From a virus: a DNA stretch of 45,108 nt. The DNA lies in the IMG/VR virus record IMGVR_UViG_3300028829_006345, positions 1 through 45,108 of that record. The stretch is one strand, 5' to 3'. Numbering within the stretch: the first letter of the stretch is position 1; every line of letters starts with the position of its first letter. Shown here one piece after another: positions 1-45,108 of the stretch. The notes under the pieces are model-generated. The model searched no databases. It saw only the letters and a program-made list of their open reading frames with translations, and had not been told where the DNA came from. A program made the translations under genes and the position numbers.

Positions 1-234
1 GTGCGTTTGCGAGATGTTGATGTGGAAGTGATTGTTGTCCGAAGATTTACAAACTTTGTCACGGAAGAAAAAGTTGATCAATTAGGACAAGAACTAGTCG
101 CATGGGTTCAGAAGAATCAAGAGTATACAAATAATACTCGAGTAGAAGGACCTGTTCGTGTAGCAAGATTTGATCCAATGTGGACAATACCTTTTCTTCG
201 TAGAAATGAAATACATTTATTAGTAGATATTTAA
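1..234 (+). CDS. SOUL family heme-binding protein, C-terminal part (5' end outside window)
   Basis: The visible 77 residues match the C-terminal half of SOUL/HBP-type heme-binding proteins. They show a VRLRDV-type strand, then VVRRF, then an EEKVDQLGQEL helix, and close with the family's signature end, FDPMWTIPFLRRNEIHL. Complete members are usually about 180-200 residues, so the gene starts upstream. The GTG at position 1 reads as an interior valine, not a start. SOUL proteins bind heme or other tetrapyrroles in the cytoplasm or periplasm, and their roles in bacteria are poorly defined. The stop codon at 232-234 is followed directly by the ATG of the first PilZ gene, so it is probably the upstream member of the same operon. 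The family call rests on the sequence pattern; a role in the phage is unknown. Confidence 0.82.
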   Translation: MRLRDVDVEVIVVRRFTNFVTEEKVDQLGQELVAWVQKNQEYTNNTRVEGPVRVARFDPMWTIPFLRRNEIHLLVDI

Positions 235-630
235 ATGAAAGATAATAATCCTGCAGTGAAATATATTGATACTCCAGGTTATCGTGGAGATGACCGCAGA
301 AGACCAGAAAATTCTCCAAGAGTTCCATGTATGGTTCCTGTTACTGTTGATGATGAATCACCAGATAAGGAACCATATTATGGAAAAGTAATGAATATCG
401 CCCATGGAGGTTGTAAACTATTCACACATGAACTAGTGAATCAATCTGCTTTATTGAAAATTACCTTCTATTTGCAAAGAGGTAATGATTTTCAAAAGTG
501 TACACCAATCACTGGTCGTGTAGTCCATGTACATAGAAAAGGATCAAATTATGTTGTGAATGTAGATTTTCGTGGTGCTGTTTTTCATGAACATGGTATC
601 CAAGAACTTATAGATTTAAATTCAAAATGA
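235..630 (+). CDS. PilZ-like domain protein with degenerate c-di-GMP motifs (PilZ paralogue 1)
   Basis: This 131-residue protein has the layout of a stand-alone PilZ domain: an Arg-rich stretch at residues 21-29 (RRR then R29), a beta-rich core, and an N54-I-A56-H-G-G59 turn where canonical PilZ has D/N-x-S-x-x-G. The exact RxxxR spacing is missing (about three extra residues between the arginines), and Ala replaces the motif Ser, so c-di-GMP binding may be weak or lost. It shares with the second PilZ protein (ending 1818) the GC(K/R) after the turn and a C-terminal EHGIxE(L/I) block, so the two look like paralogues. It abuts the SOUL gene with no gap, and its stop overlaps the next start (ATGA). 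It could be a partner or non-binding variant of the second PilZ protein. Confidence 0.72.
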   Translation: MKDNNPAVKYIDTPGYRGDDRRRPENSPRVPCMVPVTVDDESPDKEPYYGKVMNIAHGGCKLFTHELVNQSALLKITFYLQRGNDFQKCTPITGRVVHVHRKGSNYVVNVDFRGAVFHEHGIQELIDLNSK

Positions 631-755
631 AATTATTGATTTTTTCTTTTATTGCGTTTGCAATTTCATCCTGTAGTTCCAGCAGCTATAAACTTTGTGA
701 TGTAGAATATTATGAAAGAGCCTGGTCAACTGCTGATTTAAACCGGTGTATTTAA
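627..755 (+). CDS. small predicted lipoprotein, 42 residues
   Basis: The ATG at 627 overlaps the preceding TGA (ATGA), indicating translational coupling. The product has a Lys at position 2, a hydrophobic segment (residues 3-13), and an I-S-S-C lipobox with Cys16, followed by a Ser run and a short charged tail ending at residue 42 (stop 753-755). This is the pattern of a signal-peptidase II lipoprotein. It would leave only about 27 mature residues anchored in a membrane. Phage lipoproteins this small include outer-membrane spanins (Rz1-like), but no partner inner-membrane spanin is visible nearby and there is no proline-rich tail. Its place inside a signalling operon suggests another role, such as surface modulation. 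Function unknown. Confidence 0.6.
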   Translation: MKLLIFSFIAFAISSCSSSSYKLCDVEYYERAWSTADLNRCI

Positions 756-773
756 TACCTACGAGCAACTAAT

Positions 774-1397
774 ATGGACAAACAATTATTAAAAGACATT
801 AATAATGTTATTAATGAAAAAGATGAACTTGATGAAAAAATTGTACCTGCTGGAAATACAAAACAAAATTGGAACGTTTCTCTTCCGGCAGCTAAAGAAC
901 GTGCAGAAGCGCAAACCCAAGAAAGAAGAAAAAAAGAGAGGCGAGAAAAAGTTCTTTCTGATGATGAAAGAAAAAAGATTGTTGATAAAAGAATGGCGGA
1001 AAGAAGACAAGCAAGTGATAAGGAAGGTGGCACAAAGAAAAAAGAAGACATTTATCATGAAATCAATAATATTGTGAACACAATTGATAAAAATAAAAGT
1101 GGTAAAAAGAATGATTTGAAGGATCGTATTAAAAGTAAAATGTCTGAAGATGTTGCAAGCCGGACACAAAACTATAGACCTGAAGATTTAAAAACTTTAT
1201 CAAATACCTCAACAGGAGAAAATAAAAAACGAAGAAGTCAAACACCTGAAATGAAAAAAGAAGCTGAACGAATGCTTGATATAGTAAAACAAAAATTTTC
1301 AAAATTAATTGCTCAAGGGAATTACAACCAAGTGATTTCTACATTGAAACGATTAACAGAGGAAAATGAGAACAACAATGCCAACAAAACAAAATAA
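774..1397 (+). CDS. highly charged, probably helical/coiled-coil protein of unknown function
   Basis: The product has 207 residues and is dominated by Lys, Glu, Asp, Asn and Arg, with long predicted helices (residues about 40-85 and 155-205) and no Cys or Trp-rich core. I recognise no domain. There is no signal peptide, so it should be cytoplasmic. It lies between the lipoprotein gene (18-base gap) and the second PilZ gene, whose start lies inside its last codons, so it belongs to the same transcript and is probably translationally coupled to the PilZ protein. A scaffold or partner for the PilZ/cyclase proteins is only an inference. The opposite-strand frames over this A-rich gene are shadows. 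Confidence 0.65.
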   Translation: MDKQLLKDINNVINEKDELDEKIVPAGNTKQNWNVSLPAAKERAEAQTQERRKKERREKVLSDDERKKIVDKRMAERRQASDKEGGTKKKEDIYHEINNIVNTIDKNKSGKKNDLKDRIKSKMSEDVASRTQNYRPEDLKTLSNTSTGENKKRRSQTPEMKKEAERMLDIVKQKFSKLIAQGNYNQVISTLKRLTEENENNNANKTK

Positions 1398-1818
1398 ACG
1401 AGGAGCAGAGCGTTACCGGGTTTTATTACCGGCACAAATGACTGCGCCTCATGCACAAGGGGTAATGGTTCGTGTAGTTGATATAAGTTCTGCTGGTTGC
1501 CGTTTCATGACAAAGGCATCTTTAAATATTCAGACTTCAATCACCATGCAATTTTATAAAGCAGTAGAACATGTTGATGAAGAAACAAAACAAATTCATA
1601 TCAAACATGTTCCATGTCATAATATTAGTTGCCGAATTGTGAGATTATTTAAATCAGCAGAAAAAAACACAAATGTATATTGTGCCGAATTTATGGGTGT
1701 AATTTTACCAGAACATGGTATTCATGAAATTCTCACCGACCTTGAAACAGTTCGTAAAGATAATCGTGCCGCAAAAATTAATTCCGCTGCGGTGGAAAAG
1801 GAAACATATAAAGAATGA
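1366..1818 (+). CDS. PilZ-domain c-di-GMP-binding protein (PilZ paralogue 2)
   Basis: This 150-residue single-domain protein carries both canonical c-di-GMP motifs: R12-G-A-E-R16 (RxxxR) and D39-I-S41-S-A-G44 (DxSxxG). PilZ proteins are cytoplasmic receptors that switch motility, exopolysaccharide or pilus functions when c-di-GMP binds. The C-terminal half shares the EHGIxE(I/L) block with the first PilZ protein. The start is uncertain. ATG 1366 has AGAGGA only three bases upstream; ATG 1378 (residue 5) has a GAG at seven bases and gives MPTKQNKRG. Both lie inside the preceding gene. The stop (TGA 1816-1818) overlaps the cyclase ATG at 1815. The intact motifs suggest a working c-di-GMP receptor carried by the phage. 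Confidence 0.85.
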   Translation: MRTTMPTKQNKRGAERYRVLLPAQMTAPHAQGVMVRVVDISSAGCRFMTKASLNIQTSITMQFYKAVEHVDEETKQIHIKHVPCHNISCRIVRLFKSAEKNTNVYCAEFMGVILPEHGIHEILTDLETVRKDNRAAKINSAAVEKETYKE

Positions 1819-3947
1819 AATCTATTATTCTCTTTTTGTGTGTGCTGTTGATTTCATTTTCAGCATACGCAAAAGAGACATTTGTTCTTACTTCAAAAGA
1901 TGAAGTTAAAATAGATTTAGTTAAGCATGTATACTTTCTTGAAACCGAGCAACGTTTTTGGTCTGGTAGCAATTTCTCGTTCTCCGAATTAGCAGAAGCT
2001 AATTGGCAAGATTCATTAAAAAATCAGAGAAGTTATATTCGTGGCTTTTGGTTAAAGCTTGTAGTTTTTAATAAAACAAATTATACATACTTTGGTTTAG
2101 GTCATGAAAATTTAGATCAATCAATTGTATATACAGAAGTTCGTAATAATGTAGAAAAGAATACATACATTCATAAAGAGACTTCAATTCTTGATTCACT
2201 CACCGGTCAAGATTTCTATGACAATATGCAAATTCGCATACCTCACAATTCATCCGCAAACATTTATACTTGGATTCAAACTGACAACTTCAATCGTTGG
2301 TATGGAATTACAAGACCATATGAACAAATATATTTGACCGAGTGGGCTCAATTACAAAAAGATGTTTTGTTTACAATCGGCACAAAAGCCGCATTTGTAA
2401 TTTTTGCTTGGACATTCACTCTGTATTTTATCATCACCCTTCTAATTAATTTTCGACAAGTTAATTTATTTCTGTTCACAATTACTGCAGCAACTGCAAG
2501 TTTATATACATTTGGTGAAATTGGTATTGGCTATTTAATTCACATGCCAAAGATGTTTACTATTTCAAATCTATATGCAATTGTAGTTGCAACTGGAATA
2601 TTAGCTTATAATCAATTTGTTTACATGATGATCCAAGGTGAACGTTTTTATCCAATTCTTAAAAAGATTCAGATAGGAACACAATCAGTTACTACCGCCG
2701 CTTTATTTGCAAATATAATTTTATTGTTTTTCTTTCCTACAAAATTTGAAACAGACCTTATAAAATATCCATTATTCGATATTCCATTAGGACCTTCATT
2801 TGTTCCGCCATTGTCAATTATTATTTTTTGGGTGATACAATTGGTACCATTGATTGTGTTTGCTGCAATTTCAACAAAACACGGAAAGGTATATTCAATT
2901 TCTTTGTTAACAAGTATGGTCTTTTTATTATTGATACCATTAAAATATATTTTAATTTTAAGATTTAATGTACCTTTTGATGCATTACCAAGTTCTGAAT
3001 TTTTATTAGGTGGTTTAATTTGTCTATTAGGTGTTACCGCAACACTCAAGATTCGTCAAACAGAAGCAGAGCAATTAACTGATCAATTAAAACTTAAAGA
3101 ATCATATGCAAGATTTGTACCTGAAGAATTGAATTTATTACTGAATAAAAAAAGAATCACTGATGTAACTCTTGGTGATCAAAAAGAATATGATATGTCA
3201 ATTTTATTCACAGACATTCGTGGGTTTACTACAATCAGTGAAAAGATGACACCAGAAGAAAACTTTAAATTCATCAATGATTTTCTAGTTCATATGACAC
3301 CAATAGTCCGTGAGAACAATGGTTTCGTGAATAAATTTATTGGTGATAGTATCATGGCAATTTTTCATAATGATATTACTGATGCTGTTCAATGTTCAAT
3401 TGAAATGATCAAAAAACTTCAATTGTTTAATAATTATTTAATTGATTCAGCATATGATCCAATTAAAATTGGTGTTGGTGTAAACTCAGGCAAATTAATG
3501 TTAGGTACACTTGGAACACATGACCGAATGGAAGCATCTGTTATTGGTGATGCAGTCAATCTTGCTTCACGATTGGAAGCATTAACCAAGTATTATAATT
3601 GCCCGGTGCTATTATCTGGACATACTGTCCAGAAGCTTCCAGAGTCTCGCTACCGGCTTCGAATGATCGATAGCGTAGCAGTAAAAGGTAAAGAAGAAAA
3701 AACTGATATTTTTCAACTTTTGGATGTTTATACAGAACCGATGATTGAATTGAAGCAAAGACTTTTACCGCTTTTTGATCGAGCATATGATGCATTCATG
3801 AATGAAGAATTTATTCGTGCCGATTTAATGTTCAAGGAAATTATTGCAGAAGATCCATCTGACCATATTGCAAAACTTTATATTGAACGTTGTGAGGATG
3901 AAGGTGAGCATATGTCAGCAGAAAGAAGAAGAATTTTCTTTTTATGA
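1815..3947 (+). CDS. membrane class III adenylate cyclase with 7TMR-DISM-like sensor
   Basis: The 710-residue protein has an N-terminal signal peptide (residues 1-19), a 7TMR-DISM-like extracytoplasmic domain (about 20-175, with the family's FWLKLVVFN-type strand), seven hydrophobic helices (about 185-413), a class III cyclase domain (about 450-640) and a short TPR-like tail (about 655-700). All key catalytic residues are present: metal-binding D467 (FTDIRGFT) and D511 (GDSIMA), adenine-selecting K507 with S575, and transition-state N582 and R586. It should make cAMP from ATP at the inner membrane in response to a periplasmic signal. The domain order is common in spirochaetes and some other Gram-negatives. 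It overlaps the PilZ stop by ATGA and ends the operon. Finding this gene in a tailed phage is unusual. Confidence 0.9.
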   Translation: MKSIILFLCVLLISFSAYAKETFVLTSKDEVKIDLVKHVYFLETEQRFWSGSNFSFSELAEANWQDSLKNQRSYIRGFWLKLVVFNKTNYTYFGLGHENLDQSIVYTEVRNNVEKNTYIHKETSILDSLTGQDFYDNMQIRIPHNSSANIYTWIQTDNFNRWYGITRPYEQIYLTEWAQLQKDVLFTIGTKAAFVIFAWTFTLYFIITLLINFRQVNLFLFTITAATASLYTFGEIGIGYLIHMPKMFTISNLYAIVVATGILAYNQFVYMMIQGERFYPILKKIQIGTQSVTTAALFANIILLFFFPTKFETDLIKYPLFDIPLGPSFVPPLSIIIFWVIQLVPLIVFAAISTKHGKVYSISLLTSMVFLLLIPLKYILILRFNVPFDALPSSEFLLGGLICLLGVTATLKIRQTEAEQLTDQLKLKESYARFVPEELNLLLNKKRITDVTLGDQKEYDMSILFTDIRGFTTISEKMTPEENFKFINDFLVHMTPIVRENNGFVNKFIGDSIMAIFHNDITDAVQCSIEMIKKLQLFNNYLIDSAYDPIKIGVGVNSGKLMLGTLGTHDRMEASVIGDAVNLASRLEALTKYYNCPVLLSGHTVQKLPESRYRLRMIDSVAVKGKEEKTDIFQLLDVYTEPMIELKQRLLPLFDRAYDAFMNEEFIRADLMFKEIIAEDPSDHIAKLYIERCEDEGEHMSAERRRIFFL

Positions 3948-3948
3948 C

Positions 3949-3978
3949 TTGACATTACGTTTACATCTGATATGATCA
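3949..3978 (+). promoter_or_regulatory. sigma70-type extended -10 promoter for the zinc-finger gene
   Basis: TTGACA (3949-3954), a 16-base spacer and TATGAT (3971-3976) with TG one base upstream (3968-3969) form a strong extended -10 promoter. It begins right at the end of the cyclase gene and lies about 30 bases before the ATG at 4009. The 17-base block TACATNTGATATRATCA at 3962-3978 recurs in front of the helicase gene at 41284-41300. Confidence 0.8.
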
Positions 3979-4008
3979 TTGTATTCACAAACTCTAAAGG
4001 AGCAAGTC

Positions 4009-4503
4009 ATGTCACATCCATTCGAAGAAACCCTCGCCGGTTCAACGCCAGACTACACTTTTACTCGCCTAACTGTTGGTGGTGAACACTGCAATCACTG
4101 TGGACGACCAATCAAATATCTCTGCCATATTGAAGATGCAAAAGGTCAAGAATATATTGTAGGTACTACTTGTGTTGAAAAGACGAATGATGCAACCATT
4201 GGGAAACCGATGAAACATGCTTTGGATGATCTTCGTAAGAAAATGCGACACAACAAAAAGGTTGAAGAACGTTCTCGAAGAAGAAGAGAACGATTTAACA
4301 CCAAGTGGTCACCAATCATGAAAGTCCTTGCAGACACACCAGGACACTTTGCAAGGTCTGTGCTTGAAGGACTTCGCAATGAAGTTGAGCCAAGAGGACG
4401 AGGTATTGAAGTCTGCTGTAAAATTTATGCAGAATTCCTAGCAAAACGAGGATCAGACTTTGAGATTGAATTCAAACGAATGCACAACCGTTTGATGTAT
4501 TAA
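4009..4503 (+). CDS. small phage protein with a CxxC zinc-finger-like N-terminus
   Basis: The product is 164 residues. C28-N-H-C31-G, C39 and a G-T-T-C55-V-E-K segment form a zinc-ribbon-like site shared by many uncharacterised phage proteins. Residues 75-100 are very basic (RSRRRRERF) and suggest nucleic-acid contact. The ATG at 4009 is chosen because AAAGGAG lies at a proper distance; a longer TTG reading would begin inside the -10 region of the promoter. The gene has its own strong promoter and is probably expressed early. Its stop (4501-4503) overlaps the stop of the opposite-strand gene by two bases. The exact function is unknown. A DNA/RNA-binding or host-takeover role is inference. Confidence 0.75.
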   Translation: MSHPFEETLAGSTPDYTFTRLTVGGEHCNHCGRPIKYLCHIEDAKGQEYIVGTTCVEKTNDATIGKPMKHALDDLRKKMRHNKKVEERSRRRRERFNTKWSPIMKVLADTPGHFARSVLEGLRNEVEPRGRGIEVCCKIYAEFLAKRGSDFEIEFKRMHNRLMY

Positions 4504-4856
4504 AATTCTCCCTCCGATCGACTCGGAAATCTTGAAACTGGGTGGTCGTATGGTTTATCATTTGAATAATAGCCTCCTGAATCTTTGAGTGACCATGCGC
4601 CACCATCTACCTGGTCTGGTGAAAATGCTTTTGCAAATTCTTCTATAAACGAATGGTGCTTTGCTGCAGTAGATTCCAAATTACCTTTAGTATCACCTAA
4701 ATCCGCCGTTGTTGCTGCAAGTGCAGATGCTGTGCCTGCTAATGATGAATTTAATGTAGTGATTTGACTCTGTAAATTTGACAATGTTGAATTGATATTT
4801 GTAATTGCAGTACTTAAATTATCGAGTTCCAACTGGACGTCTGGATCAATAGGCAT
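4500..4856 (-). CDS. short coiled-coil structural protein, possibly fibre- or baseplate-associated
   Basis: The product is 118 residues. Residues 8-65 have heptad-like spacing of Leu, Ile and Ala with Ser/Thr/Asn between (a trimeric-coiled-coil look), followed by an aromatic, Gly/Ser-rich C-terminus. The start at 4856 has AGGAG a few bases upstream. It is alone on the minus strand between two plus-strand genes, converging on the zinc-finger gene with overlapping stop codons and diverging from the tail-fibre gene across a 95-base gap. The composition resembles small phage fibre or fibre-connector proteins. No specific family is recognised. Confidence 0.68.
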   Translation of the reverse strand: MPIDPDVQLELDNLSTAITNINSTLSNLQSQITTLNSSLAGTASALAATTADLGDTKGNLESTAAKHHSFIEEFAKAFSPDQVDGGAWSLKDSGGYYSNDKPYDHPVSRFPSRSEGEF

Positions 4857-4951
4857 AAAACTCTCCTAATAATAAGTTGATAATAAACTATTTATCTAAA
4901 TAATAGGAGATAATCCACCTCAAAAATTCAATAATATACTATTGGTGAAAA
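4857..4951. promoter_or_regulatory. 95-base divergent intergenic region with late-promoter-like octamers
   Basis: This gap separates two genes transcribed away from each other, so it must hold or lack promoters for both. On the minus strand GATAAATA (4896 to 4889), and on the plus strand TCTAAATA (4895-4902), each differ by one base from the T4 late promoter octamer TATAAATA. The sequence is very A/T-rich, so chance matches are likely. Plausible ribosome sites flank the gap: AGGAG for the minus gene and TTGGTG before the ATG at 4952. Confidence 0.3.
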
Positions 4952-7249
4952 ATGTCTTCTATTCAAAGTTTAGTTACCACGAATACATTCGGCGAATGGA
5001 TGTATCGTATTAATGATTTAGTTACTGAGAATAATTCAGCAACTGCTATTGGCTCTCCAAATGCTCTCGTCCGTTTTGATTTAAATAACACACTTGAATT
5101 TAATCACTGTAACATTGAAACGTTAACTGCAAATGCATCAATCACAATTGGCGCCGGTCCTACAGTTTCAAACATCGCAACAGATATGCATCTTGTTGAT
5201 GATAGTACATTAGTTACTGCAAAAGGTATTGATGATTATGTTACAACTAAATTTAATAGTTTAATTGGTGGTGCAAATACAGCATATGATACATTAAAAG
5301 AACTTGAAAACGAACTTAAAAATAATGACAATGATATAACATCTATTCTAACTTCAATTGGAACAAAAGTAAATAAACCTGCTTCTTCTTTTGTAACAGC
5401 CAGCAATGAGTACTTACAATGGAATGGCTCATCACTAACAAAAAGTGCCATCAATGTTCGCACAAATGCGGAGATTGAAGAATTGATCTCAAAATCAAGT
5501 GGTATTGGTTTGAAAAATCAAATTAATATTATTAATGCAGATAACTCAAGAGAAGCGAGTCCAGAATGGATTATATTTCAAACTTATTTACCAAACAATA
5601 GTACAGATTTAACTACAGCACTTGCTAGTGGTCAGAATGCAGCAACCATATTTAACAATTGGAGAAGGTTCTCACATTCAACTTCAGGACCAAATGCTAG
5701 TGAATTAAATGCATTTGTTTATGACGCCGCAAATGAACATATTGATTGTACAATTAACACATCAACTTATGTTGGTTTTTTGAGCGCAAAACAATTTGAT
5801 GATTATGAACTTGATGTTCAATTAACTGCAGCAAGTGGTCCAGCTGGTGCAGATAATGATCGAATGGGATTAGTGATTGCTTCTACAGAGGACAGTGGTA
5901 TTGACTATACACTATCTGCAATTCGTAATCATGATAACAATGGAGTATCATGGGCAATATATTATAATTATTTACAATCTTCTGAATCAACAATCATTGA
6001 TGGTACTTCGACAGTGCCGCATAAAGTAGCACAGGCAAATTGGAGTACAATGCCAAATGGTACAAGTATTCGAATTCGTAGAGAGGGTGATATTATAAAA
6101 TGTTGGACAACACAAGATGATGAAACAACAATTGATACAAATACACTACTTGAGATTGATCTAAAATCTGATTTAAAACTTGAAAAATTTCGTGGTAAAA
6201 AATCATATGGATATGCCTGTTTCTCACAAGGAGCACGTTTTTCAAATATCAATTTTATAAATTATGCTCAAGATAAATTTGAAGAATATGTTTTTGATAT
6301 AAGTTCAACGCCTGTGGCAGTTTATAAACCACAAAGTGATGGTACGTTTACGCTCGAAGCTGGTGAAACTCTTAGTTCTGCTATTGGCCCAGGAAGATTA
6401 GTTCGTGATCGACTAACAGGACTATTATATTATATTGACCTTGACGGCAGTTTGATCAATATTACATCTGAAGGTTTTCAAAATATTGAATTTAATAAAA
6501 GCATTTTACTTGGCTCAAAAGCAAATGTAAGTTATGCGAATGATACTACATCTGGTGAAACAGGAATTGATAATTCAGGTATTGGTCTTGGACCTTCAGT
6601 AGCCCATGAACATTCATTACCTATTCTTGGTGGTCAAATACAAGATTCAGTTAATATTGCTGCACCATGGATGTATGCTCATGCCATTGAAGATATTACA
6701 TCAAGAAATTATCTTAGCAATGGGATCTTGCTTAGTGACCAAGCACGAACACCATCTGATCAAACTGTATCACCAAGTCATGTTGGCATTTTTGCTGGTG
6801 GTGATCTGACATGTACAATCGGTGTAAGTGGTCTTGATATGTTGACAAATCCGATCACCGGTGCATCCACAATCACTGCAGATGGTGATATCAAATCAAT
6901 GACAGGTGATATTCTTGCCGCAGCATCTGATGACCGTTTGAAAACAGTATTGAGTCCGATTAAAGATGCACTTGATAAAATTGCAAACCTTGATACATTT
7001 GCCTTTGCATATAATTCAACAGCAAATGATTTAGGATTTGATATGAATAATCATGTTGGTGTTAGCGCACAACAACTTGAAAAAGTCATGCCAGAGTTAG
7101 TGAGACTTGCGCCAGTAGACGATAACGGAGAAGGCGTATCAGTATCAGGTGAAAATTATTTAACTGTTGATTATCCTAAACTTTCTGTGCTTTTGCTTAA
7201 AGCCATTCAAGAACTTAAACAAGAAATTGATGAACTTAAAAACAAATGA
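4952..7249 (+). CDS. tail fibre/spike protein with C-terminal S74 intramolecular chaperone
   Basis: The protein has 765 residues. The last 107 residues are an endosialidase-type intramolecular chaperone (peptidase S74): S659-D660-D-R-L-K marks the self-cleavage site and catalytic dyad, followed by GVSAQQLEKVMPE, LTVDYPKL and a LLKAIQELKQEI coiled coil. The chaperone drives trimer folding and is then cut off before S659. Residues about 200-440 look like a beta-sandwich, carbohydrate-binding-like domain. The N-terminal 150 residues, with Asn/Thr-rich strands, may attach to the virion. The last codons overlap the next gene's ATG (ATGA), so both fibre genes are co-translated. It probably binds the host receptor. 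The exact attachment partner is unknown. Confidence 0.88.
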   Translation: MSSIQSLVTTNTFGEWMYRINDLVTENNSATAIGSPNALVRFDLNNTLEFNHCNIETLTANASITIGAGPTVSNIATDMHLVDDSTLVTAKGIDDYVTTKFNSLIGGANTAYDTLKELENELKNNDNDITSILTSIGTKVNKPASSFVTASNEYLQWNGSSLTKSAINVRTNAEIEELISKSSGIGLKNQINIINADNSREASPEWIIFQTYLPNNSTDLTTALASGQNAATIFNNWRRFSHSTSGPNASELNAFVYDAANEHIDCTINTSTYVGFLSAKQFDDYELDVQLTAASGPAGADNDRMGLVIASTEDSGIDYTLSAIRNHDNNGVSWAIYYNYLQSSESTIIDGTSTVPHKVAQANWSTMPNGTSIRIRREGDIIKCWTTQDDETTIDTNTLLEIDLKSDLKLEKFRGKKSYGYACFSQGARFSNINFINYAQDKFEEYVFDISSTPVAVYKPQSDGTFTLEAGETLSSAIGPGRLVRDRLTGLLYYIDLDGSLINITSEGFQNIEFNKSILLGSKANVSYANDTTSGETGIDNSGIGLGPSVAHEHSLPILGGQIQDSVNIAAPWMYAHAIEDITSRNYLSNGILLSDQARTPSDQTVSPSHVGIFAGGDLTCTIGVSGLDMLTNPITGASTITADGDIKSMTGDILAAASDDRLKTVLSPIKDALDKIANLDTFAFAYNSTANDLGFDMNNHVGVSAQQLEKVMPELVRLAPVDDNGEGVSVSGENYLTVDYPKLSVLLLKAIQELKQEIDELKNK

Positions 7250-8499
7250 CACTACAATCATCGGGTCAAATTGCTTTAAGTGATATACAAACAGAATATT
7301 CAAGAACTGATCCAAATTTAAAAGCATATTATGGAGCTAGTACTGGTATACCTACAAGTGGTAGAATAGGTATTAAAGATTTTTATGGTGCAAGTTCTGT
7401 ACCACCTTTTGATGGAGTATTGATTGATAACCTATTAGTCAATAAACAAACACTACTTGAACCAGATACTTTAAACTGGTTAAAAACACCAATAACTAAA
7501 ATCAATGCCCAATGGGACATAAAGATAGATGGTATATGGTGTCAAGCGAAATGTTGGAACCTTCCAATAAATCAAACAAATGTCAATAATGGAAGCGGTG
7601 GTATTATTGATATGAGCAGGTCAGCATGGCAAGCAAATGGTACTCGTTTTTTAATTACGCAAGATCCTAATGGTTATCTTGGTGAGCTTTTTGACATGGG
7701 ATATATGGCGAATAATCAAGATAGTGCAATATATACATCAACTCATGCTCCGGTTCCACATATTGAGAATAACACGGGAACTCATTTTACCTTTTATTCA
7801 TTAGGTACATTTGCTGGTGGTATTCTAGTTGAAGATATGAATTATTCACATAAAAGTGACCTTATCGTAAGACCTCGTACAGGTGCAACACCATGGGGAC
7901 AAAGATTAACACTTAGTCAGACAAGGTACATATATTTGGCAAATGGCGTTACAGGTTTAGTTGATGTTCTTTTGTATACAAAGCCACCTATAGTTTCTGG
8001 ATATGCAGGACATAATGTACAAGTTCAATTAATAAGCATGTCCGGAACAAATATAGTTAAAAAAGAAACTTATTGTACTCCATATGTTTATAAACATAAC
8101 AATATGATATGGCCAGAAAGTTTGATTAATCATAATATAATTGGCTATCTTCAACAAGCATCATTGAGTACAACAAGCAATCAATCACTTGTACCTAAAA
8201 GACCGAATGATGAACACACAAGAGCCTACAATCGTTACAATTCTTTAGCGGCAAGAGTATCATTGGCGAGTATTTCAAATGATGGTTCAATTTCGGTAAA
8301 TGATCAAGTGACTGCCCACAGCGGAAGTACCTACTCTGATTGGTGTTCTCGTAATATAGGTTACGATGGCAAGCATTGGAATCGTGGAGTTTCTTGGTTA
8401 ACGGCAGGTGTAACAGGACGATGTTGGGCTGGTAGTGCATCAAATGTAGATTATATCTACGGAAGAACTGTTTCAAATTTCAAACTCACCACATTTTAA
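7246..8499 (+). CDS. second tail fibre/adhesin-type structural protein
   Basis: This 417-residue protein opens with SGQIALSDIQTEYSR, followed about 30 residues later by GRIGIKDFYGA. That pair of short blocks is seen at the start of many fibre or distal-tail proteins of marine T4-like phages. The rest is beta-rich, with many Gly, Ser, Asn, Trp and Tyr residues and no recognised enzyme motif; the C-terminus (WCSRNIGYDGKHWNRG onward) is aromatic and looks like a ligand-binding head. Its ATG overlaps the stop of the S74 fibre gene, so the two probably assemble in one adhesin complex. A bidirectional terminator follows the stop at once. Confidence 0.75.
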   Translation: MTLQSSGQIALSDIQTEYSRTDPNLKAYYGASTGIPTSGRIGIKDFYGASSVPPFDGVLIDNLLVNKQTLLEPDTLNWLKTPITKINAQWDIKIDGIWCQAKCWNLPINQTNVNNGSGGIIDMSRSAWQANGTRFLITQDPNGYLGELFDMGYMANNQDSAIYTSTHAPVPHIENNTGTHFTFYSLGTFAGGILVEDMNYSHKSDLIVRPRTGATPWGQRLTLSQTRYIYLANGVTGLVDVLLYTKPPIVSGYAGHNVQVQLISMSGTNIVKKETYCTPYVYKHNNMIWPESLINHNIIGYLQQASLSTTSNQSLVPKRPNDEHTRAYNRYNSLAARVSLASISNDGSISVNDQVTAHSGSTYSDWCSRNIGYDGKHWNRGVSWLTAGVTGRCWAGSASNVDYIYGRTVSNFKLTTF

Positions 8500-8502
8500 G
8501 CC

Positions 8503-8543
8503 AAAAAAAAGCCGGGCTTTTAAACCCGGCTCTCTTCTTTTTA
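8503..8543. terminator. bidirectional rho-independent terminator
   Basis: GCCGGG (8511-8516) pairs with CCCGGC (8525-8530), extended by A8510-T8531, around an 8-base loop. It is flanked by an A8 run on the left (a T run for minus-strand transcripts) and a T-rich stretch on the right. It lies between the converging fibre genes and the tail/baseplate operon and should stop transcription from both sides. Confidence 0.93.
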
Positions 8544-8554
8544 GTATTAAGTTC

Positions 8555-11113
8555 TTAGAACTGGATACTAATCTTCAAGTCTTCAGTTTGATTCTCAGAA
8601 CGAGAAACCATACTTCTGTTCTCAATGTACAGGATTTTTCCAGAGAACGGCTTCATACCTGGTGTTTCAGATGTATGAGTGTTCTTTGTATTACCAGTTA
8701 CACCTTCATTCTCAACAGAGTGCATTGTTGTTGATAGAATTTCAAATTTACCACCTCTTAGAATTGTACCCCAATCTTTTCGTGGCTTAATTACACGGAC
8801 ACGATGTTGTACATCATCATGGTCAACAACTCTTGCTCTTGCAATTTCATCACCTGGTGCGTATACTTTACCAGTTACACCAATTATAGGAACAGTATTT
8901 GAATTTCTAAACACAACGTCCATATCAGGCTCGTATCTCAAAGGACCGGTTCCTGTTGTTGCGCCAATGGTAGGATTACCATCAAGGAAAAGACGATAAC
9001 ATTGATCAGTTTTATACTCTCTGAACAATTCGTCATATCCCAATTGTGATACCCAAAGTTGATTCAAATCACTGGCTGCTTCATACTTGAGAGGATTCTT
9101 GAGAATACCAATCTTTCGGAATTCGTTCTTCACAGTGAATTCATCTGCTTCATCACCTTCAAAACGTGCATTAATCATGACGTTAAATCCGCCAAGTTCT
9201 TCAACAGGATCCCAACCATGTCCACCGACAGGAGGAATAGATGCCCAAACAATTGCACTATTTGCTGTTGCAGAACCGGTCAACTCATTGTTCGCAACAT
9301 ATGTTCGGTCAACTCGATAATGGAATCGTCCTGGATGTTGTACGACAACATCAATTACTCGTCCTGGATTTGTTTGATCATATTCAGGAGTGGCTGCTGT
9401 TAAATTTGTTGCTTTTGGTTCAACAATTGCATATGCTTGAAATGCATCAATTGGATCAGATTCAGTTGAACTTTGGAAGTTAGCATCAATCTTAACAATT
9501 GGATGTATAGAAATAAAACAGTTATTTGATGTTGCTCCAGGTGCGGCAACTTCTGTAAATGCGCCTGCAGGAAGACCGGCAATATCCAATGGCATATTCA
9601 TCGAAGCTTGTCCATATGCGATTTCATCTAAGAAATCTGTCTTAATGGCGAATGTGTATCCAGTGGTTGTTGCAGAAACTGCATCAATTGGATATACATA
9701 TCTTTTAAATTCATCAGTATCAAATGGTGATCCTGGATTATCAAAAGATTGAATAACAATACCATATCCATCAAGTGGATGCATGTTTCTGGTAGTAACA
9801 CCATCATCTTCAACGCCCATCGTACTGCCAAAATTTGTAATCCAATCTCGGGCTTCACCAGCCGTAAAGGTATCGAACATGTTCAATCCTTTATAAGTGG
9901 GATCAAACGTTGCATTATCTTGTGCAACTGTTGCACTTGGCCACATTGCTGCATTTTTCAAAAAGTCATTTTGAGCGAGTGCTTGAATTTGTGAACCAGC
10001 AGGAACAGCAAATGACATTGTATTTGAGGCAGCAGTTGAAGCATAAGAAATTTGAACACCTTTGGCTGCAAATTGGAAATAACCATCTCCACCAATTGGA
10101 TCATATCCATATCTTTGTCCAGTTGAATCATAACCGTTTTCTTCTTTCTTCACAGTTACAACATTCAAAATTGCTCCAGGAATTGAAGCCTCTTCTACTA
10201 CATATTGGTCAGATGAATCATCAACAATATCACCGTTTTCTTTACGCAATCGCTTTACTGGAATATATGAAGTTGTTACAAACTTCAATGCTTGTCCAGC
10301 ATCAATTGTGTAGTAGTATTTCCATTGATAACCATCATTGTAAGCATCTGATGGATCTGCACCACCAGTATACATGAAGTTTTCTGTCCACTTACCATTT
10401 GGATCATCACAAGAAATATCTCTTAGCAATGGCTCTCTTGTTGACTGGTAATTCCACATGAAAATTGTATTGGTTGCAGGATCGCCCATGCTATCAGACA
10501 TAACTCCTGGTACATTATCTTGTCGAGTAAACTTACCAATACCTCGTTTGATACACTTATAAACACGGAACTTTTCATTTGTGGTATGAATCAACATGTC
10601 ATCATCAAACATGAATGGATCACGGCTATCATATTCATCATAGCGCAAACCAGCTTTCCAGTTTCTCACACCAGCACGGATTTCATCCGCTCTTTCTCGT
10701 TTGATCACATGAGATACTTCAGTAGCAGCCACTTTCTTTGCTGCAATCATATCATCCCAGTGATTGAAATGAGAATCTTTTGGACTATCTACAGGTGGTG
10801 GAGGATTGTTCTCGTTATAGTTGGGATCAATTGTACCATCTACTTCATTTGCAGCATGGTCAAATTGAGACCATCTTCCAACTCTACCAATGAACAAGAA
10901 AATTTGATCATCTAATGCATATGTTGGGATACTGTTGATATCGGTAGCAGATACACTTGCACCACTTAGTTCCATTTGGTTGTTTGCAACACTGAATGAA
11001 TACAAGTGTGCAGGAACATATCCACCAATACCATTTTCTTTCTTTTCTTCAAAACTTTCACGAAATTGTTTAGCATTACTAACACGAAATGTGGTATGCA
11101 CTAATGCTGGCAT
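8555..11113 (-). CDS. baseplate wedge protein, T4 gp8 family, enlarged
   Basis: The family is recognised from both ends of the 852-residue protein. Near residue 72 it has FLFIGRVGRW, then a P-P-P-P-V-D-S block, then WDDMIAAKKV and YDEYDSRDPF, which follow the order in T4 gp8 (IFITFGRSEPW, PPYPTDS, WTHMMGTVKV). The C-terminus, YIENRS followed by NQTEDLKISIQF, matches the gp8 ending YMENRPP, DQTEEINILFTF. T4 gp8 is 334 residues, so about 500 extra residues lie in the middle. gp8 is a wedge protein binding gp7 and gp10. The ATG at 11113 has AAGGAG upstream. It is the last gene of the operon and lies directly downstream of the giant gp7-position gene, as in T4 (6-7-8). Confidence 0.85.
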   Translation of the reverse strand: MPALVHTTFRVSNAKQFRESFEEKKENGIGGYVPAHLYSFSVANNQMELSGASVSATDINSIPTYALDDQIFLFIGRVGRWSQFDHAANEVDGTIDPNYNENNPPPPVDSPKDSHFNHWDDMIAAKKVAATEVSHVIKRERADEIRAGVRNWKAGLRYDEYDSRDPFMFDDDMLIHTTNEKFRVYKCIKRGIGKFTRQDNVPGVMSDSMGDPATNTIFMWNYQSTREPLLRDISCDDPNGKWTENFMYTGGADPSDAYNDGYQWKYYYTIDAGQALKFVTTSYIPVKRLRKENGDIVDDSSDQYVVEEASIPGAILNVVTVKKEENGYDSTGQRYGYDPIGGDGYFQFAAKGVQISYASTAASNTMSFAVPAGSQIQALAQNDFLKNAAMWPSATVAQDNATFDPTYKGLNMFDTFTAGEARDWITNFGSTMGVEDDGVTTRNMHPLDGYGIVIQSFDNPGSPFDTDEFKRYVYPIDAVSATTTGYTFAIKTDFLDEIAYGQASMNMPLDIAGLPAGAFTEVAAPGATSNNCFISIHPIVKIDANFQSSTESDPIDAFQAYAIVEPKATNLTAATPEYDQTNPGRVIDVVVQHPGRFHYRVDRTYVANNELTGSATANSAIVWASIPPVGGHGWDPVEELGGFNVMINARFEGDEADEFTVKNEFRKIGILKNPLKYEAASDLNQLWVSQLGYDELFREYKTDQCYRLFLDGNPTIGATTGTGPLRYEPDMDVVFRNSNTVPIIGVTGKVYAPGDEIARARVVDHDDVQHRVRVIKPRKDWGTILRGGKFEILSTTMHSVENEGVTGNTKNTHTSETPGMKPFSGKILYIENRSMVSRSENQTEDLKISIQF

Positions 11114-11146
11114 TTGGGTTCTCCTTTTTTATTAACTTTAAATTAC

Positions 11147-14100
11147 TCACGCAATACAATCAGAACTTATATAATCGTTTACTTCCGGCAATGTTCGTAT
11201 ATTATCTAAGTACTCTTTTTTATTTATAGTAAAATCATAAGCCTCTAACATATTTAGTTCGTAAATCCTGATAATACCTCCCGCACTAAATGTTTCATTA
11301 TTTGCTGTTGTGAAATAGAATATTTCAAATGTATTTGCAACAGTATTACCAGTTGTTATGTTGCATCCGGGTGTATTGTAAACACCTGTTCTTTTTTCCC
11401 AAGTATCTCCATTTGCTGTATTTGCATTTAATCCTTTTGTATGAAGGAATTCAATTGTTGGATGAAATGTAATTACAGCATTTGAACCATTTGCAAAGTC
11501 TGCTTCATAATCAGCCCAATTTGTATATTTAACTCCGTCAACCATATATGTTGAATTCGCATCACCAAAAATCAAGTTCGCTGAATCCATACGATTATCT
11601 TCATATATATCTGCTAAACCTAAAGCGAATGCTCCATTGGTATGTGTATTGGCAATATCAGTGATTCGAAATTCATATCTTTCAAAAGATGCCATTTCAA
11701 TTGTACGATTTGCTAACGGTCCATTATTTACAGGATCAATTGTTTGGTCATTTAATTCTGTAAAGAAATTTCTGTTCTTATCAAGAATATATGCTGGACC
11801 AGATTTATCAAAAAATAAGTCTTTGTTATGAACATTTGTTGAATCATATGGAAAAGTATAATTCGGATCTTGAGAATATGCGTTTACTGCATCATCATCA
11901 ATTAATGGTAATAACGCCTCAACTCCTTGAAGCTTGACATTTGATGATTTTACATATTGATTATAAATTTCTGAACGAGATGCTAAAGGTAAGCAGGCAT
12001 CTTTTGGATAGTAAACACCAAGTCTTTGTGAACCATATGAATTATGAAATGTAATTGAGTTTGCAAATGGTGAACCTTCTGCAACATATTCCATTGATAA
12101 TTTTTGTTCATCAAGTTTTGTAAAACATGTATTACCAGAAACAGTATTCGCATTTGGCATTTGAGAATAGATTTCACTTTCAGTTCGAATATCCGTCATG
12201 TCAAATACATCAACAGGAACATGTACAAATTCTTCGATTGGTTTTGTCATGTACTCGGATACCCAGTCATTTGCTGACATCTTCCAAGTTAACTTATTAT
12301 TATTCTTACCATATTTTTCAATACCAACTGGATAGAACATTATCGATCTTTGCTCATCAAGTTGTATTCTTGAAATTATATCACCATTTTCATCAAGTGA
12401 ATCTGGCAACATCTCTGCTTTTATTTGAGTTTCTGCACGAATTGATGTTTCTTTGAAAATCATTTGATTCTCAACCATTTGATCGAAACTAAATGTTGTT
12501 TCTATATCAGCCTCTTGAAGGTCTGTTGTAAGTTTAAATGTCCAACGATCTTGAATCCATTGTTTATTACCATATGCAGAATGTATTGGTCTATTGATTA
12601 ATCTCTGCTCTGCTGGTCCACCAGAAACTTCAGGTATTGTCATATTCGGATCAAGCCGATAATGTAAATAATCTGCCAATACCCAATCTTCAAACCAATC
12701 TTTTGTTTGCCTTTGCATACCAAGTGTTGACCGATCATTATACATGAATGTGTGTAAATCGAGTTCCTGTCTCTCAAATGTCAGGCTCATATTCAAAAAT
12801 ATATCTTGTTCTTGCAATGCCGTGTATACAAATTCATATTCTGGTTTCATGTTTACTGTATTTGCATTTACAATATAAACTTCTGGATCAACTGCACCAA
12901 AGATTGCTTTATCACCAATCCAATCTGTTAGTCTCAGTTTATATACATCCTCAGTTAGTGGCTGGATAAAGCCCATACCAAACCATTGCTCAATTGGTAT
13001 TGGTTTAGTTAAATCAAAATAAGTCGCTCGTTGTACAATCTTATTCTCAAACTCGATATCATTAATTGGTGTAGTTTCAAATGTCTGGTCAATATATGAA
13101 TCATGTGTTGTTGTTTCAAATAAGAATGTATTTGATTGAATATCATGGTGATATGTTCGTAGCGATTCAATTGATGGTCTACTATCAATTGTCATCCTTG
13201 GTATTGCATAGCCATCATCCCATGTAATTTCTTTTCCTAAATCAAACCATACACTATCATGAATATATTCATCTGCAAGATAATGTGGAATACGATCATT
13301 CATGTTAACTAACCGATGTCGATCAGGTATATGAATATTTCTTTCGTGTTCACCTTCAAGTTCGACTTTACCAGTTACATCATTAAATGTTGCTTCATCA
13401 TATAATGTTAATGCGGTAAAGTATTCTACATTTGCATTATGCTCATAGACAACTTCAATTTCAGGTAATGTTTTGAATTTTGGTGTGTGTATTGTAGAAT
13501 ACTGGTCACGAATACTTGTTCGTAAAAGTGCATCTGTAATGATTTCATCATACCAAGGACCAATACTATCACTGAGATTAATTGTATAATCACCCCACAA
13601 TGTTGTTACAAATTCAATTTCATTTTGTGGATCCGCATCATGAGATATATCAATTTCTTGATGGAAATTTTCACCAGTAAAGACTGTATAGTAGAATGTA
13701 TTGCTTGGAAGGTCGTGCTTTTCCTCTCTTGCTGGCACAATTGATGGCATTGGATCAACTCTCATTGTTGGCATATGAGCTTTTCCATTTTCAACAATAG
13801 GAAAAATCAATGATTTTTTTGTGATGATCCATTTTTCCCAACGCCCTTCAGTTGGCTTTTCATCAAGAGGTATTGTACTCCAACGATCAAACATATTGAT
13901 AATATATTCAACTTCATTATCAGCATCAGCATCATGAGATATATCAATTTCTTGATGTAAGTTTTCACCTGTAAGTATAGTATCTGAGAATGTGTTTGCC
14001 TGTAAGTCATGTTTATGATGACCAGATACTCCAACAGAAGGTCTACTGTCGACAGTTACAACAGGTATACGATCAAGTACATAATCCAAAATTGGATACT

Positions 14101-17100
14101 TCATCATGTTTTCATAGATGTAATCATAGTATTTTGCAGCAATAACTTTATTCTTATCAATTACAATATTACGATCAAGAATATCAATTACAATTTCTAT
14201 TTCATTCTCTTCATCTGTATCATGTGAAACATCCAAGTCTGATGTAAATGGAATTGTTGTCATTGTTTCATAGGTTGCCGTCATAACATTATTACGATAC
14301 TGTTCAATTTCATTAAATGGTGTTAAACGAACAGTTGGAATATATTCATCAACATAATCAGAAATAGTATAAATCTGTGGTCGTGCCGGTAATAAATTAT
14401 AATATTTTGATGAAATAATATCATCAAGATTTAATAGCATCCACCGGTCTCTCAAATTCATTACATACTCTAATTCCGGATTGTCATCAAGTCGGAACTC
14501 TGCATCAATCATTCGATGGAAATCATCACGGCTATCAACTCTTGGTGCCTCACGCATAGGAGGCATTGTATGTGTTAAAGTAGTTGTTGTATTTGCATTT
14601 GCTGTATTTGCTTTCTTAACATTTTGTCCTAATTCAGTATCTGCATTGGCTTTAATTATCATTAAGTTATGTCGATACGTTTCAATCTCATTGAAAGCAA
14701 AGGCCTGTACAGTTGGAATATATTTCCAAGGATTATCTGTAAGTTCATAGTTACCCATATTTGGTTGAATATACTTCCAGAATTTTGAAGCAATAATATC
14801 ATTTAAGTCAATAATCTTACCACGGTCTTTTAAATCAATAATTATCTCACTCTCATTTTCCTCATTAAATTCAGACATCATTTCAACATCTTGGTCTGCA
14901 TGACGTATTAATGATGAAACAATGTGAGCAGTTGAATTCGTTAGTACTTCATCAGTCTTTCTAATTTTAGTTAAACCTTTTACACGAACTGTTGGAATAT
15001 ATTGTAAATTACTTTGTACAATTTCATTCTTCTGTATATCTCGTCCAATCGAATCAAACATTTTTTCACTGATAATATCATCAAGTGACAAGTATTTCCA
15101 ACGGTCATTAATTGGTATTGATATTTCATTTTCAGTAAGAATTTCTTTTATCTGGAATTGATTATCAATCAATTGACTAAATGTATATGTTGGGAAGGTA
15201 TCTGCTTCAACAATCCATGTATTTGGTTGTTGGGTTTGTATTTGTATTGTCTCTTGACTAACTTTTGTTGAGTACATCATGTCTCGAGTATAATCACGGA
15301 TTGTTCCTCGTAAGAAACAATCTGTAATCTTCGTATACATGAATGTCTTAATTAGATCTTCTTGAGCGATTGCACAGTTTCGTGAACGTATTTCATTATT
15401 AATATAAACATAATGTTCTCCATAATATGAATCAAGTCTTACATCACCAATGCCATCCGTGATTACAGTCACCTCGGATAAATTAGAATCTTCTGGGTCT
15501 GAGAATATTGCTTGCCAAACATCAGCTTGCATATTTTTCGATACATCATTAATGATTGATGGCCATAAGAACAATTCATTTCTTTGTAAACGTTCTGGGC
15601 CAGGACAATCATCCGTTATGTAAGCTTGAATAAAGTACCTTTCAAAATATGCAATGGTATCTGTATAACGAATTGGCTTGCAAGAAAGAATATCAGTTAC
15701 AACTTCAATTTCTTGTGTCTGTATTGTTTCAATTGTTTCGGTGACTTCAGTTGGTGCATGATAAACAATTGTTTCTACATCTTCAAGTTCAATACTCATG
15801 TCTCTATGTTCAACATTGTAGAAGTAGTAATCACCTACGGCAACTGTACCTTCAGTTGTATCTGGTGGACATCCACCTGTTCGTGATAAGAACGGATGAA
15901 TTTTCATTTTTAAATATCGGTCAATAAATGTATGATGATAAATCCATCCATAGTCACAAACATACACATCATTGTAATTTACAAGTGTTTGTTCCGATGA
16001 AGCGATTAATGGTACGACATGTCCGGAATGAATATCATCAAATTTATAATCGATGTTATCATCAAATGTAGTTTTCTTTCCTTGATAATCAAAGAAGGGT
16101 CCTTTGATATATTCTAATGGTTGTTCAAGAACAAGTTTTGCTTCAACATCTCTAAATGGAGAAGCATCAATTTCAAGCACACAATCTCCAGCACCTACAT
16201 CAAATGGTGATTCTCCACTTTCAATTGCAATTACATATTCTGGATCAACATATGGTTTGATTGCGCCTCGGCTATTATCAAATTTAGGAAACTTAGTTCG
16301 TGACCATCCATACCGATTATCTCCATCATCAAATGCTGCTGCATAATTATGCGGTCCGTATCCATCAATTTCATAAATCATTTTAAGATTTAATGTTACA
16401 TTTACATCCTCATCATAAGGGAATGGAGTATACCGAGTACTACAATCTTTATAGAGCCAACCATATCGATCAAATTTGGTATCTTCTTGTGTGAAGTTTA
16501 GTGCGGAGTTGTCAAGAGTCTTCGGAGCAAAGTCGCGGGTATAATATTGAATATCTTCTCTACCAAAATTAATACCGTCAGCATCAAAGAATAAGTGAAT
16601 ACAATCTAAGTCAAATTTTTCTGGTTTATGACCACTATCCCAGCCTTCGGCACTATATTGAGCTTTATTATAATCTAAGTCAAATGTATAAATTAAGCTA
16701 TCAAAGAATTTTTTTTTTGGGTCGATTCTGTAGTTTTTAATCGTTGCGACAATAGCAGTACCAAAGTTTTCACGGATGCGCACAAATTCAGAACCGCCAT
16801 ATTTTGCTGGAGCTTTACCCTCAGCCTCACTTGATAATGTTTGGTTTGCAATTATATTCTGTTCATTTTTTAGATACCGAGCATTCTTTTTATCAAAACT
16901 GAATGCGCTTTCAATTGAATCAAATAAATTATGATAACGAAGAAGTTCATCAGGAAGTTCTGTATAATTTCGAGCACCTAATGAAGAATCCCAAAGCAAA
17001 GTATTTCCATCTTCTGAGAATCTTTGATTTCGATATTGTAATACGGTTGTATTGGCGGCATCCATTGAACCATAAACTGCAGTTGGTGGGTCAATTGGTT

Positions 17101-20100
17101 GATTATCCCAAGACATTTTCAATGAAAGAAACTTAGGATAAAGACCAATATCCTGTTCAGTTGTCAAAGTTGATACTGGTTTCATTGATGCACTTTGATC
17201 ACCAAGGTCAAGCATCGTATATTGTATTAACTCAGTATTTTGCTTTTCTTGAATTTCTCCATTTGCAGTATTTGCTTTTTCAAAATAAGGACTATCGGGT
17301 AGAAATCCACCAATGGTACCATGATAATCAATATTAACTTTTGTGTCATAAATTAAAGGTGTTTCAGTTACAACAGGTTTATTTGTAATAGCAATCGCTT
17401 GTTGTGCAAACGTTCTTGTACCGAATACTTTAAATCGTGAAGCAGTATCAGAAAATTCTGCGGCTTTTGATTTATCAAAAGTTATAGTGTCCCAAAATCC
17501 TTGATTTCGGTCAAATACAGGTCCGTCAAGATTTAATATTTTTGCTGAATTAATTCGTGTTTCTTCAAACCATGTATTTGATATTCCGAGTATGGCACTA
17601 TTCGATTCAATATTATACTGAAATTGATTGATATTGATTTTGATACCACTTTCTAAATGATCATAATTCCATAAGGTTGGTGATTCTGCTGGTATATCAA
17701 TTTTAGGCAGCATTTCTCGATCACGAATTTCGAGTGCAATTTGTAATGCATTCAATTCAGATTCACCAACTCTCATTTTATCAGAAACTGCTATACCTTC
17801 TTTATAATCTGCAAATTGTAAACAATAAACATATCCTGTATATTCAACTAAAAATTTATGACAATTTGTTACAGGTACATAATCTGTAATTGAATTGCCC
17901 GTACCAGTAACAGATAAAGGATCAACAATTCCAAAACTATGATTAACAAATCTAGGTAAATTTATTCTCTCTGCTTTCCATAATTCAGCTTTAATTTTAG
18001 GCTGTTCACGGTCATCAAATAAGACTAGGTTTTGTCTTGGTGTTACATGAAATGATATACGATTATAATCCGTAATTCGATACATGTATCCAGTATATTC
18101 TTGACGAATTATATCTGTTGGATGTAACCAAACTGTCTCACCTCGGTCATTAATTGTGGCGACTATATCACTTTGTCGAATATATTGTATTTGAACAAAG
18201 CCACGATTCCGTGTAAGTACTTCTGTTGTAGGTAAATAAGAACCACGATATTCAATTGTATTGCCAGATATCGTAGGTGTATAAGCATTTGCTGGTGCAT
18301 TTGAAAAATTTCTTGCGTTGTGATCGTGCCAATCAGCAGTACAACGATTCGGCCCACCACCATCATCTGAAAAATCTGGTTCCGCAGGATCAATTCCTAA
18401 TGCTGCAGCATTAAAAGCACTCTTATCTAAATCCCAAAGCCAAAATGGATTTTCTGTAAAGTTTACAGGATAGGCATCATAGAATCGATTTTCATGACTG
18501 TTTCGTGAATGTTCTGTATCCATGAAAACATTTGAACCTTCGCCCATCGAATCTCGTATGAGTATTCTTTTACCTGGATTATTACCAACGGTTCGGTCAA
18601 TAATTTCTTCAACAGTGGCAACATGATTATTAATTTGCTTATCTCTTCGATCTGCAATTTTACCACCATATGCCTCAATTATATCTGTTTTCCAATTAGC
18701 TTGATCTTCAACGTTAATTAATTTTACAAATGATTCAACTGCTACATGACCATCATAATGAAATTGTTCTTGAATTAATTTTTGATATTCTTTTGTTGTT
18801 CCATATCCTACTAATTTGCATCCACCAGTACCATCAAATCTACCATAAGGTGGACTTGTTTCAATTGAATCAAAAGTAATTTCATAATCAGATTGACTTG
18901 CACTTGTATTACCATTATCAAATGATAATGAAGAACCTTCACATTTACGAAACTCTGTAAACGTGCTACTTGCTGGACGAATTAAAACATCCTCAACATA
19001 AAATTTAAATGCTTCAAACGCATCAACAAAAGCAGTTTCTTCGAATCTCGGGAAAACTTCTGTTTCTTTAATTGTACCATCAACCTTTGCATCAACTTCA
19101 ACTCGAGTGTAGAAATCTCTTTCTTCATTCGATTCCAATTCCATTTTCTTATGTGTGATTTGAATTCTCTGAATTGCTTCATGTGTATCAATCATACATT
19201 TTGCAGTCTCTGTATAGATTTCAATTTTTGGAAATGCAGTAACTTTCATATGTTGTTGCAATTCCCAATCCATACGATTTCGAACAAATGCAATAAAGCC
19301 AGCAGGATGCAAATCATCAAACAAATTCATATCAATATCTTCAGGTTTTAAGCTAGTGATGATTTCATATGAATATGTTTGATAATAATAATTATCTTGA
19401 ATATGTTTTTCAGAAGACAGATTACTATTATTTTCATGAAAGAATGGTATTGGATCGAATAGAATTGTTTCTTCAAGTTCAATCCCAGCAGAAAGTCCAT
19501 GTATGATATTTGGATTATCATAATCACGAAGTTCTGGTTTGTCTAAGAATTTAACTTGATCGTCTAAATCAGCTAATAGACCGGCTTGTGTTGATTGTAC
19601 TCTCGCAACACCATATCCAAGTTCAGGTTCAATATGTGAAACGTTTGCGAGTCCTTCCCATGAATTAAGTGCCTTAACTGGTAATGTTAATAATTCATTT
19701 TTGTTATAAGTATCAAACAAGATATCAGATAACGTTAGTGTATTACCTGTCGGATAGAATTCGACATTTGCAGATGCAATTTGATTGTTTGCTTGTAGCC
19801 AACGAGGTGCAATAAAACGATGAACATGGAAATCTTCTGTCAGCATATTTGTGTTTGACAAAAAGATTCCATTACTGATTGATTTGATGCCTTGAAAATA
19901 AGCTGGCTCACCGTCAATTAAAACAAATGTATTTGCATCCAGCGAATATGTATTTGGATGCTGTAAGTCAAATGTTAGATCATAATACTGAGTAATGTGT
20001 GCAATTTTATTTGTATTAATTACTTTGGCAGAGGGTGCAAATTTATAATCAAGTCCAGATTTATTGATTTGAAGTTTATCAATTGCACCAAGTTCTTGCC

Positions 20101-21322
20101 AAACTCCTGGTAAATGAGATAAAGAATTTGCGTGTCCAAAAATTGTAGGAGAATTGTTTGCAATGAAATCAGTCAAATTTAGATGTAGAAATGAACTGAC
20201 TTGTTGAAATTTCATTACAGTGTTCAAATGAAATGCATAATCTGAAAACTGATAATCTGTTTGAACAGTTTGAACTTCAGCATTTGCAAATGCAGTTGCA
20301 TCACGGTATTCGTTATCAAATTCAATAACATCACCTGGAGAATGTAAATAACCCGGATTCAAAACATTGATTTGAGTAACAGAATATTCTTCTTGACCAA
20401 CAACTTCACCGATACCATCAGCAAAGGCAAACACATCTTTCATGTGATGACCAACACCACCATCAACAACTTTAAGTTTACCTACTGTTTTTCTTACAAA
20501 ATTTGTTGCCTTTTCTTGTCCTGTAATAATATCATAACCAATAATTTCTTCACCTTCTTCAAAAATACCATTAATGAATATTAAATCAAGGAAGGCTCGA
20601 ACATGATTATGTCTTTCTTTTACTTCGGTTGCACGAACGGTAGCAGTAGCTTTACTTTTTGTACCAACAATTCTTGTACTATAAAATCTCTCAATACTTG
20701 CGTTTACATCGATTCGCATCCAACGTCTTTGAATGTGATTCGTATCTGAAAGTTTGAGTATGTCAACTTTAGGATAGTATAATTCAATATCATCATCAAA
20801 AAAGATACGGAAGAACCAATACATGGAATCTTCAGTACCTCGTTTTTGATAATAATCAATAATTCTTTTTGACAGTGTATTTGGATCTAATCTTCGAAAG
20901 ATGCTATGATCTAAAGATATATTTCTTTTGAAATATTTTTTGTAGAGATTGCGAACTGTATCATATGCAGTATCATTTTCCATATTCTTAGCAAAGCTAA
21001 AAATATTTTGATATACATTTTTTATGATATAGATTTCACCAGATGAACCATTTAAAACAATTTCATTTTTAAAGAATGTATTTGTTTCTGTAGCATAATC
21101 AAAATAAAATTTACCGTCTGCCGCAATCTTTACGATTGCTTTTGATTTTGATAATGTTCCGTATAGTATATCACCGACCTTACAATTTTTGGCATCATTG
21201 AAGATCACTATTGATGATTCAAGAAAATCATAATATTCTTCAATGAATTTTACAAATTGAGGATATTGTTCAAGAAAGTAATTCGGAAATTGACTTTCAA
21301 TTAAATCTCTGGGTGAACTCAT
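11147..21322 (-). CDS. giant virion protein in the gp7 (baseplate wedge initiator) position, 3391 residues
   Basis: One unbroken frame of 10.2 kb. The N-terminal 210 residues match a module common in T4-like marine phage wedge proteins: SQFPNYFLEQYPQFVKFIEE at the start, then RGTEDSMYWFFRIFF about residue 161, then ELYYPKVDIL. It lies exactly between gp6 and gp8, the place of T4 gene 7 (1032 residues), so it probably nucleates the baseplate wedge. Residues about 2050-2780 hold roughly eight degenerate modules of about 99 residues (NEIE, DRW, then IPTVR-type blocks). The remainder is Asn/Thr/Asp-rich, with many aromatic positions and no enzyme motif. The start at 21322 overlaps the gp6 stop by ATGA. 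The gp7 call rests on synteny and the N-terminus; the long C-terminal part is without a recognised relative. Confidence 0.78.
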   Translation of the reverse strand: MSSPRDLIESQFPNYFLEQYPQFVKFIEEYYDFLESSIVIFNDAKNCKVGDILYGTLSKSKAIVKIAADGKFYFDYATETNTFFKNEIVLNGSSGEIYIIKNVYQNIFSFAKNMENDTAYDTVRNLYKKYFKRNISLDHSIFRRLDPNTLSKRIIDYYQKRGTEDSMYWFFRIFFDDDIELYYPKVDILKLSDTNHIQRRWMRIDVNASIERFYSTRIVGTKSKATATVRATEVKERHNHVRAFLDLIFINGIFEEGEEIIGYDIITGQEKATNFVRKTVGKLKVVDGGVGHHMKDVFAFADGIGEVVGQEEYSVTQINVLNPGYLHSPGDVIEFDNEYRDATAFANAEVQTVQTDYQFSDYAFHLNTVMKFQQVSSFLHLNLTDFIANNSPTIFGHANSLSHLPGVWQELGAIDKLQINKSGLDYKFAPSAKVINTNKIAHITQYYDLTFDLQHPNTYSLDANTFVLIDGEPAYFQGIKSISNGIFLSNTNMLTEDFHVHRFIAPRWLQANNQIASANVEFYPTGNTLTLSDILFDTYNKNELLTLPVKALNSWEGLANVSHIEPELGYGVARVQSTQAGLLADLDDQVKFLDKPELRDYDNPNIIHGLSAGIELEETILFDPIPFFHENNSNLSSEKHIQDNYYYQTYSYEIITSLKPEDIDMNLFDDLHPAGFIAFVRNRMDWELQQHMKVTAFPKIEIYTETAKCMIDTHEAIQRIQITHKKMELESNEERDFYTRVEVDAKVDGTIKETEVFPRFEETAFVDAFEAFKFYVEDVLIRPASSTFTEFRKCEGSSLSFDNGNTSASQSDYEITFDSIETSPPYGRFDGTGGCKLVGYGTTKEYQKLIQEQFHYDGHVAVESFVKLINVEDQANWKTDIIEAYGGKIADRRDKQINNHVATVEEIIDRTVGNNPGKRILIRDSMGEGSNVFMDTEHSRNSHENRFYDAYPVNFTENPFWLWDLDKSAFNAAALGIDPAEPDFSDDGGGPNRCTADWHDHNARNFSNAPANAYTPTISGNTIEYRGSYLPTTEVLTRNRGFVQIQYIRQSDIVATINDRGETVWLHPTDIIRQEYTGYMYRITDYNRISFHVTPRQNLVLFDDREQPKIKAELWKAERINLPRFVNHSFGIVDPLSVTGTGNSITDYVPVTNCHKFLVEYTGYVYCLQFADYKEGIAVSDKMRVGESELNALQIALEIRDREMLPKIDIPAESPTLWNYDHLESGIKININQFQYNIESNSAILGISNTWFEETRINSAKILNLDGPVFDRNQGFWDTITFDKSKAAEFSDTASRFKVFGTRTFAQQAIAITNKPVVTETPLIYDTKVNIDYHGTIGGFLPDSPYFEKANTANGEIQEKQNTELIQYTMLDLGDQSASMKPVSTLTTEQDIGLYPKFLSLKMSWDNQPIDPPTAVYGSMDAANTTVLQYRNQRFSEDGNTLLWDSSLGARNYTELPDELLRYHNLFDSIESAFSFDKKNARYLKNEQNIIANQTLSSEAEGKAPAKYGGSEFVRIRENFGTAIVATIKNYRIDPKKKFFDSLIYTFDLDYNKAQYSAEGWDSGHKPEKFDLDCIHLFFDADGINFGREDIQYYTRDFAPKTLDNSALNFTQEDTKFDRYGWLYKDCSTRYTPFPYDEDVNVTLNLKMIYEIDGYGPHNYAAAFDDGDNRYGWSRTKFPKFDNSRGAIKPYVDPEYVIAIESGESPFDVGAGDCVLEIDASPFRDVEAKLVLEQPLEYIKGPFFDYQGKKTTFDDNIDYKFDDIHSGHVVPLIASSEQTLVNYNDVYVCDYGWIYHHTFIDRYLKMKIHPFLSRTGGCPPDTTEGTVAVGDYYFYNVEHRDMSIELEDVETIVYHAPTEVTETIETIQTQEIEVVTDILSCKPIRYTDTIAYFERYFIQAYITDDCPGPERLQRNELFLWPSIINDVSKNMQADVWQAIFSDPEDSNLSEVTVITDGIGDVRLDSYYGEHYVYINNEIRSRNCAIAQEDLIKTFMYTKITDCFLRGTIRDYTRDMMYSTKVSQETIQIQTQQPNTWIVEADTFPTYTFSQLIDNQFQIKEILTENEISIPINDRWKYLSLDDIISEKMFDSIGRDIQKNEIVQSNLQYIPTVRVKGLTKIRKTDEVLTNSTAHIVSSLIRHADQDVEMMSEFNEENESEIIIDLKDRGKIIDLNDIIASKFWKYIQPNMGNYELTDNPWKYIPTVQAFAFNEIETYRHNLMIIKANADTELGQNVKKANTANANTTTTLTHTMPPMREAPRVDSRDDFHRMIDAEFRLDDNPELEYVMNLRDRWMLLNLDDIISSKYYNLLPARPQIYTISDYVDEYIPTVRLTPFNEIEQYRNNVMTATYETMTTIPFTSDLDVSHDTDEENEIEIVIDILDRNIVIDKNKVIAAKYYDYIYENMMKYPILDYVLDRIPVVTVDSRPSVGVSGHHKHDLQANTFSDTILTGENLHQEIDISHDADADNEVEYIINMFDRWSTIPLDEKPTEGRWEKWIITKKSLIFPIVENGKAHMPTMRVDPMPSIVPAREEKHDLPSNTFYYTVFTGENFHQEIDISHDADPQNEIEFVTTLWGDYTINLSDSIGPWYDEIITDALLRTSIRDQYSTIHTPKFKTLPEIEVVYEHNANVEYFTALTLYDEATFNDVTGKVELEGEHERNIHIPDRHRLVNMNDRIPHYLADEYIHDSVWFDLGKEITWDDGYAIPRMTIDSRPSIESLRTYHHDIQSNTFLFETTTHDSYIDQTFETTPINDIEFENKIVQRATYFDLTKPIPIEQWFGMGFIQPLTEDVYKLRLTDWIGDKAIFGAVDPEVYIVNANTVNMKPEYEFVYTALQEQDIFLNMSLTFERQELDLHTFMYNDRSTLGMQRQTKDWFEDWVLADYLHYRLDPNMTIPEVSGGPAEQRLINRPIHSAYGNKQWIQDRWTFKLTTDLQEADIETTFSFDQMVENQMIFKETSIRAETQIKAEMLPDSLDENGDIISRIQLDEQRSIMFYPVGIEKYGKNNNKLTWKMSANDWVSEYMTKPIEEFVHVPVDVFDMTDIRTESEIYSQMPNANTVSGNTCFTKLDEQKLSMEYVAEGSPFANSITFHNSYGSQRLGVYYPKDACLPLASRSEIYNQYVKSSNVKLQGVEALLPLIDDDAVNAYSQDPNYTFPYDSTNVHNKDLFFDKSGPAYILDKNRNFFTELNDQTIDPVNNGPLANRTIEMASFERYEFRITDIANTHTNGAFALGLADIYEDNRMDSANLIFGDANSTYMVDGVKYTNWADYEADFANGSNAVITFHPTIEFLHTKGLNANTANGDTWEKRTGVYNTPGCNITTGNTVANTFEIFYFTTANNETFSAGGIIRIYELNMLEAYDFTINKKEYLDNIRTLPEVNDYISSDCIA
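11221..11228 (-). promoter_or_regulatory. possible late promoter octamer upstream of gp8-like gene
   Basis: The minus strand reads TATAAATA, an exact match to the T4 late promoter -10 octamer, about 108 bases before the gp8-like start and inside the end of the giant gene. Another exact octamer occurs at 28059-28066 deep inside a gene, so such matches arise by chance in this A/T-rich sequence. Confidence 0.25.
12990..15150 (-). repeat. tandem array of about eight degenerate 99-residue modules inside the giant gene
   Basis: Each module has an acidic NE(I/V)E(F/Y/I) strand, a DRW-like turn, a (D/K)(Y/F)(Y/W) helix, and an (I/M)PT(V/M)R strand followed by an EI/SI turn and often an (S/A)NTF segment. 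The DRW-like turns fall near 15100, 14825, 14445, 14172, 13885, 13590, 13315 and 13020, an average step of about 297 bases. Weaker copies may extend on either side (near 15690, 15450, 12735). Two copies are still near-identical in DNA (13635-13680 and 13929-13974, 3 differences in 46). Confidence 0.75.
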
Positions 21323-23163
21323 AAGGATTTAAACATCCCATTTTTTGTAAGAGTCTGCTCGTTTTTTACACGATTTACAAACGCTTCTGGTATTATTGTT
21401 ATATCTTCTTCAAGTACAGCCAGTATTTGTTCTTTTGAAGGTGTTATAATAAATGTATCGGGGACAACATTTACAATTAATTCTGTTTTACCACCAGAAA
21501 GATATGGCAAAAATGTTTCAAGTTTAAATTCACCAGTTTCATAATCAATTGTTGCAACATCTTTTTTGATTACTAGCGTTTCAGTTTTATTTGCAATTGA
21601 AATATCAGTCACAACGGAAATTTTCCCATCATAATTTAAATTTTCTTTTAAATAACAATTTCGTATATAATTATTATTTGAATCTAGATAATCAAAATGA
21701 GTTGCATCAAGTGTTCCTCTCTTAATTTTATTGTTAAAACTTATTGAATAAAAACTAGGAACACCAACATCAAGTGAAATAATTTGATATAATTTTATTT
21801 CAACATTTGTTGCAATATAATTTTCATCTTGTTTATCAATTAAACGAGAAATATCTGAAATGTGAAATTGTTTTTCAAACTTTAATAAATTGTTTTTTAG
21901 ATAATCTCTTAATACAATTTTAGTATCATTTATAATTGAACCTTCGGTTGAAGTTATTTCGTCTGAATTATAAATGATGTTACAATCTAATTTTAGAAAT
22001 GTGTATACAGGATCAAGAATTTTTGGTGTGATTGTTATAACACTTAAATCTTTAAGTTTATTGTATACTTCAGTCCTTTGTGTACCTGTAAGAGCAACTT
22101 GATTCTTAGGTTTTACGGCGCAGAAAATTGTACCGTACACTGGAGGATTGTTATCCTCTCCACCCCAAACTGAAATCGTGTCGATGTAACTGAAGTATTT
22201 TAACAAAGCAATTTCATAATCCTTAACAGTTACAAGTCGGTTCTGACTCATGAATGATTTTCTGGCACTCAAACGAATTGTTTCAATATCTTCTTCATTT
22301 TGTCCAGAACCGGAAGGATCAATAGTTCTTATGATATGGTTTGTAGGAATAGCTTTACGATCACGAAATGAAAATTGAACACATCCGTTTCCTTCCGTGC
22401 CTTTTGTCACCAAGTAATGTAATTCAATACAATTATTATTCTTAACCGCTCTACCTAAAATACCATCTCCAAATACTAATTCATATCTACCTTCATAATT
22501 TTGTTCAATAAAATATAATTTTGAATCTTTACTTGCAAGTGTTATATCTTCCGCTTGAAAAAATCTTTCTTTTTCTTGTGATTCACGAAACGGTTTCACA
22601 TAAACTTCAAGAGTTTCAAGGTCAATATCTCTGCTTGGTATTTCATATCTTTTTTCAAGCATAAGTTTATTAACTACAATTTCTTCTCTTTGATAAGAAC
22701 CCTGCTTTAAAGTAAGTGGCTCTTCAAAGTTTCTCAACTTCGAAACATTTACTCTCTGAGTTACAACGAAGGGAAATGTATCTTCATTAATATTTTTACC
22801 AATAATTTCTGTATATCTTTCAACAGGATATGGTCCTTTAAAATTTTCAGTACCTGTTAGACGAAGTAATATCTTGGCAGAAGAACATTTTTTTGAACGA
22901 GGTGTGTAGCCCATTTGCTTTGCAATTGATACAACATTCTTTCTTTTCTGTGCTGTATCTAAGTACATTTCACTTGAGATTTGATTCAAGTAAAAGGCAT
23001 TGTATTGTGTATTATAAGCTAGAAGGTCAACAACAAAATTTAAACCTGAGGCTTCAAAATCATAATTCGCAAATTCAGAATTATTTTGTACATAACTAAG
23101 CAAGTTTTTTCGTATCTCATTAAAATCTAATTCACTTATATGTTCTTTAGGTATTTTAGACAT
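21319..23163 (-). CDS. baseplate wedge protein, T4 gp6 family
   Basis: The product is 614 residues, close to T4 gp6 (660). The N-terminal block F-A-N-Y-D-F-E-A-S-G-L-N-F-V-V-D-L-L-A-Y (residues 31-50), followed by NTQYNAFYLNQ, is the family hallmark and parallels LDYDFEGSRLNVLCDLLAYNT in T4. A second conserved part near residue 300 contains FMSQNRLVTVKDYE. gp6 forms the ring dimer that joins baseplate wedges. It lies between gp25 (3-base gap) and the giant gp7-position gene (ATGA overlap), matching the T4-like order. It is intact and likely functional. Confidence 0.92.
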   Translation of the reverse strand: MSKIPKEHISELDFNEIRKNLLSYVQNNSEFANYDFEASGLNFVVDLLAYNTQYNAFYLNQISSEMYLDTAQKRKNVVSIAKQMGYTPRSKKCSSAKILLRLTGTENFKGPYPVERYTEIIGKNINEDTFPFVVTQRVNVSKLRNFEEPLTLKQGSYQREEIVVNKLMLEKRYEIPSRDIDLETLEVYVKPFRESQEKERFFQAEDITLASKDSKLYFIEQNYEGRYELVFGDGILGRAVKNNNCIELHYLVTKGTEGNGCVQFSFRDRKAIPTNHIIRTIDPSGSGQNEEDIETIRLSARKSFMSQNRLVTVKDYEIALLKYFSYIDTISVWGGEDNNPPVYGTIFCAVKPKNQVALTGTQRTEVYNKLKDLSVITITPKILDPVYTFLKLDCNIIYNSDEITSTEGSIINDTKIVLRDYLKNNLLKFEKQFHISDISRLIDKQDENYIATNVEIKLYQIISLDVGVPSFYSISFNNKIKRGTLDATHFDYLDSNNNYIRNCYLKENLNYDGKISVVTDISIANKTETLVIKKDVATIDYETGEFKLETFLPYLSGGKTELIVNVVPDTFIITPSKEQILAVLEEDITIIPEAFVNRVKNEQTLTKNGMFKSL

Positions 23164-23166
23164 TGA

Positions 23167-23544
23167 CTAGCGAATTTGTTTGACGGTTTTTTCAAACGTA
23201 ATTTCATTTGAAGGTTCCGTGTTTATGTAAAATGTAATTTTTAATTCAAGATTATATAAATCATTCCAAATGTCAATATTTTTTACTGTGATTCGATCTT
23301 CATAATTTTTAATTTGATCTTTGATATCAGTTTTTAATGAATCAAGGCCAATAAAATCATTTTGTTCAAACAATTGATTTTGAATACCAATTCCAAAGTC
23401 AGGTTTATAAAGACGTTCTCCTGGACGTGTGTATAGAATATGATTTAGTGAACGAAAAATAGCGGCTTTACCTACAACATGATTTACACGCATTGTGCTT
23501 GGGTGTGGTATAAACTTTAAATCTAAATCTATGTATTTTGACAT
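23167..23544 (-). CDS. baseplate wedge protein, T4 gp25 / GpW-like family
   Basis: The product is 125 residues (T4 gp25 is 132). The block R40-P-G-E-R-L-Y-K-P-D-F-G51, followed by LFEQ, is the central signature of gp25/gpW baseplate proteins, whose fold resembles lysozyme-inhibitor-like domains and which contact the sheath initiator. The ATG at 23544 follows the preceding stop by seven bases. It is immediately upstream of gp6, the usual neighbour. No unusual feature. Confidence 0.94.
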   Translation of the reverse strand: MSKYIDLDLKFIPHPSTMRVNHVVGKAAIFRSLNHILYTRPGERLYKPDFGIGIQNQLFEQNDFIGLDSLKTDIKDQIKNYEDRITVKNIDIWNDLYNLELKITFYINTEPSNEITFEKTVKQIR

Positions 23545-23551
23545 TTATTAT

Positions 23552-26500
23552 TTATGCTATTCTGTAGAACTTAATTGTTGCGTCAATTAACTCAAACTTC
23601 GGAAAGCTATTTAATTTTTGGTCTTCATCATATCCAATCAAGATATAAGGCAAAAATGCCGTAATGTCCTGTTTCACATAAATTTCTGCAGAAAATGTTT
23701 TTCGAAACATTCGCCCAAATCGAAATAATGTGTTGCCATCACTGTTTCTTTCATAACCTTTTCGATGTGTATGTAAAAATTGATCACCAGTTGCAGATTG
23801 TGAAGCAAATGGAAATCCACCAAGATATACTTGCACTTTTTCGATTTCATTACTTGATCCACAACCAGCAGAGCCAAGTCCTGTATCCAAGGTTAGTTCA
23901 TATAGATATTTATAGTTTGTATTTAAAGCTTTATCCGTACCTAATGATATGGGACTTCCATCCATTTCTGTTAAGAACGCACCAGCAAGATATCTCATTC
24001 GTAAACTTTCAGTAACTTTAATCCAACTATTACCATGTGAGTATCCAACTTCACTTTTAATTGTTCCATCAAGAATAGGTTTGAGTGTAAAATTAAACTC
24101 GGATGTTGAAAACAATGGATTAAATTTCACCTTCATACTTTTTGGTTGTGGTGTATAACCAGCAGCAGGGTTTCTTGCTATACTATTTTTTGTTAACAAA
24201 CCTACTAGATCATTTGGTGTTTTATTTGGCATTAAACTTATGATAGCTGATTCGTCAAGACCATCCAGTATAAATGGATTTGGACTACCATGAACATTCG
24301 CTTTTAATTGATTACCAACAATGCCCAAATCTTGTTGTACCAAGCCAAGTTTTTCTGCAAGATAGCGAATAGGATAGAAAGGCATTCCTTGTGGTAAATA
24401 ACTTAGTAGCACTAACGAGAAGCCAAATTCATTTGTTAAATTTGATTCAGCTTTTTCTAATTCTTTCCATATTTTACTTTCCCATGTGGCGAGTTTGATT
24501 TCTCTTTCTCTTCTTTCTTCATCTTCCTTTGATTCAACACTCGATTCCTTTTCAGTAGTATCACTGGTAAGTCGAGCATAAACTGAAGTGCTGAGATCGA
24601 ATAGCGATAAAACATTATCTTTTTTCTTTCCTAGTTCAAGTTGTATGCTATGCCTTAACTGTTGAGATTTTTGATACATTGCTGCTGAAACAGGGTATGA
24701 TTCTTGCACCACACTTTTGTTTGTGATAAAATCTTTTCGAAATGTATCATCTGCCGAATCGGTTTTTGTAAACAACGTATCAATTTCATCAGCAATATCA
24801 GCCGCACGTTGACGGTCAATCGAACGAATCTTTGTGAGATAACTCTGGACACTTGCTAATCGACTTGGCTTAAAATTACGTTTTGTTGTTTGCCTTGGTA
24901 ATTTAGTTGTATCAGTAAGTAAGACAGACATTTGATCATAATCTCGTTCACGAACATATTTTGCCTGAACTTTACCGGCGAGTTGAATACTTAATAATAA
25001 CTGTATGATTTGAATTAGGTCTTTAAGTACTTTAATTAAATCTAAAATTCGTTTTTTAACGTCTTTGAGAAAGTCAATAATAGCATCAAATGCTGTTGTG
25101 TTTGGTTCAAATAGATTTTGAAATCCAAGAATTTCATTTTGTAATCGTTTAATATCAGCGGTGAGTCCAATTATATCTGAGAAGTTTGCTTTGACCCAAG
25201 TACCAACACCTGCGTCTGTAAAATGTTCGGTAACTTCGGCTACAATAATACCTGCGCCACGATAATTCCAACCTGCACCAGTTTTTTCTCTTATCTGCAC
25301 ATACTGTCCAGCATGAAAGCTATCAATTTTTGTTGAGAATGATTCTTTACTTGAATCAACTTCAATGATAAAATCATACAAATAATCAACATCTGCAATA
25401 GTATTAAAGTTATAGAATTTTTCCATATAACTTTCATACAATGAAGTACGTCCACTATTTGCATAAAAATTACCAAGGTATGTTAATTGTGCAGACTTAT
25501 CAAGTTTACTCTCATCATAAGGTATGGCTGTTTCTGTATTGATGCCTTCAATATATTTTATTTGGTCTTTTTTGCTTTTAATAATTCTTTCAATACGATC
25601 TGTTAATTCAGTATTCAAATACTCTTGTGTATTTTTTGTTACCTCTTTTTTAATTTCTTGCTCTTCAATAAGTTTATCGTTCAATCTCTGTATGCGATCT
25701 GCCTGAGACATACTTGATGAAGTATATGTTAATAAAGTCTCATCTTTTACATTTGTCCCTATTTTAAATAATCGAGCTTGAGACCGCATCATATTATCAA
25801 GAGCGTTTGCTTTTACCATTGCTGACTTATCAAGAGAATTTTGATAAGCAGTATATGCAGAATAATAAGTTTCTCGTTCTGTTTGAAAAGCGGCGGCTTG
25901 TGGATACTCACTTATGTTATTTAATTGAGTAAAATGCTTTTCGTTTGTTTTAAGCTTTGTATAGAATCCTTCGTAATCATATTGATCTGTTCCATCTAAT
26001 GATGCCCGAACATATTCTTTATAATCATAATATTGTACTTCATCTTCAATTAAAAGAATCTCTTCTTTTAATGTTTGAAACTGTGAATTTGTTTTTAAAC
26101 GAAATTCAACTAGAGAATCAAGACCTTGTTCATCAAGTTGTTCTTTATACAACTTGTCATACATTAATTGTTTTTCAAACGCAGCCTTGATACGGTTCTT
26201 TCGATCAGTTGTCATTGCAGAGATTGGATCTGATTCAAAAATTCTCCAATCTTTAAGTTTAGGATCATTATAATTTCTTCGCATTGTTTCCATGTCAATG
26301 CGCTTTAGATCATCTTTAGCATTTGAAGTAACTGATTTGTCTAAACCAAGAATTTTATCAACACATAGAATTCGAACTCGCTTTCTTTTAGGTCGGAATA
26401 ATGAATCGTATTCTTTTAACAAGCCTTCAATGGTAGGAAACTTAAATAAATCAGCAATTTTTGCAACTGCTTCAATAAAATTTTCAACTGATGCCCCGCT

Positions 26501-27184
26501 TTGCTGATAGCCGATTGAAAAATACAAATAAATTGCATCATAAAAACCACCTGGTATTGATAGATTTTTCGCAGACTTTTTAAAGTCCATGAAATCTCTC
26601 TCAAAATAAGCCATCTTCTCACTGCTTACCATACCATTGAATGATGAGTTTTCATTTTCAAAATAGTATTTTAATTTGTTCTTTACTTTTTCACCATCAT
26701 CAATTACTCTTTCGGCGAGATTCTTTTCAAAAGGAAGGTAGTATGGAATGTTAGGATCTGAAACATCATAGAATTTTTTGTATGCATTATCTGCTTGCTC
26801 TTTCAAACTTGTTGTTGGAAGGCCTTTAAAGCTTGTATCAGCAAGGTTTGGTGGTACTACTAATGCATATACTCCTAGTCGTAAAAAAGAGTCAAGAGCA
26901 TTGTATAGAATGCCAGCCAAGTATGTGACTACAGCATTCATAAAATTGGGCAAGAAAAATAGAAAATCTCGATATAATGAAACGGCTGTGATTGCGAAAT
27001 CAAAAACAAACACTACATTATTTTCAATAAGCTTAATATTTTCAAGAAGGTATTTTGAATCATCAAGACTAATACCTACGAAATTATCTCCTAGTACGAT
27101 AGTTTGCCACTCTGAATCAACTTTAGTAGCATCTTTATCCGCAAGAGTGTTTCCAAATTCAGTTAGTTGTCTACCGATACTCAT
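23552..27184 (-). CDS. large predicted virion protein, 1210 residues, unknown function
   Basis: No family recognised. Residues about 53-115 are strongly hydrophobic (FVFDFAITAV, then FLFFLPNFMNAVVTYLAGIL), enough for two or three membrane-inserting helices. Residues about 330-560 and 680-960 are rich in charged heptads (long coiled coils), with a second hydrophobic patch near 655-735. The last 180 residues are beta-rich, ending FELIDATIKFYRIA. It lies between a 59-residue gene (ATGA overlap) and gp25, inside the tail operon, so a baseplate or tail-tip component is likely. The hydrophobic N-terminus could serve membrane insertion or tape-measure-like packing, but this is inference. It is not a standard T4 gene. 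Confidence 0.7.
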   Translation of the reverse strand: MSIGRQLTEFGNTLADKDATKVDSEWQTIVLGDNFVGISLDDSKYLLENIKLIENNVVFVFDFAITAVSLYRDFLFFLPNFMNAVVTYLAGILYNALDSFLRLGVYALVVPPNLADTSFKGLPTTSLKEQADNAYKKFYDVSDPNIPYYLPFEKNLAERVIDDGEKVKNKLKYYFENENSSFNGMVSSEKMAYFERDFMDFKKSAKNLSIPGGFYDAIYLYFSIGYQQSGASVENFIEAVAKIADLFKFPTIEGLLKEYDSLFRPKRKRVRILCVDKILGLDKSVTSNAKDDLKRIDMETMRRNYNDPKLKDWRIFESDPISAMTTDRKNRIKAAFEKQLMYDKLYKEQLDEQGLDSLVEFRLKTNSQFQTLKEEILLIEDEVQYYDYKEYVRASLDGTDQYDYEGFYTKLKTNEKHFTQLNNISEYPQAAAFQTERETYYSAYTAYQNSLDKSAMVKANALDNMMRSQARLFKIGTNVKDETLLTYTSSSMSQADRIQRLNDKLIEEQEIKKEVTKNTQEYLNTELTDRIERIIKSKKDQIKYIEGINTETAIPYDESKLDKSAQLTYLGNFYANSGRTSLYESYMEKFYNFNTIADVDYLYDFIIEVDSSKESFSTKIDSFHAGQYVQIREKTGAGWNYRGAGIIVAEVTEHFTDAGVGTWVKANFSDIIGLTADIKRLQNEILGFQNLFEPNTTAFDAIIDFLKDVKKRILDLIKVLKDLIQIIQLLLSIQLAGKVQAKYVRERDYDQMSVLLTDTTKLPRQTTKRNFKPSRLASVQSYLTKIRSIDRQRAADIADEIDTLFTKTDSADDTFRKDFITNKSVVQESYPVSAAMYQKSQQLRHSIQLELGKKKDNVLSLFDLSTSVYARLTSDTTEKESSVESKEDEERREREIKLATWESKIWKELEKAESNLTNEFGFSLVLLSYLPQGMPFYPIRYLAEKLGLVQQDLGIVGNQLKANVHGSPNPFILDGLDESAIISLMPNKTPNDLVGLLTKNSIARNPAAGYTPQPKSMKVKFNPLFSTSEFNFTLKPILDGTIKSEVGYSHGNSWIKVTESLRMRYLAGAFLTEMDGSPISLGTDKALNTNYKYLYELTLDTGLGSAGCGSSNEIEKVQVYLGGFPFASQSATGDQFLHTHRKGYERNSDGNTLFRFGRMFRKTFSAEIYVKQDITAFLPYILIGYDEDQKLNSFPKFELIDATIKFYRIA

Positions 27185-27360
27185 TTAGAACTTCCTTGTT
27201 TAAGAAGTAGGTCTTCAAATTTTTCAACTTGTCTTACAACATTCTCAAGACTTGACTTTACACGTTCAAAATCTGCCAGTTGTCTTTGTAAACGATCAAT
27301 ATCAGTCTCCTCATCCGTTTGTGAGGTAGTTGTATTCTTCGGTGTCGCATTCTCTTCCAT
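27181..27360 (-). CDS. 59-residue coiled-coil protein, hidden overlapping gene
   Basis: The frame runs from ATG at 27360 to TGA at 27181-27183. The start has AGGA about ten bases upstream, and the stop overlaps the next start as ATGA (27184). Residues 1-18 are polar and acidic. Residues 20-55 form a heptad helix (IDRLQRQLADFERVKSSLEN and on). Its first 50 bases overlap the end of the 697-residue gene in another frame. The tight coupling to the next gene and the amphipathic helix support a real gene. It may be a small adaptor or chaperone for the 1210-residue protein (inference). Confidence 0.6.
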   Translation of the reverse strand: MEENATPKNTTTSQTDEETDIDRLQRQLADFERVKSSLENVVRQVEKFEDLLLKQGSSK

Positions 27361-29404
27361 ACTTATCTGTTCCTACAATATGATATTTTTGATAATTTGC
27401 ACCACAACCGGCTGCTTTTCTGTAATCGTCAATTTGCTCATCAACATGTTTCTCATATTCATACAATGCACGAACAGAACTTCTTGTTCGGTCCGCAATA
27501 CCATTTGGCTCAAGATACCAACAAATGTACTGTGCAAGTTTTACTGCTAATCCTTGTGGACTTCCAGTTGATAATGCTTTGTAGTGTGTATTTGCTGATT
27601 GAGTCCACTTATCAACATCTGCTCCATTTGCATCAACCAACCCTTTCATTAATGAAAATGAACCCATGATGTTATCAATCTCGCCAAAACTGCTACCTGA
27701 AATTCCATATTTTCCAAGTGCGCTTGAGTAATCACCAGGAAGACCAGAAGCAGGACTAGCTGGCAACGAAGCACAATCGAGGTACTGTTTTAAATGGCCT
27801 GTATTTTTAGCTGAGTGGTCTCCCCAGCCATTTTCAATTTTACTATTCCATTTGCTGAGATTCGTTGGGAATAATACATCTGCCAAACATTCTTTTTGTC
27901 TTTCTTTCGGACTATTTGGTGTATCTTCAGTGAAACCACCAGATGTTTTAGTATGATAACTTAGTGGAATTCCCTTAGGCTGCATTTGTTTTGACAATTG
28001 ATCATAAAATACACCGATGTTTGTTTCATACAACAATGCAAATAATGATGGTGTAAAATATTTATACTTTTTTAGAAGAGGATGTTCAATTTGTATTCGG
28101 TCATTATAAGTTCCATTTTCAATAACTTCATTCTTAAAGTACGGCTCTTTCCAATTGAACTCGTTAGCATAGGCAAATAATGGATTTTTAGTAATATTTG
28201 GATAATAAAACTGAGTAAAATTAAATTCTTTTTTATCAATATTTGCAATTGATGTTGTATCGTTTGGATGCCAATTTCTCATTACAGGATGGTGCATAAA
28301 TTCATCACCATCAATTGAACAAAATTGTTTACCAACAACTGATATTTTTATTCTTGATTCTGAAGAATATATGTCATCTTTACCAAAAAGAGTTCGAAAT
28401 ACTTCGTTGATAACATCGAGAATTGGATTGAGCGCCCAACAGACAGGTATTGTAACAGTAGCACATGGTCCACCAATACAAATTTTTAGACTGGGATTTG
28501 AGCATTTTATATCTATAAAATCATATTTACCAGCTCGAGTACCATGAATCGTATTAATACGAATTGTTTCATCATAAGGTCTTCTTGGTATAAATGCCAT
28601 GGATACATCAACTGATGTGCCACCATTACCTTGATGATGATAACCAGTAGAATAATGTTGGTTGTAAAAATTTTTGTGTGAAGATTGCTTTTTAGTATAA
28701 GGAGATGCCTCAGGACTGTTCATATGTCTAGCGACTGGAGTTGCAGTTGTCGGTGATTGGTCTGCCTTTGAACCTATCCAAACTTGTGTGTATGAACCTG
28801 TAGGTTCATTTATACCACCAGTAACACCACCGGGAACTCTTTGATTGTGATGTCTTTCAAATATTTGAAGTGTTACACCAGTTTGAAATCCATTTTTAAC
28901 ATCTCCCCAATCACCTTCCCACTCCATATCATGTTGCGAGAAGTCAACTGTACGATAAATGCGGCTACCACTTGAGGCATTCCTTTTACAAGCCATGTGA
29001 TTATTATAATATCCTACATCCATAATAACTTCACCACATTCTTGATAATCCATTGCCATAGCGAGAGGACCTGGATTGCTAAACTCTTCTCGGTCTAATG
29101 CTCGAGTCAGATCATTATTATATGGATCCTGACCAAGTCCAACACCTTTATGTTTTTTAAGTGTTTTCTTGTCTGTATAGTCTCCACTTTTTAATGCTGG
29201 ATCAGGTGCTAGCCATGGACCTAGATAGTCGTAGAAATTTTTTGAAGGTACTTTCATTGCATCGCCAGAATATTGTGCATCTGGATTCCAATCTTTATTA
29301 ATAATTACCTCAGGACAAACAACTGTTGCAGTACCTACAACACGGTCATATATACCTTTGATTTTTTTAAATAAACTTCCACCTGTAAATAAATTGACTG
29401 CCAT
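27311..29404 (-). CDS. large predicted virion protein, 697 residues, unknown function
   Basis: No family recognised. The product is rich in Gly, Asn, Tyr, Trp and His and has many Cys residues (a cluster near 305-320: C-x-N-P-S-L-K-I-C-I-G-G-P-C). The N-terminus begins GGSLFKKIKGIYDRVVG. The middle is beta-rich and the C-terminal 150 residues contain several helices. It starts at 29404 with AAGGA in good spacing and follows the 428-residue gene after nine bases. Position inside the tail operon implies a virion protein. The Cys/His content might bind metal, but no known metal motif is complete. Confidence 0.72.
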   Translation of the reverse strand: MAVNLFTGGSLFKKIKGIYDRVVGTATVVCPEVIINKDWNPDAQYSGDAMKVPSKNFYDYLGPWLAPDPALKSGDYTDKKTLKKHKGVGLGQDPYNNDLTRALDREEFSNPGPLAMAMDYQECGEVIMDVGYYNNHMACKRNASSGSRIYRTVDFSQHDMEWEGDWGDVKNGFQTGVTLQIFERHHNQRVPGGVTGGINEPTGSYTQVWIGSKADQSPTTATPVARHMNSPEASPYTKKQSSHKNFYNQHYSTGYHHQGNGGTSVDVSMAFIPRRPYDETIRINTIHGTRAGKYDFIDIKCSNPSLKICIGGPCATVTIPVCWALNPILDVINEVFRTLFGKDDIYSSESRIKISVVGKQFCSIDGDEFMHHPVMRNWHPNDTTSIANIDKKEFNFTQFYYPNITKNPLFAYANEFNWKEPYFKNEVIENGTYNDRIQIEHPLLKKYKYFTPSLFALLYETNIGVFYDQLSKQMQPKGIPLSYHTKTSGGFTEDTPNSPKERQKECLADVLFPTNLSKWNSKIENGWGDHSAKNTGHLKQYLDCASLPASPASGLPGDYSSALGKYGISGSSFGEIDNIMGSFSLMKGLVDANGADVDKWTQSANTHYKALSTGSPQGLAVKLAQYICWYLEPNGIADRTRSSVRALYEYEKHVDEQIDDYRKAAGCGANYQKYHIVGTDKYGRECDTEEYNYLTNG

Positions 29405-29413
29405 ACTATTTCC

Positions 29414-30700
29414 TTAATAAGTTCTCGACATTGTTTTATTTGTACCGCCTGATGAAGTATCTCCACTAATTGTCGATGGTACTTGTGTTGCCGTTGGTTG
29501 ACCCGCAGGTTTTAAACCTGTTACACTACCGGCAGATCCCAATGAACTACAAAATCCGAATGATAGCCCATCAAATACACCTGCTGCATTTTGATTTGCA
29601 TGGCCTTGAAAAATAATTTTATCATTTTCAACTGTAAATATTTTTTTAAGTAATGCATCATTTTTTAAATATTTCCAACCAAGACCATCCTTTTCCCATA
29701 GACTAAGTATATGCTCAAAGTAATCATCTCTTCTTGGATGAATGCTTGCAGAACCTGAACCTCTCCCTCTTCTTGCATAATCATTTTCACTATCATCTGG
29801 CCAGTACCAAGGATCATTCATACAGTCATAGCTTGAAAGTCCTTGGTCTGTCCATTTTGTACCTCGTTTTGCTTGAAACCAATTCCACTGATAGTCAAAC
29901 ATATCTTTTGTATCAGGTGATCTTGCCATAAGTTGTTTCCAAGACATGTCTGTTCCACCGTTTTTAAAGCTCCACCATAAAGCAGTCCAACTATTTGTAC
30001 CATTTTGATAACGATCAAATACACCAGAGTACCGACCCAACCAAACTTTTCCTCTTGCTGTATGTAATGTTCGTGAATTAAATTTTTGTGTATCACACAT
30101 TGTTTTAAACTCAAGCAACATGTGTAACCCTCGCAAGGTAAACTTTGAATCTAATTTTTTCAAACTATATTCAACATCTTTATTTGTAAATATTTGCCGA
30201 TATTCCTGATTTGTAGTTTTGAATATAATAGGTGGTGGAGGTGGTGGATCATGAGGTTTACCCTGTAGATACAGATCTATACTTTTGACTAATTTCAATT
30301 CATTGGTATAAAATACTTTACAACCGTATGCTTGTGACCATCCAGTGATCATATAATACTTAAAATCTTTGAGCATTTTATCTTCATGTAAAATGCCTTT
30401 CCATAAACTACTTGAGTCACTTTTTACTTGACCAAATGGTTGTTTTAATTTTACATCTGCCCAAAGTATTCCTGGTACTATCGATCCAACACCTTTGTTT
30501 GTAATCTCTAACACATCGGGATTCGGTGCTGTGGGCCAATCAGTCATACCTTTTGTCTCATCATATGCACCACATGGACCAGCTGGTGGAGGAGGAGGTG
30601 GTTTTGGTTGGATTTTAACACCACCCAAACTTAAACCTCCTTTAAAAAATCCTTTAGGTATTTTTGGTAAACCACTTATTATACCTTTTGGAATAAGCAT
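29414..30700 (-). CDS. predicted virion protein with two polyproline stretches, 428 residues
   Basis: The protein has no recognised domain. Two six-proline runs occur, at residues 34-39 and about 152-157. The first separates a Gly/Lys-rich N-terminal tail from the body; the second lies between beta-rich regions. Trp and Tyr are abundant in the middle (about 225-330). The C-terminus is Ser/Thr/Gly-rich and probably flexible. The ATG at 30700 has AGGA nine bases before it and follows the stop of the 1184-residue gene after four bases. A short VPGILWAD block resembles IPGLIWAC in the 162-residue protein upstream, hinting at a shared small module. A tail-tip or baseplate accessory role is inferred from position. 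Confidence 0.7.
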   Translation of the reverse strand: MLIPKGIISGLPKIPKGFFKGGLSLGGVKIQPKPPPPPPAGPCGAYDETKGMTDWPTAPNPDVLEITNKGVGSIVPGILWADVKLKQPFGQVKSDSSSLWKGILHEDKMLKDFKYYMITGWSQAYGCKVFYTNELKLVKSIDLYLQGKPHDPPPPPPIIFKTTNQEYRQIFTNKDVEYSLKKLDSKFTLRGLHMLLEFKTMCDTQKFNSRTLHTARGKVWLGRYSGVFDRYQNGTNSWTALWWSFKNGGTDMSWKQLMARSPDTKDMFDYQWNWFQAKRGTKWTDQGLSSYDCMNDPWYWPDDSENDYARRGRGSGSASIHPRRDDYFEHILSLWEKDGLGWKYLKNDALLKKIFTVENDKIIFQGHANQNAAGVFDGLSFGFCSSLGSAGSVTGLKPAGQPTATQVPSTISGDTSSGGTNKTMSRTY

Positions 30701-30704
30701 AGAA

Positions 30705-33700
30705 TTATCCTAAGTAATAGACTTCTTGATTTACAGGATTGGTATCTACAACTTCAAATTCAACTACTCTTAATGGAAACACATCAAGTAATTTAGGTGG
30801 AGCAGTAACAGAATCTTTAATACTGAATATATATGTACCGTCCGATGTTGATGATGATGGATTTAATTGAACTTTATTGCCTGACATAGTTATATTGAAT
30901 GCAGTCATACCTAATTTATAGGAAGCTTTAAATGCATCCATTTTATAATTAAATTTCAATTTATTTGAATTAGTACCTTTTGAACATAAATTAAATGTGC
31001 GAGTTGGATTATAAGAAGTATATTCATTTTCACTATCAGCAGTTACAGTACCATCCATAAAAACAGCATTGTAATACTTAGCCCAGAACTCAAGAACACC
31101 ACCATTTGTTGCTGTTAGATAGAATGTTGAATCTTTATCGTATGCATGGAAAAATTTATCTGCATTTGATGCACAAGAAGGACCTTTTTTCAATACTTTA
31201 AATCGATGAGGATTGACTATATCTGCAACTTCAATCAACATACCACAATCAGCATAGTCTACCGTTTGCATTCCAGACGATGTGAAGTGTGGATCATTGT
31301 GACGAACAAACTTACCATATGGTTCATCTGTAAAGAAATCGGGTGTATACTTTACTTTTTGAATTGTTAAGCGGTCACCTTGTGCAAAGCCATGCGAAAT
31401 AGGATGATTATCTTTCATGGTTTCAAGGATGATATAACGGTCATCACCATTTGAGAAATAAAGTTCTCCTTTTTCTTCTTCATCCATTCGTAGATCATAT
31501 TGATTTGGAAAAATTACTTTTCCGAATTGAAATGGTAAATCAAACTTACCTTGATAAACATGATTAAAGAACTTACCATGTAATGCAGACTTTACTGATT
31601 CAACACCTTGAACACTGGTGCTGGCAAAACCACCATCAGTATTGATTTCTGAATACTTATATAATATTGCGGCTGCTGTGGCTGCTTTCGGTAAGTAAAA
31701 ATTCTTACTATTATCTGTAGCAGAACCATCAGATAAAAATTGAGCATAACCTTTTTCAGCAAAACCAGAGTTTAATAAATCTGGAGAATTTGATGTTGAG
31801 CGTATATTAAATCCAACACGAAATAGCTTACCTTCATAATTTGTAGCCATACCAAAGTTCGGTGTTAATGTAATCTCAGTATCACTAATGATATTGTTTA
31901 CTTCGTAATATGATCTATATGGTAGAATCATTGCTTGAGAATATTCATTTTGTGCCATTGCTCTTGTAATTTTTGATGCTCTTACAAGAGTTGAACTTGT
32001 TACGCCTGACCCAATATCACCACCATCAACACGATACACACTTCTTAATTGATTATTATAGATATTTCGAAAACGATATTCAACACCACCGATTGAAATC
32101 AAATCTCCAGTTTCAAAATAATTTTGTACTTCAGAGCCAGCCGAACCAGTAGGTGCTGATAGATCGATTGATCCACCCGGTTCAAATACTACATATCCAA
32201 GTTTCAAGTTATTTGCCATTGGATATAAACTTACTCTTGTTGAAACTTGTGCAAATGTTTTTGATGATGCTGAATTGTAGATACCTGGTCTAAATTCTTC
32301 CTGCAATCTGTTCACTTGATACACATTATCATACTCGAAAGAATAGCCTTTATATGTTAATGTCCCACCGGCACCTTGTCCAATAACTTGATATTGTACA
32401 TTACCAAAAACAATGTGCATGTTTGGTTTATATGATTTTTGGAAATAGCTACCTTTATAATGAATATATCCATGACCAATTGAATAGAACACACCAGGAA
32501 TGATCATTTCATCAAACTGCAACTCAACAACATCGCCAGAATTTAATTCTTGAGTATACTTACTACCAAAACCTACAATTGGGTCACGTTGTAAGATAGC
32601 AGCACCGGAATATTGACCGCCCGGTAATTGAGTTTCACTGATAAAATCACCATCAACCAATCTGATTGGAAATTCAAGAGTATTTGGTTTGTCTTCATCT
32701 GGATCAAGATCACCAGGTGGTCTATATTCATCATCTCCATCAGCAGGATCACCATCTCCATCCAAGACGCCTGAACCAGGATCAAGCTCATCATCTTCTG
32801 GTTTATCTGGATCAGGACTATCTTCAGGTGGCACACCAGGACCTTCAGGATCTATTCCTGTAGGTGGTTCAGGTACAGGCATTCCTGTATCATCATCAGC
32901 ATCATCGGGATTTTCAAATTCAAAATCCCAAATATTGTTAGCAGGATTTGTATCAAGATTTACAGGATCAACAAGAATTGAATCACCATCACCCATATCC
33001 CAAGGATCACCTTCGATATCAATTTTAGTTCCACCATCACCACCGCCACGGTCTGATAGTGTAACTACAACTTCATCACCAGCAGAAATTTTTACAATAC
33101 CTGAAAGCTCAAATCGGTTAGCTAAGATAACCTTTTCACCTTCAATTGGACTACCATCCATGATCATTCGTAATGGTTTTGGTTCAGGGTTAACTTCTTT
33201 TGAATATGGGAAACCTTTGTTTGGTCCAGTGTATGGTGCTGGATTATCACCAATCGGCACCAACATGTTTAAGTCTGGTGGATTTGTAGCTTGACTTGAA
33301 ATATCAATTGTAGTAATACAATTATCAGGATCTGGTATATTATACAAAAAATCACAATTCATATCTGGCAGCCAAGGTAAGAAAGGATTTACACTTGGAC
33401 CTTCAGGACGATATTTTGGTATGAATGCTGTAAGTGGAAGTGTTTGCGCATCAACTGTTGTAATATCTTCTCCATCAACCATTAAGAATGGTACACCATC
33501 AACACGAATTGCTTGTAGTAAAATAGTATTTCTTGTACCAAAAAAGAAAGCTTTATCTGCAAAAGAACCACCATTTGGTGATGGTGCTGATTGATCTTGA
33601 AATGGTAGTGCGCCATTTAAATTAAATCGATAGAGATACTTATCAATATCCTCTTCTGAATTAACACCATAAGATAGACCTCTTAGATATGCTCTTTTGA

Positions 33701-34259
33701 TGCCAAGTCCAGTACATACTTGTACAATCTCTGCAATCTCCTCAAAGGCATATCGTTTCATATCTTGGATCATATCATTACAATTATTAATGATTGTTGC
33801 TCTCATTTGCTGAAGACCAACAGGTACTCTTTTAAATGTCATTGATAATGATTTGCGCAAGCTCATACATGCAATGTTAGAATCTCCGCCACCTGATCCG
33901 ACTGTTGAGCCACCACCTGTTCCACCACCAACACCGCCAGTATTACCACCAGTATTACCACCTCCACCGCTGTTACTTGCGGTATAACCAGGACATTCTG
34001 TATATTTTACTGCATAACGTTTAATTGGCCCATTTGACCACATTTCGTGGTGACGTTCTGCATTATATTTTGCATAGTTACCATGACCATTTGCAAAACA
34101 TCCATAATTTGGAAGAACGGCATGAGCGCCAGCAGGTATCCCTATATCAAATACTATAGCATTTTGACGATACATCTTGACACGCATATTGGTCCAGTCT
34201 TCTTCCCAATATGTTTTAGTTCCAGAACTTTCAGGTGAATAAGTAACAACGTTTAACAT
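30705..34259 (-). CDS. multidomain predicted virion protein with Gly-rich and Asp/Pro-rich linkers, 1184 residues
   Basis: Three globular parts are separated by low-complexity linkers. Residues 1-95 form a small Trp/Tyr-rich N-terminal domain. A Gly/Ser/Thr linker spans residues 97-125. Residues about 130-420 form a mixed domain (LRKSLSMTFKRVPVGLQQMR onward). Residues about 423-525 are an extremely acidic Asp/Pro/Gly linker with repeated DPD, DGDGD and PEDD patterns that could bind calcium. The C-terminal 650 residues are beta-rich. No enzyme motif was seen. The start at 34259 has GAG upstream. A long, flexible, extended architecture suits a host-contacting or baseplate-peripheral protein. 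The family is unknown. The 201-residue frame on the opposite strand of the linker is an artefact of its composition. Confidence 0.72.
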   Translation of the reverse strand: MLNVVTYSPESSGTKTYWEEDWTNMRVKMYRQNAIVFDIGIPAGAHAVLPNYGCFANGHGNYAKYNAERHHEMWSNGPIKRYAVKYTECPGYTASNSGGGGNTGGNTGGVGGGTGGGSTVGSGGGDSNIACMSLRKSLSMTFKRVPVGLQQMRATIINNCNDMIQDMKRYAFEEIAEIVQVCTGLGIKRAYLRGLSYGVNSEEDIDKYLYRFNLNGALPFQDQSAPSPNGGSFADKAFFFGTRNTILLQAIRVDGVPFLMVDGEDITTVDAQTLPLTAFIPKYRPEGPSVNPFLPWLPDMNCDFLYNIPDPDNCITTIDISSQATNPPDLNMLVPIGDNPAPYTGPNKGFPYSKEVNPEPKPLRMIMDGSPIEGEKVILANRFELSGIVKISAGDEVVVTLSDRGGGDGGTKIDIEGDPWDMGDGDSILVDPVNLDTNPANNIWDFEFENPDDADDDTGMPVPEPPTGIDPEGPGVPPEDSPDPDKPEDDELDPGSGVLDGDGDPADGDDEYRPPGDLDPDEDKPNTLEFPIRLVDGDFISETQLPGGQYSGAAILQRDPIVGFGSKYTQELNSGDVVELQFDEMIIPGVFYSIGHGYIHYKGSYFQKSYKPNMHIVFGNVQYQVIGQGAGGTLTYKGYSFEYDNVYQVNRLQEEFRPGIYNSASSKTFAQVSTRVSLYPMANNLKLGYVVFEPGGSIDLSAPTGSAGSEVQNYFETGDLISIGGVEYRFRNIYNNQLRSVYRVDGGDIGSGVTSSTLVRASKITRAMAQNEYSQAMILPYRSYYEVNNIISDTEITLTPNFGMATNYEGKLFRVGFNIRSTSNSPDLLNSGFAEKGYAQFLSDGSATDNSKNFYLPKAATAAAILYKYSEINTDGGFASTSVQGVESVKSALHGKFFNHVYQGKFDLPFQFGKVIFPNQYDLRMDEEEKGELYFSNGDDRYIILETMKDNHPISHGFAQGDRLTIQKVKYTPDFFTDEPYGKFVRHNDPHFTSSGMQTVDYADCGMLIEVADIVNPHRFKVLKKGPSCASNADKFFHAYDKDSTFYLTATNGGVLEFWAKYYNAVFMDGTVTADSENEYTSYNPTRTFNLCSKGTNSNKLKFNYKMDAFKASYKLGMTAFNITMSGNKVQLNPSSSTSDGTYIFSIKDSVTAPPKLLDVFPLRVVEFEVVDTNPVNQEVYYLG

Positions 34260-34269
34260 ATCAATGTTC

Positions 34270-34758
34270 TCATATAAAAGGACCCGTTATTGGTTTCGGT
34301 GGAAAACTATTATCTAATACAGTAATCAGTACTGTTCTCATTGATGAATGTATTGCTTGTGCCATTTCGACTGCTGCAATTTCAGGTAAAGGGTTTATTC
34401 GTGAAAATATTGGTCCGAGTTTTGCTGGTAATTGTCCCGGTATATAATCAAGTCGTAATTGACCATGTGTATAAATTGTTCGTATTGAAACTTCAATTGC
34501 AACTCCAACTTTTACACCAAACTCCCATGGTGAAAATGCATACGATTTTTGAGCAACTAATAACAATGCAAATGGTGGCATCCAAAATTGAAAGGTATAT
34601 GGCTGTAACATCAGTTTACGAATGTTTTCACCACCATTTATGTAAGTACAAAGTGCAGCATTTACATTTGATGCCCATTGGAATCCAGGAAAGATCGGAT
34701 CCATTGTTTTACATGCCCAAATCAAACCGGGTATTAATGTACCTAAATCTAAAGACAT
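34270..34758 (-). CDS. small hydrophobic predicted virion protein, 162 residues
   Basis: The ATG at 34758 is chosen. It lies two bases after the stop of the gp5-like gene and gives MSLDLGTLIPGLIWACKT. A longer TTG reading (34785) would overlap that gene by 25 bases. No clear ribosome-binding site precedes either start, so coupling to the upstream gene is likely. The protein is rich in Ile, Leu, Pro, Phe and Trp, with a hydrophobic FQFWMPPFALLLVA segment around residues 55-68, but no clear signal peptide. No family recognised. Placement directly after gp5 suggests a hub or spike-tip accessory. Confidence 0.68.
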   Translation of the reverse strand: MSLDLGTLIPGLIWACKTMDPIFPGFQWASNVNAALCTYINGGENIRKLMLQPYTFQFWMPPFALLLVAQKSYAFSPWEFGVKVGVAIEVSIRTIYTHGQLRLDYIPGQLPAKLGPIFSRINPLPEIAAVEMAQAIHSSMRTVLITVLDNSFPPKPITGPFI

Positions 34759-34760
34759 AA

Positions 34761-36872
34761 TTAAAATACAAAAGTTTTTTGACAAAATGATTTCATCACA
34801 CCCATCACAATTGACGGATCTCCTGAAGTTGATACAGTACTTGTTGGTCCAAGAGGTGTTAAATGAAAATGATTTAAAAACATTTTCATGAATTCATCAC
34901 CTCGTATTGCAGGTGAATGTGCAGTATAGTCACCTAAAGCTAATCTACCATCAGGTTGTCTTGGTGTTCCAACATGAAATGATCCGGAGAATTGAGCATG
35001 TAGATCAATATGTGTCGCCGCTTTGATAAACACCTCAAGTCCAGAATAAATTTGTGTACCGATAAAGGAGTTAGTATACAAACCCATACCGGCTTTAATA
35101 TATGTATTTAATCTGGAACTCGATAAAATATGAGTAGATGTTGAAGTTGTTTGAATATACCCACCTTGAGTTTCAACTGTTCCAACTGGTGTAGCTTTAA
35201 GTTTGATGCTATTAAATGTTTGAGTTTCAAGAACTATGTTACCAAGTTTTGAGACAAAATAAATGTATCCTGTTTGTGTTTGTCCCACCAAACTTGATGG
35301 ATGAGACATGTGAGTTTCCCACTCAGGTGCAGGCTGTTGCTGAAATATTGAAGCAATTGATGTACGAAGTGGTGAAGTGACTGTGAACGAACCTTTATCT
35401 CCCATGATGCCAAGAAGACCACCAGTTGATGAACGTGATGAAATTCGTGTATCACCATCCTGTGCATTCAATTCAATATGACCATGTCTCGCAACTTGTG
35501 AAAATGCAACTGGCTCTGGAGCATAAAAAGGTAGCATAGCAAATGTATTTTCTGCAGTCATATTAATTGTATGTCCTGCACTACATGTCCAATTATCACC
35601 AGCAGCCATATTTGTATTCATTGCCGATGTAAGCTTTACGGAACCTCCACTTATATTGTATATACCTCTTGCGTCACCAGTATAATCATTTTGAATTCGA
35701 TGTAAATGATTACCAACATTTGTTTCAATTAAAGGAGCGGTCTGAATGATTTCATTAACACTACGATGTTGAATTGATGAACCAAGCATGTCAATTTTAC
35801 CAGTTTGTACTTTCACATTATAATCACCATCTTCAACAGTTAAATTATGGTTACTACTACCACAAACTTTAACTTCAAAGTTTTCACCTGCTAAACGAGC
35901 AGAATTGATCATTAATGCTAAACCACGGCGATGTGTTGAATACTTTGCTCCTTTTGTATATTCATAGCTATGTGCTTCCGTGAAATCATATTTGTCAGAC
36001 ATGTTTTGTTTGACAACTGTACCATCGGGATGTATTTCACGAAATGTACCCGAACGATGATATTCATGAATTCTTTCTGCATTTGGTGTATCATCATATT
36101 CAATTATGTGTCCTGATTCTGTTTGCAATACATGATTAAAAGGATATACTGCATTATAAGGTGGCTGTGGTTGGTCGTATTTAAAACTTGGTACAGATGT
36201 TTGAATGTTTCGATTAACATTCAATGTTTTTGAAAGTAGCGGTTCTTTAAATGCAGAATTTGTTTGCTCATACGTTGATGTTTCAGAAACTTCAGAATCA
36301 TATCGTATTGTTAAGTCATTGATACCTCTTGCAAGTTTTGGTGTTGTTGCTGAATCTTCTTCACCAATTCTTGGATATCTTGAAATAAATTCATCTTCTT
36401 CTACGTCTACGCCAAGCTCATCTCCTCGCCGGCGTCTTACATTAACGGGTGGTTGAGGAAATGCTCTTCTCTGTAGATTTGAGCCTTCACGAACATCTTT
36501 AAAGCCAAAGTCTGCCCAGTTTGAATCATCTGAAGGATTTAATTTTTCTGGCTTTCTTGCATAGCCACCAAGTGAACCGATCACTAATGGCTGTTGTGCT
36601 TCCTCACCATCAAGAAAAAAGCCAACTACCCACGAACCATCAACAAGACCATTTGGTGAATGCCCAACATCAGTCTGTGCGGCAGATGTCACAGGTTGCA
36701 TTACCATAGCCCAAGGTAAAGTATCTGTTGGAACATCATCACGGCTCTCCGAATGAAAGCCAAAACAACGAACACGAACACGTCCAAGAAAATTTGGGTC
36801 CATGCGGTCTTCTACCACACCGACAAACCAAATCATATTTTTTCCAAATGATAACGAATTCGTTTCAAACAT
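34761..36872 (-). CDS. baseplate hub/spike protein, T4 gp5-like (OB-fold and beta-helix, no lysozyme)
   Basis: The 703-residue protein begins with the gp5/VgrG OB-fold: FVGVVEDRMDPNFLGRVRVR (residues 16-35), then LPWAMVMQP, a GHSPNGLVDGSWVVGFFLDG stretch and QQPLVIGSLGG (to about 103). Residues about 245-300 carry the HVLQTESGHIIEYDDTPNAE block typical of spike proteins, and the rest is a long repetitive beta-structure suited to a trimeric needle. T4 gp5 has a lysozyme domain between these parts; none is visible here (no T4-lysozyme-like catalytic E/D/T arrangement). It follows the gp27-like hub gene after one base, with AGGAT before its ATG. It forms the central membrane-piercing spike. Confidence 0.88.
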   Translation of the reverse strand: MFETNSLSFGKNMIWFVGVVEDRMDPNFLGRVRVRCFGFHSESRDDVPTDTLPWAMVMQPVTSAAQTDVGHSPNGLVDGSWVVGFFLDGEEAQQPLVIGSLGGYARKPEKLNPSDDSNWADFGFKDVREGSNLQRRAFPQPPVNVRRRRGDELGVDVEEDEFISRYPRIGEEDSATTPKLARGINDLTIRYDSEVSETSTYEQTNSAFKEPLLSKTLNVNRNIQTSVPSFKYDQPQPPYNAVYPFNHVLQTESGHIIEYDDTPNAERIHEYHRSGTFREIHPDGTVVKQNMSDKYDFTEAHSYEYTKGAKYSTHRRGLALMINSARLAGENFEVKVCGSSNHNLTVEDGDYNVKVQTGKIDMLGSSIQHRSVNEIIQTAPLIETNVGNHLHRIQNDYTGDARGIYNISGGSVKLTSAMNTNMAAGDNWTCSAGHTINMTAENTFAMLPFYAPEPVAFSQVARHGHIELNAQDGDTRISSRSSTGGLLGIMGDKGSFTVTSPLRTSIASIFQQQPAPEWETHMSHPSSLVGQTQTGYIYFVSKLGNIVLETQTFNSIKLKATPVGTVETQGGYIQTTSTSTHILSSSRLNTYIKAGMGLYTNSFIGTQIYSGLEVFIKAATHIDLHAQFSGSFHVGTPRQPDGRLALGDYTAHSPAIRGDEFMKMFLNHFHLTPLGPTSTVSTSGDPSIVMGVMKSFCQKTFVF

Positions 36873-36873
36873 A

Positions 36874-38430
36874 TTAATATCCTACAGTTTTTTTAATTAA
36901 TGAACGTTTTCTTGTTGCATCATGATAATTATCAACAGCATCAGAAGAAAGTATTGATGTCATAACTAAATCTTCATCCGGTTCTAATAATATATCTTTT
37001 GCTTCTGCTTTAATTCCTAAGGCACTTGATGGTATCTCAGGTACTAATTGATAATTATTTGAAATGGTATCAGTTACTAATTCAACGATTAATGAATATT
37101 TTTTAGCAATATCAATTGAATGATTGATTCTTGTTACCATATATTTACCACTTAAATAAGCATCACCATCTTGATTTGTATTTTTAGGAAATACGAATTC
37201 AACAATATCACCAATAGCAATTTGTCCAGATGAATCACCAGGTAATACAACTTGTAAGATCAATGAATCAATACTTGCTTGCATCGCCAATCTTCTCTGT
37301 AGTATTTCTGCAGAATGTATTGTACGGTCTTGAGATTCAGGATCACCAGTATGAAACATTACAACACCAGCAACTGTGCTTGGACTTTCTTCTGAAAGTT
37401 TATGAGTTATATCACTATTGTTTGTGGTTAATAAAAATTTATCATTATTGATATGATGAAATTTTCTTGCATCTCTTTGATAATAAAATTCATTTGTTTT
37501 TACATGTCGCTTTTCAATATCAACAAACGAGTACTGAGAAGAATACATACCTCTTGACATATTTTTAAATACATCAAACTTCTCTTTAATTTTGTAATCA
37601 GTAACAATATTCCAAGCACCGAGGTTATCACGATTTATATTGTCTGCTGGTATGTACATTAATTTTTTATATATTTTTTCACTTGCTCGTTTTTTAAATA
37701 AATCTTCAAGACTAATAAAACGAAATTTATTGATATCCTGAAAGAAAAAGAATAATGTACCAGTTTCAGATATTGCTCTTTTACATAATTTATTTATTAT
37801 ACGAAAAGGTGAATAATAAGGTGCTAAGTATTTTTCAACATGTCCGGATTCAGTTTCAATTGAATAATAATTTGAAAATTTATCTTTATGTTTTATTGAA
37901 AAATCACCTTCTTTTGTAAACGAGATTGAAGAATCATCAATCATCTTAAAATACTTTATACAAATATATTCAATTATTTGTGAAACATTACCATCATTAA
38001 ATGCTTTTGATATTTTTTGTTTCTCACTTTCAATAGCAACATTTGATGTCAAGTATAATGTATACATGTATGAATTTTCATTCACTTTTGAAACAGGAGA
38101 AATTCCAGTTACTCGCATTCTCAACAATATACAAATGGGTGTATTCATTGAACGAAAACAAATTTCAATTGTTTCTTCACCAATGATTGGAAAATCTGTG
38201 AGCAAATGGTTTGCATCAACAATTGTGATAGATCCTGTCAAACAATTTGAATATAAATCTTCGTATATACTAAAATTAGTATAAACAAAATCAAGACCAT
38301 ATTGTTTAAACCGAATATCCTCACCTTTATCATCTCTTGGTGATTCAAGCATTAAAGAGATCAATTCATAATCACCGATTTGTTCGGGAAATAGATCTTC
38401 TTTTTTTGTTTTTGAAAATATTGTCCTCAT
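36874..38430 (-). CDS. baseplate central hub protein, gp27/gpD-like
   Basis: The product is 518 residues. The N-terminal block FVYTNFSIYEDLYSNCLTGS (residues 48-67), followed by ITIVDANHLLTDFPIIGEET (68-87), is the first-barrel pattern of gp27-type hub proteins in marine T4-like phages. A late segment, GDIVEFVFPK then YLSGKYMVTRINHSID (about 425-460), matches the second-barrel end of the same fold. gp27 trimers connect the tail tube to the gp5 spike, and the next gene is indeed gp5-like. The start overlaps the gp53 stop (ATGA). T4 gp27 is 391 residues, so this one is longer. Confidence 0.8.
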   Translation of the reverse strand: MRTIFSKTKKEDLFPEQIGDYELISLMLESPRDDKGEDIRFKQYGLDFVYTNFSIYEDLYSNCLTGSITIVDANHLLTDFPIIGEETIEICFRSMNTPICILLRMRVTGISPVSKVNENSYMYTLYLTSNVAIESEKQKISKAFNDGNVSQIIEYICIKYFKMIDDSSISFTKEGDFSIKHKDKFSNYYSIETESGHVEKYLAPYYSPFRIINKLCKRAISETGTLFFFFQDINKFRFISLEDLFKKRASEKIYKKLMYIPADNINRDNLGAWNIVTDYKIKEKFDVFKNMSRGMYSSQYSFVDIEKRHVKTNEFYYQRDARKFHHINNDKFLLTTNNSDITHKLSEESPSTVAGVVMFHTGDPESQDRTIHSAEILQRRLAMQASIDSLILQVVLPGDSSGQIAIGDIVEFVFPKNTNQDGDAYLSGKYMVTRINHSIDIAKKYSLIVELVTDTISNNYQLVPEIPSSALGIKAEAKDILLEPDEDLVMTSILSSDAVDNYHDATRKRSLIKKTVGY

Positions 38431-38936
38431 GCGTTATTTAATGTTTGTGCAAAATCATTGTGTATACGAATCATCGAATTATTATCGAATGTTTTAATTG
38501 TTCTTTTTCTTTCATTGTCTTGCATAAATTTATCATAATTTGACAAACTATAAGATTTATTTGGTGAGTGTTGAGATACCTCTGTGCCACTTGCATCGTA
38601 CCATTGATATACTGACTTCATTGCATTTCGAATTGAACCATGTTTTTTAATAATTAACTTATCAAGTATTTCTGACGGATGTATCCAATCATCAAAAATA
38701 TTATAAACATTATTTAAAATTAATAAAACATATGTGTAATCAACTGTACCATATAATTCATAGCTTGCTTGTTCAGGGCGTTGTTCTGCATCAAGAGAAT
38801 ATGAATCTTTGATCAAATAATCATCGTTTCTTGTAATGTAATCCATAATCTTTGTACGAATTGAAATATCAATTAGCGAAACATTTACATTTTCAACTTT
38901 TACTAAGGTTTTTGGAAAATTACGAAAATAATTCAT
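38427..38936 (-). CDS. baseplate wedge protein, T4 gp53 family
   Basis: The product is 169 residues (T4 gp53 is 196). The diagnostic block R53-P-E-Q-A-S-Y-E-L-Y-G63, followed by YTYVLLILNNVYNIFDDW and HPSE, mirrors RPEELANAIYG, LYWVLLMCNDNYDPYYGW, SQE in T4 gp53. gp53 clamps neighbouring wedges and has a LysM-like fold. Both ends overlap neighbouring genes by ATGA, giving tight coupling to the gp48/54-like and gp27-like genes. No anomalies. Confidence 0.9.
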   Translation of the reverse strand: MNYFRNFPKTLVKVENVNVSLIDISIRTKIMDYITRNDDYLIKDSYSLDAEQRPEQASYELYGTVDYTYVLLILNNVYNIFDDWIHPSEILDKLIIKKHGSIRNAMKSVYQWYDASGTEVSQHSPNKSYSLSNYDKFMQDNERKRTIKTFDNNSMIRIHNDFAQTLNNA

Positions 38937-39832
38937 TTGAATATATCCTCAACTATTGGTTTTGGCTTTCTTGATATTGTAACACTTTCTCTTGTAAACT
39001 GTTCTTTTTCTTGAATACCTAAATTTAAAATTGTCTGTGAATAGTAAACTCGACTATCTTCCTTTTTCATTAAAGATAATTCTACACCTTGCTGATGTTC
39101 TTCATGTGATGCATCAAAGAAAATACCATAACAAGGTAAGATATTGAATTTATCAAATTCTTTATTGTTAATAAAAATTGTCATCCAAATTTCATAAGGA
39201 TATTTAAAATGATTATCATACTTTAAGTCTTTACTATTCATTCCACCATTAGCAGTTGTCGGCAAAATGTTCTTCAGAAAAGTTTTTTCAATTTTAAGAA
39301 TTGTATCGGCTTCAGCAATATTTCTTGGTCTTAATGTCCAACTTAAACGAAAGAAACGATAGTGTGATGCGCTACCATTAAACATCAACATTAAGTTTTG
39401 ATTATATGCCATGCCATTTTTATATGCAAACGCTTTTACTGCATCAACACTTGATGTTGTTATTTGTGTGTTTACATATGATTTAATGCCATTTTTAATT
39501 GCTTCGGTTGACAGGGCATTTGCGAATACCTTTTCAATTGACTCAGCACTTAGATCATTCATCCTCTTTGCTTCATTGTACAATAGAGAACCAAGAACAC
39601 CAAGATTTGTTTCATTATAAGCTATACCTAATACATCACGAAATAAGTCAGGAGTTACCGGTAAAAAGATATCAGGTTTATATCGATTATACTTTGCAAG
39701 ATTTATACTTGTTGGATCATATGTAACACTAGGACTTGTTTTAGTTTTTTCATAAAACTGAAATCGAATATAGTTTTTTATAAGTCCTGTACCTAAATCG
39801 GCAGGAAACCTTAATTCATTCGGTGTTGACAT
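38933..39832 (-). CDS. tail-tube cap/initiator protein, gp48/gp54 family (copy 2)
   Basis: The product is 299 residues. The N-terminus ELRFPADLGTGLIKNYIRFQ and the mid block NLMLMFNGSASHYRFFRLSW, followed by RPRNIAEADTILKIE, are typical of the gp48/gp54 tail-tube initiator family in marine T4-like phages (NPxLELMFxG..., LxPRxxxEA). These proteins sit on the hub and begin tube polymerisation. It is one base downstream of a related 320-residue gene, and the pair equals T4 genes 48 and 54. Which copy corresponds to which T4 gene cannot be settled from sequence patterns alone. Confidence 0.82.
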   Translation of the reverse strand: MSTPNELRFPADLGTGLIKNYIRFQFYEKTKTSPSVTYDPTSINLAKYNRYKPDIFLPVTPDLFRDVLGIAYNETNLGVLGSLLYNEAKRMNDLSAESIEKVFANALSTEAIKNGIKSYVNTQITTSSVDAVKAFAYKNGMAYNQNLMLMFNGSASHYRFFRLSWTLRPRNIAEADTILKIEKTFLKNILPTTANGGMNSKDLKYDNHFKYPYEIWMTIFINNKEFDKFNILPCYGIFFDASHEEHQQGVELSLMKKEDSRVYYSQTILNLGIQEKEQFTRESVTISRKPKPIVEDIFK

Positions 39833-39833
39833 A

Positions 39834-40796
39834 TTAGGTATAGTTTATATCTTCACTTGTTGTGACGGTAATATCTGTTAATGATACACGAAGATTATAC
39901 ATTGTATGAAAATATTCATCATTATATTGAACCATTGGCGGATGTGGTCCGCTGAGGTCATGTTCAAGATAAATGTTTCGAATAACAAGTTCTTTTGGAA
40001 AATTTGTTAAGTGTGTTATTTCTTCAAGGTCTGTTGCTTCTGATAAATTTCCATAATTGTTGTTGACTTTTCTTTCAAACAATTTAATCTTAACTTTATA
40101 TGGTAATTTATATGTTACACTATACAACCCAGAAGGCATCACAGGATTGTTTTCTTTTACATCTCGAGTTTCATTTTTATCTGAAAAAGAAGAAACAGCA
40201 ACTTCTTGTATTTTATCAAGCATTGTTTTATTGTCAATTTTAGGTAGTGCTGCTTTCTGTAAGACCGCAATGATTGTCTCAATTGAATCTGCATCTTGAT
40301 AATTGTTTGGAAATATATTCCATTCAAGAATGAAATCACGAACTTTATCAACACCTTCAAACATCAGTGTATGATTTGATCTTACCGTTTGACCAAATGC
40401 TTGATTGATAATTGGCAATCCAAAACTAGTTGCCTGCATAACTTGTTTATCAACCCAAGTTGATGCCGCCTTTGATGCTTCTTCAACAACCGTACCCATA
40501 CTTTCCATAATTCCAGAAACAAGACCAGTTGTTCCTGAAGAATTGAAAGCATCACGAACTCGGTCAGAACTATTCATGACAAGTTCACCCGAGATTCCTA
40601 AGTCAGCACCTCTCCAATTGATCAAGTGGTTCTCAATTAACAATCCTTTTGGTGCAGGTAAGTATATAGATGCCTTTGTTTTATCATCAGGTGTTCCTAC
40701 TGCTGGATCAATTTTGTTCTCAACAATATCCATTCTCATAAATATTTTTTGAAAATCTCTTTTTTTGTATGGATATGTTAAAACAGTAACTGACAA
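39834..40796 (-). CDS. tail-tube cap/initiator protein, gp48/gp54 family (copy 1, TTG start)
   Basis: The product is 320 residues. IYLPAPKGLLIENHLINWRG (about residues 44-63) and HTLMFEGVDKVRDFILEWNI, then P-N-N-Y-Q-D-A-D-S, correspond to blocks in the gp48/gp54 family, shared with the next gene. No ATG lies near the expected N-terminus; the TTG at 40796 keeps the VLTYPYKKRDF start expected of this family, with AGGT upstream. The first ATG would be residue 20. It is the first gene of the minus-strand tail operon and diverges from the gp4-like gene with only eight bases between starts. Confidence 0.8.
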   Translation of the reverse strand: MSVTVLTYPYKKRDFQKIFMRMDIVENKIDPAVGTPDDKTKASIYLPAPKGLLIENHLINWRGADLGISGELVMNSSDRVRDAFNSSGTTGLVSGIMESMGTVVEEASKAASTWVDKQVMQATSFGLPIINQAFGQTVRSNHTLMFEGVDKVRDFILEWNIFPNNYQDADSIETIIAVLQKAALPKIDNKTMLDKIQEVAVSSFSDKNETRDVKENNPVMPSGLYSVTYKLPYKVKIKLFERKVNNNYGNLSEATDLEEITHLTNFPKELVIRNIYLEHDLSGPHPPMVQYNDEYFHTMYNLRVSLTDITVTTSEDINYT

Positions 40797-40804
40797 TTGT
40801 ACCT

Positions 40805-41245
40805 ATGCGTAAAACAAAATATCGTCAAGGGAAGTTTGTACCGAAACACATTGAAAAATATAAAGGGAATTCTCGTAATGTTATTTATCGGAGTTCCTGG
40901 GAAAAACGCATCATGGCGTTTTTCGATGAATCATCAAATGTACAATGGTGGAACAGTGAAGGTTTAATTGTTCCCTATATGAATCCAATTGACAAGAAGA
41001 TGCATTCATATTTTCCAGATTTTGTTTTCATGAACAAAAACAATGAAGTATATATGGTTGAGATCAAACCATATCGTGAAACACAACCACCAACAAGGCG
41101 AGGAAGAAATTATAAACAACAGGCGATTGTATATATTATCAATCAATCAAAATGGAAACAGGCTAAGGAATTTTGTGCAAAGCAGAATTGGAAATTTGTA
41201 GTCTGGACAGAAAAGGAACTAGGTAAAATGGGAATCAACATCTAA
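40805..41245 (+). CDS. head completion nuclease, T4 gp4 family
   Basis: The product is 146 residues (T4 gp4 is about 150). The sequence from YRQGKFVPKHIEKYKG through YRSSWEKRIM, VPYMNPIDKKMHSYFPDF and EIKPYRETQPP to WKFVVWTEKEL follows T4 gp4 closely. P71-D72, E86-x-K88 and E33 fit a PD-(D/E)xK nuclease core. gp4 is needed to finish DNA-filled heads before tail joining. No good ribosome-binding site precedes the ATG at 40805, and its promoter would have to lie inside the divergent tail gene. Confidence 0.94.
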   Translation: MRKTKYRQGKFVPKHIEKYKGNSRNVIYRSSWEKRIMAFFDESSNVQWWNSEGLIVPYMNPIDKKMHSYFPDFVFMNKNNEVYMVEIKPYRETQPPTRRGRNYKQQAIVYIINQSKWKQAKEFCAKQNWKFVVWTEKELGKMGINI

Positions 41246-41269
41246 GTTGAGAATGTTTATAAGATCTAC

Positions 41270-41300
41270 TTGACTATGTACACTACATATGATATAATCA
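41270..41300 (+). promoter_or_regulatory. sigma70-type extended -10 promoter for the helicase gene
   Basis: TTGACT (41270-41275), a 17-base spacer and TATAAT (41293-41298) with TG one base upstream (41290-41291). The block 41284-41300 repeats the one at 3962-3978 with two differences. It lies about 45 bases before the helicase GTG, inside the 100-base gap that follows gp4. Confidence 0.85.
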
Positions 41301-41345
41301 GATAGGTGTTTTATTTGACCTGGAACCTTATCATATGGAGTAAAC

Positions 41346-43211
41346 GTGAAAAAATATGAAATAACAACCTTTGTGAGTGAGCTTCCACATAGCCTCTTGT
41401 TTTGTAAGGATAACTATAGTACTCTGATTGATTCGCCAACAGGTACTGGCAAAACTGAACTGATGTTTCAACGGGCAAAACTTCTCGAGAAAGTAATCAT
41501 TGCCTTTCCTTACACATCACAAGTTCTTCAGCAACAAGAAAAGCATCCTAATTTTCAATATCTTCTTGACAATCAGAACTTTGATTCAGATCTTGGTACT
41601 AAAATTGTTTGTACCTATGATAAACTTGTATCATTGATCAAGAGAGACCTAGACCTGAATGAATATGAACTTCATCTTGATGAATGTCATAATCTATATC
41701 TTGCTGCAAACTATCGTGGCAATGTCATGTACTATATCTCAAACGCAATACGGCAGCGTTCATTCAAAAAAGTCAATTTATTTTCAAGTACATATGAACC
41801 AAGATATCTAAGTAACTTCTTAATTGTTGATGAGCATATCAAAATCACACAAAAGAATCGAAAGAAAGATGTAGTTACTTGTGTTCATATTGAGAATAGT
41901 GATAAAGTTACAATGAATGAGGTAATGATTAATCACTTCACACGAAATGTCGAACGAAAAGAAAAGGTATTGATCTATCGAAACAATAAAAGTGAGAATG
42001 TAGCACTTGCACAATCTCTTGAAGACCTTGGATTCCGACCATTGTCAATCGATAGTGATCAGAAGAATGAAGAAGAGATCATTCAGATGCTAAAGAATGA
42101 ACGCATTGCTAAAGATGTCGATGTGATCATTACAACGTCCATGTTAACAGAAGGTATCAATCTACTAAACAAAAGTATTTCGCAGATACATTACATTGAT
42201 AAGGATAAGAGTGCTGATATCATTCGTCAATTTACCAGCAGAGCAAGAAGTGCAAATCATGAATCATACATCTGGTATAAAAAAGATGAAAACTTTGAGG
42301 TAAAGAAAGATGTATTTGAAGAATGGTATGATTTTACTGACAATGCTAAGTCACTTGAGATTGCTTTAAACACTCTTGCAAAAAATTCAGAAGAGAAAAA
42401 TCACAATCGTATTATTGATCAAACATTGAATACAATGTCAATGCTTCATAAATCATGGCGGCAATATGGCTTTCGTAATGTAAATGGTGAAGTAAAGATT
42501 GATTATACTCGAGTTGCAAATTATTTCTATGAACTTGATGTAACAAATCAAAGTCACAATTCATATATTCTAGGTCAAGAACTTGAAAAGTATAAGTTTG
42601 ATGTAAACTATACAAAGTTCTATGTAGAGATCAATAAGAATGATCAAGAACAATCAAAAGAAAATTCAAGAGTAGTTCGCAATGAACGTAAGCTTGAAAA
42701 AATATCAATCATTTCAAATTATATCAAGAGTGATGTCAATGTAAACAAAAGATTGCGTGAACTTCTACTGCAAAAGAATCGAACTGCATCTGAAAATCGT
42801 GAGATTAAAATTGCAAAAGAGTGGCTTGCTTTGAAGAAACGTCATGTTGATCCAAATGATATTCTTGAAATCATTAAGAATAATACAGTCAATCGTGCAA
42901 AGTATCGGCTATCTCTCAAGGCACAGATGCAAAATGATTTGTTGTACAAATACCTATCAAAGAATCTAAAATTGAATTATCGATATGATGCAAAGGAACG
43001 AAGTGATGTCCTGATTGCTGCTGAACAAGCGATTGAAAATGAACATCATATTAATCTAAATATAAAAAAGATACACACTGGTGAAATACATGGCAAAGCC
43101 AGCAAAGGTATCTTTGAAAATATTTTTAATATCCAGAAGCATGTACTTAACGGGAAGGCAACAATCAGCATAACATCTTTTGATCCGTTATTTTTTAATA
43201 CAACCAATTAG
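41346..43211 (+). CDS. superfamily 2 helicase/ATPase (DECH type)
   Basis: The product is 621 residues, with a GTG start preceded by GGAG at five bases. Motif I is P-T-G33-T-G35-K36-T37, motif II is D112-E-C-H115, an S-S-T motif III follows near residue 145, and motif VI is Q295-F-T-S-R299-A-R301. So residues 1-330 form the two RecA-like domains. The C-terminal 290 residues are charged and helical and match nothing I know. The architecture recalls viral origin-binding helicases of the UL9 type, but DNA repair or RNA roles are equally possible. Its own strong host-type promoter suggests early expression, unlike the flanking structural genes. Confidence 0.85.
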   Translation: MKKYEITTFVSELPHSLLFCKDNYSTLIDSPTGTGKTELMFQRAKLLEKVIIAFPYTSQVLQQQEKHPNFQYLLDNQNFDSDLGTKIVCTYDKLVSLIKRDLDLNEYELHLDECHNLYLAANYRGNVMYYISNAIRQRSFKKVNLFSSTYEPRYLSNFLIVDEHIKITQKNRKKDVVTCVHIENSDKVTMNEVMINHFTRNVERKEKVLIYRNNKSENVALAQSLEDLGFRPLSIDSDQKNEEEIIQMLKNERIAKDVDVIITTSMLTEGINLLNKSISQIHYIDKDKSADIIRQFTSRARSANHESYIWYKKDENFEVKKDVFEEWYDFTDNAKSLEIALNTLAKNSEEKNHNRIIDQTLNTMSMLHKSWRQYGFRNVNGEVKIDYTRVANYFYELDVTNQSHNSYILGQELEKYKFDVNYTKFYVEINKNDQEQSKENSRVVRNERKLEKISIISNYIKSDVNVNKRLRELLLQKNRTASENREIKIAKEWLALKKRHVDPNDILEIIKNNTVNRAKYRLSLKAQMQNDLLYKYLSKNLKLNYRYDAKERSDVLIAAEQAIENEHHINLNIKKIHTGEIHGKASKGIFENIFNIQKHVLNGKATISITSFDPLFFNTTN

Positions 43212-43222
43212 AACAAATAACT

Positions 43223-43747
43223 ATGAACTTACAAGAAGCTTTTCAATTTTGTGAGCAAAACAATATGCCTTATTGTTTCTCATTGTTTCAACCATACTCT
43301 GCAGATTTCTATCAATTTATGGCTGAAGCAAGAGAAAAAAATTTGAAGCATGAAGATGACCTTGAATTTCTAGGAACAACAGACCTGGGAACTTTTGATT
43401 TCATTGAAGAAGATGGTAACATAAAATATGTTCCACTTGATTTACCTGTAATGTGTGAAGCAAAGGCAGAGTATCAAGGACAAAAGGTTGAACTTAACAA
43501 GCCAAAAAGAGGTGGTGATAAAAAATTCTATGTGTATGTCCGTGATTCGAAATCAGGAAACATTCGTAAAGTATCTTTTGGTGCTGCTGATGGTGGTGGG
43601 AGCTTGAAAGTTAAATTCAATGATCCAAAAAAGAGAGCATCGTTTGCCGCTCGACATAATTGTAAAGGTGCTACAGATAAAACAACCCTTCCCAGATATT
43701 CGGCAATGCTAGGCATGGAAGTTAATAATCCTGGAGCATATTGGTAA
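43223..43747 (+). CDS. phage protein with C-terminal DUF5872-like domain
   Basis: The product is 174 residues. Residues 93-174 (KPKRGGDKKFYVYVRDSKSG, then KVSFG, then DPKKRASFAARHNC and a final NNPGAYW) match a small domain widespread in T4-like marine phages, which I associate with DUF5872. Its function is unknown; it is often near head genes. The N-terminal 90 residues are acidic and specific to this protein. It follows the helicase by eleven bases and precedes a homing endonuclease gene by three bases. The family assignment is by pattern only. Confidence 0.7.
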   Translation: MNLQEAFQFCEQNNMPYCFSLFQPYSADFYQFMAEAREKNLKHEDDLEFLGTTDLGTFDFIEEDGNIKYVPLDLPVMCEAKAEYQGQKVELNKPKRGGDKKFYVYVRDSKSGNIRKVSFGAADGGGSLKVKFNDPKKRASFAARHNCKGATDKTTLPRYSAMLGMEVNNPGAYW

Positions 43748-43750
43748 ATT

Positions 43751-44431
43751 ATGAAAAAACAAACACATAGCGCAAATGTCTACAAGATTACTAATAACAT
43801 AAATGGAAAAATTTATGTAGGAAAAGATGAAGGAGGTCAAGCTGAAGATTATATGGGATCCGGTCTTTTAATTGACCGAGCCTTTGAAAAATATGGACGA
43901 GAGAACTTTACGAAAATTATCTTAGAAGAGTGCGAAAAGTCAGTATGCGGAGAAAGAGAAAAATATTGGATAAAAGAACTAAAGTCTCAAGACCCTGACA
44001 TTGGCTATAATATTTCACCTGGTGGTGATGGTGGAGATACTATCTCAAACCACCCTGACCGTGAAAGAATTATTGAACAGATTGGTAATTCTCTAAAAGG
44101 TAGAGAATTCAGTGATGAACATCGCAAAAAGATTGGAATAAAAAGCAAAGGTAATCAATATGGGAAGTTGAATAAAGGTAAACCGAAGACAGAAGAACAT
44201 AAGGAAAAACTTCGTCAAGCAGCAATAAAACAGGCTCAAAGACAAAAAGAAACTGGACTCACAACAAAAGGTTTACCTGTAAAGGGCGCAGATCCTGAAA
44301 AACATTCAAAAGGACTCAAAGCAGCATGGGCAAGGCGAAGGGCGTCAGGTGAATTAGATACACCTGAATTTAAAGAAAGAATGAGAAAAATTGGAATGAA
44401 GGCTCATGATACTCCACGAACATACTGGTAA
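43751..44431 (+). CDS. GIY-YIG homing endonuclease with NUMOD3 motifs
   Basis: The product is 226 residues. The GIY-YIG domain spans residues 9-95: the NVY variant at 9-11, the YVG variant at 22-24, a KYGRENF block with a candidate catalytic Arg near 43-50, and the catalytic-Glu region G67-E-R-E70-K-Y-W-I. Two NUMOD3 DNA-binding motifs follow (about 112-130 and 138-156), then a Lys/Arg-rich tail. Such free-standing enzymes cut specific sites in related phage genomes to spread their own gene. It sits between two short-spaced genes, as expected for an inserted mobile gene, and its last seven residues resemble those of the gene before it (DTPRTYW versus NNPGAYW). Confidence 0.92.
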   Translation: MKKQTHSANVYKITNNINGKIYVGKDEGGQAEDYMGSGLLIDRAFEKYGRENFTKIILEECEKSVCGEREKYWIKELKSQDPDIGYNISPGGDGGDTISNHPDRERIIEQIGNSLKGREFSDEHRKKIGIKSKGNQYGKLNKGKPKTEEHKEKLRQAAIKQAQRQKETGLTTKGLPVKGADPEKHSKGLKAAWARRRASGELDTPEFKERMRKIGMKAHDTPRTYW

Positions 44432-44433
44432 AA

Positions 44434-44586
44434 ATGTCTCATTTTGAACAATTTGCAAATGTAAGAACAATTCAGAATTCAGTTGAACATTTTGTTTGGC
44501 ATCGTGATAAATATGATCGGATTGTTCGATTAGTCTCAGGTAAAGATTGGTATATACAAATGGAGCATGAATTGCCAGTTCATTGA
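44434..44586 (+). CDS. 50-residue hypothetical protein, possibly the 5' part of a frameshifted gene
   Basis: The frame opens at ATG 44434, two bases after the endonuclease stop, and closes at TGA 44584-44586. The product is rich in charged and aromatic residues (FVWHRDKYDRIVRLV, then DWYIQMEHELPVH). No family is recognised. The next frame (+1) is open from 44534 to TAA 44669-44671, one base before the following gene's ATG, and it looks like a natural continuation (FIEKEMWHRV and on). The intact gene may therefore run 44434-44671 (about 79 residues) with a one-base shift near 44575-44584. Confidence 0.5.
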   Translation: MSHFEQFANVRTIQNSVEHFVWHRDKYDRIVRLVSGKDWYIQMEHELPVH

Positions 44587-44671
44587 AAAGGAAATGTGGC
44601 ATCGTGTACTCTGTACAAATGATGATGTAGAAAACAATCTAATAATCTCTATCAAGGATATAAAATACTAA
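44567..44671 (+). CDS. 34-residue frame overlapping the previous one; possible 3' part of a shifted gene
   Basis: ATG 44567 overlaps the preceding small gene by 20 bases. The stop at 44669-44671 lies one base before the next start at 44673, the spacing usual in this genome. The sequence reads MNCQFIEKEMWHRVLCTNDD and ends in ISIKDIKY, with protein-like composition. It is either a short coupled gene or the end of a gene interrupted by a one-base indel. Confidence 0.35.
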   Translation: MNCQFIEKEMWHRVLCTNDDVENNLIISIKDIKY

Positions 44672-44672
44672 C

Positions 44673-45108
44673 ATGCAATCCTTCAACGAATTCTTAACTG
44701 AGCGGTTAAGACAAGATCCAGACTTGAAAACAAAAAAGTCCACACCAGCTAAGAACTACAAAGGTCTTGGTAAGGGAACAAAAGAAGCTCGAGAAAGACA
44801 TTGGGAAAAAAATCGTGATAAAGCAGACAATGATTCGTCTGCTTATGAACCAGCGCCTGGAGATAAAGATGCTAAAACTAAACCTTCAAAATATACAAAA
44901 GCTTTTGAAAAGCGATTTGGTAGCACGAATGAAGACATTGCTACCAACGTTGTTATCGATCTATCTTCAGGTAAAAAAGAGAAACCGGGTGCTAGTAAAG
45001 ATTCTGCTGAAAAGAATACTGAAGAAGAAGATAGTCAAACTACAGGAGAAGTATCCGAAGATGTCATGGATCTTGGAGAGGCTTTACTAGATGAGGATAC
45101 AGATGCAG
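44673..45108 (+). CDS. candidate capsid-targeted internal protein, N-terminal 145 residues (3' end outside window)
   Basis: The open frame starts at ATG 44673 and runs off the window. The first ten residues, MQSFNEFLTE, fit the T4 capsid-targeting sequence (MKTYQEFIAE) that directs internal proteins into the prohead and is cut by the gp21 protease after the Glu. The rest is Lys/Asp/Glu-rich and low in hydrophobics, with a KYTKAFEKRFG block near residue 79, then an acidic tail. A prohead-core or ejected internal protein is the inference. It begins one base after the preceding small frame. Confidence 0.6.
   Translation, partial: MQSFNEFLTERLRQDPDLKTKKSTPAKNYKGLGKGTKEARERHWEKNRDKADNDSSAYEPAPGDKDAKTKPSKYTKAFEKRFGSTNEDIATNVVIDLSSGKKEKPGASKDSAEKNTEEEDSQTTGEVSEDVMDLGEALLDEDTDA

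Follow-up and report, generated by a model that had tools for sequence, protein, structure and literature searches.

Adenylate cyclases are already known from phages: pelagiphages encode them within a curli cassette (PMC9599517), and Melnitz likewise carries its adenylate cyclase in a curli (T8SS) cassette (PMC9599517, PMC9004378), which removes the novelty of a phage cyclase implied by an earlier note on the present DNA. The window, that is, the whole stretch of 45,108 nucleotides analysed here, is a 45-kb fragment of a T4-like phage. At its left end lies a cassette with a SOUL-family gene, two PilZ genes (PilZ1 and PilZ2) and the gene for a class III nucleotide cyclase, each identified by a Pfam match over the curated cut-off (SOUL, 37.8 bits; PilZ, 31.4 and 25.4 bits; Guanylate_cyc, 76.4 bits). 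Single-sequence searches of 50,697 phage records found no PilZ or SOUL relatives, and the open-access literature yielded no report of phage-encoded PilZ or SOUL proteins.

Organization and conservation of the cassette

The cassette comprises six plus-strand open reading frames (ORFs; 1-234, 235-630, 627-755, 774-1397, 1366-1818 and 1815-3947). The earlier note had them joined throughout by zero gaps or ATGA overlaps, which holds at 234/235, 627-630 and 1815-1818, but an 18-bp gap (756-773) separates the lipoprotein ORF from the coiled-coil ORF. The latter overlaps PilZ2 by 32 bp (1366-1397), or by 20 bp with the PilZ2 start at ATG 1378 that alignment with relatives suggests. The genes are presumably co-transcribed; no T4-type late promoters were found within the cassette. 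A strong sigma-70-like promoter, identified by consensus match only, lies on the plus strand at 3949..3976 (TTGACA-16-TATGAT, with TG before the -10 element; 11 of 12 consensus matches, top of 30 sites in the region). It starts directly past the cyclase stop codon. This promoter probably serves the next unit, the gene at 4009-4503; thus, the cassette probably ends at 3947.

The order SOUL-PilZ1-PilZ2-cyclase recurs on three contigs (L002, L003 and L009) from two further virus lineages, so that a search of relatives for the same gene set and order recovers a core of four genes. Across the three lineages the core junctions are tight or overlapping, often by 4 bp, and all core genes are under purifying selection (dN/dS 0.11-0.44). 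Because the order is kept in three lineages under such selection, the four-gene core is more than a chance association. The two remaining members of the six-gene set originally proposed were seen on this contig only: neither occurs in L002, L003 or L009, in which PilZ1 overlaps PilZ2 directly. The first (627..755, plus strand) is a doubtful gene, recognized by its ORF and ATGA overlap, for a possible small lipoprotein of 42 aa with the lipobox AISSC; its codon-usage signal is absent, but the ORF is short. The second (774..1397, plus strand) encodes a charged, probably coiled-coil protein of 207 aa with a codon-usage score of 0.29 bits/codon in frame, for which neither a family match nor a viral relative was found, and is an insertion between PilZ1 and PilZ2.

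The cassette adjoins tail-fibre and baseplate genes in every relative, and this linkage gives good support to the view that the signalling genes are carried by a phage. One relative is an 84-kb contig with genes for DNA polymerase, UvsX, a DnaB-like helicase and ribonucleotide reductase. The window itself encodes a tail fibre with a C-terminal S74 chaperone (4952..7249, plus strand; Pfam Peptidase_S74, 8.5e-12; PHROG tail fibre families) and a T4 gp6-like baseplate wedge subunit (21319..23163, minus strand; phrog_219, 1.7e-135) with about 30% identity to T4-like cyanophages. Two further contigs (L005 and L006, 90-91% identity) run from within the cyclase gene into the same tail genes as the window. 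The left end is mosaic, with identity to L002 declining gradually across PilZ1, from 100% to about 70%. Because the window and L002 agree in every one of their first 144 bases, their shared start is likelier to reflect an assembly fork than a prophage or a real genome end. The contigs are incomplete and show neither a cassette promoter nor genes upstream, save for an RCC1-repeat gene in L009 that has no viral relatives beyond the contigs already known. A scan of genome contigs with N-terminal patterns gave a single poor match, and a search for tRNAs as a clue to the host found none.

Predicted proteins of the four-gene core

The SOUL gene had been described as starting at base 1. However, the ORF at 1..234 (plus strand) is the 3' part of a SOUL-family gene (Pfam PF04832) cut by the contig end: it covers only positions 104-172 of 173 in the profile and aligns with about residues 180-251 of the 251-aa protein of L009. 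That full-length protein has an N-terminal lipobox, matches positions 1-172 of 173 (E 2.8e-37) and carries an internal Val as the counterpart of the supposed GTG start. Thus, the contig begins inside the gene. The L009-type protein is a probable lipoprotein, and dN/dS between window and L009 is about 0.31. A stretch MTGPV(M/L)LD is doubled in the L009 protein. Membership in the SOUL family stands, but heme binding itself is unsupported, membership being no proof of it.

PilZ proteins are the commonest c-di-GMP receptors, and both cassette members had been taken as binding this messenger, a view that the sequence favours for PilZ2, which has both binding motifs, but not for PilZ1. The latter (235..630, plus strand; 131 aa) consists of a disordered N-terminus of about 22 aa and a single PilZ domain. 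Alignment shows its RxxxR motif lost to ExxxR (ENSPR in the window and L002, ENLPR in L009), and its second motif reads NIAHGG in the window, NIGHGG in L002 and NISHGG in L009. The AlphaFold2 model of PilZ1 has a pLDDT of 78.6, and 37 of the 38 best matches in a fold search of the PDB are PilZ-domain structures; dN/dS is 0.11-0.22.

PilZ2 (1366..1818, plus strand; 150 aa, or 146 aa from 1378) scores higher against Pfam PilZ in L009 (34.9 bits) and is found in every complete relative (dN/dS 0.32-0.44). Because RxxxR and DxSxxG are both kept (RGAER and DISSAG in the window, RKEER and DISIIG in L002, RKQDR and DLSYAG in L009), PilZ2 is predicted to be able to bind c-di-GMP. A sequence search of the PDB gave no match, no viral relatives were found beyond the contigs already known, and a three-row profile, run without a positive control, had no match in 398 Pseudomonadota genomes.

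The cyclase (1815..3947, plus strand; 710 aa; Pfam Guanylate_cyc, 2.7e-21; dN/dS 0.15-0.22) is a membrane class III enzyme. Hydropathy gives a signal peptide, a periplasmic part of about 160 aa and about seven transmembrane helices, and the cyclase domain (residues 458-629) is followed by a helical C-terminus. The top PDB match is a photoactivated adenylyl cyclase (1.1e-27). The two metal-binding Asp residues (D467 and D511) and the transition-state residues N582 and R586 are present in all five phage cyclase rows, and the purine-specifying K507 is invariant in the phage lineage; at the Asp/Thr position all phage rows have Ser (S575), as against Thr in 25 of 26 bacterial relatives. Judged from these residues and the match, the enzyme is a predicted adenylate cyclase and probably makes cAMP. 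No Pfam family, 7TMR-DISM included, matches the N-terminal half of the phage cyclases. The protein is colinear end to end with a bacterial cyclase (L034) at 29% identity overall; the hhalign profile alignment covers residues 424-695 only. An AlphaFold2 model of the cyclase, built on five rows, was of poor quality (pLDDT 35) and did not enter the fold search. A GGDEF candidate in relatives was rejected, its signal being below cut-off and coinciding with the cyclase domain itself.

Proposed function and alternatives

The preferred reading, given a probability of roughly 45%, is that an uncultured lineage of T4-like phages uses the cassette to reprogram its host, retuning the surface or motility of the infected cell through cAMP and c-di-GMP. 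The SOUL lipoprotein would sit on the periplasmic side of a membrane, with a possible role in binding or presenting a tetrapyrrole or a different ligand. The cyclase would resemble a 7TMR-DISM receptor: its periplasmic part would act as sensor, seven helices would cross the membrane and the class III domain would lie in the cytoplasm. It would respond to a periplasmic signal and produce cAMP. No cNMP-binding or GGDEF protein above cut-off was found in the phage contigs, which are incomplete, so the circuit would depend on host parts: cAMP would act through the host's own cAMP receptor, and PilZ2 would bind host c-di-GMP. PilZ1, its own c-di-GMP binding probably lost, may be a PilZ adaptor, and the two PilZ proteins would jointly direct a host apparatus, for instance a flagellum, a pilus or the machinery for exopolysaccharide. 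Host motility, attachment or biofilm may be affected, and overall the infected cell would differ in its surface or motility state, for example with less superinfection or better phage spread. Phage adenylate cyclases in curli secretion cassettes, which have a surface-remodelling function, are a parallel (PMC9599517). If the cassette works as proposed, the virus would feed into both of the main second messengers that set a bacterium to swim or to attach, and whether phages select the way of life of the cell they infect becomes a testable question.

A tighter version, in which the SOUL lipoprotein loads or gates the seven-helix receptor cyclase and the PilZ pair couples the c-di-GMP state of the infected cell to cAMP output, is doubtful. 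If true, no c-di-GMP effector and no SOUL protein would have been described in a phage before, the cyclase would have evolved separately from those of the curli cassettes, and receptor cyclases would have been recruited beside phage tail modules at least twice.

It is also unlikely that the cassette serves to shut out a second phage, with the PilZ proteins binding to and disabling surface machinery of the host, type IV pili for example, while the cyclase helps to switch receptor expression. Tip, Aqs1 and Zip are phage proteins that act on PilB or PilZ and block pili (PMC11656802), and a single-domain PilZ1 lacking RxxxR fits an adaptor rather than a receptor; however, those three are small inhibitors of temperate phages unrelated to PilZ domains, whereas the T4-like gene content of the present lineage suggests a lytic phage. 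Control of lysis timing, with the cyclase and the periplasmic lipoprotein reporting envelope state and cAMP setting the moment of lysis, has a low probability. The periplasmic and membrane parts of the cassette would suit it, and similar speculation exists for the curli pore of Melnitz, in an analogous cassette (PMC9004378), but no lysis gene was recognized next to the cassette, and PilZ proteins are not known to take part in lysis. A similarly slim chance attaches to four separately useful accessory genes brought together by chance and acting independently: the variable middle of the cassette, with its two extra genes, and the mosaic left end would allow it, but the same four-gene order, often with 4-bp overlaps, persists in three lineages with changed flanks.

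Sequestration of cyclic nucleotides by phage proteins is an established strategy, and PADLOC models of Pycsar cyclases match the cyclase domain; a role in counter-defence, with the PilZ proteins soaking up c-di-GMP and the cyclase flooding or depleting nucleotides to upset defence signalling, is nevertheless very improbable, as those matches reflect the shared class III fold, PilZ1 is missing its c-di-GMP motif and a sponge needs no membrane receptor architecture. Finally, the possibility that the left end is contaminating host DNA or a chimera made in assembly can be dismissed almost entirely, and for the core is already refuted, because the core recurs fused to phage tail-fibre and baseplate genes in other records, the 84-kb contig among them: the window and L002 do share their exact first base, no related contig reaches further than about 2 kb beyond the upstream end of the cyclase and positions 628 to 2630 have no close witness among other contigs, but L005 and L006 continue from the cyclase into the same tail genes and the decay of identity to L002 shows no abrupt break.

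Comparison with known systems

The cassette SOUL protein is 29-41% identical to bacterial SOUL proteins and weakly matches heme-binding protein 1 (HBP1) structures, but here it is a phage-encoded probable lipoprotein, and heme binding is putative. PilZ1 shares the fold of single-domain PilZ structures (Alg44 PilZ, MotI/DgrA, VCA0042, MrkH and YcgR) and PilZ2 has RxxxR and DxSxxG, but identity is 11-21%, the proteins are phage-encoded and PilZ1 lacks RxxxR.

Bacterial 7TMR-DISM adenylate cyclases (such as the protein in L034; PF07696, PF07695 and PF00211) have the order of signal peptide, extracellular part, seven helices and cyclase that is predicted for the phage protein, with 41% identity over the cyclase domain; L034 carries the Pfam domains 7TMR-DISMED2 and 7TMR-DISM_7TM, whereas the N-terminal half of the phage proteins is unrecognized by Pfam. 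Pycsar anti-phage cyclases (PycC) have a common class III fold with the cassette cyclase, and PADLOC PycC models match it, but the present enzyme is a phage-encoded membrane receptor form. Membership in Pycsar was rejected given the purine-type Lys507 and the absence of a Pycsar effector or cNMP-binding domain in these incomplete records.

The cyclases of curli cassettes (HTVC008M, AGE60353.1; Melnitz-3, QZI95054.1) are likewise class III and borne by T4-like phages, and in both systems the cyclase comes last among several surface-related genes near baseplate or tail genes. However, their cassettes hold CsgF, CsgG, curlin repeats and FecR in place of SOUL and two PilZ genes, and the pelagiphages and Melnitz have no PilZ. 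CsgG is present in the L014 and L015 records but was not found in the window or in the incomplete L002-L006 and L009 records. Identity to the curli-cassette cyclases is 30-36% over the catalytic domain only, and in the tree the present cyclases group among bacterial ones, away from those of the curli cassettes, which points to separate acquisition. That two phage groups apparently gained receptor cyclases separately, each beside the tail module, suggests that such a gain has been favoured by selection more than once.

Gene content and conservation of the cassette

Six plus-strand ORFs span positions 1-3947, as the earlier note had claimed, and Pfam calls above the curated cut-offs bear out its identification of a SOUL protein, two PilZ proteins (PilZ1 and PilZ2) and a class III cyclase. 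The SOUL gene does not begin at base 1: the contig end cuts it, leaving only profile positions 104-172/173 in the window. The tight junctions hold as described, apart from an 18-bp gap ahead of the coiled-coil ORF. Of the proposed six-gene set, the four-gene core (SOUL, PilZ1, PilZ2, cyclase) recurs in relatives, but the ORFs for a 42-aa lipoprotein (627-755) and a 207-aa coiled-coil protein (774-1397) occur in none. A codon-usage signal is present in the coiled-coil ORF and absent from the lipoprotein ORF; both ORFs rest on a single assembly because positions 628-2630 have no close second contig. PilZ1 and PilZ2 overlap directly by ATGA in the relatives, and PilZ2 probably starts at the ATG at 1378, since the relatives' PilZ2 proteins begin there.

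The cyclase as query identified five further viral contigs, and an alignment as query added that of L009. The earlier note's suggested search for the same genes in related phages finds four contigs that bear the entire or almost entire core: the window, the 84-kb contig L002, L003 and L009. L003 is 100% identical to L002 and therefore the same virus; this contig breaks off within PilZ1, which leaves SOUL outside it. Contigs L004-L006 end inside the cyclase gene. By sequence comparison, the cassette is thus present in three distinct lineages, whose core proteins share 57-80% amino acid identity, except at the SOUL-PilZ1 end common to the window and L002. Tail-fibre and baseplate genes always lie downstream, while the gene immediately after the cyclase varies. 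Every core gene is under purifying selection: dN/dS is 0.11-0.22 in PilZ1, 0.15-0.22 in the cyclase, 0.31 in SOUL and 0.32-0.44 in PilZ2. These values are rough, since several of the comparisons come close to saturation at synonymous sites.

The window and L002 have precisely the same starting base and do not differ over the first 144 bases. Past base 144, identity falls gradually through PilZ1 (1-627 compared) and is about 70-71% beyond. All related contigs break off at most about 2 kb ahead of the cyclase. We read this pattern as recombination, which would produce the gradient, combined with assembly forks at shared sequence; because of these shared breaks, the upstream side of the cassette is unseen. 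In L009, an RCC1-repeat gene (1-444) ends 7 bases upstream of SOUL and may also belong to the cassette; PHROGs include similar repeats.

Predicted properties of the core proteins

The earlier note took both PilZ proteins to bind c-di-GMP. In each of the three lineages PilZ2 keeps both motifs, RxxxR and DxSxxG, but in PilZ1 Glu replaces the first Arg of RxxxR and the second motif is imperfect. Thus, the motifs support a c-di-GMP receptor role for PilZ2 only. The PilZ1 model (pLDDT 78.6, good confidence) matches almost exclusively PilZ structures, namely Alg44, MotI/DgrA, VCA0042 and MrkH. Its sole strong match among predicted viral structures, S5VYD7 (BFVD; E 4.9e-5), is possibly a second viral PilZ-like protein.

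The full-length SOUL protein of L009 has 251 aa, and its N-terminus, MKYLYLLIAAFVIQGCSIFG, is a probable lipoprotein signal. Residues ~102-124 contain a doubled stretch, MTGPVMLDANESIQMTGPVLLD, which to our knowledge is not part of the canonical SOUL family loop.

In the cyclase, a signal peptide is followed by ~160 periplasmic residues, some seven hydrophobic helices (193-413) and a class III domain (458-629). Among solved structures, the cyclase is closest to photoactivated adenylyl cyclases and CyaB. D467, D511, K507, N582 and R586 are conserved in all aligned rows; position 575 is Ser, with Thr in most bacterial relatives. The catalytic and specificity roles of these positions are assigned by the general scheme for class III cyclases. 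A bacterial protein (L034) with Pfam domains 7TMR-DISMED2 and 7TMR-DISM_7TM aligns with the cyclase end to end at 29% overall. By architecture, the cyclase is likely a 7TMR-DISM member, although the profile comparison with the L034 protein covers residues 424-695 only. An AlphaFold2 model of the cyclase was of too poor quality and was discarded.

A lineage of uncultured T4-like phages

The window record is a linear fragment of 45,108 bases. Its minus strand encodes T4-type baseplate and tail proteins identified by PHROG matches, including baseplate wedge subunits (phrog_219, 1.7e-135; phrog_261; phrog_438), a hub/lysozyme and a tail tube cap; Pfam identifies a tail fibre with an S74 chaperone at 4952-7249. 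The gp6-like protein shares ~30% identity with T4-like cyanophage counterparts. The 84-kb contig (L002, continued in L021-L024) encodes a family B DNA polymerase ~40% identical to cyanophage polymerases, as well as a RecA/UvsX-like recombinase, a DnaB-like helicase and a ribonucleotide reductase. These similarities place the window and its relatives in a lineage of uncultured T4-like phages. A search for tRNAs as a clue to the host gave none.

Right after the cyclase, at 3949-3976, lies a near-perfect match to a sigma-70 promoter (TTGACA-16-TATGAT, extended -10), preceding a small gene (4009-4503) with a CxxC motif. Within the baseplate cluster, 11147-21322 (minus strand) encodes a giant protein of 3391 aa; its homologue in the L009 lineage (L026, 138-9251) exceeds 3000 aa, the N-terminus lying beyond the stretch retrieved. 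The window's right end carries a GIY-YIG homing endonuclease gene (43751-44431; PHROG match), and an ORF similar to it by eye lies between baseplate and tail-fibre genes of the L009 contig (L026, 12203-12826). The 84-kb contig also encodes a glutaredoxin domain fused N-terminally to a ribonucleotide reductase small chain in one protein (L024, 3242-4462) and a full-length pyridine nucleotide-disulphide oxidoreductase of 484 aa (L023, 6071-7525).

Proposed role and comparison with known phage cassettes

The cassette is, judging from these comparisons, real, conserved and phage-borne, and its role is most likely the control of host surface behaviour. The receptor cyclase would make cAMP, which would signal via the host's own cAMP receptor because a search of the phage contigs found no cNMP-binding protein. 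Host c-di-GMP would be sensed by PilZ2; no diguanylate cyclase was found on the phage contigs, whose weak GGDEF hits come from the class III domain itself. Published phage proteins block pili by binding PilB or PilZ (PMC11656802), so phages do target this machinery.

No other instance of this gene combination was found. Among 50,697 phage records searched by tblastn, PilZ1, PilZ2 and SOUL have no match, with single-sequence queries that distant relatives can escape. For the cyclase domain, the same search gives matches of 27-36% identity in Pelagibacter phage HTVC008M, in the Melnitz phages of Methylophilales and in two records labelled Acinetobacter. In the catalytic-domain tree, the present cyclases form one clade (100/100) among bacterial cyclases, set apart from the curli-cassette cyclases by a branch with 94/93 support. 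Separate acquisition is therefore probable but not certain, because the bacterial rows were picked for similarity to the query cyclase and the tree joins several long branches. What makes the cassette more than a curiosity is the presence of PilZ and SOUL genes in a phage, together with a receptor cyclase that was probably recruited a second time and separately.

In HTVC008M and Melnitz, the cyclase is the last gene of a cassette that also contains CsgF, CsgG, curlin-like and FecR genes and adjoins baseplate genes. This arrangement is already published, with aggregation, superinfection defence or import as suggested roles (PMC9599517); for Melnitz, lysis timing was proposed as a role of the pore (PMC9004378). 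Two viral contigs, L014 and L015, carry a further instance, with CsgG (and FecR in L015) and a terminal cyclase. CsgG is absent from the incomplete contigs of the present cassette, and the phages with the curli cassette lack PilZ. Adenylate cyclases were already known from phage signalling and surface cassettes, a theme on which the present cassette is a variation.

Follow-up and report, generated by a model that had tools for sequence, protein, structure and literature searches.

The genes that lie between gp5 and gp25 in an uncultured T4-like phage may well encode a structural module, peculiar to one lineage, of the baseplate or tail tip, that is, an extra layer round a long gp5 with a swappable host-contact part. 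The material was the IMG/VR record IMGVR_UViG_3300028829_006345, whose whole 45,108 nt are called here the window, and the cassette occupies positions 23,552-34,758. Among contractile injection devices, the T4-type baseplate is the textbook example, with a core that is generally regarded as conserved.

Results

The window contains a T4-type baseplate operon, in which homologues of gp5, gp25, gp6, gp53 and gp8 were identified together by PHROG and Pfam searches. Upstream of the cassette lies a long version of the hub spike gp5 (34761-36872, minus strand; PHROG E 2e-71, Pfam Gp5_OB E 4e-15). Downstream, also on the minus strand, are the baseplate wedge proteins gp25 (23167-23544; PHROG E 1e-29, Pfam GPW_gp25 E 3e-14) and gp6 (21319-23163; PHROG E 1.7e-135), a giant gp7-like wedge protein of 3391 aa (11147-21322; phrog_17744 E 3e-32, Pfam Baseplate_wedge) and the wedge protein gp8 (8555-11113), behind which VrlC is found in relatives and is missing here.

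As stated in a preliminary description of this DNA, six ORFs of 162, 1184, 428, 697, 59 and 1210 aa, named here c162 to c1210 by their lengths, are located between gp5 and gp25, all on the minus strand. The first after gp5 is c162 (34270-34758), whose ATG at 34758 aligned with the starts in the lineages L027, L118, L119 and L120; an alternative TTG at 34785 would give 171 aa. It is followed by c1184 (30705-34259), a large conserved protein with core parts at residues 130-432 and 550-1172 and a variable N-terminus and centre. The Gly-rich and Asp/Pro-rich linkers described before were both located in this protein, the former at residues 98-125 (33885-33968) and the latter in the variable centre, at about residues 433-549 (32613-32963). 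The polyproline runs correspond to two PPPPPP motifs in c428 (29414-30700), at residues 34-39 and 152-157. The core gene c697 (27311-29404) is conserved, and its end, as well as the start of c1210, is overlapped by the small c59 (27181-27360), a probable coiled coil. The largest core gene, c1210 (23552-27184), encodes a conserved hydrophobic stretch near its N-terminus and long predicted helices in the middle of the protein. Chance was excluded as the origin of these long ORFs because other contigs preserve both their sequences and the order in which they lie.

Two other features held only in a weaker form. With a 19-residue Kyte-Doolittle mean and a threshold of 1.6, the proposed hydrophobic N-terminus was barely detected in c1210, just above the threshold at residues 75-93 and 713-731 (maximum 1.66), and stayed below the threshold throughout c162 (maximum 1.06); some relatives of c1210 fell below the threshold at one or both sites. 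The Cys/His-rich parts amount to a mild content in c697 (13 C and 21 H per 697 aa), with one cysteine invariant across seven relatives. The T4-type late promoter octamer was not enriched in the window (3 copies vs 5.75 expected), and a segment-versus-segment comparison of c1184 revealed no internal repeats beyond the overlaps built into the segments. A motif thought to be typical of phage beta domains was confined to c1184 and its relatives.

When the same slot was compared in related phages, as had been suggested, the block proved to be a fixed five-gene module: the arrangement of c162, c1184, c697, c59 and c1210 is the same in each of seven distinct lineages, even where gp5 identity falls to 53%. 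As judged by gp6, the cassette carriers are one clade, all seven being placed on one side of a single branch of the gp6 tree with a support of 100/100. Across 21 genome pairs, the identity of the cassette proteins was correlated with that of gp5 (r = 0.96 for c1184, 0.97 for c1210, 0.88 for c697 and 0.78 for c162), a correlation that also follows from shared ancestry. The small c162 family is positionally conserved in the seven lineages, with 27-30% identity to the distant ones, and many positions of the hydrophobic N-terminal stretch of c1210 are invariant across seven relatives. At the position of c59, a similar ORF of 47-59 aa was present in all seven lineages. A leave-out profile built from four distant lineages recovered the copy of L007 (E 1.6e-5) and weakly that of L008 (0.019), but reached that of the window only at E 1.2; the case for c59 leans on position and alignment.

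On this constant frame sit a variable slot gene and shuffled c1184 domains. The gene between c1184 and c697 is c428 in the group of the window and an unrelated, fast-evolving family in the distant lineages, which places c428 outside the conserved core of the module. Domains of c1184 have been gained and lost among relatives, and its centre (residues 433-549 in the window) is represented by only 26-50 aa in the distant lineages.

The carriers also differ from their relatives in gp5 itself. Among the best 80 gp5 loci, the protein was 697-703 aa long in all six carriers vs 298-499 aa in 73 of 74 non-carriers. In T4, the lysozyme domain of gp5 lies between the OB domain and the beta-helix. Carrier gp5 has a long C-terminal extension and lacks this insert: the profile of the seven carriers matched T4 gp5 solely at 6-112 and 374-462, and no Phage_lysozyme match above the cut-off was found in eight carrier records. 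VrlC (phrog_358), a core protein of the marine relatives, was detected in 9 of 13 non-carrier vs 0 of 8 carrier records, and PAAR (phrog_281) in 6 of 13 vs 0 of 8, the carrier records being fragments. A search with Pfam PF05488 detected no PAAR in the seven carrier records tested. PAAR was likewise undetected in two cyanophages.

No credible PHROG or Pfam match was obtained for any of the six cassette proteins. These searches linked them to no tail family, in agreement with the claim that they do not resemble T4 tail proteins, and to no known non-tail function. The same searches gave no match for the tested cassette proteins of L027, L118, L119 and L120, and none of the seven members of the c697 family had a PHROG match. 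With tblastn against 50,697 phage records, c1210, c697, c1184 and c428 retrieved nothing at E 0.01, and searches of the phage collection that started from divergent relatives (c697 and c1184 from L118, the c1184 N-terminus of L119, and v664) were equally negative. A sequence search of the PDB with four core profiles produced chance rows only, one scan of bacterial genomes with c697 revealed no relatives, and profile comparison of the cassette families with the tested baseplate proteins gave no link. Several weak rows were set aside: coiled-coil Pfam rows and one PHROG row (E 0.0016) for c59, Ig_TR130_2nd (0.077) and terminase (0.25) for c428, and a virion structural protein (0.28) for c1184. 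The Pfam family RXYLT1_C / GT47 was matched (best E 7e-5, under its cut-off) by a 285-aa gene of L119 outside the core. The portions of the literature covered by a limited search contained no paper evidently describing the five-gene module.

Structure prediction and fold search, also proposed earlier, were applied to c1210 and c1184 and yielded poor models with a single hint. The c1210 model, built from a seven-row alignment with the first 10 residues removed, had a mean pLDDT of 55.9 and a pTM of 0.31; that of c1184 had values of 38.8 and 0.24. With VIA-align, the C-terminal part of c1210 (residues 1010-1210; 23555-24157) gave Z of 6.4-8.0 in the top 50, mostly against carbohydrate-binding modules (CBMs) and lectins, at this mean pLDDT and on a scale where Z 7-8 is common without true relatives. 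Compared with the jelly-roll families CBM4, CBM22, CBM27 and CBM35, this low-confidence model makes a CBM fold of the c1210 C-terminus possible. In c1184, VIA-align matched a small barrel only (residues 671-764, Z about 6). Foldseek gave nothing convincing for either model: riboflavin synthase (E 1e-3) headed the c1184 rows, and of the three rows below 0.001 for c1210 one was an iridovirus whole-length match with an rmsd of 52 and two were unnamed proteins.

Discussion

The preliminary description had read the cassette as an elaborate tail-tip or baseplate extension. A baseplate or tail-tip role is the best reading and rests on more than position: the order is fixed in seven lineages, the divergence runs parallel to that of gp5, gp5 is long, and VrlC and PAAR are undetected. 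The extension itself goes a step beyond these data, and c428 has to be left out of its core.

We infer virion membership, an extra layer, glycan binding, a chaperone role of c59 and replacement of VrlC, which could be combined as follows. The five core proteins would probably wrap the lengthened gp5 spike, and extend beneath it, as an additional layer or sleeve; among them, c59 would be a small coiled-coil protein that helps assembly. The exposed, host-contacting part would be made up of the c428 slot together with those c1184 domains that vary. This layer would probably take over the outer-baseplate work done by VrlC in related marine phages. On contact, the adhesive parts might attach to receptors such as surface glycans, and the signal would then be passed to the gp25-gp6-gp7-gp8 wedges to give sheath contraction. 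A broader version, which we put forward only tentatively, is that in this clade the distal half of a T4-type baseplate was remodelled: the phages would have lost VrlC, the PAAR tip and the lysozyme of gp5 and acquired a longer spike and a longer gp7-like protein, and a layer of families not seen elsewhere would replace the lost parts and bear an exchangeable host-contact protein.

Several findings count against the structural-module reading: both models are poor, the cassette has no profile link to the baseplate proteins tested, and the late promoter octamer is not enriched. In addition, the slot is a known site of accessory genes in relatives. HTVC008M has about 20 accessory genes in the same interval, and sections of two papers place a cyanophage hot-spot region near gp5 and gp25 (PMC3037559, PMC7029224). 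The cassette could thus be a moron-like island at a plastic site among the baseplate genes, with proteins acting in the infected cell and outside the virion. However, such islands change content between close relatives, whereas the five genes keep their order and overlap in seven lineages; as the proteins are also very large and matched no metabolic, regulatory or takeover family, we consider such an island improbable. Somewhat less improbable, but still unlikely, is a receptor-binding locus, a tail fibre or adhesin that was relocated among the baseplate genes without adding a layer. The variable slot gene, the gain and loss of c1184 domains and the CBM-like hint in c1210 would fit it, but a single slot is hypervariable while the c1184 core, c697 and c1210 provide a conserved framework, PHROG-matched tail-fibre-like genes already exist outside the cassette (4952-7249 of the window), and the longer gp5 and missing VrlC would be left unexplained.

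Least probable among these alternatives, c1210 and its partners would be penetration proteins, ejected or membrane-inserted, forming an envelope channel and so making up for the lysozyme that gp5 lacks. The invariant positions in the hydrophobic stretch of c1210, its two sites above the hydropathy threshold, the absence of lysozyme from carrier gp5 and the peptidase in the same slot of phage phiN3 would agree with this function, against which stand the marginal hydropathy of c1210, the relatives that miss the threshold at some sites, and the lack of a match to any pore or lytic family.

If the structural-module reading is true, near-core components have given way to a conserved module, built from unknown families, where the phage meets its host. 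It would also show the extent of distal replacement that is possible while the wedge ring remains, and would offer candidate new adhesion domains from uncultured phages.

Comparison with known systems

Baseplate CBMs of myophages that bind host cells are known, according to parts of PMC11406892. In Bacillus phages Deep-Blue and Vp4, as far as the sections on them describe, a baseplate protein carries a CBM, as is possible for the c1210 jelly roll; these phages are unrelated to the carriers, and there the structural matches are strong and come with a binding assay, whereas here the match is weak and the model poor. The T4-like Sinorhizobium phage phiN3 has one larger gene in exactly this slot, although its protein contains an M15-type peptidase domain and has no similarity to the cassette proteins. 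A T4 gp5.4-like PAAR tip uses the gp5-gp25 slot in several cassette-less relatives: in HTVC008M and four contigs it directly precedes gp25. In the carriers it is undetected.

The core order gp53, hub protein, gp5, slot, gp25, gp6, gp7-like and gp8 is shared with marine myoviruses (Kyanoviridae cyanophages and Pelagibacter phage HTVC008M). In these viruses VrlC stands behind gp8, gp5 is short (350 aa in HTVC008M), and accessory genes or PAAR fill the slot; in the carriers the cassette takes that place, gp5 measures about 700 aa, and neither VrlC nor PAAR was detected. Proteins of the VrlC / A511 Gp106 type are proposed, in parts of two papers, to form the outer layer of a double-layered baseplate, to carry carbohydrate-binding modules and to be accompanied by a small partner gene (PMC7029224, PMC11406892). 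The c59 profile gave no credible match to that partner. Although VrlC has no sequence or profile link to the cassette families (hhalign below 20% with every one), a host-meeting outer layer is the role proposed for the cassette too.

Organization of the baseplate operon and its cassette

The minus strand of the 45,108-base window carries a T4-type baseplate operon in the order two tube-cap-like proteins, gp53, a hub protein (phrog_350), gp5, the cassette, gp25, gp6, a gp7-like protein and gp8. The six ORFs between gp5 and gp25 (c162, c1184, c428, c697, c59 and c1210, named by residue count, in gene order) were found as the preliminary description had listed them, and none gave a match to a known family. 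In addition, a tblastn search with c1210, c697, c1184 and c428 gave zero matches in phage records. The closest named relatives are distant, with window gp6 about 30% identical to that of cyanophages and window gp5 about 27–34% identical to those of Pelagibacter phage HTVC008M, Sinorhizobium phages and others.

The gp7-like wedge protein (11147–21322, minus strand) is a giant of 3391 aa, compared with about 2580–2690 aa in other viral records with the cassette (carriers) and about 1000 aa in HTVC008M and Sinorhizobium phage phiN3. On the plus strand, near a tail-fibre-like gene, positions 1815–3947 encode a 710-aa protein with several hydrophobic segments and a nucleotide cyclase domain of class III (Pfam Guanylate_cyc, E 2.7e-21), a relative of which lies near the baseplate genes of another viral contig, L033, and additionally has a CHASE2 domain; a limited literature search found no phage paper on a phage-encoded cyclase protein of this type. 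A homing endonuclease gene (43751–44431, plus strand; phrog_314, E 1e-37) was also detected near a helicase gene (41346–43211).

The cassette is a conserved module of seven lineages

When 2.9 million viral contigs were scanned with cassette, gp6 and gp5 queries, carriers fell into seven distinct lineages: that of the window (together with contigs almost identical to it), L007 (represented by three almost identical contigs), L008, L027, L118, L119 (with L121) and L120. Comparison of the slot across these related phages revealed the order gp5, c162, c1184, a variable slot, c697, c1210, gp25, gp6 in all carrier lineages. An ORF of 47–59 aa, c59 or its counterpart, occupied the same position in all seven, overlapping the end of c697 and reaching the start of c1210 or slightly beyond it.

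Between the window and the four distant lineages, identity was 53–60% for gp5, 40–46% for c1184, 33–37% for c697, 28–34% for c1210 and 27–30% for c162. Over 21 genome pairs the identities of these four cassette proteins tracked those of gp5 (r = 0.96 for c1184, 0.97 for c1210, 0.88 for c697 and 0.78 for c162), which is read as co-inheritance and not as contact, because shared ancestry alone can yield such correlations. In a gp6 tree of 23 rows (25 were sought and two without usable gp6 were left out), for which the tool issued a long-branch warning, the seven carriers shared one side of one branch with support of 100/100.

Variable parts on a conserved frame

In the window group the variable slot, between c1184 and c697, is occupied by c428, at 48–59% identity to the window copy, and elsewhere by proteins v547, v664, v501 or v670. 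The latter four are mutually related by profile, with hhalign probabilities of 88–100% in five of the six pairs and below the 20% reporting limit for v547–v670; no hhalign profile link was found between any of them and c428. Between c1184 and c697, lineages L118 (11861–12721) and L119 (12547–13404) have an extra gene of 285–286 aa, with a weak match to RXYLT1_C/exostosin GT47 glycosyltransferases.

The c1184 protein itself consists of two conserved core parts, with an N-terminal part of 5 to 504 aa and a centre of 26 to 137 aa across lineages. In L120 (gene at 7483–10959) the core carries an internal insert, a 70-residue piece of which resembles the N-terminal domain of c1184 in L118 (8523–11864), with 36% identity, a pairwise E of 8e-7 (0.003 when searched in a larger ORF set) and a score of 32.7 bits, where 200 shuffles reached at most 21.2. 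Therefore, one domain seems to stand at two places of c1184, a possible case of domain shuffling. Exchangeable parts on a fixed frame, we infer, are typical of host-contact devices.

Carriers differ in gp5, VrlC and PAAR

Among the best 80 of at least 550 gp5 loci, six had cassette genes and 74 did not; for 59 of the latter the sequence continued for 1000 bases or more past gp5, and in 20 a same-strand gp25 was seen. In this set, gp5 measured 697–703 aa in all six carriers and 298–499 aa in the 73 non-carriers, out of 74, that had an ORF read, a few of which may be clipped by contig ends. A gp5 profile built from the seven carriers aligned to T4 gp5 at 6–112 and 374–462, bypassing the T4 lysozyme, and after the second match about 380 residues follow in carrier gp5 versus about 113 in T4. 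The natural reading is that the extended gp5 would form a longer spike.

VrlC (phrog_358), a proposed outer-baseplate protein of related marine phages, is given in PMC7029224 as one of five proteins common to all 35 genomes of that study. It was detected in 9 of the 13 records without the cassette, among them all four complete named genomes (HTVC008M, phiN3, DSL-LC02 and ACG-2014f), and in none of eight carrier records, which are fragmentary or of unknown completeness, the largest being 146.5 kb with T4-type replication genes. In seven of these eight gp8 was visible, and in six of the seven at least 7.8 kb were covered behind it, the region in which HTVC008M and phiN3 carry VrlC. The spike-tip family PAAR (phrog_281) was matched in 6 of 13 non-carriers and in 0 of the 8 carrier records, with the same fragmentary or unknown completeness; this result is weaker than that for VrlC because both cyanophages also gave no PAAR match. 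In five of the six the PAAR gene lies inside the gp5–gp25 slot, right before gp25 (HTVC008M and contigs G008, G010, G011 and G014), and that of phiN3 lies outside it. The HTVC008M match (NC_020484.1, 30815–31114; E 2e-14) is the hypothetical protein I899_gp052, directly before gp25.

A putative distal baseplate layer

The cassette is a real, conserved and lineage-specific module, and it most likely belongs to the tail tip or baseplate. The extension suggested in the preliminary description is partly supported, its proteins being putative virion components. Most likely, a distal baseplate layer would house the lengthened gp5 spike, present a replaceable receptor-binding part and do the outer-baseplate work of VrlC.

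Some tail-fibre chaperones are small coiled-coil proteins, and by analogy c59 may be an assembly partner, although no homology was found. In a poor structural model, the last 200 residues of c1210 resembled jelly rolls of the carbohydrate-binding kind, with VIA-align Z values reaching 8.0 and an rmsd of 3.6 across 143 residues. This hint is to be read against best Z values of 7–8 being common even without true relatives. Myophage baseplate proteins with carbohydrate-binding modules are known, one of which bound host cells, as described in PMC11406892.

Comparison with the slot of related phages

The gp5–gp25 interval is a plastic slot in relatives. HTVC008M has about 20 accessory genes there and phiN3 an M15-type peptidase; in several contigs the slot holds small genes, and in L067 it is empty. 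Its tenants include the products of L101 3570–3968 and L087 12648–13004, which, judged by eye, we take to be thermonuclease-like and SET-domain-like, respectively. In cyanophages, hot-spots near gp5 and in the gp46–gp25 interval are described in PMC3037559, and according to PMC7029224 some cyanophages have a plastic region that splits their baseplate module. What is new in the carrier clade is that this slot holds one conserved, structural-looking module instead of shifting accessory genes, and that the module coincides with changes in gp5, VrlC and PAAR.
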